IMG/VR virus record: IMGVR_UViG_3300014502_000008
Span: 1 to 54,085 of that record
DNA length: 54,085 nucleotides
Source of the DNA: a virus
Reading direction: 5' to 3' (one strand)
This document shows, piece by piece, positions 1-54,085 of this stretch. The notes under the pieces were generated by a model. It saw only the letters and a program-made list of their open reading frames with translations, was not told the origin of the DNA and ran no database searches. Made by a program: the position numbers and the translations under genes. Every line of letters begins with the position of its first letter. Position 1 is the first letter of the stretch.

Positions 1-39
1 ACCCACACGGTTTAATGTGTAAGTGTCTGATAATCTTTG

Positions 40-86
40 TAGCGAGACGGGGGAATGATCCCCGGACCTCATGATTATGAATCATG
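40..86 (-). tRNA. tRNA-like 3' half, anticodon CAU (truncated or degenerate)
   Basis: On the minus strand a perfect 5-bp anticodon stem (CATGA/TCATG, positions 70-86) encloses the loop TTCATAA with anticodon CAT. A variable region AGGTC follows, then a perfect 5-bp T stem CGGGG/CCCCG (48-64) and a 3' acceptor strand TCTCGCT with discriminator A (40-47). I cannot find a 5' acceptor strand (AGCGAGA expected) or a convincing D arm upstream. The T loop (ATCATTC) is also atypical. It may be a pseudo-tRNA or the 3' remnant left by integration into a tRNA-Met/Ile2 gene. Confidence 0.4.
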
Positions 87-105
87 CAGGCATAAAGCTG
101 TATTA

Positions 106-124
106 TATCTGTCTGTCTGTCTGT
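106..124. repeat. short CTGT microsatellite
   Basis: Tandem CTGT tetranucleotides lie in the otherwise gene-free left end of the window (1-285). Apart from the tRNA-like half and a terminator, I see nothing else in this stretch. Confidence 0.6.
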
Positions 125-285
125 TATATGGTTTACAAATGTTCTATGTATCGCATTTGTATATTTTAACCTTAAAATCACATGTCAATAACTTTGTTTT
201 GAAAGCATGAATTTATAGGTTATGTTTGTAGCTCCATTTCGTCTTTCATTCATTATTGGTTGAGTTTGAGTTTGTCTTGTTACCA

Positions 286-318
286 GAAAAGCCCCTGATT
301 GACTACCAGGGGCTTTTC
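286..318 (-). terminator. rho-independent terminator of the late structural operon
   Basis: A perfect 12-bp stem (GAAAAGCCCCTG / CAGGGGCTTTTC) encloses a 9-nt loop. It lies 24 nt beyond the stop codon of the last minus-strand gene of the structural operon. Both arms end in A/T runs, so it could work in either direction. Confidence 0.85.
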
Positions 319-341
319 ATTTATACTAGGTCCGTATTGGC

Positions 342-1148
342 CTACTGGAAGAAGTCAGTCACCCTCCTTGCCGGTATCTTATATTGAAGAAGCGTACCTC
401 TGATCTTTGACAGCTGGTTATTCCATTCAGCCTCTTCTATCGGGTAGTCGTTAGTGTTCCGGTTGATCTTATACCATTCCTTCACTGAATAGATAACAAG
501 GGCTTCCTGAATAGCTGCTCCTACACCCAGGAACAGGTTAAGGTCCCAGCTCGGATCTAAGGTAAGGTAATAGATCACCAAATTACCAGTCACCGGGCAA
601 ACAACATACTCCATGCCTTCAACATCAGCAGTAAAAGCTGATGCAAGGGTTATGGCAGTGGCTGTATTACTCAGGATTACTCTCTCCTGGTTCAATCCAA
701 TCCCCGGTGTGGTAATTACCACCTTCATGTCCTTTAGCCCATCAACGGTAAAGGCTTTGGTTGAATCTGTCAGGACAGCTCCCGCAACAGTAGTAGCTAT
801 ACCGGAGTGTAGAGGATTGCCAAACTTAACATTATGCCTGGTCGCATTGGTGATGTCCTTAGTCCAGGATGAAAGTTTCCGGGATACCTCGGTGGTTCCG
901 TTTTTGATGATCTCATCAAACCAGTCCCTTTCGTCCTCTGTGAGGGCAAGTTTCTCAAGTATAGACTGGTTTTGTCCGTCAACGGCAAACCTGCCTCTTA
1001 AAGCTGTTCTCTTTTTTGCTGCTGCAAAAACCTGGTCAAGATCAGTGAGAACCATGACCCTTAAAACGTCAGTAGCATCGGTTTTAGCTGCGCTAAAATC
1101 TGCAATAGACTGATACGTGTTCTTAGTTGCATTATAAACGTAATTCAT
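342..1148 (-). CDS. phage structural protein, probably tail associated (268 aa)
   Basis: I do not recognise a named family. The middle (about residues 115-190) reads like the small beta-rich inserts common in tail proteins, with alternating Thr/Ala/Ser and a pattern of the type TTVAGAVLTDSTKAFTVDG. The N-terminal 110 and C-terminal 60 residues look helical and charged. It is the last gene of a co-directional minus-strand series of structural and lysis genes and is followed by a strong terminator. A virion role is inferred from position and composition. It could instead be an accessory late protein. Confidence 0.6.
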   Translation of the reverse strand: MNYVYNATKNTYQSIADFSAAKTDATDVLRVMVLTDLDQVFAAAKKRTALRGRFAVDGQNQSILEKLALTEDERDWFDEIIKNGTTEVSRKLSSWTKDITNATRHNVKFGNPLHSGIATTVAGAVLTDSTKAFTVDGLKDMKVVITTPGIGLNQERVILSNTATAITLASAFTADVEGMEYVVCPVTGNLVIYYLTLDPSWDLNLFLGVGAAIQEALVIYSVKEWYKINRNTNDYPIEEAEWNNQLSKIRGTLLQYKIPARRVTDFFQ

Positions 1149-1166
1149 AGCTTGTAAAAAATTTAT

Positions 1167-1859
1167 TTATTTAAGATATTGATGTACTGCTTCTGCTGTG
1201 GCTGCACCGACAAGTACGTGTAACCACCATTTTTCATACCATTTTTTTCTATCCTCCACTATCAGGATATCCATCTGTTTAACTTTAAGGTAAGGGTTGT
1301 TCGTAGTAAATACACCCTTTGGGGTGGTCTTAAAGAATCCGGATTTCACATAGCCTATTGAGATGGTCCCTGAAAACGGGACAGACAGGTTAAAATAGCC
1401 CTTCTTGTTAGCATGAATCCCAAAGGCTAGTTTGACATACTCACTTTCGTAAGGCCATTCCCAGGGTATTCTTAATGCCTGGTAATTACCTTCTATTGTA
1501 TCCTTGACTGTCACAATTTGAATCTCAGGAGGTATTTTCAGGGAATCTCTTAATATATCGATTGTGCCTGCCAGCTCTGCATTGGCAACCAGCTCGGCAA
1601 AATGTAATTTCCTTAAACGCTCCCTTTCGATTATCCCGGCAGCAATGGCGTCTTTTTGCGTAAGGATTATAGCATCTTTCTCCGACACATAGGTCCTTAG
1701 GCCTGCAATCTTTACGGAGTATGTTTCTATGCTATCCCTGGCAGCGATAAGATTAGCCTGTTGCTCTGATCTTTCTTTTCTGGTACTATTCCTTCCTGCG
1801 ATAAAGGCTGCTGTAAATACCCCTGTAACTGCTAATGCGATATAAACGTATTTTATCAT
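1167..1859 (-). CDS. membrane-anchored coiled-coil protein, spanin-like (lysis cassette)
   Basis: This 230-aa protein has one N-terminal membrane segment (about residues 3-20), then a charged predicted coiled coil (about 25-110, rich in E/R/A/I), then a beta-rich C-terminal region and a final short hydrophobic stretch (about 212-225). The gene lies directly downstream of the holin-like and amidase genes and overlaps the holin-like stop by 4 bp. A single-pass anchor with a periplasmic coiled coil in this position resembles inner-membrane spanins or the small DUF proteins that replace them in Bacteroidota phages. The assignment rests on architecture and context, not on a sequence motif. Confidence 0.55.
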   Translation of the reverse strand: MIKYVYIALAVTGVFTAAFIAGRNSTRKERSEQQANLIAARDSIETYSVKIAGLRTYVSEKDAIILTQKDAIAAGIIERERLRKLHFAELVANAELAGTIDILRDSLKIPPEIQIVTVKDTIEGNYQALRIPWEWPYESEYVKLAFGIHANKKGYFNLSVPFSGTISIGYVKSGFFKTTPKGVFTTNNPYLKVKQMDILIVEDRKKWYEKWWLHVLVGAATAEAVHQYLK

Positions 1860-2089
1860 TTCGTTTCGTAGCTTTTTTGAAGTGCTTTAAATCCAAATGC
1901 CGGTGCGACGAATACGCCAATAGCTCCAATGGCAAAGGCTATCCCTTCCCATTTTATTTCAGTTTCCTTGACTGCCATTATTACGATAGCAATCATGATA
2001 GCCAGGACCAGACCGGCAGCCATGCCGATTATCCAGTAGAGGCTTACTCTCATTGATGATCTTTTCCCTTCAGGGTTTTTTAGGCTCAT
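1856..2089 (-). CDS. small two-helix membrane protein, holin-like
   Basis: This 77-aa protein has two hydrophobic helices (about residues 13-35 and 48-66) separated by a short charged turn and has a basic N-terminus, which matches small holins. It overlaps the end of the amidase gene by 20 bp and the following spanin-like gene by 4 bp, so the three are probably translationally coupled. The holin role, pore formation that releases endolysin, is inferred from size, topology and position. No holin family motif is diagnostic. Confidence 0.6.
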   Translation of the reverse strand: MSLKNPEGKRSSMRVSLYWIIGMAAGLVLAIMIAIVIMAVKETEIKWEGIAFAIGAIGVFVAPAFGFKALQKSYETK

Positions 2090-2654
2090 AGTTGTTTTTC
2101 TCCAAAATATTATTTAACAAAAATTTATGTACGTCAAAATTCGGGCATGTCTTATTCGCGAAGTCATTATGACCAGCTATCAGGAGTGTAGGGCATTTCT
2201 CTATTTCTTCCTTGATAGTCCGTATTAGAGTAATCTTTTGCGCCTCGGTGTAAAGAGTGCTAAACTGCTCTATCTTGCTATTACTGCCTCCACCTTCCAG
2301 GCAAATATGCCGGGAGATCGAATTTACTCCGGTAGCTCCCCAGGTTATTTCATCATTTTCTATATCATTATCACCATCAAAGGGAGTAAGTATTTCTTTC
2401 ATCCCGTTCCGGTGAATCAAAATAGAGTATCCTAACCTGGCCCATCCCCTTCCTTTTAGATGAAGAATAGGTTTACTATTAATAATATCCTCCGGCAGAT
2501 CAGCCCTGGATTTATAATTCTTCTCTAGGTATCTCACCCCTCCGTCAGATTGATCGCATGGTCCTTTATGCCATTCTTCCAACATTCCTTTTGTGACGGT
2601 CATGGTTGCCGGGGTTGCCGAACAATGAATGACCAGGTATTTAAGTTTTCCCAT
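2070..2654 (-). CDS. N-acetylmuramoyl-L-alanine amidase (endolysin)
   Basis: This 194-aa endolysin belongs to the Amidase_2 / T7-lysozyme-like zinc amidase family, which cleaves the lactoyl-peptide bond of peptidoglycan. The N-terminal strand LVIHCSAT supplies zinc ligand H10. GHNDFANKTCPN near the C-terminus supplies H162 and C170, and R(H)ICLEGG lies in the core. There is no signal peptide and no separate wall-binding domain, so export would depend on the adjacent holin-like protein. It ends inside the holin-like gene and follows the big tail-fibre gene by 2 bp. Confidence 0.9.
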   Translation of the reverse strand: MGKLKYLVIHCSATPATMTVTKGMLEEWHKGPCDQSDGGVRYLEKNYKSRADLPEDIINSKPILHLKGRGWARLGYSILIHRNGMKEILTPFDGDNDIENDEITWGATGVNSISRHICLEGGGSNSKIEQFSTLYTEAQKITLIRTIKEEIEKCPTLLIAGHNDFANKTCPNFDVHKFLLNNILEKNNYEPKKP

Positions 2655-2656
2655 AT

Positions 2657-5600
2657 TTAAAGTATTACTGTAATTTCGTTTGCACCCATTATTATATTCT
2701 GACCTGCAGATGCTCCCCAGGGACTTACTACCCCTCTTATCCTTGCTTTGGCTCTAATAAATCCCAATTGAGCCGAAGCCACCCCTTCAGATCTCCCTGC
2801 GATATATCTAAACATCCCGTTTAACGGTGATGCAGTAACATGAGCCAGACAATTTATCTGGCCTGATAGTGTTGTTTTACCCCGGATATCTGCATATACA
2901 ATAGCAGAACCAGATAATTGCCCTACTACCGGGATTTTGCCTTTTAAGCTCCCCGAAACGGAAACCACACCATTCGCCTGGCTTACTAATGTTCCTTTGC
3001 CCTTAATATTGCCCGATATCGTAACTACACCGTCTGCCTGGCTTACTAAATTTCCTTTGCCCTGGATGCTGCCTGAAACAGTTCCGGTTCCGTCTGCCTG
3101 GCCTGCTAAAGTCTCTTTGCTTTTGATATGGCCTGAAACTGTTACCACACCGATTGCCTGTCCTGCTAAGGTCCCTTTTCCTTTAACAGAGACTGAAATA
3201 GTTACCACTCCGTTTGCTTGTCCTGCCAGAGCCCCTTTTCCTTTAACACTGCCCGAAACAGTTACCACACCGTTTGCCTGTCCTTGTATATGTTCGGTAG
3301 TTGTGCTTGTGCCTGATTCGTAGGCTCCAATGTCAGGTGCAGATCCATTAAAAGGAAGACCTACATTCACCCCTGCGTCAATTGCAAGCGAACCGGGAGC
3401 TAAATGAAAATCAGTAGAACTAACAAAGAGGGTGATGTTGTTTGCAGTAACCCTTTTAAGCTCACCACTTACAGTTTTATTGGCAATCGTTCCGCCTACC
3501 TCAAGCAAGCTATTATTGTTCCCGCAGTTATATAACAGGTTATTCTGAGCAGTCAGTCCTGTCCATGATCCACCACCAAAGGCTGTTCCGTAAGGAGCCT
3601 GGACAAATCCACAGATGATATTATTCTGTATATAAACATTGTTAGCTGAATCCTCTGTGTCAATCCAGATGCCAATCCCTCCGGGAGATGCTGCATACGC
3701 AAGGATGGTATTGTTCCAGATATAAATATTGTTTGCATAAGGAGAGCCACCACCACCGAAGGCAATACCAAATCCAGCTCCATAAGTAACCCCACCCTCA
3801 GTACGATCCGACCAACTATTTGGCACATCCAGAATAAGGTTAGACCATATTTTAATATTTGTGAAACGACCTGCATCAGCCCATGTCCCGTTATGACAGA
3901 AGTAAATTCCACGATCACAATTCTTTATAATGTTATGGTGAATCTCTAATGAATCACATTTTTCCTCAAACTCAACCCCTGAATAATAAACACTTACGGC
4001 ATGAGTAGTATTATATCCAATGATGTTGTAACGAAAAGAAACAGAAAAGCTATACGTGCCTTTATAGGTCCCTGACCCAAAATCGAAGAGGCCTATTATG
4101 GTATTGCCATAAATTTCCAGACCATACCCTATTCCGGTATCTTTGTCATTGCACCAGGCTTCAAACAGAAAAGAAAAATCATCCCCGGCATACAGACCAT
4201 TCAATTCATTGTCATATATCTTGCATCCCCGGTTGCCATCCTCATACCGGATGCCATCCCCTGTGGTAGAATCTCCTCTTAAGTATTGATTCAGTACGCT
4301 GTTGTAAAACTGAAAACCTGTCTGATTCCTTATGAACAGAGTTGATTCCCTGTCATTCGTGTACCCACCGCAATTCTCTAATACGCAATCATGAACACTG
4401 TTGCCTGAGTTACCTGTACTACTTCCATTAAACCTGACACCTATAAGCTCAAAGTCTATTACAGTACAGTTAAGTATCTCAACATTACTCCTGTTATAGA
4501 CGATAATCCCAAAGGTTCCTGTCCGATTGTCACCACTTAAAGTGATCCCGCTGATATGCTGTGCTGTATTTGCTCCTCCTGAAAGATACAGATACCCATC
4601 ATCACGACCATTATTCCAATCTGTTGTATAGTGAGACTTAATGATGGTTGTTGCCATCCCTGCACCTTCGATGTTTACGTTCTGTCCAAGTACTGCTCTT
4701 GATGTTTCTGTATATGTCCCAGCGTTAACATGTATAATACTCCCTGCTATATAAGCTCGTGAACAAGCATACGCAAGTGTGCGCCAGGGGCTTCCTGCTG
4801 TACCATTAGCAGGATTATCTACTCCTGTTAAGGCTACATAGTAATGTACCCCAATAGATTTATTGACGCATGTACCTACCAATGTCGATAAACCGGCAGA
4901 AGCACCTACTAACTTTCCTCTTGGACTAAGTATCCCAAGTACGGTTGCAGCACCAGGCGAATTACCATAAAGTTTCCCTTTACTGATAATATTGGCAGAC
5001 TGAGAAGCGATTCCTGCGGATAGCCCTAATAAAGCTCTCTTACTCTTAACGGTCCCTGATACAGTTCCGACACCGTTTGCCTGCCCTAATAATGTGCCTC
5101 TGCCTTTAACACTGCCTGAGATTGTAACTATACCATCCGCATGTCCTAATAGCGTACCCTTACCTGTTACAGTCCCTGATACGGTAACGACACCGCTTGT
5201 TTGTCCTAATAATGTCCCTTTGCCCTTAATGGTCCCTGAAACAGTAGCGATACCATCTACCTGGCCTAATAACGTCCCTCTCCCCTTTGTGCTGCCAGAT
5301 ATTGTAACTAATCCGTCTGCATGGCCTAGCAGCGTTCCTTTGCCGGTTAATGCCCCTGACAGACTTGCTATACTCTCCGAATTACCTACAATCGCCTTGA
5401 TAGGGGAATCAGCGTTATGTAATGTTCCTGAAATTACAACTACACCGGCAGCCTGGGCCAGCATCCTGCCAAACCCTGTTATAATCCCTGTCACTGTGCT
5501 AATTCCATCAGACAACCCGATCATGGCTGCTCTAGCTCTTGGAATTGCTGAGACTGTGGTACTCCCAATGGACAGTCCGGTTGTGGTTGCCCTACCTCTT

Positions 5601-6916
5601 GGGATTACTGAGACTGTGGTACTCGCATTAGATTGACCTATTATTTTTGTTCTTGCATTTGGGTTTGCGCTTACCGTTGTGGAGCCATTGGATTGACCTA
5701 TTGTTCTGGCCCTCCCCTTTGGGGTACCTGAGACAGTTGTGGAACCAGTGGCTTGAGCAATTATACGTATCCTTGCTCTTAGTGTCCCTGCTACAGTAGA
5801 AATGCCATTAATCAGACCGGATATAGCCCCGGCAACACCCTCGGTCAATGTTCCCCAAACTGTTTCTACTGCTTCAGAAACAACAGGCTTTACACTTACA
5901 TTATCCAGGTGCATTACACCAGCCGAATCGTATGTGTAAAATGTCAGTGTCGAAGGAGGAGCCCCTGCGCTATCAAACGGTATATCTGCGGAGTAATGAC
6001 CATTGGCAGAGTAATCTATATCATTCTTAGATCCACCATCAGTAGTTCCGAAGATAAACCTTATCGTCCCGCTAACATAATTGTTAATATCAAATTCAAC
6101 CCGGTAGGTGTTTCCATACTCGATAGGGATATCCTGGCTCATTACAGTTGAGTAACTATCTACCGTATTAACTACAGCTTCTCCCCCTGTTATAGTTGCA
6201 CGAACTAAATTCCAATCTGTATCTGCATCAAAAGCCCCGTTTGTAACCTTTTCAGGATATCCACCTGAAGTAGATTCGCCTACTAATGTTCCAATAGTAT
6301 AAGGATGGACCGCAAGGGTAAATGAGACCCACTGTTCTGTAACTGATGTAAATGTACCAGGGTCTAAAACAGAATTATTGACAGTTCTTTCTGCTGTGTT
6401 GGTTGAAGCACTACTTGTACCTACACCTGCCTGGCTCTGTAAGTTTGAAAAGTTTGTTGGTGCAACTGTAGCTAATACTGTTGAATCCCCTCCCCTGGTT
6501 GTTATCCACAAATAGTCCTTTGCTCCACCGGTTGGGGTAAGCGATGGAGGATTAGAGTTAGTGCTACTCCCGTTTGCGGAAGCTCCTTCAACTCGATATG
6601 CTCCGGTTATTCTTAATGAAACATGGCTCGATTGTTCGGCTGCTGAAGTGGTAAGGGTAAGCGCATCTGAACCCTCGGCTATCTTCCAGGCATAAACACT
6701 CTTGACAGTGGTACTGTATGCTGCTGCTGTACCAAGCGTCCAATTACTCCCGGATGCCCCTGTATTAATTGAAATTGTAGGATTCCCGTCAACAGAGAAA
6801 ACAACAAGCAACAAGTTACCCGCTACTATACCAGAAGGTAAAGTAATGGGGTGACTTGTTACATCTGATGCTGTCGTACGTGCGGCTGCTCTTGCAGCTA
6901 CTATCGGGAATGCCAT
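2657..6916 (-). CDS. giant tail fibre / tailspike with beta-helix and 20-aa repeats (1419 aa)
   Basis: This is the probable receptor-binding or polysaccharide-engaging fibre. Residues 1-205 form a beta-rich N-terminal domain of a type found at the base of phage fibres. Residues about 215-345 resemble a carbohydrate-binding module (pattern from VTNGAFDADTDW to LDNVSVKP). Residues about 350-685 are tandem 20-aa repeats. Residues about 686-1195 read as a right-handed parallel beta-helix, with repeated NNIYIWNN / NVEILNC turns and a start like IGVHYYVALTG that is common in pectate-lyase-type folds. A second repeat block covers about 1195-1350, and a short C-terminal domain ends the protein. Any enzymatic activity of the helix is not shown. 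It lies between a small tail protein and the amidase. Confidence 0.8.
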   Translation of the reverse strand: MAFPIVAARAAARTTASDVTSHPITLPSGIVAGNLLLVVFSVDGNPTISINTGASGSNWTLGTAAAYSTTVKSVYAWKIAEGSDALTLTTSAAEQSSHVSLRITGAYRVEGASANGSSTNSNPPSLTPTGGAKDYLWITTRGGDSTVLATVAPTNFSNLQSQAGVGTSSASTNTAERTVNNSVLDPGTFTSVTEQWVSFTLAVHPYTIGTLVGESTSGGYPEKVTNGAFDADTDWNLVRATITGGEAVVNTVDSYSTVMSQDIPIEYGNTYRVEFDINNYVSGTIRFIFGTTDGGSKNDIDYSANGHYSADIPFDSAGAPPSTLTFYTYDSAGVMHLDNVSVKPVVSEAVETVWGTLTEGVAGAISGLINGISTVAGTLRARIRIIAQATGSTTVSGTPKGRARTIGQSNGSTTVSANPNARTKIIGQSNASTTVSVIPRGRATTTGLSIGSTTVSAIPRARAAMIGLSDGISTVTGIITGFGRMLAQAAGVVVISGTLHNADSPIKAIVGNSESIASLSGALTGKGTLLGHADGLVTISGSTKGRGTLLGQVDGIATVSGTIKGKGTLLGQTSGVVTVSGTVTGKGTLLGHADGIVTISGSVKGRGTLLGQANGVGTVSGTVKSKRALLGLSAGIASQSANIISKGKLYGNSPGAATVLGILSPRGKLVGASAGLSTLVGTCVNKSIGVHYYVALTGVDNPANGTAGSPWRTLAYACSRAYIAGSIIHVNAGTYTETSRAVLGQNVNIEGAGMATTIIKSHYTTDWNNGRDDGYLYLSGGANTAQHISGITLSGDNRTGTFGIIVYNRSNVEILNCTVIDFELIGVRFNGSSTGNSGNSVHDCVLENCGGYTNDRESTLFIRNQTGFQFYNSVLNQYLRGDSTTGDGIRYEDGNRGCKIYDNELNGLYAGDDFSFLFEAWCNDKDTGIGYGLEIYGNTIIGLFDFGSGTYKGTYSFSVSFRYNIIGYNTTHAVSVYYSGVEFEEKCDSLEIHHNIIKNCDRGIYFCHNGTWADAGRFTNIKIWSNLILDVPNSWSDRTEGGVTYGAGFGIAFGGGGSPYANNIYIWNNTILAYAASPGGIGIWIDTEDSANNVYIQNNIICGFVQAPYGTAFGGGSWTGLTAQNNLLYNCGNNNSLLEVGGTIANKTVSGELKRVTANNITLFVSSTDFHLAPGSLAIDAGVNVGLPFNGSAPDIGAYESGTSTTTEHIQGQANGVVTVSGSVKGKGALAGQANGVVTISVSVKGKGTLAGQAIGVVTVSGHIKSKETLAGQADGTGTVSGSIQGKGNLVSQADGVVTISGNIKGKGTLVSQANGVVSVSGSLKGKIPVVGQLSGSAIVYADIRGKTTLSGQINCLAHVTASPLNGMFRYIAGRSEGVASAQLGFIRAKARIRGVVSPWGASAGQNIIMGANEITVIL
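2880..3290 (-). repeat. 60-bp / 20-aa coding repeat array, distal block of the tail fibre
   Basis: About seven consecutive units with 60-bp spacing encode variants of VVTVSGSVKGKGALAGQANG. The regular in-frame period makes the block prone to copy-number change by slippage or recombination. Confidence 0.8.
4895..5835 (-). repeat. 60-bp / 20-aa coding repeat array, proximal block of the tail fibre
   Basis: About fifteen more degenerate units of the same 20-aa repeat (core VTVSG...KGKGTLLGQ.) lie upstream of the beta-helix. The first units (ISTVAGTLRAR, STTVSGTPKGR) differ most, and the later ones are nearly identical to each other. Confidence 0.75.
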
Positions 6917-6965
6917 ACAAAAGTATTAAGAAGGGCAGAAGCCAAGCCGCTGCCCTTAATTATTA

Positions 6966-7415
6966 CTAGTCCTCAGTTACAGTCAATGCTCCGGCTGCAA
7001 ATTCCGGGATGATGCCCTGGGTAATGGAAAGAGATGCAGGGGATGTTAATGCTCCGCTGTATAGAATCTTACCAGCACCAGAGGTAGATGTACCAACACT
7101 AAAATATGTTGCTACTGATGTGCCAACGTCTGATCTTGCGCCAAAGGTTATTGCAGCAGCGTTCACAACGCTATTGGCTGTTACGGTCCATCCTCCGATA
7201 GTTCTTGCTACCGCTACCCTGGCATAACCAGTGTAAGCTACTTCGGAAGTTGCTTGATTGCCTGCTTCACCCGGATCAGCTGTATGAAGAGCTACAAATA
7301 AACTACCTACCGTTGCTGCTGCCGGTAATCCAGTTGCATCACCAATTAAGGGGATGGTTGCATTCTGAAATATATGTTTCAGAAGGTCATTTTCGAAAGT
7401 ATCTGCCTTTGCCAT
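6966..7415 (-). CDS. phage tail protein of the ALHTADPGEAG type (149 aa)
   Basis: The motif FVALHTADPGEAGNQATSE followed by YTGYARVAVAR, and a C-terminal half with GTSTSGAGKILYSGAL, match a widespread small phage protein commonly annotated as tail fibre or tail-associated. Its biochemical role is not established. It sits between the two large adhesion-type genes, with 50 bp on either side, in the late operon. The composition (A/T/G/S rich, few charges) fits a virion beta-structure. Confidence 0.65.
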   Translation of the reverse strand: MAKADTFENDLLKHIFQNATIPLIGDATGLPAAATVGSLFVALHTADPGEAGNQATSEVAYTGYARVAVARTIGGWTVTANSVVNAAAITFGARSDVGTSVATYFSVGTSTSGAGKILYSGALTSPASLSITQGIIPEFAAGALTVTED

Positions 7416-7471
7416 TTTAGTATTTATTTAAAGTGATTATTATTCAATTAGTTATTACATTTTTCATCGTT

Positions 7472-8611
7472 TTAAAACACCAGATCATCGCACAGTTTAG
7501 CAGCACTATCAGTGCGCATGTTATACACCCTGTAATTGTCGCAGTATAGCGCTGCGCTGTCGGTATGACCTGCCTGAGCAATTATTTTATCAGTATTGTT
7601 ATGCCCTTCTCCTATTAGATCAGACGTTGTACCTATCAATGTATCTGTTATATTGCTCCATGCCTGGGACTCTGACCCTGACGGAGCTGCCTCATAATAA
7701 GTGTAGGAGCCGTCACCATTATCTACAATGTGAAATATATAACCGCCTGCAGGGCCTATATCCCTTAAATCGTAAGAAGGAGAAGCGGAAGTAAATGAGC
7801 GAATTGCACGAATAGCATTTAGATTTTCTTTACCATCCATGCCATTATTATTAGTAGTAAAATTATGTCTATACGCATACACATCTACTACTTCGCTTGA
7901 ACTCCAATATCCATATCCTCCAAATCCACCAACATTATATACATATAGAACATCATGCATTGCTTGTAATTCATTTATCGAAGGCAGGAACCAGTCACTG
8001 AATGAATTAGTTGCGATAATCTTTCTGGTATTTTCCTTCCCTGTACCTATTGCAGTGCCGGTGCCTATCGCCCTGTTAGCTATAATGCTCCAGAAGTAAG
8101 ACAATGATGTGTCCATTGGCATTGACTCATAATACAAGCCATCTGCATAGGCAAATATATACCCACGTGCCGGGCCAATGTCTCTGATGTTATAATCGCC
8201 AACGTTGCCGGCAAATGACCTGATAGCTCTCACATGGCTATTTGTATCGCTTTTTAGTGTGACATTTGCAGCTCCTACTAAAAAATGAATCGAGATAGCA
8301 TTTATATCAGGTGATTGGTCCCATTCCGATGAAGACCAGTACTGCGCATTAGCAAAGTCACCAATGCCATATACTTTAAGCTGATTATACATTTCGAGCA
8401 ATTCGAGACGAGAAGGCAGGAACCAGTCGTCAAAATCATTACCTCCGTAATTGCGGAAATTATAGAGGCTATCCTTGCCCCCTTTGTATGCAGGATCGAA
8501 AAGGGAATCTATTGCCCTGGCAAAACAATCAACCAGGTCGTGTGCAGCATCAATAATGAAATCAACCACGTCCTGAAGGGAGAAATTATCTGTATCGGGT
8601 ATTCGTGCCAT
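7472..8611 (-). CDS. tail protein with two Lcl/DUF1566-like domains (379 aa)
   Basis: Two copies of a domain with the pattern DWFLPS..EL..M....YWSSSE, ending in RAIRSF, lie at about residues 60-140 and 205-285. Each is followed by DIGPA.GYIF, and the second runs on into a further YY.AAPSGSESQAWSNI segment. This is the Lcl / DUF1566 type found in secreted, surface and phage adhesion proteins, so receptor or glycan recognition is inferred. Its start ATG overlaps the stop of the upstream fibre gene (TAATG), indicating coupled translation. No reverse transcriptase or template repeat was found nearby. Confidence 0.75.
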   Translation of the reverse strand: MARIPDTDNFSLQDVVDFIIDAAHDLVDCFARAIDSLFDPAYKGGKDSLYNFRNYGGNDFDDWFLPSRLELLEMYNQLKVYGIGDFANAQYWSSSEWDQSPDINAISIHFLVGAANVTLKSDTNSHVRAIRSFAGNVGDYNIRDIGPARGYIFAYADGLYYESMPMDTSLSYFWSIIANRAIGTGTAIGTGKENTRKIIATNSFSDWFLPSINELQAMHDVLYVYNVGGFGGYGYWSSSEVVDVYAYRHNFTTNNNGMDGKENLNAIRAIRSFTSASPSYDLRDIGPAGGYIFHIVDNGDGSYTYYEAAPSGSESQAWSNITDTLIGTTSDLIGEGHNNTDKIIAQAGHTDSAALYCDNYRVYNMRTDSAAKLCDDLVF

Positions 8612-9411
8612 TAGTTCTGCCTCCCTTCCAGTTCAATTATCCTTGCTTTCAGGTTTGCTATTTCACGAAATACCAGGTCTAATGCCGACACAGACAGGAA
8701 GCCAGCATGTTCATGGACAAGCTCAGGGTGTTTTTCCTGTAATTCCTGTGCGATAACACCGTATCTGATTACTCCAGGTTCTGAGATAAACTCAAATTGC
8801 TTGTATTCAACTGTAATCGGAGTTCCAGGGATGGGTTTTATTTTCGTTTTGAGCCTTCTGTCAGAAGAAAGCCTATGATTTGTCGCTAATACTGTACCTG
8901 CAACAGTAACATTTCCCTGGAAGCTAGGGCTGTTTATCGGTGCGAAGTAGCTTTTATGCTCACCATCGAGAGTGTCGGCATCCAGTCCAGATGCGTCACC
9001 ATCCACTTGTTTAAGTATAGTGAGAATCTGCTCCCCGGTTATATTGACTTTGGATAATAATTCAGATAACTTCTTAGTGCCTAAGTAAATTTCAATAAGG
9101 TCATTGGGATTCTCCAAGTATATCTTAACCTGGGGTAGATATGTGTTTGTTGGATGGTAGATTATTGTTCCGTCAATCGTTATATCGATGTTATGGTTGT
9201 TGTCCATAACAAACTCAATATTTCCGGTAGATGATTCTTCAAGAAAAACAATACTGGAATCGCCTTCTTTCTCAATTTCTATTCCTATGCCTCCTGTTTG
9301 CTGTTCAACCAGTAGGGCTGGTGAAGCTGAAAGAATAAGTTCAACATCAAGATCACCCGGATAGAATACTCCAAGAGCATGTTCCCAGATATGTATTATC
9401 TCCTCTTCCAT
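8611..9411 (-). CDS. tail fibre with C-terminal S74 intramolecular chaperone (266 aa)
   Basis: The C-terminal 75 residues carry the Peptidase_S74 / endosialidase-type chaperone signature: SSDRRLKTKIKPI, then YGVIAQELQEKHPELV, then a terminal coiled coil (LKARIIELEGRQ). In this family the domain trimerises the fibre and then cleaves itself off. The middle contains DASGLDADTLDGEHKSYFAP, a pattern typical of the shaft just before such domains. The N-terminal 120 residues are beta-rich and would attach to the virion. The gene ends in a TAATG overlap with the next gene. Confidence 0.85.
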   Translation of the reverse strand: MEEEIIHIWEHALGVFYPGDLDVELILSASPALLVEQQTGGIGIEIEKEGDSSIVFLEESSTGNIEFVMDNNHNIDITIDGTIIYHPTNTYLPQVKIYLENPNDLIEIYLGTKKLSELLSKVNITGEQILTILKQVDGDASGLDADTLDGEHKSYFAPINSPSFQGNVTVAGTVLATNHRLSSDRRLKTKIKPIPGTPITVEYKQFEFISEPGVIRYGVIAQELQEKHPELVHEHAGFLSVSALDLVFREIANLKARIIELEGRQN

Positions 9412-9416
9412 TGAAC

Positions 9417-9806
9417 TTAGGTTTTGGCCTTGAGGATCTCGCTGAATTTTCCGGTCTTGATTATTACCCTGGTCCCTGCTGGTGCGTCTGCATCTGGCAC
9501 CGAAACATTGACTTGTATTTTATTGGCATTGCCCTCGGCAGCCTGTGTCTGTGCTGCTGATAGGATTAGTTGAAGCCTGATATCGGTGCTGCTGATATCT
9601 TTATGGACCATGACCGTCCATCCTGTAAGGGGATTAGGTTCAGTCCCGTAATAAAATCTAGCAAAAACAACTCCGGTAATAGCATTGAAGATGAATACCT
9701 GCACCCCTGTTACCTGGTTGGTATCAGTTGGATTCAGGATAATACCTGCTTCATCCTTCACCTTTATTAAAAACTTAGGTGTACTACCTGCGTAAATCGC
9801 TGCCAT
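9417..9806 (-). CDS. small phage structural protein (129 aa), baseplate-like beta fold
   Basis: I do not recognise a specific family. The pattern STPKFLIKVKDEAGIILNPT..TGVQVFIFN resembles the N-terminal Ig-like beta-sandwich of baseplate and upper-fibre proteins. It has no membrane segment. It is placed between a 247-aa structural protein and the S74 fibre, so it may join the fibre to the tail. That role is inferred from order only. Confidence 0.55.
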   Translation of the reverse strand: MAAIYAGSTPKFLIKVKDEAGIILNPTDTNQVTGVQVFIFNAITGVVFARFYYGTEPNPLTGWTVMVHKDISSTDIRLQLILSAAQTQAAEGNANKIQVNVSVPDADAPAGTRVIIKTGKFSEILKAKT

Positions 9807-9824
9807 TACCGGAGTTATTAATGA

Positions 9825-10568
9825 TTAAATTGCTTCGATATAAGTCACAAAAACCGCTACTTCCCCGGCTGTGACATTTGCCCATGACAAGTTTGACTGA
9901 AACACGAAATAAACATTGCTTGCAGATGCAGACGGAATACTTTCAGGCTGCATTACTCTAATAGTGTCAATCTCTTCAATGGGAGGGGGCTCCGTGCTAG
10001 CTTCCACACCCGTTTCTACCGATGCTACAAGGGAGAGAACAGGAGTAACCATTCCTTCTGTAACTTCCACCTCTAATATGTCGTCATGCTCAAGAGGTAT
10101 AGTGAAGGTTGACGGATTTATAACTGTAGCTTCAAAAGAACCATTAAGGTCCTCTTCTTCCATGCCTGTAAGATTGACATCAGCCGTTTCTGAAGTAATT
10201 CCATGACTTGTCGCTGTTGTAATTGTTGCAACATCATCAGTTAATGAAACTGTTGCTATTGCTATTGACTTTGAAGAAAATCCAGAAAGGGTATGTGTTT
10301 TTGCCATCATAACATTTGCAAGGGCCGGGATGATCGAACCAAGATCAATAGCCCGATCAGCTTCTACATCTGATGAGAAGTTGAAGTCACATCCTGCTAC
10401 TCCTGGAGCTCCGATAGTTTTCTTGACGGTCTTGATGTTTGAGAACACCACGTCATTAAGAGTGAGCTGTGATCCTGATATTCCAATCCATGCCCGGAAG
10501 CCATATTTCAGGGACTCAAGCAGTACCCTGGGGGTCCATTTCTTTACTATTAAATCTTTACCTGACAT
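9825..10568 (-). CDS. phage structural protein with Ig-like insert (247 aa)
   Basis: The outer parts (about residues 1-100 and 200-247) form one beta-rich domain. Between them a segment at about 105-165 with the pattern ATITTATSHGI...LNGSFEATVINPSTFTIP matches the small Ig-like inserts common in tail proteins. A proline/glutamate-rich linker (EASTEPPPIEEID) follows. This supports a tail or head-decoration protein. The exact role is unknown. Confidence 0.6.
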   Translation of the reverse strand: MSGKDLIVKKWTPRVLLESLKYGFRAWIGISGSQLTLNDVVFSNIKTVKKTIGAPGVAGCDFNFSSDVEADRAIDLGSIIPALANVMMAKTHTLSGFSSKSIAIATVSLTDDVATITTATSHGITSETADVNLTGMEEEDLNGSFEATVINPSTFTIPLEHDDILEVEVTEGMVTPVLSLVASVETGVEASTEPPPIEEIDTIRVMQPESIPSASASNVYFVFQSNLSWANVTAGEVAVFVTYIEAI

Positions 10569-10592
10569 TTTGAATAATTTTAGTTGTTAGTA

Positions 10593-11207
10593 CTATGTTT
10601 GTGATAATGAATTTGCAAATTGCTCATAAGCCATTTTGGCCTTGTCTCCCTGCCCTCCGATAAGTAATATCTTTGAAGCACATAACCAGCTAAGACTTTC
10701 AGCAAGAAGGTCTGATAACTCCTCAGGCTTTGCAGTCTTGATGTAACTTGCTGTTGATGGTACTGCACTAGCAACTACCTTGCTACATTCTAAATATTTT
10801 GATACCGCACCACCATTGACAGACGTGCTTCTGATAACTACTGAAGGTCTGCCATAACCACCAGGTATTAACTCCTGGATGGCATAAGCTGGATTGTCGG
10901 TTGATATTGCTTTTTTAACTGATCTTTCCCATAGCGGGAATTTAACCTCATGAAGCCTGACCCAATTAGCAGGTACAGGTATGTATGCTTTGTTGTTGGT
11001 TGTGTCATAAAGAATGGTTGTCACTTCCCCTGACACAATGGGGATCAATGCGGGGGTCAATAAGTGCATAGGACCCTTTTCCAGTATCTCCCTGGCACTC
11101 TCATCAAGCATCGGCCCGATATACTCATCGAATGGAAGAGACACCCCTTCCGGGGTGTACTCATCCAACTTGATTTTAACTTTATTTATTAACCCTGATC
11201 TATCCAC
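10593..11207 (-). CDS. head-tail connector/adaptor-like protein (204 aa)
   Basis: It begins with a helix (MDRSGLINKVKIKLDEYTP) followed by a segment ending in P.LLTPALIP, then a beta-rich centre and a long C-terminal helical region (about 160-204). Similar sized proteins that follow the capsid gene in podovirus-type genomes are head-completion or adaptor proteins of the P22 gp4 kind. I infer that role from size, secondary structure and position. No catalytic motif is seen. It could also be a minor head protein. Confidence 0.5.
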   Translation of the reverse strand: MDRSGLINKVKIKLDEYTPEGVSLPFDEYIGPMLDESAREILEKGPMHLLTPALIPIVSGEVTTILYDTTNNKAYIPVPANWVRLHEVKFPLWERSVKKAISTDNPAYAIQELIPGGYGRPSVVIRSTSVNGGAVSKYLECSKVVASAVPSTASYIKTAKPEELSDLLAESLSWLCASKILLIGGQGDKAKMAYEQFANSLSQT

Positions 11208-11216
11208 GTTAATGAA

Positions 11217-11669
11217 TTATTTAAGGTCTGGAAATGCTATTTTATATTTCTCAGCAATTGCCATTACTGCTGTTTTGTTTGGAAGTGATCCCTGCGTCAA
11301 TCCATCTATTTTGGCAAGCAGGTAGTCCCTGGCTCCCTGGACAGTGTTGATGCCTTCAGCTTTTTTAATGTCTGATTTTTCTATAACCGGCTCTGCTTCA
11401 TCATCGAATGAGCTTATTTCTTTGAACGAAATACCATTGCTGGAATCCTTTGCAAGAATATCCTGCAATACCGGGTCAGTTGTCTGGAATTTACCATTGA
11501 TAGGAGGTCTTAAACTTCCGCCTCTGAATGAGATTAATGTCCTTTTCCCCTGAAACATGACATACATTTCATAGCTCTGATAATGTAGTGCCTGATAAGT
11601 TTTTGTGATCATAATGCTGTTTTTAAATAGATTTTTAGGTTTGAAGAAAAAAAGGGGTGTGGTTAGCAC
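11217..11669 (-). CDS. small head protein, unknown (150 aa)
   Basis: The N-terminal half (after an in-frame Met at about residue 19, MITKTYQALHYQSYEMYVMF) is a short beta domain that contains KRTLISFRGGSLRPP. The C-terminal half ends in a helix (DYLLAKIDGLTQGSLPNKTAVMAIAEKY) typical of small phage capsid-adjacent proteins. The true start is probably the inner ATG at about 11615, because the first 18 residues are F/K/N-rich and not conserved-looking. It lies immediately downstream of the capsid gene. Decoration or stabilisation of the head is possible but unproven. Confidence 0.5.
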   Translation of the reverse strand: MLTTPLFFFKPKNLFKNSIMITKTYQALHYQSYEMYVMFQGKRTLISFRGGSLRPPINGKFQTTDPVLQDILAKDSSNGISFKEISSFDDEAEPVIEKSDIKKAEGINTVQGARDYLLAKIDGLTQGSLPNKTAVMAIAEKYKIAFPDLK

Positions 11670-11688
11670 CCCGTCTTTTTATGTGTTA

Positions 11689-13050
11689 CTAGGCTTTTGG
11701 CCCTATGATTGCGTGAGTATCCGGGTATCTGGTGATAACACCGGTTGTTTCTTCCAGGACAACTGCATCCACGTTTCTCTGGCCTGATTCTTTCAGGTTC
11801 AGTTTACGGGTAGCCATTGGCTTCATGGTATGCTTCTCAATCTGGTTAATGTCAAGTACGATACCTTTCTCTCCCCAACCTGCATGATCAAGTAAGGAGT
11901 GGTGTTTGTAAAGCAGGATGCCGAAGTTTGTTTCAATCTGGTTCCACTTAATACCCCACTTCACTTCAACCTTCTTAGCTTCAATCTGCTTCTGTACTGT
12001 GCTGATCTTGGAGATATGAGCTGTAAGAGCGTCACCACCGAAGAATATCCTGGTCTCAGAACCGCTATTGCCGGTAAAGATTGATTTAGTCCAGTCAACG
12101 AATGTTGCATCGTCAATGGTCCTGTCTGCACCACCAGTACCATACTCAAGAGACTTGGTTATGAATCTGGTTATTCCACCGGTAGAGTATCTTTCTTTAG
12201 CTTCAACCAGGTCAATAAATTTAGCTCTGACACCGAAGAGGAACGAAAGCTCCATAGTCTGTCTCATGTCATAGATATTCTGAGCTTCATAGTCAGTGAA
12301 TGACCAGTCAACTTCTTTATCATGAATTTTCTGGAAGGTAGATTCTTCAACCTGTGCCATGAATATCTGCATGAAGTTGAAATCTTTAACCGGGATGATA
12401 GCATAGGGTGAAGTCTGTGCATCAAGTTCATGCTTGCAAGAACCCATCCTGACTAGTTTCGTATTTACAGGGATAGTTACGCCAATAATCATATTACCTG
12501 CGTTTACGCCACTGCCAAGAGGTCCATTAAGAGGCTGTATTTTAATTGTGCCATCGCCAACACTCTTTGATATAATGAAGCAGGCCAGGTCTTTGCTGTC
12601 AGCTCCGGTAACACCAGATATCAAGACTGTATCATCAGCACTCCATGAACTTATATTATGAACTGCAAGGTCAGTTGTGGTATTTCCGTCTCCTGCATGA
12701 GTGTAGGCTTCATGAACAGTGTCAGTAATTGGCCTGGAATCAACTGCGTAGTAATCCGACACAAAGGATTTAATGTCAACCCCGTTAGTTATAGATCGCA
12801 TTATGGTGTCAAGAGGTGTAGCGGAAGGCCTCATTTCTGTTACCTTCTTACTGATGTAATTCTTATCAAGATCCGGGGACCCTGCTTTTACACCACCGAC
12901 AGTTACAGGACCGTCAGCAACAACAGCACCAACCGCATAAGTGGCACCGGCAGCAAGGGCAGTAAGCCCGGAGAATACCATCGAGACTGTTACTAAGAAC
13001 AGTATCCCGAAGAGATATGCCCCAATGTTAAAAATATTGTACTTTCTCAT
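11689..13050 (-). CDS. major capsid protein (453 aa)
   Basis: Length, position after the scaffold gene, and sequence texture support a major capsid protein, presumably with the HK97 fold: an N-terminal arm KNYISKKVTEMRPSATPLDTIMR, beta-rich core, helical spine QNIYDMRQTMELSFLFGVRAK, and C-terminal domain with GVITRYPDTHAI. An insert at about residues 115-175 looks Ig-like. Unusually, residues 8-37 form a long hydrophobic segment resembling a signal peptide or membrane anchor (YLFGILFLVTVSMVFSGLTA). It may be removed with the scaffold or act in assembly. The start ATG is the only strong candidate upstream of the conserved arm. Confidence 0.8.
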   Translation of the reverse strand: MRKYNIFNIGAYLFGILFLVTVSMVFSGLTALAAGATYAVGAVVADGPVTVGGVKAGSPDLDKNYISKKVTEMRPSATPLDTIMRSITNGVDIKSFVSDYYAVDSRPITDTVHEAYTHAGDGNTTTDLAVHNISSWSADDTVLISGVTGADSKDLACFIISKSVGDGTIKIQPLNGPLGSGVNAGNMIIGVTIPVNTKLVRMGSCKHELDAQTSPYAIIPVKDFNFMQIFMAQVEESTFQKIHDKEVDWSFTDYEAQNIYDMRQTMELSFLFGVRAKFIDLVEAKERYSTGGITRFITKSLEYGTGGADRTIDDATFVDWTKSIFTGNSGSETRIFFGGDALTAHISKISTVQKQIEAKKVEVKWGIKWNQIETNFGILLYKHHSLLDHAGWGEKGIVLDINQIEKHTMKPMATRKLNLKESGQRNVDAVVLEETTGVITRYPDTHAIIGPKA

Positions 13051-13110
13051 TTTAAATTTCTGTTTTTGTGGATTGTTTATAATTAGTGATTATTAATAAA
13101 TAGTTGTCTA

Positions 13111-13674
13111 TTAAGAGAATACGTCCCTTTTCTTTGTTTTAGCTACCATATCATCCATGTAATTGGGTGCTGGTTTAACTACTTCAGGTTCCTGAGCTGA
13201 TCTGTTAGGTCTTGGCAGTCCGTCACCAACAGCAGGGGCAGCCTGTTTCGTTGCGACAATCTTCTCATTGCGTCCTGCTATCTTGCCCTGTTCGGTGGCA
13301 GCAACCACGTCACCGTCATAGCTAAAAGCCTTCATTATGGCTTCCAGGTGATCTTCTGTGATCTTACCGTTATTGATATCTTCTAGCATACTGTCAAACT
13401 TCTGGAAGAACTCTTCAGCCTGGGCTTCATCCATTCCCTTCTTTTCGACAAAGGCTGTGACAGCCTGCTCTGAAAGGCCTATGTTCTTGGAACGTTCATC
13501 CTCAAGCTGTTTGCGTTTTGCTGATTTATCCTCAAACTCGGCCTTGTTCTTAGCCCAGCCTGCATAGTCCGGGTCTCCTTCAATGGCTACCAGGTCAGCA
13601 GGATCTAGATGCCTTGCAAGAGCTTCCCGGAATGTCGCACCGTTGATGCAATCCCTGACCACCTCACCTGCCAA
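13111..13674 (-). CDS. scaffold protein, C-terminal part (out of frame with 13605-13946)
   Basis: As read, this opens at a TTG codon and encodes 187 aa, beginning AGEVVRDCINGATFREALARH, with a long acidic, helical centre and a basic tail ending in AKTKKRDVF. This is typical of the C-terminal, capsid-binding part of a phage scaffold. The reading frame is the direct continuation of the upstream frame if one base is added near 13672, giving IALFEREPLAGEVVRD. Independent translation from TTG with a stop four codons upstream is unlikely, so it is probably the second half of a 278-aa scaffold. Confidence 0.7.
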   Translation of the reverse strand: MAGEVVRDCINGATFREALARHLDPADLVAIEGDPDYAGWAKNKAEFEDKSAKRKQLEDERSKNIGLSEQAVTAFVEKKGMDEAQAEEFFQKFDSMLEDINNGKITEDHLEAIMKAFSYDGDVVAATEQGKIAGRNEKIVATKQAAPAVGDGLPRPNRSAQEPEVVKPAPNYMDDMVAKTKKRDVFS

Positions 13675-13946
13675 GGCTCCCTTTCAAATAGGGCTATGAG
13701 TTTCTGATTAGAGAGCTGGCCCTTTTCCCTGTACCCTTCCAGGTCCTTAACATGCTCCTCATGGCCTGCTTCATATTCTTCGTCTGTCTTAAATTCCCTG
13801 CCAGGGTATGCCTTAGCAAGGCGATCAGCGTACTTATGTTTAGCCGGGGGTGTTGCTTCTCCTGCGACTTCTTCTGCTGGCATCGGTGTTTCGACTACCG
13901 GATCAGTCTCAGGGGTATCGATATTTTTTTTAGTCTCTTCTTCCAT
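13605..13946 (-). CDS. scaffold protein, N-terminal part (frameshifted)
   Basis: This 113-aa frame starts with an acidic, proline- and threonine-rich tail (MEEETKKNIDTPETDPVV) then KYADRLAKAYPGREFKTDEE, and is scaffold-like up to about residue 91 (QKLIALFEREP). Beyond that it reads WQVRWSGIASTVRHSG, which is out of character and ends at a stop. The -1 frame resumes the expected protein. An exact TAnnTTTG box lies 50 bp upstream, so this is the first gene of the late operon. Confidence 0.7.
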   Translation of the reverse strand: MEEETKKNIDTPETDPVVETPMPAEEVAGEATPPAKHKYADRLAKAYPGREFKTDEEYEAGHEEHVKDLEGYREKGQLSNQKLIALFEREPWQVRWSGIASTVRHSGKLLQGI

Positions 13947-13995
13947 TTGATTAAAATGTTAATTATTACTGCTATTACGCTGCAATCATCGTGTT

Positions 13996-14003
13996 CAAAT
14001 CTA
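13996..14003 (-). promoter_or_regulatory. candidate Bacteroidota -7 box for the late structural operon
   Basis: The minus strand reads TAGATTTG, an exact match to the TAnnTTTG -7 consensus of Bacteroidota promoters. It lies 50 nt ahead of the scaffold start, in the 142-bp gap between divergent operons. A -33 TTG is not evident at ideal spacing. No exact box was found for the plus-strand operon. Confidence 0.5.
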
Positions 14004-14088
14004 TGTATTCCGTTGATAACTTATAGGTTTAATAGTCCATTTATATGGCGTATTAACCGTAGATTTACACGATATACACAGTATTATT

Positions 14089-14307
14089 ATGACGAACAAA
14101 AAATTAACACAAACCAGGAAGAGGCACTTAAAGTTGTACCACAGGTTCCTTAAACTAAAAGGTGATGATTTGACTAATGACATTAAGAGAGCTTTAAAAA
14201 CCTCTAATACACTTTATTACGACAGGATAGCCGAAGAAGAAGGTTGGAGCACTGACCATGTAAGGAGGGTGTGTAATACGATGATAAAGGAAAATCCAAA
14301 AGACTAG
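14089..14307 (+). CDS. small helical, HTH-like protein before the terminase (72 aa)
   Basis: This is a basic N-terminal helix followed by a short segment TSNTLYYDRIAEEEGWSTDHVRRV that looks like a winged or plain helix-turn-helix. Its stop TAG overlaps the GTG start of the large terminase (TAGTG), so the two are translationally coupled. It could be a small terminase subunit or a regulator. The other candidate small subunit in the window is the HTH protein at 45872. Confidence 0.55.
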   Translation: MTNKKLTQTRKRHLKLYHRFLKLKGDDLTNDIKRALKTSNTLYYDRIAEEEGWSTDHVRRVCNTMIKENPKD

Positions 14308-16295
14308 TGGATTCCAGGATAGACATAAACACCATCATTGAGACGAACAAACAGAGACGATCTGTATTGTTTTGTCCTTATAATCCCATTACCGGAGAGG
14401 GCTCCCCTATTGAGAGGACCAAAATACACTACTTCGCTAAGGGTGAAAGATGGGATTATTCTATTCCTACCATTATGTATGATGAAAACAAGGAGTTCAT
14501 TGATCTTCTTGTAAACGAAGGGAGTGTTGAATCCCTTCTTAATGGTGTTGCCCAATTAACAGTTGATGATTTTCTGGTACTCTTTACGACACTCAGGTTT
14601 AAGTATGACTTTGAGTTTTGGGCCTATACAACTGTCAAGATTCAGGATAAGAGAACCAAGCTCATAATTCCCTTCATGTTGAATAGACCACAGAGAAGGG
14701 TACTTGCCAGGTTAGAAAAAATGCGCCTGGCTGATGTACCTATAAGGGCTATTATTCTGAAGGCTCGTCAATGGGGAGGTTCCACCCTGGTACAGGTTTA
14801 CATGGCATGGATACAGCTGATTCATAAAAAGAACTGGCACTCAGCCATTGTAGCCCAGGTAGAGAACCAGACCAGGAATATACGAAGCACATACTCAAGG
14901 CTTGCAAAGGAATATCCGACTTCAATAGGAAAGGTTAAATTCCTGCCATTTGAAGGGTCCAGCAAAAACAAGATCATTGAGGGGAGGGACTGTATTATAG
15001 GTATCGGGTCAGCTGAGAAGCCTGATAGCTTACGGTCATTCGACTTCGCTATGGTCCACATGTCAGAGGCAGGACTATGGAAGTCCACCCCTCAGAAATC
15101 AGCAGAGGACCTGGTACAGGGTATCCGGGCTGGTATCCCTGACGTGCCATATTCATTGGAAGTACTAGAATCAACAGCCAAAGGGGTAGGGAACTTCTTT
15201 CACCGGGAATGGCAGGCAGCAGTGGAGGGTAGAAGTTCGTATGACCCAATCTTTGTCCCCTGGTTTGAGATTGAAATGTACCAGAAGCATATCACAGACC
15301 TATCTAAGTTCATACAATGGATGCGGGAGAATGATTATGCCATGACCCTCTGGAACCTGGGAGCCACACTAGAAGGCATAAACTGGTACTTCAAGCACAA
15401 GCTAGGCATGAACTATGACGACTGGCGTATGAAGTCAGAGTTCCCATCCACTGCACTAGAGGCATTCCAGTCAACCGGGAGAAGGGTGTTCGCTCAGTCT
15501 TATGTAGAGAAGGCACGTAAGAACTGCAGGCCTCCTCAGTTCTATGGCGATATGTTCGCTAAGTCACAGAAAGGGAAAGAAGCCTTTGAAAACCTAGAGT
15601 TTCAGCAGGACGACAAGGGGCTGATGTTGGTGTGGGACGTGCCAGATAAGACTATGGAGGTATCATCCAGGTATGAGGTCACTGTGGATATCGGAGGAAG
15701 AACAGCAGGAGCTGACTGGTCAGTAATCAAAGTCTTTGACCGGTACTGGATGATGGAGGGAGGAAAGCCTGAGGTAGTTGCCACATGGAGAGGCCACCTT
15801 GATCAGGACCTGGTTTCATGGAAGGCTGCACAGATAGCAAAGTTCTACAACAATGCCCTGCTGACAGTTGAATCGAACTCGCTTGACACAGAGGAATCGG
15901 AAGGGAATCACTTCCTGACAGTACTGGATGAGATTGTCAAGTATTACCCTAACATATACGGGAGAACGGACCCGGAGAAGGTAAGATTAAACCTGCCTGT
16001 TAAGTATGGCTTCCAAACCAATAAGTCAACTAAACCGATGGTCATTGACCTGCTGAACGGATCAATGAGGGACGAAGAGTATTACGAAAGGGATCTCAGG
16101 GCATGTGATGAAATGGACACCTATGAGATTAAGCCCAATGGCAGTTATGGAGCTGTGGAGGGCTGTAAGGACGACCTGGTGATGGTTACTGCAATAGGGC
16201 TATGGATATGCTTCCAGTATATGGCTATGCCAAAGCTCATAGTAAAATCAACAGGAACGACAGGAAAGAAAATAATTTCGGAAGCAAGTATATAA
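14307..16295 (+). CDS. terL: terminase large subunit
   Basis: This is the ATP-driven packaging motor and nuclease. The ATPase half carries an atypical Walker A, LKARQWGGST (about residues 151-160), and a Walker B-like FDFAMVHMSEAGLW (about 246-259). The RNase-H-like nuclease half shows VDIGGRTAGADWSV (about 457-471), a central VESNSLDTEE (about 516) and CKDDLVMVT (about 620), which supply the acidic metal ligands. Length 662 aa is normal. Translation starts at GTG, overlapping the stop of the preceding gene. It is the first large gene of the plus-strand operon. Confidence 0.92.
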   Translation: MDSRIDINTIIETNKQRRSVLFCPYNPITGEGSPIERTKIHYFAKGERWDYSIPTIMYDENKEFIDLLVNEGSVESLLNGVAQLTVDDFLVLFTTLRFKYDFEFWAYTTVKIQDKRTKLIIPFMLNRPQRRVLARLEKMRLADVPIRAIILKARQWGGSTLVQVYMAWIQLIHKKNWHSAIVAQVENQTRNIRSTYSRLAKEYPTSIGKVKFLPFEGSSKNKIIEGRDCIIGIGSAEKPDSLRSFDFAMVHMSEAGLWKSTPQKSAEDLVQGIRAGIPDVPYSLEVLESTAKGVGNFFHREWQAAVEGRSSYDPIFVPWFEIEMYQKHITDLSKFIQWMRENDYAMTLWNLGATLEGINWYFKHKLGMNYDDWRMKSEFPSTALEAFQSTGRRVFAQSYVEKARKNCRPPQFYGDMFAKSQKGKEAFENLEFQQDDKGLMLVWDVPDKTMEVSSRYEVTVDIGGRTAGADWSVIKVFDRYWMMEGGKPEVVATWRGHLDQDLVSWKAAQIAKFYNNALLTVESNSLDTEESEGNHFLTVLDEIVKYYPNIYGRTDPEKVRLNLPVKYGFQTNKSTKPMVIDLLNGSMRDEEYYERDLRACDEMDTYEIKPNGSYGAVEGCKDDLVMVTAIGLWICFQYMAMPKLIVKSTGTTGKKIISEASI

Positions 16296-16305
16296 AATTA
16301 AAGCT

Positions 16306-16647
16306 ATGCAAAAGATTGAGATTAAACCAAGCGATAAAGTATTATTCACAACCTCATACCTCGTGAGGGATGAGTATAAGGAACATTATAAAGAGAACCC
16401 TGATTATTTAAAATGGGTATTCAACAACAAATTAGCTGAACCCCTTGCAAATAACATTATTGACAAGCAGGTGATTATAGAAACTTCAATGCCTGAAATA
16501 AAAAGCACTGAGTTCAGAATTGCGTTCTATTTATTCACACCGGAGGAAATGAAGCAGTTCATCCAGGAAGTTGAAGAAACAGTACTGAAATTCGCTGGTA
16601 AACGGTGTTTCTGTGCCATTGATGAGCCTAAAACCTGTAAAAAGTAA
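16306..16647 (+). CDS. conserved-looking phage protein of unknown function (113 aa)
   Basis: Not recognised. The protein is soluble with mixed alpha/beta pattern, an acidic helix (FTPEEMKQFIQEVEETVLKF) and a cysteine-containing tail (KRCFCAIDEPKTCKK). It starts 10 bp after the terminase stop, and its own stop overlaps the next start (TAATG), so it is part of the same operon. Confidence 0.6.
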   Translation: MQKIEIKPSDKVLFTTSYLVRDEYKEHYKENPDYLKWVFNNKLAEPLANNIIDKQVIIETSMPEIKSTEFRIAFYLFTPEEMKQFIQEVEETVLKFAGKRCFCAIDEPKTCKK

Positions 16648-16895
16648 TGGAAGAGACTAAGGCCTTAATCCAGGCATTCCTGGAAGAACAAAACAGTAAA
16701 ACCAAATTCCCCTTCACATCAAGGGTAATACTCTTTCACAAGTTCGGACCACTTACAGACCAGGCACTAATAGCCTTACAGAGTGAGGGGATTGTTTACC
16801 CAAGTCCCGGAGTTAATGGACCACTGGTGCGCTACATTGTGGAAGATATAGTAAGAGAGAAAGTAAGAAAACATTTTTTTAAAACAAAAAAATAA
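16647..16895 (+). CDS. small phage protein of unknown function (82 aa)
   Basis: Not recognised. Mostly helical with a short loop PSPGVNGPLVRY and a strongly basic C-terminus (KVRKHFFKTKK) that could contact nucleic acid. Coupled to the previous gene through a TAATG overlap and followed 5 bp later by the next gene. Confidence 0.55.
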   Translation: MEETKALIQAFLEEQNSKTKFPFTSRVILFHKFGPLTDQALIALQSEGIVYPSPGVNGPLVRYIVEDIVREKVRKHFFKTKK

Positions 16896-16900
16896 AAATT

Positions 16901-17275
16901 ATGCGAAAGAGAAACATTTTCAGCGACTTCAGGAATAAGATAGCGAAAGACTACTATGAATGGTGGTCGTACTTGGTCTCATTCTGGAATGTTCAGACCG
17001 ACAATAGGCGAATCAAGAGAGCTTTGAAAAGAGGAAGAATCAAAAACGCCGGAGACAAACGCACTTATTATATTCTCAGAGACAAGACCGGAGGAATTAA
17101 TGAGCTGAATAAATCAGAGATCAACATGCTTGTTAAAGCTGGGATATTTGCCAAAAGAAGCCACATGCAGATAATTTCAGATGCAATTGATATCGTCTGT
17201 AAAAACAGTCAGATCCAAGAGGAGTTCAATCAGGAAAAGCTCAGGAAGGAGGCTATAAATGACACCGAAGGATAA
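16901..17275 (+). CDS. basic phage protein of unknown function (124 aa)
   Basis: Not recognised. A very basic N-terminal half (RRIKRALKRGRIKNAGDKR) precedes a patch TYYILRDKTGGINELNKSE that resembles a small winged-helix or DUF3850-like beta turn, and a helical C-terminus. Nucleic-acid binding is a guess from charge. It overlaps the following gene by 17 bp. Confidence 0.5.
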   Translation: MRKRNIFSDFRNKIAKDYYEWWSYLVSFWNVQTDNRRIKRALKRGRIKNAGDKRTYYILRDKTGGINELNKSEINMLVKAGIFAKRSHMQIISDAIDIVCKNSQIQEEFNQEKLRKEAINDTEG

Positions 17276-17486
17276 AAAGATCATTGAGGATGCAGAAAAG
17301 GCCGGGATTCCGATATTCGTTCTGACTGCAAAAGACCTCCTGGCTGCTGATATTATTAGAAGTTATGGCTTCGCATGTCTGACAAACCATTGTCCCGATG
17401 AACACATAAAGGGAGTGGCAATCAGGATGAGAGAATTCCATAGCTGGAAAGCTAAAAACCCGGACAAAGTAAAACTACCTGACTAA
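17259..17486 (+). CDS. small phage protein of unknown function (75 aa)
   Basis: Not recognised. Alternating helix and strand (KAGIPIFVLTAKDLLAADII) with CLTNHCPDEHIKG, which has two Cys and two His in a short span and could bind a metal. It begins within the preceding gene and lies 25 bp upstream of the SSB gene, so it belongs to the replication/recombination group. Confidence 0.55.
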   Translation: MTPKDKKIIEDAEKAGIPIFVLTAKDLLAADIIRSYGFACLTNHCPDEHIKGVAIRMREFHSWKAKNPDKVKLPD

Positions 17487-17511
17487 TAATTAACCATTTA
17501 ATAAATAATCT

Positions 17512-17949
17512 ATGTCACTAAAGAACTCAGTAACTTTAATCGGAAATGTAGGCAAGGACCCGGAAGTAACATACCTGCCTAGTGGCTCAGTTGTAGCCAA
17601 TTTTGCACTTGCAACCAGTGAGCCTTACAAAGATAAAGAAGGCAAGAAGGTAGAGCATACCGAATGGCACAACCTTGTAGCATGGGGTGAATCTGCAAAG
17701 CTGGTTGAGAAATATGTAAAGAAAGGTAGTAAGCTGGCAGTTGAAGGCAAGTTGCGCACCAGGAACTATGAGAAGGATAGTCAAAGGCATTATGTCACTG
17801 AGATTATTGTATCTGAATTTTTGTTCCTGAGTCCAGTTACAAAGACTGCACCTGCAAACCCCTTGACGGACAACCTGCCAGCATCAGCGACCCGAATGAC
17901 AGATAACCAGGGGCCTCAGAATGATGAGCTTTCTGACTTACCTTTTTGA
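17512..17949 (+). CDS. ssb: single-stranded DNA-binding protein
   Basis: This is an OB-fold SSB that coats single-stranded DNA during replication and recombination. It starts with MSLKNSVTLIGNVGKDPEV and carries EWHNLVAWGESAKLVEKYVKK and GSKLAVEGKLRTRNYEKD, all standard bacterial SSB blocks. The C-terminal tail is flexible and ends in ELSDLPF, the acidic protein-interaction tip. Length 145 aa is typical of phage and bacterial SSBs. It heads the small recombination cluster. Confidence 0.95.
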   Translation: MSLKNSVTLIGNVGKDPEVTYLPSGSVVANFALATSEPYKDKEGKKVEHTEWHNLVAWGESAKLVEKYVKKGSKLAVEGKLRTRNYEKDSQRHYVTEIIVSEFLFLSPVTKTAPANPLTDNLPASATRMTDNQGPQNDELSDLPF

Positions 17950-17951
17950 GC

Positions 17952-18173
17952 ATGGATAACAAGTTCAAAACAAAGGAAGCAGTGAAGGTAGCATATACCG
18001 GGTCCCGGCATACAGGGAAAATCGGTTTAGTAAATGAGATCTTCCAGCTCAAAACTGTTAATAAGACTATCTTCTATGTACTGGATTTCCTGGATGGTTC
18101 AACCGGAACAGAGGAGCAGCACCACCTAGAAAAGTATAATGGAGTGATACCAAAGTATGTTAAATCGAAATGA
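17952..18173 (+). CDS. small SH3/KOW-like phage protein (about 73 aa)
   Basis: The sequence KEAVKVAYTGSRHTGKIGLVNEIF and the strand pattern that follows resemble a small KOW/SH3-type barrel, and it has a conserved-looking EEQHHLEKYNG tail. I chose ATG at 17952, because the alternative TTG at 17946 lies inside the SSB stop region. Its stop overlaps the next start (ATGA). Function unknown. Confidence 0.6.
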   Translation: MDNKFKTKEAVKVAYTGSRHTGKIGLVNEIFQLKTVNKTIFYVLDFLDGSTGTEEQHHLEKYNGVIPKYVKSK

Positions 18174-18592
18174 ACTTCCGAGTACTTAGAAATAAGAAAC
18201 AACTCCTTGACTACTGTGAATATCTTATGAAGTCCAGGCTTCCAAAAAAGGTAGCAGATCAGGATATTTACCCTTTACGGTCTCTGGAATCAAACGCATA
18301 TTATTGGGGAATCGTTCTGAAATATATATCAGACGCAACAGGAGATTCCCAGGAGAAATGCCATGACGGTTATAAGTTGTTATTTAATTTCAATTACGAC
18401 ATTGAATACAATCCTAAGACAAACATGTATGAATGGGTAATGGGAGTTAAGTCAACAGCTAACCAAGATGATAAAGTTTTTTGGGATTTTGTTATGCGTG
18501 TGCGTATTGATGGTGAGCTTGAACATCATATCGTTATCCCAATGCCAAATGAGGTATTTGTTAATGAGCTTAAATTTGAAAAAGAGATATGA
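18170..18592 (+). CDS. NinB-like recombination protein (140 aa)
   Basis: The segment YPLRSLESNAYYWGIVLKYI followed by CHDGYKLLFNF matches the signature layout of phage NinB/Orf-type recombination proteins, which bind single-stranded DNA and help recombinases load. The N-terminus (KSRLPKK) is basic as in that family. It is coupled to the neighbours by ATGA overlaps on both sides and sits between SSB-linked genes and an HNH protein, as in other phage recombination clusters. Confidence 0.65.
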   Translation: MNFRVLRNKKQLLDYCEYLMKSRLPKKVADQDIYPLRSLESNAYYWGIVLKYISDATGDSQEKCHDGYKLLFNFNYDIEYNPKTNMYEWVMGVKSTANQDDKVFWDFVMRVRIDGELEHHIVIPMPNEVFVNELKFEKEI

Positions 18593-18996
18593 ATCAAAAC
18601 CAGATTAACCAGGAGCTTGCGAAGATTAAGAGCTGGTACAAGCATAATTGGCCCTTATGTATCTTCTGTAACCACCGTGTTAAGGGTGGACAGCTTGCAC
18701 ACCTGATCAGACGATCATACACCAGGGGTAACTTGCACATTTTGAAGCTCAACACCGGGCTGGCCCATCATGACTGCCATGAATTGTTTGATAACAACAT
18801 GACACAAGCTCAGTATTTACCCCGGATGGTAGAGGTTTTGTATATCATCTGGACCCAGGACAAGGAGTATTTCAATCAGATAGCTGATAACTTCCCGGAG
18901 CTGACCCCGGCAATAGAACAATTCCCGAACGTGCCGATCATGCCTCTGGAATATCATGGAGAATTATTATCTTTACAGTACTTACTCCAGTTTTAA
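18589..18996 (+). CDS. HNH-type nuclease / NinG-like protein (135 aa)
   Basis: The core CIFCNHRVKGGQLAHLIRRS followed by GLAHHDCHELFDNN supplies a CxxC knuckle, an AH-L catalytic-type histidine and an HHxCHxxF end, as in HNH / NinG-like phage nucleases. The C-terminal 55 residues are helical and family-neutral. It overlaps the NinB-like gene (ATGA), so the two probably act together on recombination intermediates. It is the last gene before the repeat-delimited accessory region. Confidence 0.75.
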   Translation: MNQNQINQELAKIKSWYKHNWPLCIFCNHRVKGGQLAHLIRRSYTRGNLHILKLNTGLAHHDCHELFDNNMTQAQYLPRMVEVLYIIWTQDKEYFNQIADNFPELTPAIEQFPNVPIMPLEYHGELLSLQYLLQF

Positions 18997-19044
18997 TTTC
19001 ATCTTTTATTTGCGTCGTATCACATAATTTCCGACATTTGATAT

Positions 19045-19116
19045 GCGGCATTTCCTTCCAATTGACTTGACTTGACAAAACGCAGCGAGACTTTCAATCA
19101 GGAGATGCCGTTTCTT
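19045..19116 (+). repeat. terminator-like interspersed element, copy 1
   Basis: The outer stem GCGGCATTTCC pairs imperfectly with GGAGATGCCG. The conserved single-stranded part CGCAGCGAGACTTTCAATCA precedes the right arm, and a T-rich tail (TTTCTT) follows. It lies between converging genes ending at 18996 and 19194 and could stop transcription from the left. It is the first of five same-orientation copies. Confidence 0.75.
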
Positions 19117-19193
19117 AAATTGTTTGAAATCAGCCAAGCGAGTACCTACTATCTTGATTTATTGAATTATTTATGACTAATCCACTAAGGATC

Positions 19194-19661
19194 TTAATTA
19201 GATAATGCTTTACCCACCTTTTCGATTACATTTGGAATACTGTCAATAAAGAAACCTAAGAAAAATGATAAAAGAGCAGATGCCACCAAGGGTTGAATTC
19301 CTTCCAATTTAGCAAAATGAGTAATAGAAATAATTGCAGAAAATATAGCCATTACAATAATCAAGAAAGGATAAAATCTGAAATACCTCAATCGGATTTT
19401 TTTATTTTCTAATTCCTCATTATCTGTAAGAGCTAAATTCGTAACTTTCTTAATGTGATTGATGCAAACCTTTAGAATTAATAAGCAAAATCCGAGTAGA
19501 GTAAATGCCAAACACCAGAGATAATATGTCCAACCAATTATACCATCGAAGATAAAGATAATAAGTAAACCTATAATTAGCATTATAGCAATAACAGAGT
19601 AACTTACTGCAAACTTAAATCGAAAGTCATCTTTAATTTTTGAGGTTTCCATAAGGTTCAT
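19194..19661 (-). CDS. four-helix membrane protein, cassette gene (155 aa)
   Basis: Four membrane segments at about residues 14-35, 40-62, 97-115 and 122-145, with short charged loops (TNLALTDNEELENKKI) between the second and third. I recognise no family. Much more AT-rich than the flanking phage genes. It is bounded by repeat copies 1 and 2. A role in the cell envelope, possibly in superinfection exclusion or defence, is speculation based on its setting. Confidence 0.6.
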   Translation of the reverse strand: MNLMETSKIKDDFRFKFAVSYSVIAIMLIIGLLIIFIFDGIIGWTYYLWCLAFTLLGFCLLILKVCINHIKKVTNLALTDNEELENKKIRLRYFRFYPFLIIVMAIFSAIISITHFAKLEGIQPLVASALLSFFLGFFIDSIPNVIEKVGKALSN

Positions 19662-19722
19662 TTTATAATGGTTAATTAAATCTATTTTGAAAGTTACGAA
19701 ATAATTCTGACCTTTGATATCA

Positions 19723-19803
19723 GCGGAATTTAATTCAAACTACTTTAACGAGTAGAATCATTGCGAGACATTTCTATTCCAACCAGGGGATGCCGCTTCT
19801 TTA
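19723..19803 (+). repeat. terminator-like interspersed element, copy 2 (divergent)
   Basis: AGCGG pairs with CCGCT at the ends. An internal CTACT/AGTAG hairpin and TTGCGAGACATTT lie inside, and GGGGATGCCGCTTCTTT forms the right end. Left arm and spacer are diverged from copies 1 and 4 but the layout and orientation are the same. Confidence 0.65.
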
Positions 19804-19931
19804 TTCACTTCAAAACAAATAAAGGGTCTAATAATATAAACTTCAAGATAAATTAGGTTTTAAAATGTTATAATAAACGTTCCCTAAATAACTACAGAAT
19901 TGTTAATTATGTTTAAGTAGAAATATTTTTT

Positions 19932-21197
19932 TTAGTTCACTTTACTGTTTTCAATTAGCAACTTAGCAATTTCGATTTTTGCCTTTACAAGTTCTCCTTT
20001 ATCAATATCCTCACTGTCTATTGTATCCAATATTTTCATGGACATCCCAACGTTGTTAATCTTTTCTAAGGTATGAGTATATTTTAATGCTTGTTTAACT
20101 GTAGATCTAAATATAAAGAGAAACGTCGTTCCAATAAACTCTGTTAATACGCCACATGAAATTGCAATAATTGAAATGTTTTTATTGCTCCCAATGAACG
20201 ATAGTAAAATTCCCAAACCTATAATCAAAAAGCCAACTATCATTACTCTAATACTTAGTTGATAAATTGAATTAATATGTTCAAGGTTTTTTTCAAAATA
20301 TTGCTGTAGAGTGAGATATGCTACATCCCACGAAGGCTTTATTTTATTTGGTTCATTTTTTAATTGCTCTTTTGCCTCTTCAATATCTTTCTCAGTTTCC
20401 TTATTACTATTTGGTTTCTTGTTTCCGCTTATTAGCATTAATAATAATATGATAAAAGTACCTGGAAAAAACAACCATGGACCATAATTATAAAAAAATT
20501 CTTTGGTAGAAGATGTTTCTGAAATAAAGTTATCTAATATAATCCCATAATAACTATAAGTGCTCCTGGGTATTTTTTGAAGAAGATTAAATTTCAATTC
20601 ATCTTTATCAAGATACTTTCCTTTATTTACAATTAGAATTGAATCAGAAAGGGCATTCGATATTGGTTTAAGACCTAAGCTATCCAAATAAAAATATGTA
20701 TTAGCAGATTTATAAAATATATTTGTACCATGCTTTTCGATTTCTTTAAGATTTTCACCTTTAAACTTTAATAAGATTTCGTAATTAAGAGATTCCGAGG
20801 ATGAGAAAGGCTTGTTAAAATTTTCAATCAATATCTTACGTGTTGAAGGGCTAATATTTACAGTATCTAAATTATTATCCAAATATATGTACCCTTCATT
20901 TTTCCCTTTGATAGCTCTTTTAACAAAATCACCATATTCTTTTAGTTCTGAAAAACTTAAGATGTTATTTATTTCCGTCACTATACTGTCTTGTGTTAGA
21001 TGCCTCACATTAAGTATCGATTTTAATTTAATAGTAGTTTCATTGTAATGAGAGATTCGAGATTTGTCGAAATGATAGTAATCCTTCATAAATAGTGGTA
21101 CGATTAAGAAGACCAGGCCAACTATCGCGCATAAGGCTGATAACAAAAAAAAGATATCGAAGACAGTATTTTTGATCTTTACTTTTGTGATTTTCAT
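19932..21197 (-). CDS. multi-pass membrane protein, cassette gene (421 aa)
   Basis: An N-terminal membrane helix (about 12-35) is followed by a roughly 200-residue extracytoplasmic domain with no recognised motif, and a second membrane helix at about 236-256 (PWLFFPGTFIILLLMLISG). A charged, partly coiled-coil cytoplasmic linker follows (KKPNSNKETEKDIEEAKEQ), then two close helices (about 307-330 and 338-362) and a charged C-terminus. No family assigned. AT-rich, and the sole gene between repeat copies 2 and 3. Sensor-like topology is visible, but function is unknown. Confidence 0.65.
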   Translation of the reverse strand: MKITKVKIKNTVFDIFFLLSALCAIVGLVFLIVPLFMKDYYHFDKSRISHYNETTIKLKSILNVRHLTQDSIVTEINNILSFSELKEYGDFVKRAIKGKNEGYIYLDNNLDTVNISPSTRKILIENFNKPFSSSESLNYEILLKFKGENLKEIEKHGTNIFYKSANTYFYLDSLGLKPISNALSDSILIVNKGKYLDKDELKFNLLQKIPRSTYSYYGIILDNFISETSSTKEFFYNYGPWLFFPGTFIILLLMLISGNKKPNSNKETEKDIEEAKEQLKNEPNKIKPSWDVAYLTLQQYFEKNLEHINSIYQLSIRVMIVGFLIIGLGILLSFIGSNKNISIIAISCGVLTEFIGTTFLFIFRSTVKQALKYTHTLEKINNVGMSMKILDTIDSEDIDKGELVKAKIEIAKLLIENSKVN

Positions 21198-21424
21198 TGG
21201 ATAATCTTATTTATTTGCACTGTGTTTAAGTTTAAATGCAATATATCAAATAATTTCCAAAGTTTACTAAGGAATATTCCCTTCCTCTTTTGATACATCA
21301 CACAGTTAGACATGTTAGATCAGGGACCTCTGCTCTTACGAAGAATATCTTGTTTAGATTAAAAATTTCTTAACAAATCTATTTTTCTGGCCCCGGGACG
21401 TTTTAAATTTGAATTAAAATATTA

Positions 21425-21494
21425 GCGACACCCCTTTCCTTAAGCACGAGGAAATGCAGCGAGACAATTCAATCAAGGGGTGTCGCTTTTTTTT
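21425..21494 (+). repeat. terminator-like interspersed element, copy 3 (best folded)
   Basis: The outer 12-bp stem GCGACACCCCTT / AAGGGGTGTCGC is perfect. An inner hairpin TTTCCT / AGGAAA sits next to the conserved TGCAGCGAGACAATTCAATC, and a run of eight T residues follows. The complementary changes relative to the GCGGCAT/ATGCCGC arms of copies 1 and 4 point to selection on pairing rather than on sequence. Confidence 0.8.
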
Positions 21495-21503
21495 AAAATT
21501 ATT

Positions 21504-21779
21504 CTATTCGCTCCGTAGTTTCACATAAAGTTCATTAATTAAATAATTACATTTAGGACAACTGTGCGTAGCATTTGGAATTCCCTCTGTACGGCAGAGT
21601 GGACATTTCCATGTTTTCTCATCTCTGCTAAGGAACAGCATGGACAACAAATAGAAAGATTTTCTTATTCTTGAAACGTTAATACATAGATAAATAAAAC
21701 ATATCAGGATTATTAGTCCAATTATTCCTGAAATTATTGAAGTGATTAAATAAATGGTGCTAAAAGATTCTATTTCCAT
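21504..21779 (-). CDS. membrane-anchored single zinc-ribbon protein (91 aa)
   Basis: One N-terminal membrane helix (about 10-32) is followed by a cytoplasmic zinc ribbon KCPLCRTEGIPNATHSCPKC near the C-terminus, giving two CxxC knuckles 10 residues apart. Zinc binding is inferred from the spacing. The gene stops 10 bp from repeat copy 3 and lies in the same cassette as the five-ribbon gene upstream. No known function. Confidence 0.6.
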   Translation of the reverse strand: MEIESFSTIYLITSIISGIIGLIILICFIYLCINVSRIRKSFYLLSMLFLSRDEKTWKCPLCRTEGIPNATHSCPKCNYLINELYVKLRSE

Positions 21780-21898
21780 AGTTTTACAAATTTATTTTTC
21801 TTAAAATAATTATATATCACAATTTTTAATATTAGGGTGAGCTTAATTTAATGTCAATATTAAATTGTTTTAAATCTGAATTATTCTAAAAATGAAAG

Positions 21899-22822
21899 TT
21901 ATTGTGGCGTAATAGATTCCGTGTTCACATATAGTTCTTCTGTTGATCCTTCTGGTCTTACAATACAATAACTCAACCTGCTTTTAACAAGGTAGACTAC
22001 ATCATTTTTATGCAAATACTTAATCTGGCCTGAAAGAACCATTAATTCAAGAGCTTGCATATCCTTATTTGATGCACAATTAATCATCATATCAAAATTT
22101 TCCTTACTTGTACCAGCAAAAATGACATCCCTATTTATAATATACCTACCAGTATAATTTGTTTCATTCCTATTAGATCTAGAATATGAAGGCGTTGTTT
22201 CTCTAGAATCTGACGCCGGTTTACAGATCTTGAAAACTACTACAATTGCAACTAAAACAAAGCCTATTTTTAACCAGTTGCCTATATTATCAAATAGACC
22301 CACTACATCTACTCCCTCATCCTCATCATCACTCTCAGGCTTCAATCTGAATCCACAACTATGGCATTTCTCAGAAGAGCTTATTATGTCTGCTTTGCAT
22401 TTAGGACACCATATGATATGCAAGTCATTAATATTCTTATGTGTAAAATCAAATCCACAATAACTGCACTTCAGTGAAGCTTTAGTTATGTTTCTTTTAC
22501 AGTTAGAACATTGCTTCAAATCTTCCTCATAAACAATTACCTCGGGGGCCATTTTATACCCACAATCGGGGCATCTTTTAGAATCTTCAGGTATTTTGTT
22601 TTTACAGTGAGGACACTTTATGAGTACTTTATCTTTAATTAATTGATATCCACAAAGCGGACAAAAGTGAGCAGCCTCTGGTATACTCTTGCTGCATTTC
22701 GGGCAGGAAATTTGCTTTTCTTCAGCCTCTTTCTGAGAGATAATCTTAAATCCGCAATGCAAACAGAATAGAGAATCGTCAGGTATTAACTTATGACAAT
22801 TGGAGCATTCTATATCTGCCAT
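21899..22822 (-). CDS. protein with five tandem zinc ribbons and a membrane helix (307 aa)
   Basis: Five ribbons of the type CxxC-x(10)-CxxC occupy about residues 5-25, 40-58, 69-88, 108-127 and 139-157 (for example SCPKCSKSIPEAAHFCPLCG). A membrane helix (about 185-205, WLKIGFVLVAIVVVFKI) follows, then a C-terminal domain of about 80 residues (RYIINRDVIFAG...YLVKSRLSYCIVRPEG) that looks SH3-like. The ribbons would face the cytoplasm and could bind protein or nucleic acid. A TATATTTG box lies just upstream of the start. Not assigned to a family. Confidence 0.65.
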   Translation of the reverse strand: MADIECSNCHKLIPDDSLFCLHCGFKIISQKEAEEKQISCPKCSKSIPEAAHFCPLCGYQLIKDKVLIKCPHCKNKIPEDSKRCPDCGYKMAPEVIVYEEDLKQCSNCKRNITKASLKCSYCGFDFTHKNINDLHIIWCPKCKADIISSSEKCHSCGFRLKPESDDEDEGVDVVGLFDNIGNWLKIGFVLVAIVVVFKICKPASDSRETTPSYSRSNRNETNYTGRYIINRDVIFAGTSKENFDMMINCASNKDMQALELMVLSGQIKYLHKNDVVYLVKSRLSYCIVRPEGSTEELYVNTESITPQ

Positions 22823-22841
22823 AGTTTATCATTCATATTAT

Positions 22842-22849
22842 CAAATATA
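22842..22849 (-). promoter_or_regulatory. candidate -7 box for the zinc-ribbon gene
   Basis: The minus strand reads TATATTTG, an exact TAnnTTTG match, 20 nt upstream of the five-ribbon gene's ATG. No clear -33 element is visible. It suggests the cassette carries its own promoter. Confidence 0.4.
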
Positions 22850-22940
22850 AGCAATTGCGTTGAAAATAAATATTATCTGACTTGAATTAATTATTTGGAT
22901 TTTGTTTGCAATTTATCCTTAAAATTCTGAAATTTACTCT

Positions 22941-23029
22941 GCGGCATTTCCTTCCATACGAGACATTGACTTTCGACATCAACTTAGGAACGCAGCGAGA
23001 CTTTCAATCAGGAGATACCGCTTTTTTTA
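22941..23029 (+). repeat. terminator-like interspersed element, copy 4
   Basis: The left arm GCGGCATTTCCTTCC matches copy 1 exactly. The right part CGCAGCGAGACTTTCAATCA then GGAGATACCGC also matches except for one base in the stem, and seven T residues follow. The spacer is about 20 bp longer than in copy 1. It separates the divergent genes at 22822 and 23047. Confidence 0.8.
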
Positions 23030-23046
23030 TTAATTTTAAAAGGGTA

Positions 23047-23841
23047 ATGGAAACTAAAAGTAGAAGACCCTCAATTTTAGATATACTTGTTAGATATCTT
23101 ACATTTTTCTATTTGATATTTGTAATAATTGGATACTTAAGTAGCTATCTTTATTACATACAATTTAGAATTGATATTTCAAGTTACTTTACTCTTGAAG
23201 ATTATATTACTTCTTTTTTTGATGTTTTACCAGGACTTATTATTGGAGCTCTTACCTTATTAATACTCGGAATATTAAACTATAATAAAATAAAGAAAGC
23301 AAAGGCAAGAATAGAATCACATGTTAATGATGAAAATATTACTAATACAATTTATAGTCAAATTGACGAAAAAAATCTGAATTCATTTAGATGGGCACTT
23401 ATTGTTTCAACTATTTGCTTTGCCATTATTATATTGGTCCTAATTTTTACAAGAAGTAAATTGTTTTTTTTGTTTCTAATTCTATCTATCTGGTTTGTGT
23501 GTTTTTCAGGAGTATTCACTTTAATTTATTTTTTAAAAGTTAATAAAGCATTGGATTTTAACTTTGAAAAAATTAGTATTATAGCAGAAACTTTATTATT
23601 TATTTTATTTATTCAGTGTGGTTGGGGAACCCTGAATGGATTTTTTACTTTAAAATCCTCATCATGGGTTCCCAAGACTACGATAAATATTAATTCAGGA
23701 GAATCAATAAATAGCTCTGATAGCATCTTATTTTTAGGTGTTTCGAAAGACTATGTTTTCTTATACGACAAACTTGATCAAAAATCTATAGTTTTTAATA
23801 GATTAAATATTATTTCAATTGAATCTGAACAAAATAAATAA
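23047..23841 (+). CDS. five-helix membrane protein, cassette gene (264 aa)
   Basis: I chose ATG at 23047, because reading from further upstream would run through repeat copy 4. Membrane helices lie at about residues 15-35, 57-77, 118-138, 140-162 and 178-198, and a roughly 60-residue C-terminal domain ends the protein (SSDSILFLGVSKDYVFLYD). No family recognised. It is the only plus-strand gene in the array and is bounded by copies 4 and 5. Very AT-rich. Confidence 0.6.
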   Translation: METKSRRPSILDILVRYLTFFYLIFVIIGYLSSYLYYIQFRIDISSYFTLEDYITSFFDVLPGLIIGALTLLILGILNYNKIKKAKARIESHVNDENITNTIYSQIDEKNLNSFRWALIVSTICFAIIILVLIFTRSKLFFLFLILSIWFVCFSGVFTLIYFLKVNKALDFNFEKISIIAETLLFILFIQCGWGTLNGFFTLKSSSWVPKTTININSGESINSSDSILFLGVSKDYVFLYDKLDQKSIVFNRLNIISIESEQNK

Positions 23842-23870
23842 GAAGCGAGGAAATACTATGCATTATTAAA

Positions 23871-23948
23871 TTGTCATTTTCTCCCTTCACAAACATTGAC
23901 CTGATAGCAACACAACAAGACTTTCAATCAGGAGATGCCGCTTTTTTT
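23871..23948 (+). repeat. terminator-like interspersed element, copy 5
   Basis: The right half is the same as in copy 1 (GACTTTCAATCA then GGAGATGCCGC) followed by seven T residues. The left arm is degenerate (CATTTTCTCC still pairs with GGAGATG), and GCAGCGAGAC is reduced to ACAACAAGAC. It follows the 23047-23841 gene and could terminate it. Confidence 0.75.
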
Positions 23949-24038
23949 AACCCGCTTTGTCTTACTGAAGATGAAATCTTAATGACTTACTTTAGGCAAG
24001 ATCATTCATTCAGGGAGACCAGGTTGTGGACTGCTTAA
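23949..24038 (+). pseudogene. possible 3' coding remnant left of the lipoprotein gene
   Basis: Directly after copy 5 an open frame of 29 codons runs to a TAA and reads LTEDEILMTYFRQDH then SFRETRLWTA. Its codon use looks like phage coding DNA rather than the AT-rich cassettes, and it has no upstream start of its own. It may be the tail of a gene interrupted by the array. Too short to be certain. Confidence 0.3.
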
Positions 24039-24055
24039 GATACTTTTTAATCAAA

Positions 24056-24586
24056 TTAGTAACCAACAATTTCGTTCTCATCTGGTATTTCAAATTTATT
24101 TGAATTATAGAAATACCTTATCTTGGTTACTTGCCTGAGATATCCACCATAACCATTCTTAGATCTATATGTTGCTAAAAAATAAACACAAAATTTTGTA
24201 CTGTTATTAGTCTTAAACCGTTTTAAAGAATCAATCACAGCCAATTCGGATTTTTTTATAATATTAAAACTGTCTATCTGAGTTTTGTATCTTACTATTT
24301 CTTTTTCAATGTTGACATCTTTTTTCTCAGCAGACTCTGCATTACTTAAGGCAACATTTATTAAGTCAATAATTTTTTCAGTGGATTGAATGCTACGTTC
24401 TCTTAGTTTTATTGGTATGTCACTTTCAGTAACAATTTCAGTAATGATAAAAGATTCTCTTTTATATGAATCAGGATCATTTAATTGAGTTAGTAGGAAT
24501 TTTTCAGCTTTCCGTATAAGCATATTATCTTGACTACAACTGAAATGAAGTAGAAGAATGATAAATAAAAAAATAAATCGCTTCAT
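24056..24586 (-). CDS. lipoprotein of unknown function (176 aa)
   Basis: The N-terminus MKRFIFLFIILLLHFSC is a typical lipoprotein signal with lipobox LHFSC and modified cysteine at residue 17. The mature part is highly charged with a helical centre (KDVNIEKEIVRYKTQI) and no recognised domain. It stops beyond repeat copy 5 and begins 20 bp downstream of the methyltransferase gene, on the same strand. AT-rich like the cassette genes. A surface or exclusion role would be a guess. Confidence 0.65.
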   Translation of the reverse strand: MKRFIFLFIILLLHFSCSQDNMLIRKAEKFLLTQLNDPDSYKRESFIITEIVTESDIPIKLRERSIQSTEKIIDLINVALSNAESAEKKDVNIEKEIVRYKTQIDSFNIIKKSELAVIDSLKRFKTNNSTKFCVYFLATYRSKNGYGGYLRQVTKIRYFYNSNKFEIPDENEIVGY

Positions 24587-24606
24587 AATTTTAAGATTAT
24601 CTATAA

Positions 24607-26250
24607 TTATAAATCAATTTTTATCTGTGTATCTGTATCAGTTGACTTCTTCTCAGCCTTCTTAAAAGTTTCAAACTTTGATTGTGGAATTAACGGACGT
24701 TTACCCTCAAGTAAATCCTCCACTGATATAACTTGAATCTTATCGCAATGAGCATTATTATAATCATCCGTAAACTGTCCTTCCTTCTTAGCAATTACCT
24801 GCATATTCCTTGTTATGTAATCTTTAAAACAAATAAAGATACCCATAGCTCCCTTCTTATCATTAACAGTCATGATGAAATGGTTTAGTTGTGTAGGTGA
24901 AGCATTACCACTTTTAACCTCCATCATAACAATGTACTTTTTATCATATATCGTGAAGGTTCTATAACCATCATAACCCATTTCGTTCCGGCGTTCGTTA
25001 GTTATGCCATGTAATAGAACTTCAATAATCCAATCCTCAAATTCTAATCTTCCACCCTTAACATTATTTGCAAGTTCCCTGGCTGAATCTATATCTTTCG
25101 GGAAGCCATGAATTTCTAAGGTCTTCATTATTTCATCGCCATAGCAATCAACCAATCGCTTTGTTATAAGTTTTACGGCGAGATGAGAAATATCAACACC
25201 AATCCATTTGCGTTTTAATTTTTCAGCGACAGTAACTGCTGTCCCACAACCACAGAAAAAGTCTGCAATAACATCGCTTTCGTTTGAGCTTGCTGTTAGT
25301 ATTTGTTCTAACAAGGCTTCGGGTTTTTGAGTAGGATACCCCATTTTTTCATTATGCCAAGAACGTAAAGGCTCAATATTGTCCCAAATATCTTGAGTAG
25401 GTAACCCTTTTGATTCATCTAAATATCTTTTACGTCTCGGTATATTATTTTTAGTATAATAAATCTTCCCTTGATTATCTAATTCTATCATAGTTGTCTC
25501 AGGACATCTCCAAAGCCCATTTATCCCTTTCCACTTATAATTATATCCACCTCCCGATAAGCCTTTTGCGCTCAAGTTATCCGACATCCATCTTCTCCCA
25601 TCTGAATCTTTATAGCGATAATATGTATCAGTATAATCTTTCGTATAAGGTTGATAAGTCTGTACCCATTTATTTTTGTCAGTTGCGGTATAATATAAAA
25701 TCACATCATGTGCATTACCAAAACCTTTAGCATCACTATGGGCACTTGTTCTTTTCCAAATTATCTCATTCCTAAAATTCTTTTCCCCAAATATTAGGTC
25801 ACATAATATCTTTAAGTAATGGCTCATTGTTGGATCACAATGCAAATAAAAACTTCCAGTATTTTTTAATAATCTGTGCATATACCATAACCTTATAGCC
25901 ATTGTAACCAAGTATGATATTGCACCTTTTGAGATATTAGTATTATCAAGATTCTTGAGGAAGTTATAAAGGCTTATGTCTAAATCTGAAAGCTCATTCA
26001 AAGTGTCCATATAGGAAACATTCGACCAGGTATCAGCAAAAGCCTCTTTCTGTGCAGTTGAATCAGTTAAGTCAACACTTTCAAACAGTACATTATAATT
26101 CCGTTTTGAGTTAAAAGGTGGGTCTATATAAATCAGGTCAATGAATCCTTGAGGATGCTCTCTGTATAACTGTTTTAGAATATCAAGATTATCACCGAAG
26201 TAGAGTTGATTTTTAGAGGGGAATTTTGGTGTTGGCTTGTTAGGGGTCAT
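24607..26250 (-). CDS. DNA methyltransferase fused to a Mrr-like nuclease-type domain (547 aa)
   Basis: Residues 43-46 are the catalytic DPPF (motif IV) and about 329-338 are the AdoMet-binding DFFCGCGTA (motif I). This order, IV before I, is that of beta-class N6-adenine / N4-cytosine methyltransferases. Residues about 395-545 look like a PD-(D/E)xK restriction-type domain (FEDWIIEVLLHG, then GYDGYRTF, then MMEVKSG). I start at the ATG at 26250, 18 nt from a TAGATTTG box; upstream frame positions to 26340 overlap the portal terminator. It may modify phage DNA, cut unmodified DNA, or both. It sits between the accessory array and the portal operon. Confidence 0.82.
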   Translation of the reverse strand: MTPNKPTPKFPSKNQLYFGDNLDILKQLYREHPQGFIDLIYIDPPFNSKRNYNVLFESVDLTDSTAQKEAFADTWSNVSYMDTLNELSDLDISLYNFLKNLDNTNISKGAISYLVTMAIRLWYMHRLLKNTGSFYLHCDPTMSHYLKILCDLIFGEKNFRNEIIWKRTSAHSDAKGFGNAHDVILYYTATDKNKWVQTYQPYTKDYTDTYYRYKDSDGRRWMSDNLSAKGLSGGGYNYKWKGINGLWRCPETTMIELDNQGKIYYTKNNIPRRKRYLDESKGLPTQDIWDNIEPLRSWHNEKMGYPTQKPEALLEQILTASSNESDVIADFFCGCGTAVTVAEKLKRKWIGVDISHLAVKLITKRLVDCYGDEIMKTLEIHGFPKDIDSARELANNVKGGRLEFEDWIIEVLLHGITNERRNEMGYDGYRTFTIYDKKYIVMMEVKSGNASPTQLNHFIMTVNDKKGAMGIFICFKDYITRNMQVIAKKEGQFTDDYNNAHCDKIQVISVEDLLEGKRPLIPQSKFETFKKAEKKSTDTDTQIKIDL

Positions 26251-26267
26251 AATCAGTAAATTATAAT

Positions 26268-26275
26268 CAAATCTA
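26268..26275 (-). promoter_or_regulatory. candidate -7 box for the methyltransferase gene
   Basis: The minus strand reads TAGATTTG, identical to the box ahead of the late structural operon and an exact TAnnTTTG match. It lies 18-25 nt upstream of the ATG at 26250 and supports that start. The -33 region is not clear. Confidence 0.45.
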
Positions 26276-26308
26276 CAAACATTTATTAGATTAGCATATA
26301 TCATAAAC

Positions 26309-26337
26309 AAAAAACCCCTCCAACTCGTACCGGGGGT
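26309..26337 (-). terminator. rho-independent terminator after the portal gene
   Basis: On the minus strand ACCCC pairs with GGGGT across a loop, followed by six T residues. It lies 38 bp beyond the portal stop and would end transcription from the polyvalent-portal operon before the methyltransferase gene. Confidence 0.75.
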
Positions 26338-26374
26338 CAAACCTAAACCTAACCTATGAAAAAAAACTATATCC

Positions 26375-28372
26375 TTATGCTGCTTGCTTTTGTGGTATTC
26401 CTATTGCCTGCTGTGCCATAGCCATTGCCTTAGGATTAGCCCCCTGCTGTGCCTGTGTCATTACTTCTTCCGGTATCTGTCCGGGCATTCCCTGAGCCAT
26501 TTGCTCCTTACGCTGTTTAACTGCTCCCAGGAGCTTATCAGCAAACGGTAAGGAGGTTTGTTCCAGGAACATTTCAAGGTCAATCATCTGGCCTTCTAAC
26601 AACTTCATAAGAGTTTCATCAATTAGCTGACGGTAAACCGGCGTATCAGTCCCCTGTGTTACTGCCAGATCAAAGTCAATATTCTGTACCAGTTTTGGAT
26701 CGTATAGTTTAGAATCCTGATTGACAGACCTGCCATTGATAGCCAAATACCTGGGCTCTTTGTAGTACTGAACAATAACCTTCAATGCTTTCGTGTCTCG
26801 CTTCTGTCTGAAGTGCTGGAACGTCTGCATGTAGTCAAGGGTGTTCATGGTTGCGTTCTGTGCCTCCTGTGCGTACAAGGATGAAGGAGTACCGGAACCG
26901 GCAGTCTTACCCTGGACAGCTCCATGTATCCCGGAAATCTCCTGCATAAGCTGCATCTGCAGGGCAAGCATTTCATTGATACCTATGTTTGTGCTGTTGG
27001 CACTTATCTGTTGTGGCATCTGCGTATGGTTCTTGCTAGGGACGTAAGTAATAATCCCATTGAACCGGGTCCATTCCCTAGCAAAGTCAGCCTCCGTCAT
27101 ACCATCCGGGATACAATCTTCCGGTATCATAAGCACACCTTTTGCGGATGCACTCATAATGAAATCCATCATAATGACCAGTCTGTTTATGTACCTCTGC
27201 TGGTCAATGATATCCTCCACGAATCCCCAAACCTCACCATCAAGAAGAGGGTATAAGGTTATGGCGTAAGGGTGTTCCTCATGCTTGTAGGGTGTTTCCC
27301 CTTCAAACAGGGTGTACCCATAAGGAGTAAGAAACTTAACGTACCAGAATTGTTCAAACTTCTCTTCGGCCTCTATCAGGGGTATTTCTTCCTCAGGTAT
27401 GCCCTGCTCTAGTCCTACCCTTAGCCTCTCAGAGTTTTGTTCTGCAATCTGCTTCATGGTACATGAGACAATTGCGTAACTCCCGTCCATAGGGTCATGT
27501 GCATAGATGCGCCACTCTCCCTGGAGCTTCCATATCTCATAAAGCCTTGCCTTGTTCGGGTCCCTGGGATTAAAGAAGTCCATATTGTCAATTCTGCTGG
27601 AATCCAGGCCCCTGTCTGAAAGAAAATCCTTTGTTACCAGGCTGGAATATAGGTCCCGGATTCTTTTTTCATCCTGTGTACTCTTGGCGAACGTGCTTAC
27701 AATGTCATTGACAGTAGTATCAATGATCTCACCGATTAATCGAAGGTCATGGAGCCTTATATCTGACACATCAGCATTGAAAAACATTCTATTGACGTTC
27801 ACGTTCTCAATATACAAGTCCTCTAGGTTGCGCTCCTTCCAGTACTTGTAGCCTACCTTCTGCATCAAGGCTCCTGATATAGCAAACTCTTCAAATTCCC
27901 TTGCATCAAGCTCCTTTGTCATGTTTATCTGGTGCCCTGCCTGAAGGGCATTGCTTAACATCTCAGATATCCCGGCATTTTCCCTGGACCTGGCGATAAC
28001 AACTGACTGAGAAGGATTAGACCGGTATTGTCCAATAAGGTTTTTAACTAGCTGTCTGACCTGGTTTTGCTTCAATGGTACTTTCCCCTGGTTCTTCAGG
28101 TATTGCTCCTCGGTGATGTATCCGTCACCATCCGGGTCTTTAATCTCGTCACTCCACTGGTCCCCCCGGTAGTACTTTCGGTTACGAAGCCTCCGCTTAC
28201 GGAAGTCTCTCATGCTCTCCCAATGCCTTCGGCACTCTTCAAGTAGGTCCATGTTTTGCCGGGTATCTTCCATTGTCACATCTTTGACAAGTTTCAGAAT
28301 GGTCTGCTTACGCATCCCCAGGCTGGTATTGGTGGACTTTCGTAAGTCCTGCTTACTAGTTACTATTCTCAT
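26375..28372 (-). CDS. portal protein (665 aa)
   Basis: The N-terminal region (ECRRHWESMRDFRKRRLRNR and KYYRGDQWSDEIKDPD), then KNLIGQYRSNPSQSVVIARS and the long central helices, match podovirus/P22-type portals. The C-terminal 60 residues are Q/M/A-rich and helical, like the barrel or crown of such portals. It would form the dodecameric DNA channel at the unique vertex and bind the terminase. It lies just after the polyvalent gene, with only 6 bp between them. The length fits P22-like portals. Confidence 0.85.
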   Translation of the reverse strand: MRIVTSKQDLRKSTNTSLGMRKQTILKLVKDVTMEDTRQNMDLLEECRRHWESMRDFRKRRLRNRKYYRGDQWSDEIKDPDGDGYITEEQYLKNQGKVPLKQNQVRQLVKNLIGQYRSNPSQSVVIARSRENAGISEMLSNALQAGHQINMTKELDAREFEEFAISGALMQKVGYKYWKERNLEDLYIENVNVNRMFFNADVSDIRLHDLRLIGEIIDTTVNDIVSTFAKSTQDEKRIRDLYSSLVTKDFLSDRGLDSSRIDNMDFFNPRDPNKARLYEIWKLQGEWRIYAHDPMDGSYAIVSCTMKQIAEQNSERLRVGLEQGIPEEEIPLIEAEEKFEQFWYVKFLTPYGYTLFEGETPYKHEEHPYAITLYPLLDGEVWGFVEDIIDQQRYINRLVIMMDFIMSASAKGVLMIPEDCIPDGMTEADFAREWTRFNGIITYVPSKNHTQMPQQISANSTNIGINEMLALQMQLMQEISGIHGAVQGKTAGSGTPSSLYAQEAQNATMNTLDYMQTFQHFRQKRDTKALKVIVQYYKEPRYLAINGRSVNQDSKLYDPKLVQNIDFDLAVTQGTDTPVYRQLIDETLMKLLEGQMIDLEMFLEQTSLPFADKLLGAVKQRKEQMAQGMPGQIPEEVMTQAQQGANPKAMAMAQQAIGIPQKQAA

Positions 28373-28378
28373 AGGTAG

Positions 28379-31300
28379 TTATTTATTGTGCTTTATGTTT
28401 AATGCTTTAATCTGCTCATTACACTGTTTCATGAGGTCAAGGACCTGGTTACTGCCTTCTGTATCACTAAAATCAATCTCTTTGGATAGCTCTTTGATGT
28501 CCTTGTCGTAACTATTAACTATCTCCTGGTACTCTGCATAGTAGCTATTGCTCTCTGTTCTCTGTACCTGATCGCTTCCCTGGCCTAGCTCTGCCCTCTT
28601 TCCGTATGCTCCAACCAGCTTTTTATGCTTGTCGGACGTCTCTTTCAGATCATAATATTCAGAAATGATATTCCATTTTGCCGGTGGTGTCTCCCGGATG
28701 AACTTATTCACAAATGGCACGTTCTTAAAATCGATTGCTTTATTCGGGTTCATCCATTGTGATAGGGTGGTAAGCAAGTCAGATGCCATAGTCCCGGTGC
28801 CTCCGGTGTAGCCCTGGAAGATATGTTCAATGTATGATGGGTTCCAGTCACGTATCCAGGGGATATCTTTCTCGTTACCATTCTTGTCAGTGTAGAACTT
28901 ATATTGAGTGTCACCGGGGAATATCAGATCGGTAAAGAACTTTATCGCGGGGTTTACATTATCCTTGCCTAGTCCAGAGCTGGCTAGTGAGGCCTCCTGA
29001 TCTTTGGTGAATGGCTCTTTTGCAATCTTAAAGCCCATATAGTTACGGTTTGATGCATTCTCCATGAATGGTTTAATGACTGTTGGCATAATCGGAGCCA
29101 GGCTAAATTCACCTTCCTGAAAGAATCCTCCCAGGTCAATAGGTGTGAGGGATGAAACGAAGTTAACAAGCCCTGCCTTCATCCCGTCTTTAGCTGTCAT
29201 TTTGCCCTGTGAGATATCAAATACTATCGAACCTACACTCTTAAAGCCTCTCCAAAAGTGGGGCAGTGGTATGCTTATGTACTTACCCCCCTTGTCTCCG
29301 CTGTTAAAATACTTCAAGAGGTTTGGGATAACCAGGTAGTTCTGGCGCATGTATGGATTGATGTTCTGGTATTTTTCATCATCATCGTCACCGTCAGTTG
29401 CAGAGTTCATGAGGGCCTCAAGGAATCCCGCTACCATGAAAGAGACTGCAACGGTAGTAAACCTGGCCGGCGCATCCTTCGCCAGTTTGGAGTTCTTCTG
29501 TAAGGACTGCAAGGCTACATTGAAGAAGGCATAGAGTGAATCCCAGGCCTTGCTTCCTTTGCCTTTCCTGTTGAAGTTTACAGAGGCTTCCTTCGCATCA
29601 TAAGCTGCGTCCTCGTCTGACTTACCCTCTTGTATTGCTGATATGAACACTGAAAACCTTGTAGCATCCTCAAAGACCTGGTTCCAATGTGTGATAGCCT
29701 GGGCAGCATTATAGACTGCTTCCCTTGATTCACCTTTCAGTGTACCCCTGCTTACCATTCTCCTGATCTCCCTGTTCAGATCCTTTTCAATCTCTTCCGG
29801 GGTCTTATTATGTGAATAGCCGGTAGCTGCTCCTGCATTATAAAACCTTTCTAACATCTGGTCCTCTTCGTTATTCATATTAGGCTTGCCTAGTATGTGC
29901 CTTATGATAGCTGGGAAGGACTTTTTATAATTTACAAGGACCTTAGTCCCGGAATTACCCTTTATCCATTGGGTCAAGGTGGCTTCTGGTGCATCCCTCA
30001 TGAAGTTAGTGAATGGGAATACTACATTCCAGCTGGTCATTGTAGCCTTCATGAAGTTGTTTATCTGGCCTATAAAAGCCAATCCCTTATTCATATCCCT
30101 GGCATCCGCAATACCACCAAGTATGCTATGGTACATGTAATTCTGCTTATTCAAGGCCTGAGCAACCGGCAGGTATTTACCTTTGAAGATCATAACGATA
30201 TCACCATTGAGTTTACGGACTGTTACCTCATGCTCGTCAGCGTTCATCGGGGCTCTTAATTTCTGGTGTTCCCTGTATATTCTGGTTTGTACCCTTCCTT
30301 CATCCCATAATGCCTGGGGTGGTCTTTCGATTGTCGGTTCATATTCATAAGTCCCGTCTGGCAGGTCAATCCTGATATAGTATAGCTTCTTAATGGTAGC
30401 CATATCGTGTATGTCGTCATTCGCCAGGTTCTTGAGCAGGAGCTTTAACATTGAACCCTTAACCTCATTATCAACCTGTTCGCCTATGGCTTGAAACTGT
30501 GTATTAAGGACATATGCCAGTGGATTGTCGGCTAAAGACTTCCTTCCCTCAGCATGTTTGAGTGAGTTGGAAGTACCTGAACCCTTTGTGTAAACCAGGC
30601 CCTTAGCTGCTCCCTCTCTCCATCCTCTGAGTGGCACGAAGTACTTGAACTTATCAAGGTATTCCTGTTTCTGTTCAGGAGATATCCGTTGGGCTACTTC
30701 CCAGGTATCAAGAATGTTTGATGTGGCAGTTTTCATATTACTCCAAAGATCATCTATAAGCTCTTTAGGTGCCAGCCCTTCAAACTCTTCTACTATATCC
30801 TTAGCCAGCTCTTCCGGGTTGGTGTATTTACTTTCCTTCCCTGCCAATGGCATCACCCCTGAATAGTCTTTATTCTCAATAGCCTGAATCAGTTCTTGCC
30901 TGGATTCTTCATACTGCTTGGTCTTTGTCCTTATCTGGCCTGCAGAAGCCTTCGGATTATCCTCTAGCCACTTGTTAAGTATCCCTGTCTGATCGTTAGT
31001 CCATTCTGTCAGCTCTCTTTCTCTGAATGACGGGTTACGTTCCAGGGCATGTTTGGCAATAAGGTATGGTAGTATATTCTCTCCTGTGAATCCTGCCTTG
31101 ATCAGCTTAGAAACAGATTTCAGTACTGGCTTCATCTTTAGCTCAGAGAAGTCCTTATACAGCTTCTCCTGCCTTCCGAATGCCAGGCTTATGTCTCGGT
31201 ATGATTTGGCATCATTGGTCTGCTTGCCTCCCTTCTTTAACATGGTTTCCTCAAACCAGCGTACTGGCAGGTTCATATCCTGAAGATATTCCCGGATACC

Positions 31301-34300
31301 CTGTAATGTCTCGTGCAGGCTCCGCTTTGTCTCCTTCTCAGCTGCAATATCGGTAGCTGTCTGCAATGGGCCTTCTTCATCTACCAACTTGGAATGTACC
31401 CCTGATCCTGGTCCATCAGTCCCTCCCTTGAATAAGACATAATCAGAACTACCGTATATGATTCCATCAATACCAGCCCTGCTAAGGAATTGTGAGGCTG
31501 CCTTAGTAGTTCCCAGGGCCTTAGTGAGCATGTCATATACTTTTGATGCTGGTGTTACGTCCCAAACTGCAAGCTCAAGGGCTGCATTGTTTATGCCCTC
31601 TGCCTTCATCTGGTCAGCTATCTTAACAGTCTGTGCTGCGGTAAGGTGTTTCTTCGTATTAAGCATGTCCTTACCGGCAATCTTCGTCATATCAGAGCCA
31701 TAATTGCCCCAAATGTCTGACCGGACCGGATTGATTGACCTGTCATAAACAGTCATGGCGTCCAGGTAGTCTTCCGCTGTTGTGAAGTCTTTACCTTTGG
31801 GCTTTGCCTGCTTCTCAAGGTTCTTTTTGCTTTCCCGGAGTAAGCTATGAATATCGCTAGGGGTAAAGTCCACCTTGAAGATATTGCGTAACAGTTCCCT
31901 GATCTTGGATATTACCCGATTAAGCAATGTTGGGTTGATATCCTTCTCTGCCATGTCTGCCAGGTACTCTTCAGCAATCAGGTCCGGGTCTTTCGATCTG
32001 TAAACCTTACCAATCCGGGATATTTCTTCCTGTTCCATGCTGTCATACACATCGTTTAGCAGCTTCTTGTGTGCTGTCTCTCCTAGTAGTGTCCTTAATC
32101 CTTTGTGCGCTACTGCCTCATGTAAAACTGTTACCAGGGCCTCCTGGAAGTTCTTTGTTTCAGCAAGGTTTATCCATATCTCACCTGTTTCATCAACATA
32201 CAAGCCCGGTACCCGCTTGTTTCCTGCTGTCTTTTTAAGATAATCCTGAACGTCACTCGGGAACTCTGATCTGTTACGTGCAAAACTGACCTTAATACCT
32301 AGCCTGTTGGCAAGCAATTCAACCCTTCCCCTGATTTCCCTTTCCTTCTGGCTCTCCTGTCCGTTGTTCTTTGCTTCCAACCATGCAACCGGGTCAACCT
32401 CATTAATAATTGGCTGTGCCTGCACTTCTGTTGTAGGGGAAAACAGTACATCACCAATATTGAATAGTAATTTCTGTCCCTGATTCTCTTTCTCGGCTGT
32501 TGTGGCTGTTTGCTCCATCTTTTTGAGCATGTCATTCATCCCGGCAAGAGTATTATCATAGTCCTGCAGAACCCTTTTTATGTTCTCAATGGAACCATCC
32601 TGAGGGATATCAAACATTGAAGCCTGTTTAACTACTGGCTCTGGTGTCCCGAATAGATCAAGGCTGCTCTGGCTGGCTAATCTCCTGGCTAGCTCGTTCT
32701 TCTTAGCATCCCTGGCCTGTACGGTATTTCTAATCCTGCGCTTTATGTCCTCAATCTCTGCTCCAAGAGAAGGGCTGTCAGTGGCAATACGAAGGTGTAC
32801 CCCTGGATCGTCAGGATCTTCCTCTGGTCCGTTATCTTCTAGGTCGCTAAGTTCATTCTCCAGGTCTTTGAGGCTTCCCCCTTTCACATTCTCTAGGTCC
32901 TTGCTCGCTGCCTGGTTCTCACCCTGCATCTTAACCTCTAGTTCTGCAACCTCTTTGGCAGTTTCGTCCAGCTTGGCCTGTTTATCGAATGGCTTGGTGA
33001 GAAATTCTTCAAACTCAGGTATGTTAGCCTCGTTCCGCTTCAAGTATTCTTGAAAATACTCAACCTTTTCAGGATATATTTTTAACTGATTCGTAAAGGA
33101 TGTCAGGAACCCTCCCCCTGTGGTGAATGAGCCTGAAATATCTGTACTCCGGGACGTTGAGCCTTCTGGTGAATGGTCATAGAAAAACTTGTCCGGTCCG
33201 ATATTGTAAGTAACTCTTATCGGGGCTGCATACCCATTGACCTTAATCATTAAAGGATTAGCATTGTCCGTTGTACTCTTCTTGTAAGCAATGTATTTCA
33301 GCATTTCCACATCAAGCCTCTTGATCATAGCCTCTTTGCCTTCTGCTTTCGTGCCTCCCACTGTTACACTGGTTACTTCATTCTTAGGGAAGTCCTTAGC
33401 AAATAGCCCTATGGAATGCTTTACCTCTTCAAGTATCCTGGTGTATGTAACCACTGACTGCTTCGCATTCTTCAGGTTGCTCTTTGCCTCAATAAGACTT
33501 CGTTCATGGTTGAGTTTGGCTGTCTTTAGCTTTCGTAAATCAAAGGACTTCTGTTGCCAAAGGATAGCGAACTGACTGCCTGATAACTGGCTCATCATTG
33601 CATCGAATGACTGATCAGTCTGGTTATTGTCCGAATCATCGTTCATCTCCCTGTCTAATCCTTCGGCCTTCATCATCTGATTGATGAACTTCTGCTTAAT
33701 GGCTAGTCTCTGGTAGGCTGTTGCGTCCAGTGTCTTTTCAACTCCGTATGTCAGCACTTCAACCGGAAGTCCTAACTGTGAATGGCTATTCCCCTGTCGT
33801 ATAATCCTGCCATTGCGCTGTTCAAACTTCATCGGCATATCTGGTGCATCAATATGATGAGCAGCTTTAAGAAGGTCCTGAATATTTACCCCGGTGCCTA
33901 ACCTGGGAGTACTCCCCATTATAAACCTTAATTCTCCGCTACGCACTTTCTGGAAAATACCTTCCAGCTTCGTCCCCTTTTGATCTGATATTATTTCAAT
34001 CTCATGAGCTGGTACGCCCTGAGCCATGAGCTTCTGTTTAATATCATGATAAAGATTAAACCTTTCTTGTCCTGTCCTTAAATTCGGGGACTGGTACATG
34101 TCTGAGAAAATCGCCTGTGTCCCTAAGTAATCTGCTGATTTGTGATACAGCCTCATTGCCTCCTTGACAACCATGTTCGTCTTGCTCCCTGGGTCGTCAG
34201 GATTGTCTGGACTTAACAGTCTAAGGTCAATGGCTGCTTGCTTGGCTCTCCCGAATATTACAATAGGGATATGCCTCATAGCTCTCTTCTGTTTACCGGT

Positions 34301-37300
34301 AAGTTTCTCCCACTCAGCCAGCGTTCTCTTAAATACATTCATCTGTGCCTGTAATGGTTCGGTCTGTGGCATTATAACCTTTGTGAACTCACCGTTTTTT
34401 AGCTTGGGTATATTATTGCCCTCTTTGAACTCCTGCACATCATCGGTAAGAACGACATCAGCAACGGACCGGAAAGCCTTTAATAGTTCAGGTGCATTGA
34501 TATATGATTTGAACCTGTTTACGATCTTGAAGTTCCCGGAAGCGTTAAACTCAAGGGATGGCTCTATGCTTCCGAAGGTCCGGGCAAAATCGTCAAACCT
34601 TTCAATCCTGTATGCTTTTAATACATCAGGTGACAGGAACTTCATTACAGTCCATAACTCAGCCATTGTATTTGTTATCGGTGTGCCGGTAGCAAATACA
34701 ACATTCTTTTTCCCCATCTGCTCATGAATGAACCTAACCTTCATGTGAAGGCCTAAAGCTCTTTGGGACCCTGTGGTATCAATACCTTTGACATTGGTCT
34801 GTGCTGTGGCAAAACCTAGCTTCTTGTAAGCGTGTGATTCATCAACAAACAAGGCATCGACACCCATCTTCTCAAACAAGACAACATCGTCTTTGCGCCT
34901 GGAAGCCTGAGTTGTTATCTTAGTTGTTACTGCTGCTCCTGCTTTTGCCACGTCTTTAACAGACTTACTCCTGCCTTTGGGCTTCCCTAAGTTCACTAGG
35001 TCCTCTTCCAGTGCCTCAATAGCCTTCCTGGTATTCTTGGCTGCAACATTGTTATAAGCCCCATCGTCAACCTCTGCGAGTACATCTTCCAGCTCTGCAA
35101 TACGTTCCCTTATATACTCTCTCTCTCTAGCAGGATCATCAGGAATGAAGTTCAGGAAGCTCTGAGGAATTATGACTGCATCCCAATCGCCATAAGCTAT
35201 TTTATTAAGGAGCTTCTGCCTGCTCTCGGATTCCATCTGGTTCTTTGTCGGCACAAGTATCTTTGCCCCAGGGTATAGCTTTTTAAAATCACCCCCAAAC
35301 TGTTCAAGGGTGGAATTGTTGACCACCATTAAAGGTTTCTTTGCTATTCCTAGCCTACGCATCTCCATTGCAGCGGTAATCATGGTATAAGTCTTGCCTG
35401 TCCCAACCTGGTGAGCCAATAAGGTAGTGCCTCTTAATATCCTGCCTACTGCTTTGCTTTGATGTGCTCTCAGTGTTATATCCGGGTTTGCACCTGGGTA
35501 TTGTTTGAATGAAGGCATGGAGTAATTCTTCTCTACATAATCATTGTACTGATCGTTATAGATTGTCTCCAATGTTTCCATTTCTGTTTTCTGGTTCGGC
35601 ATCCAGTTAAGGAATAAGTCTGAAATCTCATCCATCTTACCCTGAGCTGCTGCTGTGGCTTCCGGGTCCCTTCTCTCTGTCCTCTGTCTGGTAACCGGAT
35701 CGTATTCCCGTTTCATTACGGTAGGGGTATGCAGGTTGAGAATCTTATCAATAAGTTCAATAGCTTTAAAATCAGTGGTTGCGTAAGTTCCCTGATTCTT
35801 TGCATTGTATTCATTACCTTTGTTTGATATCAACCAAGTACCGGTTCCCTGGTTAAAGAAAACCTTGCAGTCAACATCGATAGTCTCTTTAATAAACCTT
35901 TGGACTATATGACCTGGTATCCAGGGAGTGCCTAGCTTGTATTTAATCATCAAGCCCGGTATGTCTTTAGGGATAACCTTCTTGAGTGCGTCAACATTCT
36001 TCTTATAATCCGGATTATCTTCAACCAGGGCCTCTGCTACCTTTAACTTAGTTCTTACATACCCTGACAAGTAGGTCTCCTTATCCTCTAACAAGGCATT
36101 GGACGGATTTATAAATGCCAGACCTTCTTCCAGGAGCTTGTTTGTTGCTGTTTCTTTGTCGGTCCCTGTAAGTGAGGCTATGTAGTCAATATCTAGCTTG
36201 CCCCGGTAACTCATAGATACATTCAGGGCATCTGCAACATTTTCAGCTTTGGTAGGTTCTTCTACCGGGTAGTTAATCCTTTTTGAGAATATGTCACTCT
36301 TTGAGATCTCATATCTACGATACACCCCGCCAACCTTATTTGTCAGTATCTTATTTTCTACATCTTCCAGGGCTGACACTAGGTTGAACTCTGAATCATC
36401 TTCCAGAAATTCAAGTTTCTTATTCCGGTTGAATGTACCATAAGCCTTTACAAAGGAATCATAGGCTGTGTTTAGCTTGCTGCGTGTATCCTCAATGTCC
36501 TGCTCTGAGCTGTCCTTGCTCATTTCACTATCAAGGAGGGCCTTAGCTAGCTGTTTCAGATTTAGATACTCCCTTGTTATGGTCTTGTAGGGTACTGACC
36601 TCTTGCCTGAAGTGAAGTTATCATTATTCCAGGCTACTGGATGAAGCTCACCACCATTGACCTCATAGATCGTATCGTCCCGGTCAATTATTGTCCCTTC
36701 TTTGTCCCCTACCTCTGAGCCCTTTGCGCCTACCTCTGCTTTTGTAGCTACGGTAATGTTCTCCGGAAGTGACTTAATAGCCTCTTCCAAGAGTGCCTGG
36801 GTGTCTTGACCTTTGTCCGGGGTCAGTGTTTCGGAATCACCTGAGTAAAGCCCTCCTTTATTCACCTGGTATGCCAATACCATCTTGCCTAACATCATTT
36901 CAGGGTGTTTGATGTAGTACTCATTAACATCAATACCAACCTCTGCCCCGTTCTGGTTTTTTGTCTTGGTTAGTTCTGCTACTGATCTGAATGGTTCTGC
37001 GTATGGAGAAGGTGTCGTGCTTAGTCTTTTCTGAAATATCAGCATGTCGCTGGTTACTTCCGTCCCTGCGTTCTCTGAAAAGGTGTTGTTTGGCAGTCTT
37101 ATTGCTCCGATAAGGTCTGCATTACCTTCTGCTGCTACCCACTCCCTGAACTTTGCACTTGCAGCATTATCCATTGACGATTTAGAGGTAATGAACACCC
37201 CAATTCCCCCGGCTTTAAGTTGCTTAATGCCTTTTGCAATGAAATAGTTATGAAGTGAGAAGCCTTTAAGGTCCTTATTCTTTGCATCAAATGGTGCAGT

Positions 37301-40300
37301 CTGTCCGAAGGGGACGTTTGTCATGATAAGGTCAATGCTTCCGGGACCTTCAACTGCATTTTCATACCCGGTCACCCTCATTGTACCCTCAGGATATAGC
37401 TTTGACAGTATCCTTCCGGTAGTATTGTCCAGTTCATACCCTCTGAAACTTGAATTTTGTGCTATGTTCTGTGGAGCAAGACCGAAGAAGTGACCTATTC
37501 CAGCCCCAGGGTCAAGCACTGAACCACCTTTGAACCCTAGTCTCTCTGCAATGGACCAGGCCTGCTTGATTATTGGTGCAGGGGTGTAGTATGCAGTCAG
37601 AGTGGAAGTAACTGCCTGAGCAAACTCTTCCGCTGTCAGGAGCTTCTTGACTGCCTGATAGTGTGTATAGTATTTCTTAGCCCAATTCTCAGCCTGAGCG
37701 TCACTTCCCCATCCTCTTTCTTTAATCCTTTCATAGGTCCTGGCATTCTCAGCATGCAACACATTAGCAAGGCCTCCCCATCCGGTATAGGCTGCTAGTT
37801 TCTTCTTCTCTTCGGGTGTTGCGTTACGATTCTGTTTCTCCAGGGTTTGGAGTAACCGTATTGCTTGAAGGTTGGCTGTGATCTTTGCTATTTCACCCCT
37901 GGGAACAATGACATCATCAGGGGTAATGACGTGATTAAGACTATTTACATCTCGCTGAACATCTGGTTTCGATCCTGTATCAGGTAGGCTACTATTTCCG
38001 GTGTCATTCCCAGGCTGTTCATTATTTCCCACTTCTGGTGTTTTGTTATCTCCAGGTCCGGCTTGGTCGGACTCTTCGGATACGGGAACATCTGGTGCAT
38101 TGCTTTGTCCCATGCTTCCCTGTCCGGGGTGGACATCAGCAGGTTTGTTAGAACTTTCCCTGCCTGCTGGTTTATTTCCAGTAGGTGTTCCTTTAGTTTC
38201 CCTTCTTGGTGCAAAGAGATCAGTAAGTGAGGTTGGTTCTTGATCAACCAGTTTATCCTTCCCACTGACCAGATTGTCTGGTGCGATTGAAGTGTTGGCT
38301 GTGTTTTCATTGACCGGAGTATTAGCTACATCTAAGTTATCACTTATATTCGGATTGACAGGTTTATTCCCTGCTAAATCTGCAATGCCATTCATGAAAT
38401 CATCAGACTGCTTCAGTTCTGGTTTCTTTAGCCCTGATTCTTTTACTACATTTTCCGGGACCGGTTTGCTATCGAATATAGCGTGCATTACAATAGGCTG
38501 GTAATGCTGATTTATGGCTTTATCAATCCATTCTTTAGCAATACCCTTGTTTTGCTCGTCTGTTGTAGCATGGTAGGAAGTAACGCTTTGTTGAATAGGT
38601 TTCTTGTCCTGGCCTAACTGTGCGAAGTCAATCTCCCCGTTATAAACAGCATCAGAGAACTCCTTCAAGGTCATTTGCCATATTTCTTTTGGCTCCTTCT
38701 TCTCTTCGGTGATCTTATTAACGTCAGCTTTCGATACTGTTTCATACTGGTCCATGCCCTCGGCATCAAATTCGGGCCAGTCTCTTACTGCGTTGTAGAA
38801 CGATTTTAAGTAGGGCTTAATGGCATCGCCCATATCTTGAATCATTGCCTTAACAAAGTCTGTGAACTTCCTGGCACCTGATTCTATATGATAACCAGCT
38901 AGGGTTATCCCGGCTTGCATTGTCTCCGGGTCTATTCCCACGTTAAGGTTGCCTAGTTTGCTCCTGAGTATTGCTCTGGCTTTATCGGCTGCCTCCTTAG
39001 TAAATACTTTATTGGATTCTCCGTAACCTGACTTGGCTACTTCTGGTTGTTTTCCCTGGCTGCTTTCCTCTGTTCCAGCTCGTACTTCATCTCCCTGATC
39101 ACGTCCAGCGGGTGTTTCTTCTCGGCTATGGCTCTGATTTTCACCAGGTCCTTTACTGCTTTCAAGACTTGTGCTCTTTCTTCTTCTTGCTTGCTCATTT
39201 TGTAGTTCAGTATTAAGGTCGTGTAACTGATCTTCCCGTAACTTGAATGGAAAGGTAGTGAAGTGACCTGGATTAAACTTAATATCCTCAAGTAATTTAT
39301 CAACATTCAGACCATTTTTGTCTGAATACTCCATCACTATGTCTTTGACTTCGGGGTCGTTCATAATCCCGTCAGCTACTTCTACAACTTCTGGCTCATT
39401 GTCAATGTCTGCCTTTATTTGTGCCTCGTCATAGCCTTCAGGTAGCATGTGGTCGGGCATTACCTCTTTCCCCTGGAATCTTTCCAGGGCTTTTAACATA
39501 TTGCCTGGGGTGGAATACTTCTTGAGTATGTCAATGATAGAGTTAGGCATATCTTTACTCTCCCCTCCATCGGTAAACTGGAAGGCGTTCTCTAGCTTCT
39601 CATGAAATACATCTAATGCCACACCATCCTCACTGACAAGTCCTAAAAATTGCAATTTCCGTAACTCTTCGGAGCCTCTTTTGAATCCGGTATCACTTAT
39701 TACATCCTCTGTCTTAACCTTCCCTTTTCCAACAAAGAACTGAAGTACTGCTTCTTCAAATGAATTGGCAGGGCTATCTAATGCTATCTGTGTCCGGGAT
39801 TTGCTTTTTTTCTTAGGCTTAACCTGGTATGCAGGTTGCTTGGTCCTTGTGCCATCACCTAACCACTTTTTGAAGTCACTAACCTTCATGGCTGTCACGT
39901 TCCCTAGTCCCTTCCAGTCCGGGGAGTAGTTAGAGTTATAAGCATCGGTAGCCTCTTTAGCGGACCGGAAGCCCATCATGACCTTATGTTCATCAAAATT
40001 GCCCTGCGTGTCTAACTGGTCAACGACAAATACCCATCCTGACCCTGGGTGATCTCCCAGGAATACATCAACCTGGTCACCATCCTTACCCTGGGTACGT
40101 CTGAAGTAACCATAGGAATTGTTCATCAGCTGACTGTGGCTCTTCCCCTTCCTGATCGTTCCGGGTGCGTTCTTTAGAGTTATATCCATTCCCTGAATGG
40201 TTACATGCCCTTTCTTTGCGTTCCCTGCTTCGATCTGTGCATCGGAAGGGTGACCATCTACCTGGTCATTGGCTTTTGTAATCGAAACATGATCTTTGTT

Positions 40301-43300
40301 ATGTGCCGGTGCCTGCTTCTCTTGAATATTTGTAATATCTTTCCAATACACATTAGAACAGACACCACCTATTTCCCCTTCGCCTTCTATAGGGTCTAAA
40401 GAGTGAACATTTAGAATACCTTCCGTATTGTCAATATCGTCAATCATCCACACCCCTTGTTTTAATACAGTTGTTGGTACTAATCCATCTTTATAAGTAT
40501 AAGAGACTTCTGCATCAGGATTGATTTCAATGATTTGGCCTTTTTTAAATGATTCAAGTGTATATTTCTCTGCCGGTGCCTGTTTTTCAATTTCATTCTT
40601 AGCCCACTGATTGTTTTGATATGCCTCCAATACATTCATTGGTACTTCTTTCCCGGCTGCAATCGCATCCTTAACATGTTGGGGATGGGCTGATTTAGCA
40701 ATGGCTATTTCATCAGACCCGGTTCCAATCGTAGAAGCATACTCGGAAGGTGTCATTTGCCAGGATTCCTTCTTAACTGGTGCCTGCTTCAATTCAGGAT
40801 ACTCAGCCAGTACATTGTCAGGAATTGTCTCACCCTGCTGTATTGCCACAGGTACAATCCGGTTCTTGTGTTCTGACAAGTACTGCTTCCTTAGTCTCTC
40901 AGATGAACCAGGCATTGCATGTTCTGATAGTTTTGTTAATTCCTGATCAGCATACTCCTTACTGGTCATTTGCCAGGGCTGCTTAGGTTGGCTCAATTCT
41001 GAGCCGATCTCTACCGGTCCTTTTGCCTCTCCCTGTGGCTCTGACTGTCTTATCCTTTCCTGTTCAGCCTCAAATTCAGCCTTTATCTCCGCATGAATCT
41101 GTTTTGCCTCCTCTGGTCCTACCTCCGGGACCTCGTTATAAATCTGCTCAGGTGTAGAATTGGCAGCATCCTCATACATGCCTCCGAAGTAGTCAAGTAC
41201 CAGGTTCTTTTTCTGCTGGTATGTTGGCTCTCCTGTACTTTTCTTGCTCTCATTGACTGCATTAGCCAGGGGAGTATCAAGATTCGGGGTGTTCTTTGAT
41301 ATGTTTGCCTGTGCTTTGTCAGCCAGGGGTGTGTCAGATTCAATAGGCCTGGCATTGCCCTGTAAATCGGATACCTGCCCGTCCGTTTGTGCGGTAGCAG
41401 TTTCATCCAGTACAGGGCTTGCCTTCTTCGCTGTTACAGCTTTGGGTGTGGCCTTAATCGTGTATGTGTCGGGGGTGAAATCATCACCACTATCTTGCAT
41501 TTGAACCTCAAAGTTCACCTTTGGGTATAGTTCTGTGAGCTTATCCAGGGTTGTGGTAGCTTGTTTGGGAGTGTTGAATACCTGGTCAACGGTATAAGTT
41601 CCGTCCTCTGCCGGGGTGATTGACAGCTCGTTCTTACCGTCTGAAATCTTCCGGGCTTTCGCTGGCGCAGGTTGTGTAGGTGGCAATTCGCTGTTTGCTA
41701 CTTCGCCATTTTGCCCCCTTTGATTATCAGGCTGTTGCAATATCGCGGCTCCCTGATCAGGGTTCGCGGACTGCTGCTGCTGCAATGATGCTACATCAGC
41801 TGTATTGGGTTGTGCGCCTGCTGATTGATCACCAATGATATTATTGAACTGGTCCGGCGTTATCTCTGCAAGGGTGCCGGTACCGTCTTTGGTAATCTCT
41901 TCAACGGATAATGTACCATCGGCTGCAACATCAGAAACAGTCCATTTCCTGCCCTGGTATTCAATAGGCTGTCCTGGTTGGTAGGCTGATTGTTGCATGG
42001 CTGCATCTTTCTCACCCTGTGCCTTACCTGCTTGGTACTCGTTCATTTCATTGTCAAACCATTCCTGGTAGGGAACTGGCTTCTGTTCTACTATGTCAGT
42101 ACTCTTTATGAACTTAGGACTGACCTTTGAGAAATCAAACTCAGCTGCTTTGAGTTCATCAATGTTATAGGCAGGGTGAAACGTGTCACCATTCACACCG
42201 GCAGGCTCTTTAATGAAATACTTGTCACCTAACTTGGTGCTGGCAATGGTCATGGTCGGATTCGGGTCCTCTGCAAGTGTCCCGTTGCCAAACTTTAGCC
42301 TTTCCCCGTATGAATTGATTGTGTGTTCTGCATTGTACTGTTCAGTTACGGCAGGAGGAACGTTCAAGGGGCCTGTTGTAAGGCCTGTTCCCTGATCTCC
42401 TGTTGTTGGAGGCTGTACTTTGGCTTTATTGGCTGCCATTCTCTCCCTGATACTACCTACACCAGAGAATCCGAAGCCTGTTGCAGCTCCGATAGCTGTT
42501 GATTCAACCACTCCATTGGTTAAGCTCTCTATACTCCATTGGTCCTGATCAGGATTCTCGTTTGTTGCAGCACTGATAATGTTGCCGGCAAAGGTGTTTA
42601 CTCCTTCTGACAAACCTTCATGTACTGGTGCCAGCCATAAGCCTATTCTCTTATAGGCATCACTTATGACCTTCTTCAATCCTGTTTTAACTGCTTCTGT
42701 TGCGCCTTCTCTTCCTGCTGACTTTATTGCACTCTTGACCATCTGTTGCATCTCGGCAGTACCATATACCTCTGTAAGGGATTCAAAGAGGCCATAACCT
42801 AGCATGTTTGCTACTTTTGCAGGGTCACCCATCTCCGGGTTGAAGTCCTCTAACTTGTCATACTGTTGGGCTGCTGCCTGTGCACCCATCCCTATCAAAC
42901 CTGCGGGACCTGTAAAGGCAGCGGTTAAGGTTGCTGGTAATGATTCAACTGCACCAAGTACTGTTCTGCCTAATGCCTTCCCGTATTGCTTGTTTTTGAT
43001 GTAGCTCCCGATTGATTTATCCAGGCTGTTACTCTGGTTCTGCATCTTTTCTGTAAAGGCATCCAGTTTCTTTACTGCTCCTGAGTGTGCCATTGTTACA
43101 GCTGGGCTCTGGTTCTTTGTCGAAACTCCTCCGCTTATGTTAGGCCTTAACCAAACATCATCATAATTCTTGAGTAGTGCCTGGCTCTCTTCGGGTGCTA
43201 GTGTTCCGTCTTTCCCAGCTTTCTCAATGTATGCCTTAGAAAACATATCAAATGGCAGGTTAGACAATGCATCAACAGCCTGTGGTATCTTCAATAATGA

Positions 43301-43579
43301 CGATACTGCACTGGCTGAACCACTGGCAAGCCTCTCACCCATGTCTCCAATGAAGCTACCAGCCTTTTGCAGGAAGGTAGGATCGGCATTAGTAACCTCC
43401 GGTTGTGTGGCTGGTTTGCTTGGTGCAAATTCGTCCAGGTTGATATCATCAGTGTTACCCCAGGGGTCAGCTACCGGACCAGTGCTGGGCGCAATTTTGC
43501 GCTCAGTGGGTGATTGTTGTTGAATCTGTTTGAGTGCTGCATTGACATTTAATGTCTTACCCTTTGTAACTTCTGCCAT
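28379..43579 (-). CDS. giant polyvalent protein: methylase, helicase, peptidase-like and other domains (5066 aa)
   Basis: A single 15.2-kb frame. Visible parts in order: Gly/Ala-rich, hydrophobic N-terminal region (about 75-380); two WQMT repeats (about 865 and 936); pyrophosphatase-like domain (about 1110-1280, KDGDQVDVFLGDHPG); a domain with GIDPETMQAGITLAGYHIE (about 1526-1612); third WQMT repeat (about 1630); N6-methylase-like domain (motif I DPGAGIGHF about 2023, TNVPFG about 2086); SNF2-like helicase (HQVGTGKT about 2723, VDESHAYK about 2910, RNGRIIRQGN about 3250); HEAVAH metallopeptidase-like motif (about 3820); an ART-like segment (FLSRAGIDGIIYGS, about 4035); and a C-terminal polyvalent-type region (about 4440-4980). 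This is the class of injected DarB-like antirestriction / genome-remodelling proteins. Its place between the portal and internal virion proteins suggests it is packaged. Confidence 0.85.
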   Translation of the reverse strand: MAEVTKGKTLNVNAALKQIQQQSPTERKIAPSTGPVADPWGNTDDINLDEFAPSKPATQPEVTNADPTFLQKAGSFIGDMGERLASGSASAVSSLLKIPQAVDALSNLPFDMFSKAYIEKAGKDGTLAPEESQALLKNYDDVWLRPNISGGVSTKNQSPAVTMAHSGAVKKLDAFTEKMQNQSNSLDKSIGSYIKNKQYGKALGRTVLGAVESLPATLTAAFTGPAGLIGMGAQAAAQQYDKLEDFNPEMGDPAKVANMLGYGLFESLTEVYGTAEMQQMVKSAIKSAGREGATEAVKTGLKKVISDAYKRIGLWLAPVHEGLSEGVNTFAGNIISAATNENPDQDQWSIESLTNGVVESTAIGAATGFGFSGVGSIRERMAANKAKVQPPTTGDQGTGLTTGPLNVPPAVTEQYNAEHTINSYGERLKFGNGTLAEDPNPTMTIASTKLGDKYFIKEPAGVNGDTFHPAYNIDELKAAEFDFSKVSPKFIKSTDIVEQKPVPYQEWFDNEMNEYQAGKAQGEKDAAMQQSAYQPGQPIEYQGRKWTVSDVAADGTLSVEEITKDGTGTLAEITPDQFNNIIGDQSAGAQPNTADVASLQQQQSANPDQGAAILQQPDNQRGQNGEVANSELPPTQPAPAKARKISDGKNELSITPAEDGTYTVDQVFNTPKQATTTLDKLTELYPKVNFEVQMQDSGDDFTPDTYTIKATPKAVTAKKASPVLDETATAQTDGQVSDLQGNARPIESDTPLADKAQANISKNTPNLDTPLANAVNESKKSTGEPTYQQKKNLVLDYFGGMYEDAANSTPEQIYNEVPEVGPEEAKQIHAEIKAEFEAEQERIRQSEPQGEAKGPVEIGSELSQPKQPWQMTSKEYADQELTKLSEHAMPGSSERLRKQYLSEHKNRIVPVAIQQGETIPDNVLAEYPELKQAPVKKESWQMTPSEYASTIGTGSDEIAIAKSAHPQHVKDAIAAGKEVPMNVLEAYQNNQWAKNEIEKQAPAEKYTLESFKKGQIIEINPDAEVSYTYKDGLVPTTVLKQGVWMIDDIDNTEGILNVHSLDPIEGEGEIGGVCSNVYWKDITNIQEKQAPAHNKDHVSITKANDQVDGHPSDAQIEAGNAKKGHVTIQGMDITLKNAPGTIRKGKSHSQLMNNSYGYFRRTQGKDGDQVDVFLGDHPGSGWVFVVDQLDTQGNFDEHKVMMGFRSAKEATDAYNSNYSPDWKGLGNVTAMKVSDFKKWLGDGTRTKQPAYQVKPKKKSKSRTQIALDSPANSFEEAVLQFFVGKGKVKTEDVISDTGFKRGSEELRKLQFLGLVSEDGVALDVFHEKLENAFQFTDGGESKDMPNSIIDILKKYSTPGNMLKALERFQGKEVMPDHMLPEGYDEAQIKADIDNEPEVVEVADGIMNDPEVKDIVMEYSDKNGLNVDKLLEDIKFNPGHFTTFPFKLREDQLHDLNTELQNEQARRRKSTSLESSKGPGENQSHSREETPAGRDQGDEVRAGTEESSQGKQPEVAKSGYGESNKVFTKEAADKARAILRSKLGNLNVGIDPETMQAGITLAGYHIESGARKFTDFVKAMIQDMGDAIKPYLKSFYNAVRDWPEFDAEGMDQYETVSKADVNKITEEKKEPKEIWQMTLKEFSDAVYNGEIDFAQLGQDKKPIQQSVTSYHATTDEQNKGIAKEWIDKAINQHYQPIVMHAIFDSKPVPENVVKESGLKKPELKQSDDFMNGIADLAGNKPVNPNISDNLDVANTPVNENTANTSIAPDNLVSGKDKLVDQEPTSLTDLFAPRRETKGTPTGNKPAGRESSNKPADVHPGQGSMGQSNAPDVPVSEESDQAGPGDNKTPEVGNNEQPGNDTGNSSLPDTGSKPDVQRDVNSLNHVITPDDVIVPRGEIAKITANLQAIRLLQTLEKQNRNATPEEKKKLAAYTGWGGLANVLHAENARTYERIKERGWGSDAQAENWAKKYYTHYQAVKKLLTAEEFAQAVTSTLTAYYTPAPIIKQAWSIAERLGFKGGSVLDPGAGIGHFFGLAPQNIAQNSSFRGYELDNTTGRILSKLYPEGTMRVTGYENAVEGPGSIDLIMTNVPFGQTAPFDAKNKDLKGFSLHNYFIAKGIKQLKAGGIGVFITSKSSMDNAASAKFREWVAAEGNADLIGAIRLPNNTFSENAGTEVTSDMLIFQKRLSTTPSPYAEPFRSVAELTKTKNQNGAEVGIDVNEYYIKHPEMMLGKMVLAYQVNKGGLYSGDSETLTPDKGQDTQALLEEAIKSLPENITVATKAEVGAKGSEVGDKEGTIIDRDDTIYEVNGGELHPVAWNNDNFTSGKRSVPYKTITREYLNLKQLAKALLDSEMSKDSSEQDIEDTRSKLNTAYDSFVKAYGTFNRNKKLEFLEDDSEFNLVSALEDVENKILTNKVGGVYRRYEISKSDIFSKRINYPVEEPTKAENVADALNVSMSYRGKLDIDYIASLTGTDKETATNKLLEEGLAFINPSNALLEDKETYLSGYVRTKLKVAEALVEDNPDYKKNVDALKKVIPKDIPGLMIKYKLGTPWIPGHIVQRFIKETIDVDCKVFFNQGTGTWLISNKGNEYNAKNQGTYATTDFKAIELIDKILNLHTPTVMKREYDPVTRQRTERRDPEATAAAQGKMDEISDLFLNWMPNQKTEMETLETIYNDQYNDYVEKNYSMPSFKQYPGANPDITLRAHQSKAVGRILRGTTLLAHQVGTGKTYTMITAAMEMRRLGIAKKPLMVVNNSTLEQFGGDFKKLYPGAKILVPTKNQMESESRQKLLNKIAYGDWDAVIIPQSFLNFIPDDPAREREYIRERIAELEDVLAEVDDGAYNNVAAKNTRKAIEALEEDLVNLGKPKGRSKSVKDVAKAGAAVTTKITTQASRRKDDVVLFEKMGVDALFVDESHAYKKLGFATAQTNVKGIDTTGSQRALGLHMKVRFIHEQMGKKNVVFATGTPITNTMAELWTVMKFLSPDVLKAYRIERFDDFARTFGSIEPSLEFNASGNFKIVNRFKSYINAPELLKAFRSVADVVLTDDVQEFKEGNNIPKLKNGEFTKVIMPQTEPLQAQMNVFKRTLAEWEKLTGKQKRAMRHIPIVIFGRAKQAAIDLRLLSPDNPDDPGSKTNMVVKEAMRLYHKSADYLGTQAIFSDMYQSPNLRTGQERFNLYHDIKQKLMAQGVPAHEIEIISDQKGTKLEGIFQKVRSGELRFIMGSTPRLGTGVNIQDLLKAAHHIDAPDMPMKFEQRNGRIIRQGNSHSQLGLPVEVLTYGVEKTLDATAYQRLAIKQKFINQMMKAEGLDREMNDDSDNNQTDQSFDAMMSQLSGSQFAILWQQKSFDLRKLKTAKLNHERSLIEAKSNLKNAKQSVVTYTRILEEVKHSIGLFAKDFPKNEVTSVTVGGTKAEGKEAMIKRLDVEMLKYIAYKKSTTDNANPLMIKVNGYAAPIRVTYNIGPDKFFYDHSPEGSTSRSTDISGSFTTGGGFLTSFTNQLKIYPEKVEYFQEYLKRNEANIPEFEEFLTKPFDKQAKLDETAKEVAELEVKMQGENQAASKDLENVKGGSLKDLENELSDLEDNGPEEDPDDPGVHLRIATDSPSLGAEIEDIKRRIRNTVQARDAKKNELARRLASQSSLDLFGTPEPVVKQASMFDIPQDGSIENIKRVLQDYDNTLAGMNDMLKKMEQTATTAEKENQGQKLLFNIGDVLFSPTTEVQAQPIINEVDPVAWLEAKNNGQESQKEREIRGRVELLANRLGIKVSFARNRSEFPSDVQDYLKKTAGNKRVPGLYVDETGEIWINLAETKNFQEALVTVLHEAVAHKGLRTLLGETAHKKLLNDVYDSMEQEEISRIGKVYRSKDPDLIAEEYLADMAEKDINPTLLNRVISKIRELLRNIFKVDFTPSDIHSLLRESKKNLEKQAKPKGKDFTTAEDYLDAMTVYDRSINPVRSDIWGNYGSDMTKIAGKDMLNTKKHLTAAQTVKIADQMKAEGINNAALELAVWDVTPASKVYDMLTKALGTTKAASQFLSRAGIDGIIYGSSDYVLFKGGTDGPGSGVHSKLVDEEGPLQTATDIAAEKETKRSLHETLQGIREYLQDMNLPVRWFEETMLKKGGKQTNDAKSYRDISLAFGRQEKLYKDFSELKMKPVLKSVSKLIKAGFTGENILPYLIAKHALERNPSFRERELTEWTNDQTGILNKWLEDNPKASAGQIRTKTKQYEESRQELIQAIENKDYSGVMPLAGKESKYTNPEELAKDIVEEFEGLAPKELIDDLWSNMKTATSNILDTWEVAQRISPEQKQEYLDKFKYFVPLRGWREGAAKGLVYTKGSGTSNSLKHAEGRKSLADNPLAYVLNTQFQAIGEQVDNEVKGSMLKLLLKNLANDDIHDMATIKKLYYIRIDLPDGTYEYEPTIERPPQALWDEGRVQTRIYREHQKLRAPMNADEHEVTVRKLNGDIVMIFKGKYLPVAQALNKQNYMYHSILGGIADARDMNKGLAFIGQINNFMKATMTSWNVVFPFTNFMRDAPEATLTQWIKGNSGTKVLVNYKKSFPAIIRHILGKPNMNNEEDQMLERFYNAGAATGYSHNKTPEEIEKDLNREIRRMVSRGTLKGESREAVYNAAQAITHWNQVFEDATRFSVFISAIQEGKSDEDAAYDAKEASVNFNRKGKGSKAWDSLYAFFNVALQSLQKNSKLAKDAPARFTTVAVSFMVAGFLEALMNSATDGDDDDEKYQNINPYMRQNYLVIPNLLKYFNSGDKGGKYISIPLPHFWRGFKSVGSIVFDISQGKMTAKDGMKAGLVNFVSSLTPIDLGGFFQEGEFSLAPIMPTVIKPFMENASNRNYMGFKIAKEPFTKDQEASLASSGLGKDNVNPAIKFFTDLIFPGDTQYKFYTDKNGNEKDIPWIRDWNPSYIEHIFQGYTGGTGTMASDLLTTLSQWMNPNKAIDFKNVPFVNKFIRETPPAKWNIISEYYDLKETSDKHKKLVGAYGKRAELGQGSDQVQRTESNSYYAEYQEIVNSYDKDIKELSKEIDFSDTEGSNQVLDLMKQCNEQIKALNIKHNK

Positions 43580-43582
43580 AGA

Positions 43583-44755
43583 TTACTTTCTAGTTAAGGT
43601 CTGGTAAATTTGTTCTGCATAAGCTTTTACGCTTGTTGAATCATATCCCTGCTTGGTGAGGTATTGAAATACTGCCTTCCGTTTCTGTTCCGGGGTATGC
43701 TTGGCAGATATGCTGATATTCTGAATGAACTGTGCTTCATCAGGAGCTAGGGTACCTGGCTCTTGTGCCGGTTGTACTCCTGCTGGATTCCCGAATGTGT
43801 TTAACGGGCCTGCTCCCTGCTGATATGTCTGTGGTTGTTGTGGCTGACTGCCGGGTAATAGCGGAGAAGCAGTTGCCGGTTGTGTCGTTGTGGTGTTATC
43901 CTCATAACCCAGGGTCCCTTTAACCTTCTCCCAATTCTTCTTGAGGGTCAGTAAGGCTGATTCCTGCTTAACTGCGTCATTCTTCATCAGGTCTTTGAGT
44001 GCAGCATCCAGGGTAGGGTCCCATTTGTTTTTATCCCCTATCAGTTGTGACTGCATTTCAAGTAATTCGGCAGGGTTGATGTAGATAGTCTGCCTGGTTC
44101 CGGGTATTATGAAAGGAATATCCTCTTTGCTGGCTCTTACTGTCCTGTCTCTTTTCTTGTTGTATGAAGCCAATAGCCCTTTCTGATACTCTGCATTAGT
44201 CTCCCTGTTGAGCTTGGCTTGATTCTCTTGCCTTGACAGAGCGTTCTTCTGTGTTGTTCCCTGGTCTGTTAGCTCGTTTTTGCGCTTCCCTTGCTGGTCT
44301 GTAAGCTCATCATTCCTCTTACGGGTGTAGTCATTCTCGGATTTAGTCTGTTCGTACTCCATCTTTTGCTTTTGGAGTTCAGCTGCGTCAGTCCGTCTCT
44401 GTTTATCTGCGTTCAATGCCTGCTTATACTGCATATTCCGGCTCCTGTTAGACAGGTCAGTGAGTTTTATCCTGTCCATCCTCTGTGTGCTCTGGTCCTG
44501 CAGGGCATCAATCCTGCTTGCTGCATTTGTTATGCCTGGATTTATCCCTCTTGGTTTGATTGTTGCACCCTGGGAGCCACCTATACCCTCAACCAGCAAT
44601 CGAAACGCATCACCAATGGCATTGGTACGCATGATCTTCTTTTCAGACTCTTGTAGTTGTAGTTTCCGGGCTTCTTCCTTCTTTGCTTCATCTTCATAAT
44701 TGAAGAGTGAAGAGAATGGGCCAGGGTCTTGGGGTAATGTGGCAGGGGTTGGCAT
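43583..44755 (-). CDS. coiled-coil virion protein, unknown (390 aa)
   Basis: Residues about 15-215 are strongly helical and charged, with repeated K/E/Q/R heptads (RTDAAELQKQKMEYEQTKSE, RKNELTDQGTTQKNALSRQ). A Pro/Gln-rich linker (TTTQPATASPLLPGSQPQQ) leads to a short C-terminal helical domain. No known family. It lies 3 bp from the polyvalent gene and shares its operon, so it is probably a head or injected internal protein. Confidence 0.6.
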   Translation of the reverse strand: MPTPATLPQDPGPFSSLFNYEDEAKKEEARKLQLQESEKKIMRTNAIGDAFRLLVEGIGGSQGATIKPRGINPGITNAASRIDALQDQSTQRMDRIKLTDLSNRSRNMQYKQALNADKQRRTDAAELQKQKMEYEQTKSENDYTRKRNDELTDQQGKRKNELTDQGTTQKNALSRQENQAKLNRETNAEYQKGLLASYNKKRDRTVRASKEDIPFIIPGTRQTIYINPAELLEMQSQLIGDKNKWDPTLDAALKDLMKNDAVKQESALLTLKKNWEKVKGTLGYEDNTTTTQPATASPLLPGSQPQQPQTYQQGAGPLNTFGNPAGVQPAQEPGTLAPDEAQFIQNISISAKHTPEQKRKAVFQYLTKQGYDSTSVKAYAEQIYQTLTRK

Positions 44756-44757
44756 TG

Positions 44758-45135
44758 TTATTTTGATTTTAACCAGGTGAATAGCTGTTCCAGTAATGGC
44801 AATATGTTGATCAGTGCCAAAAAGATGAATCCATAGAGTAAAAGCCTTACCTGCTTAGGCCTGTTTTTGTAGTAACGAAGGTCCTCTGTATCTACCCTGA
44901 GCTGTCTGAACTCTTCCTTAGTCTCGGCCTTATGATCTTTAAGCGATTGTGCTACTAATTCGATAGGGCATGTGAGCTGTAATCTTTCAACTACCTTAAC
45001 TCGGTTTTCCAGATTCTCCGCTTCCTTAGCGAATGTTTTCTGGTATCCTATCACTGTGTCAAGTTTTTGATTGAGGGTTTCAAACCTTTGGTCCAGATAG
45101 AGGTCCCGGTAGTCTTTTACTTCTGCTTCTGACAT
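44758..45135 (-). CDS. coiled-coil protein with C-terminal membrane helix (125 aa)
   Basis: An N-terminal coiled coil (about 5-85, for example RFETLNQKLDTVIGYQKTF) is followed by one membrane helix near the C-terminus (about 98-119, LLLYGFIFLALINILPLLEQL). The topology resembles small XhlA-like or injected membrane-anchoring proteins. Its place in the operon of internal virion proteins makes an ejection-channel or envelope-anchoring role possible. No family named. Confidence 0.6.
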   Translation of the reverse strand: MSEAEVKDYRDLYLDQRFETLNQKLDTVIGYQKTFAKEAENLENRVKVVERLQLTCPIELVAQSLKDHKAETKEEFRQLRVDTEDLRYYKNRPKQVRLLLYGFIFLALINILPLLEQLFTWLKSK

Positions 45136-45146
45136 ACTGAATATCT

Positions 45147-45725
45147 TTATACGGTTATTTTTGGTGTCTTTACCTTTGCTTTCCCATTCTTGAATAGGGT
45201 GCCGAGCTTATTATCCCACTTGTCAAAGGCTCCTGACGCTCCTGCTTCTGCGAATCCTATACCGGCAGACATGGCATTATTGGTAAAATTGGACCAGTTG
45301 GCTGATTTCTGTGCCAGGTTTGCTGCTTGCAGGTTATCCAGGTTCATCTTCTTCATATCATAGGACCCTTGAATCCTGTCTTGCCTGGCTGTTCCCTGTG
45401 CTGCTACTCCTGCTACATTGTTGGCATAGTTCTTTTGTACTGCATCAGCTGTGGCTACTGCCTTTTCGTCTGAAGCACCTCCAATAGCATTACGCTGGGA
45501 GACCTTCTTCATAGTCTCTCTGTTATTGTTGCGTAAAATCTGAAGGGTTCCCCTGGCTGCCGATGTGTCCAGGTAGTTAGTGTTGTATTCTTTGTCGTAC
45601 CAGTTTTGTAGTTCAGTCTGCCTTTTCTTTAGTTGGGCTTCTTGTAATTTATTAGCCTGTGCAGACTTGAGAGTACCGTATAACGATCCTGCTGCTGATA
45701 CCGCTGCTAGTATTCCTCCTATCAT
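45147..45725 (-). CDS. internal virion-like protein (192 aa)
   Basis: The Gly/Ala-rich, weakly hydrophobic start (MIGGILAAVSAAGSLYGTLK) is followed by a long helical, Gln/Asn-rich region (ANKLQEAQLKKRQTELQNWY; RQDRIQGSYDMKK) and an Ala/Gly-rich C-terminal part. This matches the general look of T7 gp14-type internal or ejection proteins in podoviruses. The sequence itself does not prove it. First gene of the minus-strand operon that ends with the portal. Confidence 0.6.
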   Translation of the reverse strand: MIGGILAAVSAAGSLYGTLKSAQANKLQEAQLKKRQTELQNWYDKEYNTNYLDTSAARGTLQILRNNNRETMKKVSQRNAIGGASDEKAVATADAVQKNYANNVAGVAAQGTARQDRIQGSYDMKKMNLDNLQAANLAQKSANWSNFTNNAMSAGIGFAEAGASGAFDKWDNKLGTLFKNGKAKVKTPKITV

Positions 45726-45871
45726 GGTATATAATGTTGAGTGTTAATTAACAGGGCTAAACATATATTCTTTACAGTGATTTATGAGGGCAATTAACCC
45801 TGTTATCTGGCTTAATAATCTCATAAAGTCAGTGAGTTATAAGAACCTTTGACCTAACTAATTAAATCATT

Positions 45872-46330
45872 ATGAGTAAACCAGCAGTAGCATACACAAC
45901 AGAGCAGATGGTTCAGATCTTAAAGATGCATGAGCTTAATGCTTTTAACGTCTCAAAGACATCAAAGGAATCAGGAGTATCAAGACCGACACTCCGAAGG
46001 TGGGTTGAATCAATGGGACCAGAGGTATTCAACCACAACAACGTACAGGAGATTGTTTTCAAGGTGGATGAGCAGGTCATTGACAGGAAAACCAAACTTG
46101 CCAATAGGGTCATGGATGCCAAAGAGAAGATGCTTGAAAGAATCATCAAGCGCATTCCTTCAACAAAGGACATGGATTCTCTCACCAGGGGTATGAAAAT
46201 ACTCAATGAGCTTGACAAGATCGTTATCGATCCTGATAAGGGAGGCGATACGACCATCAATAACAACACATTCGTTCAGTATATAATGGATCAACGTAAA
46301 CTAAGTAGCAATGCCACAAAAGACAATTGA
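45872..46330 (+). CDS. HTH DNA-binding protein, possible small terminase subunit (152 aa)
   Basis: An N-terminal helix-turn-helix (NAFNVSKTSKESGVSRPTLR, about 25-50) is followed by a helical centre (LANRVMDAKEKMLERIIKR) that could oligomerise. Small terminases have this build: DNA-binding HTH plus an oligomerisation core. It is 30 kb from the large subunit here but would still be in the same genome. A transcription regulator is the alternative. It overlaps the next gene by 20 bp. Confidence 0.6.
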   Translation: MSKPAVAYTTEQMVQILKMHELNAFNVSKTSKESGVSRPTLRRWVESMGPEVFNHNNVQEIVFKVDEQVIDRKTKLANRVMDAKEKMLERIIKRIPSTKDMDSLTRGMKILNELDKIVIDPDKGGDTTINNNTFVQYIMDQRKLSSNATKDN

Positions 46331-48806
46331 ACTAGCAGGGATAATAAGGAACCTCCCGGACAATAGCGTTCCTGATGGAACTATGCAGGAAGTCATAAAC
46401 CTTCGTCCCAGGGATGGAGCCTGGCGACCTGTGGGTCCGAAAGTGAAAGAAGTATCCACACCTACCGATGTGAGGTACCTTCACTCTATCAATGAGAACT
46501 ATGAAGCTGTCATTGGTGTTGCCGGTGGATTCTTAGCTTACTGGCTATACCTCGATGGTGTGTTTAATAAGACAGTTACCACTAGCTTGTCAGTAGGCAC
46601 CAATGTTTTGAAGTTCGCACAGCTGGACAAGTCTCTCGTTGTAGGGAACAATACCACAAAGGATACAACTGTCCTGATCTTCGACCTGGTTACCTTAACA
46701 TACAATGCCTTTGACGGGCTGCCTGACTTGCCTGATATCCAGGTGTCACTATATGCCAATGGACAGGAAACAGTTGTAATACCAAGTGGCTCTAATGCTC
46801 CTGTCTTTGTAGCAGAAAGCACAAAGTTGATTGCTGACAAAGTAAAAGTAGCTTTATCAGGACCAGTACTGCTCCGGTTTGCATGGGAACTGGTTGACGG
46901 TACGATAGTCAAGCACTCGACACCGGTTTATACAACCACTTCGTTCTTTGATTATGTAGATAATGTAAATAATATGCGCTGGAATGGCAGGATGATACTG
47001 CTTGGCACAACCATGACCGTTGGAGATAGGATAGCCTTAACAACAACGTACAAAGGAATTATCAAGTCTCTTAATGTCTATGCTACCAGGATGCAGCCAT
47101 TGGTTGAGAATCTGATGTTCATCCCTACCTTTACTGAGCCATCCATTGCTGATGAATCTCTTTACTACCTGGTACAACAGATCGGAATTGAAGATCTACC
47201 CTTTAGACTTGGTGGTACTTTTCTTAACGGTCCAATTCCTCCTCCTTTTGATTCGATGGAAACAAGGGATACCCTGCCGGTTGATAGCTTCTCACATCAC
47301 AAGCTGCATGGGAAAAGCATGTTCGCCTACAATGCCAGGATATTCTTTGGTGATATAACAATGAAAGCCTACAAAGGGTATAACCCTGCCAGCGTAGTTG
47401 AGAAGGTCCCTGGTGGTTTTACCGGAGCAACGTATGAGATAGGCATTGAGGTTGACATTAATGCAGGTGATGGGATCAGCACAGTTTGGAGTGGTTGGGC
47501 TACATGCAACTATTACAATGCTGATTCAACACAACCAGCCTTTAATGTAGCCAAGTATTTCAGCTATCCTGATTACAGGGCTACTTATTTCAGAATGTTT
47601 GTGCGATCCGGTGGCATAATCAGACAGGCAACTCTTGTCAGTGGTGGATTGATCCCTATCCCTCTCAATAACTTTGCCTACAAACAGGATTTCTCTCATC
47701 CGCCATTTCCTTATCCCTTCGTTGACTTTACTGGACCGTTCACTGATCATGCTGTTTCAACTCTGACTGTGAATCCAAATAATAACTATTCAGATCAGAA
47801 CCGTATCCAGGCATGTGAGCTCAACAATCCACTTAACTTCCCTGCAAAGAATAGTTACAGGGTACAGGGCCGGGTGATAGGCATGTCAACAAACGCAATA
47901 GCACTCTCCCAGGGACAGTATGGACAATACCCGGTGTATTGCTTCACCACTGAAGGGATATGGGCTATGAACATAGGAAATGGCGATCTATTGATAAATA
48001 CAATCAGCCCTTTATCCAGAGAAGTATGTAACAATCCTGACAGCATAACACAGATTGATGGAGGGACTGTTTTTAGCACGACTAAGGGCCTGTATGTTCT
48101 TCAGGGTACACAAGCTATTGAAATAAGTCAATCGGCTGAAGGAAGCTATAAAGGAAGGATTACAGGCACATTAAACTATGAAGCGATTGCCAACAATCCA
48201 AACCTGTACCAGGTGAAAGCCTATTTATGCTCTGCCTCATTCCTGAATTATATCTCGGGAGCCAAGATCGCCTATGATCAGACAGAGGAACATAAAGAGA
48301 TAATCATTTCAAACCCTGCTTACAAATACTCATGGGTGTATTCATTGAAGTACAAAAGATGGTTTAAGATCAGCCAGGTATTTACATCATTCGTTCAGGA
48401 TTTTCCGGTAACATACGGATATCACATGGAAGGGACGACTTATTGCAAGTACTCCTTGTCCGAAGAGGATTACAGTGAGCTGGTGCCAGTACACATGGAG
48501 ACCAGGCCTATGAAACTTAGCCCTATTGCGTTCAAGAAGATCAATAGAGCTGTTATCGGAGGTTATATCAATAACAACAATGAATATCCTTTCAGTGTAA
48601 ACCTATTCGGGTCCCCGGATAAAAGAAACTGGTATCTGTTAAATGCCAGCAATACCTTTGGAGCCAGGAGCCAGTTGATCATTGGACGTGCCACATTCTC
48701 CTGTTTATATTACATACTGGTAATAGGTGGAAAGGTTGATGAAGAGGCTTATTTCACAGGGGTTGACGTTGATTTTGATGAAACCTTTGGAAATAAACTG
48801 AGGTAA
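46311..48806 (+). CDS. large phage structural protein, tail hub/nozzle-like (831 aa)
   Basis: It begins with IELAGIIRNLPDNSVPDGTM then QEVINLRPRDGAWRPVG, a start found in hypothetical structural proteins of Bacteroidota phages. The body is beta-rich throughout with many aromatic strand ends, consistent with a beta-propeller like the P22 gp10 or T7 gp12 nozzle, but I cannot assign the fold from motifs. No membrane segments. It overlaps the HTH gene and is followed by a terminator. Confidence 0.6.
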   Translation: MPQKTIELAGIIRNLPDNSVPDGTMQEVINLRPRDGAWRPVGPKVKEVSTPTDVRYLHSINENYEAVIGVAGGFLAYWLYLDGVFNKTVTTSLSVGTNVLKFAQLDKSLVVGNNTTKDTTVLIFDLVTLTYNAFDGLPDLPDIQVSLYANGQETVVIPSGSNAPVFVAESTKLIADKVKVALSGPVLLRFAWELVDGTIVKHSTPVYTTTSFFDYVDNVNNMRWNGRMILLGTTMTVGDRIALTTTYKGIIKSLNVYATRMQPLVENLMFIPTFTEPSIADESLYYLVQQIGIEDLPFRLGGTFLNGPIPPPFDSMETRDTLPVDSFSHHKLHGKSMFAYNARIFFGDITMKAYKGYNPASVVEKVPGGFTGATYEIGIEVDINAGDGISTVWSGWATCNYYNADSTQPAFNVAKYFSYPDYRATYFRMFVRSGGIIRQATLVSGGLIPIPLNNFAYKQDFSHPPFPYPFVDFTGPFTDHAVSTLTVNPNNNYSDQNRIQACELNNPLNFPAKNSYRVQGRVIGMSTNAIALSQGQYGQYPVYCFTTEGIWAMNIGNGDLLINTISPLSREVCNNPDSITQIDGGTVFSTTKGLYVLQGTQAIEISQSAEGSYKGRITGTLNYEAIANNPNLYQVKAYLCSASFLNYISGAKIAYDQTEEHKEIIISNPAYKYSWVYSLKYKRWFKISQVFTSFVQDFPVTYGYHMEGTTYCKYSLSEEDYSELVPVHMETRPMKLSPIAFKKINRAVIGGYINNNNEYPFSVNLFGSPDKRNWYLLNASNTFGARSQLIIGRATFSCLYYILVIGGKVDEEAYFTGVDVDFDETFGNKLR

Positions 48807-48837
48807 AGTCTCAAAAAGTGTAACATAAGTGGAACAT

Positions 48838-48863
48838 AAAAAAACCCGGTCATTAGCCGGGTT
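48838..48863 (-). terminator. bidirectional terminator between convergent genes
   Basis: The stem AACCCGG / CCGGGTT encloses a 7-nt loop, with seven A residues on the left. It therefore works best for the minus strand (gene 48892-49143) and also lies 32 bp after the plus-strand 831-aa gene. Confidence 0.8.
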
Positions 48864-48891
48864 CTTCGTTATGTAACTACTAATCTATTAG

Positions 48892-49143
48892 TTACGCTGC
48901 TGCGGCTTTAGCTTCCACTTCCTCCTTCTTCATGTAGGCTATCTCTTTTAGCAGTTTTTTAATTTCAGCACACCTATCCATAAGGGCTAGTTGTTCCTGG
49001 TAGGTCATATCGCAGTATTCATGTGTCAAACAATATTTAAGTTGAAGGGTAGAAATAAGGTCCACATATACTAATGGGTGTGTCTCACTACTCTTAAAAT
49101 TTGAAATGATTGAGCTGGGCGATTGATTGCTTATTGTATTCAT
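48892..49143 (-). CDS. small helical phage protein, unknown (83 aa)
   Basis: Helical and charged with no domain recognised. The C-terminus ends in an alanine run (VEAKAAAA). It is followed at once by a terminator. The 160-bp stretch upstream (49144-49307) holds no gene and no exact TAnnTTTG box. Function unknown. Confidence 0.55.
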   Translation of the reverse strand: MNTISNQSPSSIISNFKSSETHPLVYVDLISTLQLKYCLTHEYCDMTYQEQLALMDRCAEIKKLLKEIAYMKKEEVEAKAAAA

Positions 49144-49307
49144 CGAATCTAGATTTAGGTTAAATAATGTTAATAAAATGACATGCTTTCAGGGACAAGA
49201 ACTGCATATAAAATGTAACTACAAAATAATTTCGCTGTATTTTGACGAAGTACGCTAAATAATTCTTTAATTTTTCGACTGCATTATTCATTACCTTCTG
49301 CAAAACG

Positions 49308-49829
49308 CTAAACCATTGGATTTATTATTCGTCCTATCACTCCCAGGTTACGCCAGTCCTCTATTTTCTTGTTAGCTGCCTCAAGAGCTGCTTTAAGGAA
49401 AGTTACTTCGTTCTCGGCGGTAAGGAACTGCGCCACTCTTTCCCTTACAGCCCTTAACTCCCTTTGCATTTCCTCAATGGCTGTTTTGTGTTTCTCCAGG
49501 TCCTTTATCCTTTCTTCTCTGAGGGTCTTAATCTCTTTTTCCAGCTTCCGGGTATTGCTGGCGACCTTGACCGCCTCCTCTTCCCTGATAGCTTTTATTA
49601 CCTCGTCCAGGTTGATGTAGGTATGAGGGAGTGTCCTCCATTCTGTTCTCGGCACATAGAACTGTGAGCCACCTAATCTGACTGATTCATGAGAAGCGTA
49701 AGCCTCCCGTACTTCTACCCTGACCTTTGCCTGTGTTGATTCCAGTTCTTTTACCCTGGCCATACTGGCAGCGTGATCATTTCTTAGCGCATCTATCTCT
49801 GATAGTGGCATTGTTACTGTTGCATTCAT
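49308..49829 (-). CDS. coiled-coil protein, unknown (173 aa)
   Basis: A short N-terminal beta patch (SHESVRLGGSQFYVPRTEWR) lies between two helical regions. The second (about 80-165, e.g. KLEKEIKTLREERIKDLEKH) is a long coiled coil. No known family. Early or accessory phage gene by position. Confidence 0.6.
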   Translation of the reverse strand: MNATVTMPLSEIDALRNDHAASMARVKELESTQAKVRVEVREAYASHESVRLGGSQFYVPRTEWRTLPHTYINLDEVIKAIREEEAVKVASNTRKLEKEIKTLREERIKDLEKHKTAIEEMQRELRAVRERVAQFLTAENEVTFLKAALEAANKKIEDWRNLGVIGRIINPMV

Positions 49830-49860
49830 AAGCTATCTATTTGGTTATTGGTGTCGATTT

Positions 49861-49894
49861 AAAAAGGGGATCACCCTCCTCTGGTTCGATCCCC
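49861..49894 (-). terminator. rho-independent terminator upstream of the coiled-coil gene
   Basis: On the minus strand GGGGATC pairs with GATCCCC and is followed by five T residues. It would end a transcript coming from the tRNA side before the gene at 49829. Confidence 0.75.
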
Positions 49895-49899
49895 ATTAA

Positions 49900-50168
49900 C
49901 CTTAGTCTTTGTCGGCTGTGTACATCAGCCTGAATTTAAACACTCTCTCTCGCTTGGTTTAATTGCCTTAAAAAAGAAGGAGTGCGGTTAGGCCTTTAGC
50001 GTGATTAGTCCATAATCGTTATTGCCTCCCCCTCCTATCTCTTGTCCCTTTGTACCCCATGTTGCAGGGGTACTTCCTAAACTTCGGTTAACCTCGGTTG
50101 TTGCATCTTGCATAATCTCACTTACCAAAGACCAGACATACTTCTCAGGAACCTACTTCGGATGGTTG
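49900..50168. other. non-coding stretch between tRNA and terminator
   Basis: No convincing gene. On the minus strand it holds a stem TACCCC / GGGGTA (about 50052-50085) and G-rich sequence. It may be the 3' part of the tRNA transcript or a small RNA, but I see no known RNA family. Confidence 0.4.
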
Positions 50169-50240
50169 TTGCGGAGGGAAGATTCGAACTTCCGACCTCT
50201 AGGACATGAACCTAGCGAGCTACCGCTGCTCTACCCCGCT
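50169..50240 (-). tRNA. tRNA-Met (CAU), initiator-like
   Basis: Full cloverleaf on the minus strand: acceptor AGCGGGG / CTCCGCA with an unpaired A1:A72, D arm GAGC/GCTC (A11:U24), anticodon stem CTAGG/CCTAG with loop TTCATGT, variable AGGTC, T arm GGAAG/CTTCC with loop TTCGAAT, discriminator A. The unpaired first position and A11:U24 are initiator traits. The anticodon stem lacks the three consecutive G:C pairs of classic initiators, and position 37 is G rather than A. CCA is not encoded. Confidence 0.88.
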
Positions 50241-50307
50241 AAAAAATCAAAGAACTGTCAATAAAATAATGAATTATCTTAACAAATATAGTGAACAAGA
50301 AGTATCG

Positions 50308-50637
50308 TTACACTATATGTGCAGTATAATTATCAACATTGGATATACTCCTTTCGATTGCTTGTACCCGGTCTATCTCAGCTGCTATTAAAGCTCCTGC
50401 AATTACTAGACGGTCCCTGTATGATTTATTGATCATCTTGTTCCATTGGTCATAATCCCACCCTTCTGGCGCACTATCTTCAATGCCATGTATATCTTCA
50501 ATATTCTCAAATGCGAGCATTGAAGCTGCTTCAGGTAATTGGCCTGCAGAATTGTTGTCAACATCGTACTTAATAGTTTCCCCCTGATCCATTATTTGGT
50601 CAGATCGTTCTTCTCTGATACTTGATACCCCCTTCAT
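50308..50637 (-). CDS. small phage protein, unknown (109 aa)
   Basis: Its C-terminal half contains APEGWDYDQWNKMINKSY and RDRLVIAGALIAAEIDRV, a layout seen in early phage proteins of unknown role. The N-terminal half is acidic and low complexity. It lies upstream of the tRNA on the same strand. No enzymatic motif. Confidence 0.6.
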   Translation of the reverse strand: MKGVSSIREERSDQIMDQGETIKYDVDNNSAGQLPEAASMLAFENIEDIHGIEDSAPEGWDYDQWNKMINKSYRDRLVIAGALIAAEIDRVQAIERSISNVDNYTAHIV

Positions 50638-50691
50638 AGTTTAAGTTTTAGCTGGTTGTGTATTTATGACATTTACAATTCTCACTATTCC

Positions 50692-50901
50692 CTACCGATA
50701 AACTTCTTCCCACCAGGTGACGTGTCCGCTCCCTTCGATATAACTTCTATAATTCATCTGGTGTGAACCACACTTCCTGCATATCCGGTTAAAGGGATTG
50801 TGTCCCTGTTTGAATAGTTTCTTTTGTTTATACCAGGATATAAGGCAAATACTTACTGTCAGAATTAAAAATGAAATGAATATGATAGCAGGGTAGTTCA
50901 T
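50692..50901 (-). CDS. small membrane protein with Cys knuckle (69 aa)
   Basis: One membrane helix (about 5-24) then NRICRKCGSHQMNYRSYIEG with a single CxxC pair. No partner knuckle is seen, so zinc binding would need a dimer or another ligand. Its ATG overlaps the stop of a short upstream frame (ATGA). It could be phage or host derived. Confidence 0.5.
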   Translation of the reverse strand: MNYPAIIFISFLILTVSICLISWYKQKKLFKQGHNPFNRICRKCGSHQMNYRSYIEGSGHVTWWEEVYR

Positions 50902-51011
50902 GATTTCTTGTCTAATAATTCATCCAGGGATATGGTAAATAATATTTCCCTATTTAGCTTATTTTGTGTACCTTTTGTGGCTATATAAGTAGTTAGAAAC
51001 AAGGTGAGCAT
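50898..51011 (-). CDS. possible short coupled frame (37 aa)
   Basis: A 37-aa frame from the ATG at 51011 ends in an ATGA overlap with the small membrane protein gene, which hints at coupled translation. The sequence (IATKGTQNKLNREILFTIS) has no recognised features, so it may be chance. Confidence 0.25.
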   Translation of the reverse strand: MLTLFLTTYIATKGTQNKLNREILFTISLDELLDKKS

Positions 51012-51086
51012 CGTGCCTTTATATTGCGCGATTGATATTAAAATTGCATATTTACAAAACCTTAATAGATAACTAGACCAAATTTT

Positions 51087-52151
51087 ATGGCTCAAATACA
51101 AGGTCAGATTGAATCCCTGAAAAAATTAAAATATGAATTAAAAACTTGTGGCATTCATAGATTTAATTCAATAAAAGAGATAAATGATTTCTTGTTTAAT
51201 TTTCAAGACGAAAAAGAAGCAATAATCAACACTCAAAAAGAAATCCTTAGAAATGAAATCAAAGATTTAAACCTTAGAAAAAAAGAAAACCAAGAAAAAT
51301 GTGAGAGAACAAAAAGTAAAACACAAGCTGAAATAGAAGTTAGAATTGACACTATCAGAATAAACATCGATAATCTGACAGCAAAAATAAATAAAGGCCT
51401 TATTCATAAGATTTTATATAGCTTCAAACTAAAGAAACAGAAAGAACTATTGGACTATTATAGTTTGAATACACCAATGATTATTAAAAATGCCACCAAG
51501 AACATTCAGGAAAAAATCGAGAATGACGAAAATCAACTTAAGTATATCAGTGAAAACAATGAACTAATCATTAAGGAGCGAAGCTTGCCAGAGATTCGAA
51601 AACTGAATAATGTCAAAAAAACGATTGAAGATTTGCAACCGCTAATAGCAGGTGCTGTTGGAGAGAGTTTGGTAGTGAAAGAAATAGAGAAATTGCCCAA
51701 TGATTATATTTTAATCAATGACTATAACCTGAAATTTAATCCACCAATATATAAGAGGAATACTAATGATAAAATATTTTCAATTCAAATCGATCATCTT
51801 CTAATCTCAAAATCTGGTATTTATATTTTAGAGACAAAAAACTGGAGTAAAAAGTCTGTTGAGTCTTTGGATTTAAGATCTCCAGTTGAACAGATCACGA
51901 GGACAAGTTATGCTCTTTTTCTAATTGTAAATGACGCAAAGATTAAATTGACTGAACATCATTGGGGGAACAAACAGATTCCTATCAAAAATATTATCGT
52001 AATGATAAACGAAAAACCCAAAGAAGATTTCAAATATGTAAAAGTAAAATCATTAAAAGAATTGAATAAATATATAACCTATTTCGAACCGATTTTCACT
52101 GAAGATGAAGTTGACCGGATTTCAAAATATCTTATTAGAATTCAAGATTAA
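51087..52151 (+). CDS. NERD-domain protein with N-terminal coiled coil (354 aa)
   Basis: Residues about 1-185 are coiled coil (KKENQEKCERTKSKTQAE and similar). Residues about 190-350 are a nuclease-related domain: AGAVGESLVVKEIEKL, then QIDHLLISKSGIYILETKNW, which contains the D and E-x-K of the PD-(D/E)xK-like core. NERD proteins are implied in DNA processing and are common near defence genes. AT-rich, host-like. It is the first gene beyond the phage block. Confidence 0.75.
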   Translation: MAQIQGQIESLKKLKYELKTCGIHRFNSIKEINDFLFNFQDEKEAIINTQKEILRNEIKDLNLRKKENQEKCERTKSKTQAEIEVRIDTIRINIDNLTAKINKGLIHKILYSFKLKKQKELLDYYSLNTPMIIKNATKNIQEKIENDENQLKYISENNELIIKERSLPEIRKLNNVKKTIEDLQPLIAGAVGESLVVKEIEKLPNDYILINDYNLKFNPPIYKRNTNDKIFSIQIDHLLISKSGIYILETKNWSKKSVESLDLRSPVEQITRTSYALFLIVNDAKIKLTEHHWGNKQIPIKNIIVMINEKPKEDFKYVKVKSLKELNKYITYFEPIFTEDEVDRISKYLIRIQD

Positions 52152-52199
52152 AAAACCCTGTTTCTAACACGGACAATATGGGTAAGTTGTTTGTCACAC

Positions 52200-52440
52200 T
52201 TTTTGCTTTTACTCCTGCCTCCGAGACAGATTTGTAATGGTTCTTGCACCCGGACACGCGCATCTGCAAGCAATTAAACTCCTGCACTGTGACAGTTTTC
52301 TGGCTCCGAGACAAATTGTACCGCGACACTGCGCCAGTGCCCATAACCAAACTTGTAACCGGGGATAAGTTCAAGGCTCCGATCAAACTTGTACCGCGAT
52401 CGCGCCTGCATCCAATAAAATTTGTACCATGACGGCAAAA
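52200..52440. repeat. cluster of degenerate about 20-bp repeats, transposon-end-like
   Basis: Five degenerate copies of a sequence like CTCCGAGACAAATTGTACCG occur at about 52218, 52303, 52344, 52376 and 52412, with GCACC.GGACA motifs between them. The stretch 52150-52690 is more GC-rich than the AT-rich flanks and has no credible gene. Repeated transposase-binding sites at one end are typical of IS21-type elements, so this may be such a remnant. No transposase is present here. Confidence 0.35.
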
Positions 52441-52691
52441 AGTGCGCCATACCCTCCTTGCACCGGGACAGTTATATGGCTCGCCTGCCGGCGAGTACCA
52501 GGACAGTTGCCGGATGCTGCGTCGGGTAACACAACCTCCCCATATTGCCGGGCCGTTAGGTGTAAGAATTTCGTCGCAATACCGAAACATCCAACGTACA
52601 AGCAAGAGGTTGGCAGGTCGTCCCGGCTCTGCCAAACACATGCCTTTTTGCCAACCCGAGACTACTATATGAGAACGATTCTGTACTTTTA

Positions 52692-52984
52692 AGATTATTT
52701 CTAAAATAATTTATACAAAACTTAGATTGGTCAACTTAAAATTAACCTTATAAGCAAGTTAGCACACATTCCATCAGATACTCAGTTAAATTCTTATGCT
52801 AACGAGAAATAAGAATGCGGGTTTGGATAACAAATTGTAAATTGCAGAGATTTGATTACATAACAATAAACGGTTTTTCAGTTAGTTAATCAAAAAAATA
52901 ATGTGCGCTAAAAACGAGTCATAGCCAATGCAAAAAGACATCCAGACATATAAGTTTTGCTTAAACATAAGAAACTAACTATAA
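52692..52984. other. AT-rich inverted-repeat element upstream of the HEPN-like gene
   Basis: No gene. It contains GTTAGCA (52758) with TGCTAAC (52797), a perfect ATTCTTAT / ATAAGAAT stem (52790-52816), and AGCACACATT (52761-52770) facing AATGTGCGCT (52900-52909). A related AGCACACACAT / ATGTGCT pair follows the gene at 53830-53918. Confidence 0.5.
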
Positions 52985-53821
52985 ATGGAAACAGTACCTG
53001 AAATAAAAATTCCTTATGATGAATTAAAATCTTTAGTAATTGATTCAATTAAGGAATGTGGAAATCCTTTTCAATTCAAACACCTTTGTAATACAATTGG
53101 TAATAAAGTTGTAAAAAGAGGAATAGTAAAAAGTCCACATCCTGATAGTTTTCAAGTTATTTATTCCCCTTTACAAAAAAAGGATGAAAATAGAGTTCGT
53201 GAAATTCTGTGGGATTTAATTATCGAACGTGTATTAACAATTGGAGATTATCAAAACGATTCTTGGCCTCATTTAAGTCTAACTGAGTATGGCGAAGAAG
53301 TTATAGAATCAAATATGCCTGTTCCCAACGATACCAATGGCTATCTAAATAGAATTAAAAAAGAAATTCCCGATCTTGACAGTGTTATTGAAATATACCT
53401 ATCCGAAAGTATTAGAACATATAATATTAATCAATTATTGTCCGCAACGATTACCTTAGGTTGCGCATCAGAAAAAGCCCTTTTACTATTAATTGAAACC
53501 TATAGAGATACTTTTAAAGATAATACAAAGCAGGAAAAATTCATTAAAAAGACCGAAGGTAAATTTATTAAAATTCAATTCGATGAGTTCAATGAGGATT
53601 TTAAAGGTATAATTGGACAATTGCCCTATGAATTAAAAGATAATTATATGAATACATTAATTGGAATTTTTGAGATGATTAGGTGTAATAGAAATTTAGC
53701 CGGACATCCAACGGGGAAACAGATAGATAAAGACACATTATTCGCTAATCTGCAAGTATTCATCCCATATTGTAGGTTTATATATGAATTGAAAAGATAT
53801 TTTATAAAAAATAAGCACTAA
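52985..53821 (+). CDS. putative HEPN-domain protein (278 aa)
   Basis: The C-terminal helical half contains RNLAGH (R236 to H241), which fits the R-x(4-6)-H motif of HEPN RNases with a polar residue after the arginine, followed by a Pro as often seen. The N-terminal 110 residues (HLCNTIGNKVVKRG, then LWDLIIERVLTIG) look like a winged-helix domain. RNase activity is inferred from one motif only. It is flanked on both sides by related inverted-repeat elements. Confidence 0.55.
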   Translation: METVPEIKIPYDELKSLVIDSIKECGNPFQFKHLCNTIGNKVVKRGIVKSPHPDSFQVIYSPLQKKDENRVREILWDLIIERVLTIGDYQNDSWPHLSLTEYGEEVIESNMPVPNDTNGYLNRIKKEIPDLDSVIEIYLSESIRTYNINQLLSATITLGCASEKALLLLIETYRDTFKDNTKQEKFIKKTEGKFIKIQFDEFNEDFKGIIGQLPYELKDNYMNTLIGIFEMIRCNRNLAGHPTGKQIDKDTLFANLQVFIPYCRFIYELKRYFIKNKH

Positions 53822-53829
53822 AAAATGGT

Positions 53830-53918
53830 AGCACACACATAAATATTATATCAAAGAAAAAGGGCAAAAGTAATTTAACTACAAATAGATTGTCATAATT
53901 AAACCGAAATAATGTGCT
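53830..53918. repeat. inverted-repeat element downstream of the HEPN-like gene
   Basis: AGCACACACAT at 53830-53840 faces ATGTGCT at 53912-53918 across about 70 bp of AT-rich sequence. It resembles the pair upstream of the gene (AGCACACATT / AATGTGCGCT), so the gene lies between two related elements. Confidence 0.45.
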
Positions 53919-53977
53919 CAATATCAGCGTATTTTATAAAAACAAAATGTAAATTTGTTAGGTCCTTTTATTGCGAA

Positions 53978-54085
53978 TGTCTTAACCCCCCAAATAGCTG
54001 GACATAATTTGAAAAACAAATTAGGTCTGATTAAATTTGGGAACTATGACAACAACAAGAAGAAAATTTACACCTGAAGAACGAT
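53978..54085 (+). mobile_element. left end of an IS3-family (IS150-like) insertion sequence, cut by the window
   Basis: TGTCTTAACCCCCCAAATAG followed by CTGGACATAATTTG has the look of IS3/IS150-type terminal inverted repeats. About 50 bp further the transposase OrfA begins. The other end lies outside the window. Confidence 0.6.
54046..54085 (+). CDS. IS3-family transposase OrfA, N-terminal fragment
   Basis: Only 13 codons are present, MTTTRRKFTPEER, which is a standard start of IS3-family OrfA (HTH) proteins (pattern RRKFTPEFK/EER). The gene is truncated by the window end, not necessarily in the genome. Confidence 0.65.
   Translation, partial: MTTTRRKFTPEER

Follow-up and report, generated by a model that had tools for sequence, protein, structure and literature searches.

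The window, by which we mean the whole stretch of DNA analysed here, comprises positions 1 to 54,085 of the IMG/VR record IMGVR_UViG_3300014502_000008 (54,085 bases). A profile scan of its proteins identifies an SU10-type capsid, a P22-type portal and a terminase, the last with distant relatives among annotated phages, and the phage also encodes an SSB. A low-GC block of 7.4 kb separates a short plus-strand gene, whose end is at 18996, from the portal gene at 26375, the GC content being 0.298 in the array against 0.43 on either flank; this agrees with the AT-richness pointed out in the initial annotation, and the ORF layout bears out its remark that the genes run in either direction. In the related phage contig L131, compared at this site at about 50-60% protein identity, the gene preceding the array is followed by the portal gene 23 bp later, and because the same two neighbours stand so close there, the block can be described as an occupied phage site with a known empty counterpart. 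The last two genes of the block are missing from related phages too, so that the foreign DNA is larger than was at first stated. The features of the block are as follows.

19003 to 19117, plus strand: element E1, with a -7-like box GACATTTG at 19033-19040, an outer stem, GCAGCGAGAC and a T-rich tail; predicted RNA at about 19045-19116
19194 to 19661, minus strand: cargo 1, a 155-aa membrane protein
19679 to 19802, plus strand: element E2, with a promoter-like box GACCTTTG at 19709-19716; the inner hairpin is intact and the outer stem mispaired in part
19808 to 19857, plus strand: cassette left end of about 50 nt, beginning CTTCAAAACAAATAAAGGGTCTAATAATAT, common to bacterial cassettes (profile E 4e-9, the profile having been built from four seeds that include this copy)
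19932 to 21197, minus strand: cargo 2, a 421-aa protein with a TRADD-N-associated two-transmembrane domain (PF20712, E 1.2e-12)
21381 to 21495, plus strand: element E3, with a perfect -7 box TAAATTTG at 21404-21411; predicted RNA at about 21416-21492
21443 to 21465, plus strand: the full pairing core of E3, AGCAC...GCAGCGAGAC
21504 to 21779, minus strand: cargo 3a, a 91-aa membrane protein with a zinc-finger-like end (below curated cut-offs)
21899 to 22822, minus strand: cargo 3b, a 307-aa protein with repeated zinc ribbons
22899 to 23027, plus strand: element E4, with a promoter-like box GAAATTTA at 22929-22936; predicted RNA at about 22941-23026
23048 to 23841, plus strand: cargo 4, a membrane protein in the frame of ORF 22906-23841, its start after E4 being approximate
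23855 to 23947, plus strand: element E5, a half element that keeps the 3' arm and core (ACAACAAGAC) and has lost the 5' arm
24056 to 26340, minus strand: remainder of the foreign block, a 176-aa protein and a 577-aa N6/N4 DNA methyltransferase; related phages lack both genes at this site

The claim that five related elements of the same orientation stand here is confirmed: all lie on the plus strand and are recovered by cmsearch with E values of 3e-20 to 5e-16 under a model built from those five copies themselves. Independently of the covariance model, a search of the window for the 18-nt core TTCAATCAGGAGATGCCG, allowing up to 3 mismatches, gives 4 occurrences where 0.05 would be expected. 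Their description as five inverted repeats needs correction, in that E1, E3 and E4 alone form complete hairpins, the outer stem of E2 being partly mispaired and the 5' arm of E5 lost. Folding of E1 (z -3.1) and E3 (z -3.8) lies well below shuffles and that of E4 is weaker (z -1.7); in E3, compared with the other elements, four stem pairs are altered by compensatory double changes.

Alignment of 8, later 28, copies gives the consensus order TTG-N20-GANNTTTG-ATAT(CA), an outer stem GCGGCATTTCC, a variable inner hairpin, a conserved TGCAGCGAGACA(TATTTATTCCACA), the closing arm GGAGATGCCGC and a T-rich tail. Seven of the 12 pairs of the outer stem show changes on both sides with pairing retained, which is reached by 0 of 500 shuffles. 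On the plus strand there are 37 G.U wobble pairs against 13 A.C (21 against 13 when the most biased column is left out), and these therefore point to a plus-strand RNA. The upstream part resembles the -33/-7 promoter of Bacteroidota, whose consensus is TTTG/TANNTTTG (PMC6847099), and 16 of the 55 copies keep the fixed spacing, where mononucleotide shuffles give 0.14, a figure that reflects one conserved arrangement and no independent origins, because the copies are homologous. The -7-like box mostly has G at -12, where T is nearly invariant in the known consensus. It lies upstream and reads into the element's own terminator, and, judged from its sequence, each element has the look of a very small transcription unit composed of a -7-like box, a hairpin RNA and a T tail. 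No curated family of Rfam 15 is matched by the elements.

The initial annotation saw in this array the logic of an integron and noted at the same time that clear attC ends and an integrase are absent. Both absences hold: R boxes (RYYYAAC / GTTRRRY) occur in 0 of the 5 window elements and, by chance, in 1 of 55 copies, and none of the approximately 30 scanned proteins of the window is a recombinase, some small ORFs lying outside the scan. The elements are not attC-like in strand either, because their G.T pairs lie on the plus strand and attC folding needs the bottom one; bottom-strand folding is no better than shuffles except in E3. On these three grounds the integron reading is abandoned; what the array has in common with integron arrays is exchangeable cassettes with sites in one orientation. 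The model found no element in the flanks examined around 50 transposase and integrase loci of Y1 and tyrosine types. Genomes bearing elements encode Y1 transposases, and some tyrosine recombinase genes carry at their start, in swapped order, the comEC-type motif described below. No arrays lie beside integrases with this motif at the start, and SAM_4-type integrases, considered as an attI platform, were rejected since there are no arrays at those loci.

A first pattern scan pointed to three Bacteroidales MAGs from a fen; 29 of the 32 genome matches of this pattern were chance ones without a hairpin, and its sole IMG/VR match, L004, was rejected as an element, being likewise a chance match. The covariance-model search of Bacteroidota that the initial annotation had proposed yielded relatives in one Bacteroidales family: multi-copy elements in several genomes, in runs of 2-7 in one direction, and a relative that is single-copy and strongly conserved, present in many genomes of the same family with an SDR (fabG-like) gene on one side and an M48 peptidase gene on the other, both names being read from sequence and not from a profile. 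This single-copy gene differs from the mobile elements in its outer stem and shares their core, UAGCACGAGGAAAUGCAGCGAGACAUAUUUAUUCCAC; it has no Rfam match. In the same order beyond the family, 0 of 393 genomes had an element, few candidates being scored per genome, and a phylum scan by pattern with up to 3 mismatches found nothing in 395 genomes except in G074. Within the limited sensitivity of these scans, the element family is found only in one Bacteroidales family, where the data are MAG assemblies and where most copies sit in bacterial chromosomes. Among viruses, an IMG/VR scan with exact patterns found no elements beyond the present record, none were found in six related phage loci, and neither the array DNA nor the TRADD-type cargo had a relative among annotated phages. 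Taking in mind the elements and cargo in common, we suggest that the phage host probably belongs to the Bacteroidales family that carries the elements.

According to our analysis the elements border exchangeable gene units, as had been suspected. All 25 neighbouring element pairs less than 6 kb apart share orientation, and gene direction relative to the element is random (on the 5' side 28 genes are co-directional and 24 divergent). Elements as terminators of the adjoining genes were considered and rejected, gene direction being random and element direction fixed. Exchange is seen across bacterial loci, which speaks against ordinary terminators with no exchange, and the related phages, which lack these genes, do not all repeat the same genes in the same order. 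One gene-plus-element unit is found at three loci (L075, L120, L184) with 87-92% identity, ending at the T tail of the element. A 365-bp unit without a recognised gene is present twice in one array and also in two other genomes, with an element at both ends, and has a shorter copy in L074. A 74-aa gene is common to two genomes, its flanking elements differing on both sides. The interval between def and comEC, about 40-250 bp in most relatives, holds different cargo in G490, G003, G091 and G001. In 30 of 169 cases an HSP ends 20 bp or less from an element, a zone that makes up 1.7% of the sequence, but these cases are not independent and element similarity itself draws HSP ends toward elements, and because of this our argument for exchange rests on the separate examples. 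Cargo is exchanged at the elements, because the cassettes join at those same elements.

The sole relative of cargo 1 among 62 genomes adjoins an element in the bacterium G003, on a contig (C198) that, judged by eye, also encodes a conjugation-type coupling ATPase, and homology between the cargo 1 cassette and L076 stops at 19710, on the 5' edge of E2. The anti-phage role initially suggested for the cargo finds no support, as PADLOC has no match among the genes between the elements. In comparisons made after inspection of the data, a conserved left end of about 50 nt opens several cassettes, including one after E2, while most cassettes have no recognisable left end. The insert in G490, which is flanked by a 73-bp target duplication, begins precisely within a duplicated comEC motif, at GCTGCA. 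Half and hybrid elements are joined near GCAGCGAGACAAT. It may be, to judge from the junctions near GCAGC, from the half elements and from the G490 insert, that the core doubles as a target of recombination or insertion.

In a comparison likewise made after inspection of the data, the comEC start is seen to carry the reverse complement of the core (GUCUC-AUUA-GCUGC-NGACU-GUG-CUA) in about 29 genomes, and the non-coding part of this motif persists at protein identities as low as 52%. Against 573 background start regions the core places comM at ranks 2, 8 and 14, comEC at 2 and 3, and dprA at 3; comM and dprA surfaced from the ranking and were not preselected, and the identities of all three genes were checked by Pfam. 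The difference between competence starts and background amounts to -10.9 kcal/mol, compared with -3.9 +/- 1.5 for shuffled seeds, 0 of 500 being as good, where the competence set consists of three gene families, two of them as orthologue sets. GTGCTA is present in 6/6 competence starts, in 4/573 other starts and in 2/184 start regions from unrelated bacteria. A set of 846 starts agrees with the 573-start ranking, comEC dominating the longer list because 30 comEC loci were fetched on purpose. Complementarity to competence-gene starts is above chance, in three gene families.

The predicted duplex is one long helix with a small bulge for comM and two blocks for comEC and dprA, and in the predicted folds of both the core RNA and E3 the AGCAC loop and the GCAGCGAGAC stretch stay largely single-stranded. 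In the window the pairing core is complete in E3, present by its second half only in E1 and E4, and little or not at all preserved in E2 and E5. Accordingly ranked among the 573 starts, E3 has comEC at 1 and 3, dprA at 3 and comM at 3; for E1 the comEC start of L072 is the best pairing (rank 1 of 573), and for E4 the same start ranks 7. That the elements look like small-RNA genes with a core complementary to competence-gene starts had been overlooked in the initial annotation.

From these data it seems reasonable to propose, at about even odds (roughly 0.5), that the elements are mobile copies of a competence-repressing sRNA, similar to RocR/RocRp, which double as cassette borders. Each element would encode a small RNA, a hairpin of 70-95 nt transcribed from a -7-like box of Bacteroidota type and ended by a T-rich terminator, and would be a mobile relative of the single-copy chromosomal sRNA restricted to the same Bacteroidales family. 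Its exposed core, the AGCAC loop with GCAGCGAGAC, would pair with the start regions of comEC, comM and dprA messages, and the pairing would block DNA uptake and recombination of the imported DNA. Phages, conjugative elements and cassettes carrying copies may in this way shut off the host's natural transformation, in the manner of RocRp in Legionella. Transcription, repression, a benefit to the phage and the route of cassette movement are what we infer. Several observations speak against this proposal: the comEC motif could be what remains of an inverted element, or else a target of insertion, as the G490 insert would suggest, the -7-like box has mostly G at -12, the pairing core is missing from E2 and E5 and halved in E1 and E4, the motif is also found in swapped order at some tyrosine recombinase starts, and the strict common orientation of the elements is unexplained by sRNA targeting alone.

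This orientation, kept in 25 of 25 neighbours while gene direction is random, argues for a true cassette recombination system, in which the element would be the site of a host recombinase, attC-like in function, and its likeness to an sRNA secondary. The element-bounded units at several loci, the half and hybrid elements and the start of the G490 insert at GCTGCA in a comEC-motif copy point the same way. We nevertheless hold it unlikely: no recombinase adjoins any array, 0 of 50 transposase or integrase loci have an element, motif-bearing integrases stand without arrays, and the core is also present as a fixed single-copy gene. A core serving as recombination or insertion target is the main rival of, and a real caveat to, its reading as the part of an sRNA that finds its targets. 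It is likewise conceivable, if doubtful, that both are true, and that a new Bacteroidota cassette system uses sRNA genes as recombination sites; each captured cassette would then add a copy of the uptake-silencing RNA, and capture and protection of mobile cargo would be one device common to phages, conjugative elements and chromosomes.

Rather improbable, in our estimate, is a reading of the elements as promoter-terminator modules that serve as homology patches, with genes shuffled by general recombination and no role in competence. The comparison here is with the PeSLs of T4-like phages, in which a stem-loop is joined to a promoter driving the next gene and for which such shuffling has been proposed. 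The elements do join a promoter-like box to a terminator, are about 70-90% alike, and occur in a phage that has an SSB and a lineage with an empty site; but bacterial chromosomes hold most of the copies, stretches of about 100 bp at 70-80% identity suit RecA-type exchange poorly, and complementarity to comEC, comM and dprA would be left unexplained. Lower still we place the ends of a non-autonomous transposon, an LE and a hairpin RE with cargo, moved in trans by a Y1 or tyrosine enzyme. The left end on several cassettes, including one after E2, the target duplication around the G490 insert and the Y1 transposases of these genomes would suit it, yet most cassettes lack the left end, no element lies beside a Y1 gene, and a strict common orientation is unusual for random insertion. 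A duplication of 73 bp is moreover atypical of IS200/IS605 elements.

The preferred reading, mobile copies of a competence-repressing sRNA, has its model in Legionella, where the chromosomal competence-repressor sRNA RocR has plasmid- or island-borne copies, RocRp (PMC11472951, PMC9764711). A core chromosomal predicted sRNA and relatives on mobile DNA are both found here, with predicted pairing to competence genes, and in anatomy and predicted targets the family appears to fit the RocR/RocRp plan. It differs in belonging to another phylum, in having many copies per genome and in that repression is here predicted; the second role of the copies as cassette borders is new relative to that plan. 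In pneumococcus, prophage integration alters the host csRNA3, which targets comC, and lowers transformation (PMC9764711). An RNA linked to a phage is thus common to both cases, the lowering of transformation being shown for csRNA3 and predicted here, whereas the present phage has copies of its own, predicted to target comEC, comM and dprA. Integron arrays and CALINs in phages (PMC9892861) also have co-oriented hairpins bordering small AT-rich phage genes with no integrase nearby, but the elements described here have no R boxes, no integrase found, plus-strand structure and a promoter-like box upstream. The PeSLs of T4-like phages (cited in PMC4503421) are repeated units of promoter and stem-loop between variable, module-exchanging genes. 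To that extent they are alike to our repeated units between variable phage genes, and different in that the present box precedes and feeds the stem-loop, reading into its own terminator, that the copies are mainly in bacterial chromosomes, and that the phage, with its SU10-type capsid and P22-type portal, is not T4-like.

If the preferred reading is true, the conflict between mobile elements and natural transformation extends to Bacteroidota, the phage owns a ready-made competence silencer, and a natural-transformation regulon is to be expected in uncultured Bacteroidales. We know of no competence-regulating sRNA described in Bacteroidota. Irrespective of the sRNA reading, an element-bordered cassette exchange of a non-integron kind is documented here.

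The region upstream of comEC is directly duplicated in genome G490 (locus L184, contig G490:C153), the two copies being 73 bp long and 97% identical, and a 3.7-kb cassette insert, whose first base is immediately preceded by GCTGCA, lies between them:
L184 9690-9763, one copy of the 73-bp duplication
L184 13469-13541, the other copy

At five loci we also observed tyrosine recombinase genes, encoding SAM_4 plus Phage_integrase domains, in which CTCGCTGT/C immediately precedes the start codon or lies close to it, with a conserved GTGACTGACGRGGC upstream. Both motifs may possibly represent further sRNA targets or att sites. Positions by locus:
L260, 475
L258, 3069
L265, 1800
L266, 877
L272, 1378

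Past the stop codons of two different integrase genes, at a distance of about 70 bp and on the opposite strand, the AGCA...GCAGCGAGACAA core is found, and it is followed by a terminator-like hairpin at both loci:
L270 211-220, plus strand, core near integrase stop
L275 2234-2243, minus strand, core near integrase stop

Two other stem classes, with a GGCGACACT stem and a GGCGGTAC stem, occur in tandem as a pair conserved in several genomes, and its second member carries the same GCACGAGG...GCAGCGAGACA core:
L068 2925-3109, tandem pair
L078 1-170, tandem pair
L196 9476-9670, tandem pair
The longest array comprises seven elements (L110 2339-10819, contig G074:C147) and directly adjoins genes of a type I restriction-modification protein (HsdM) and a YhcG nuclease.

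As for the phage itself, a single ORF of 5066 aa (window 28379-43579) occupies about 28% of the genome and has only partial matches in related phages. One tRNA gene is placed as follows:
window 50168-50240, minus strand, tRNA-Met (CAT)
Relatives of the phage terminase in three Bacteroides phages (PQ571277.1, PQ571269.1, PQ571263.1) are annotated as tail spike protein, which is probably a misannotation.
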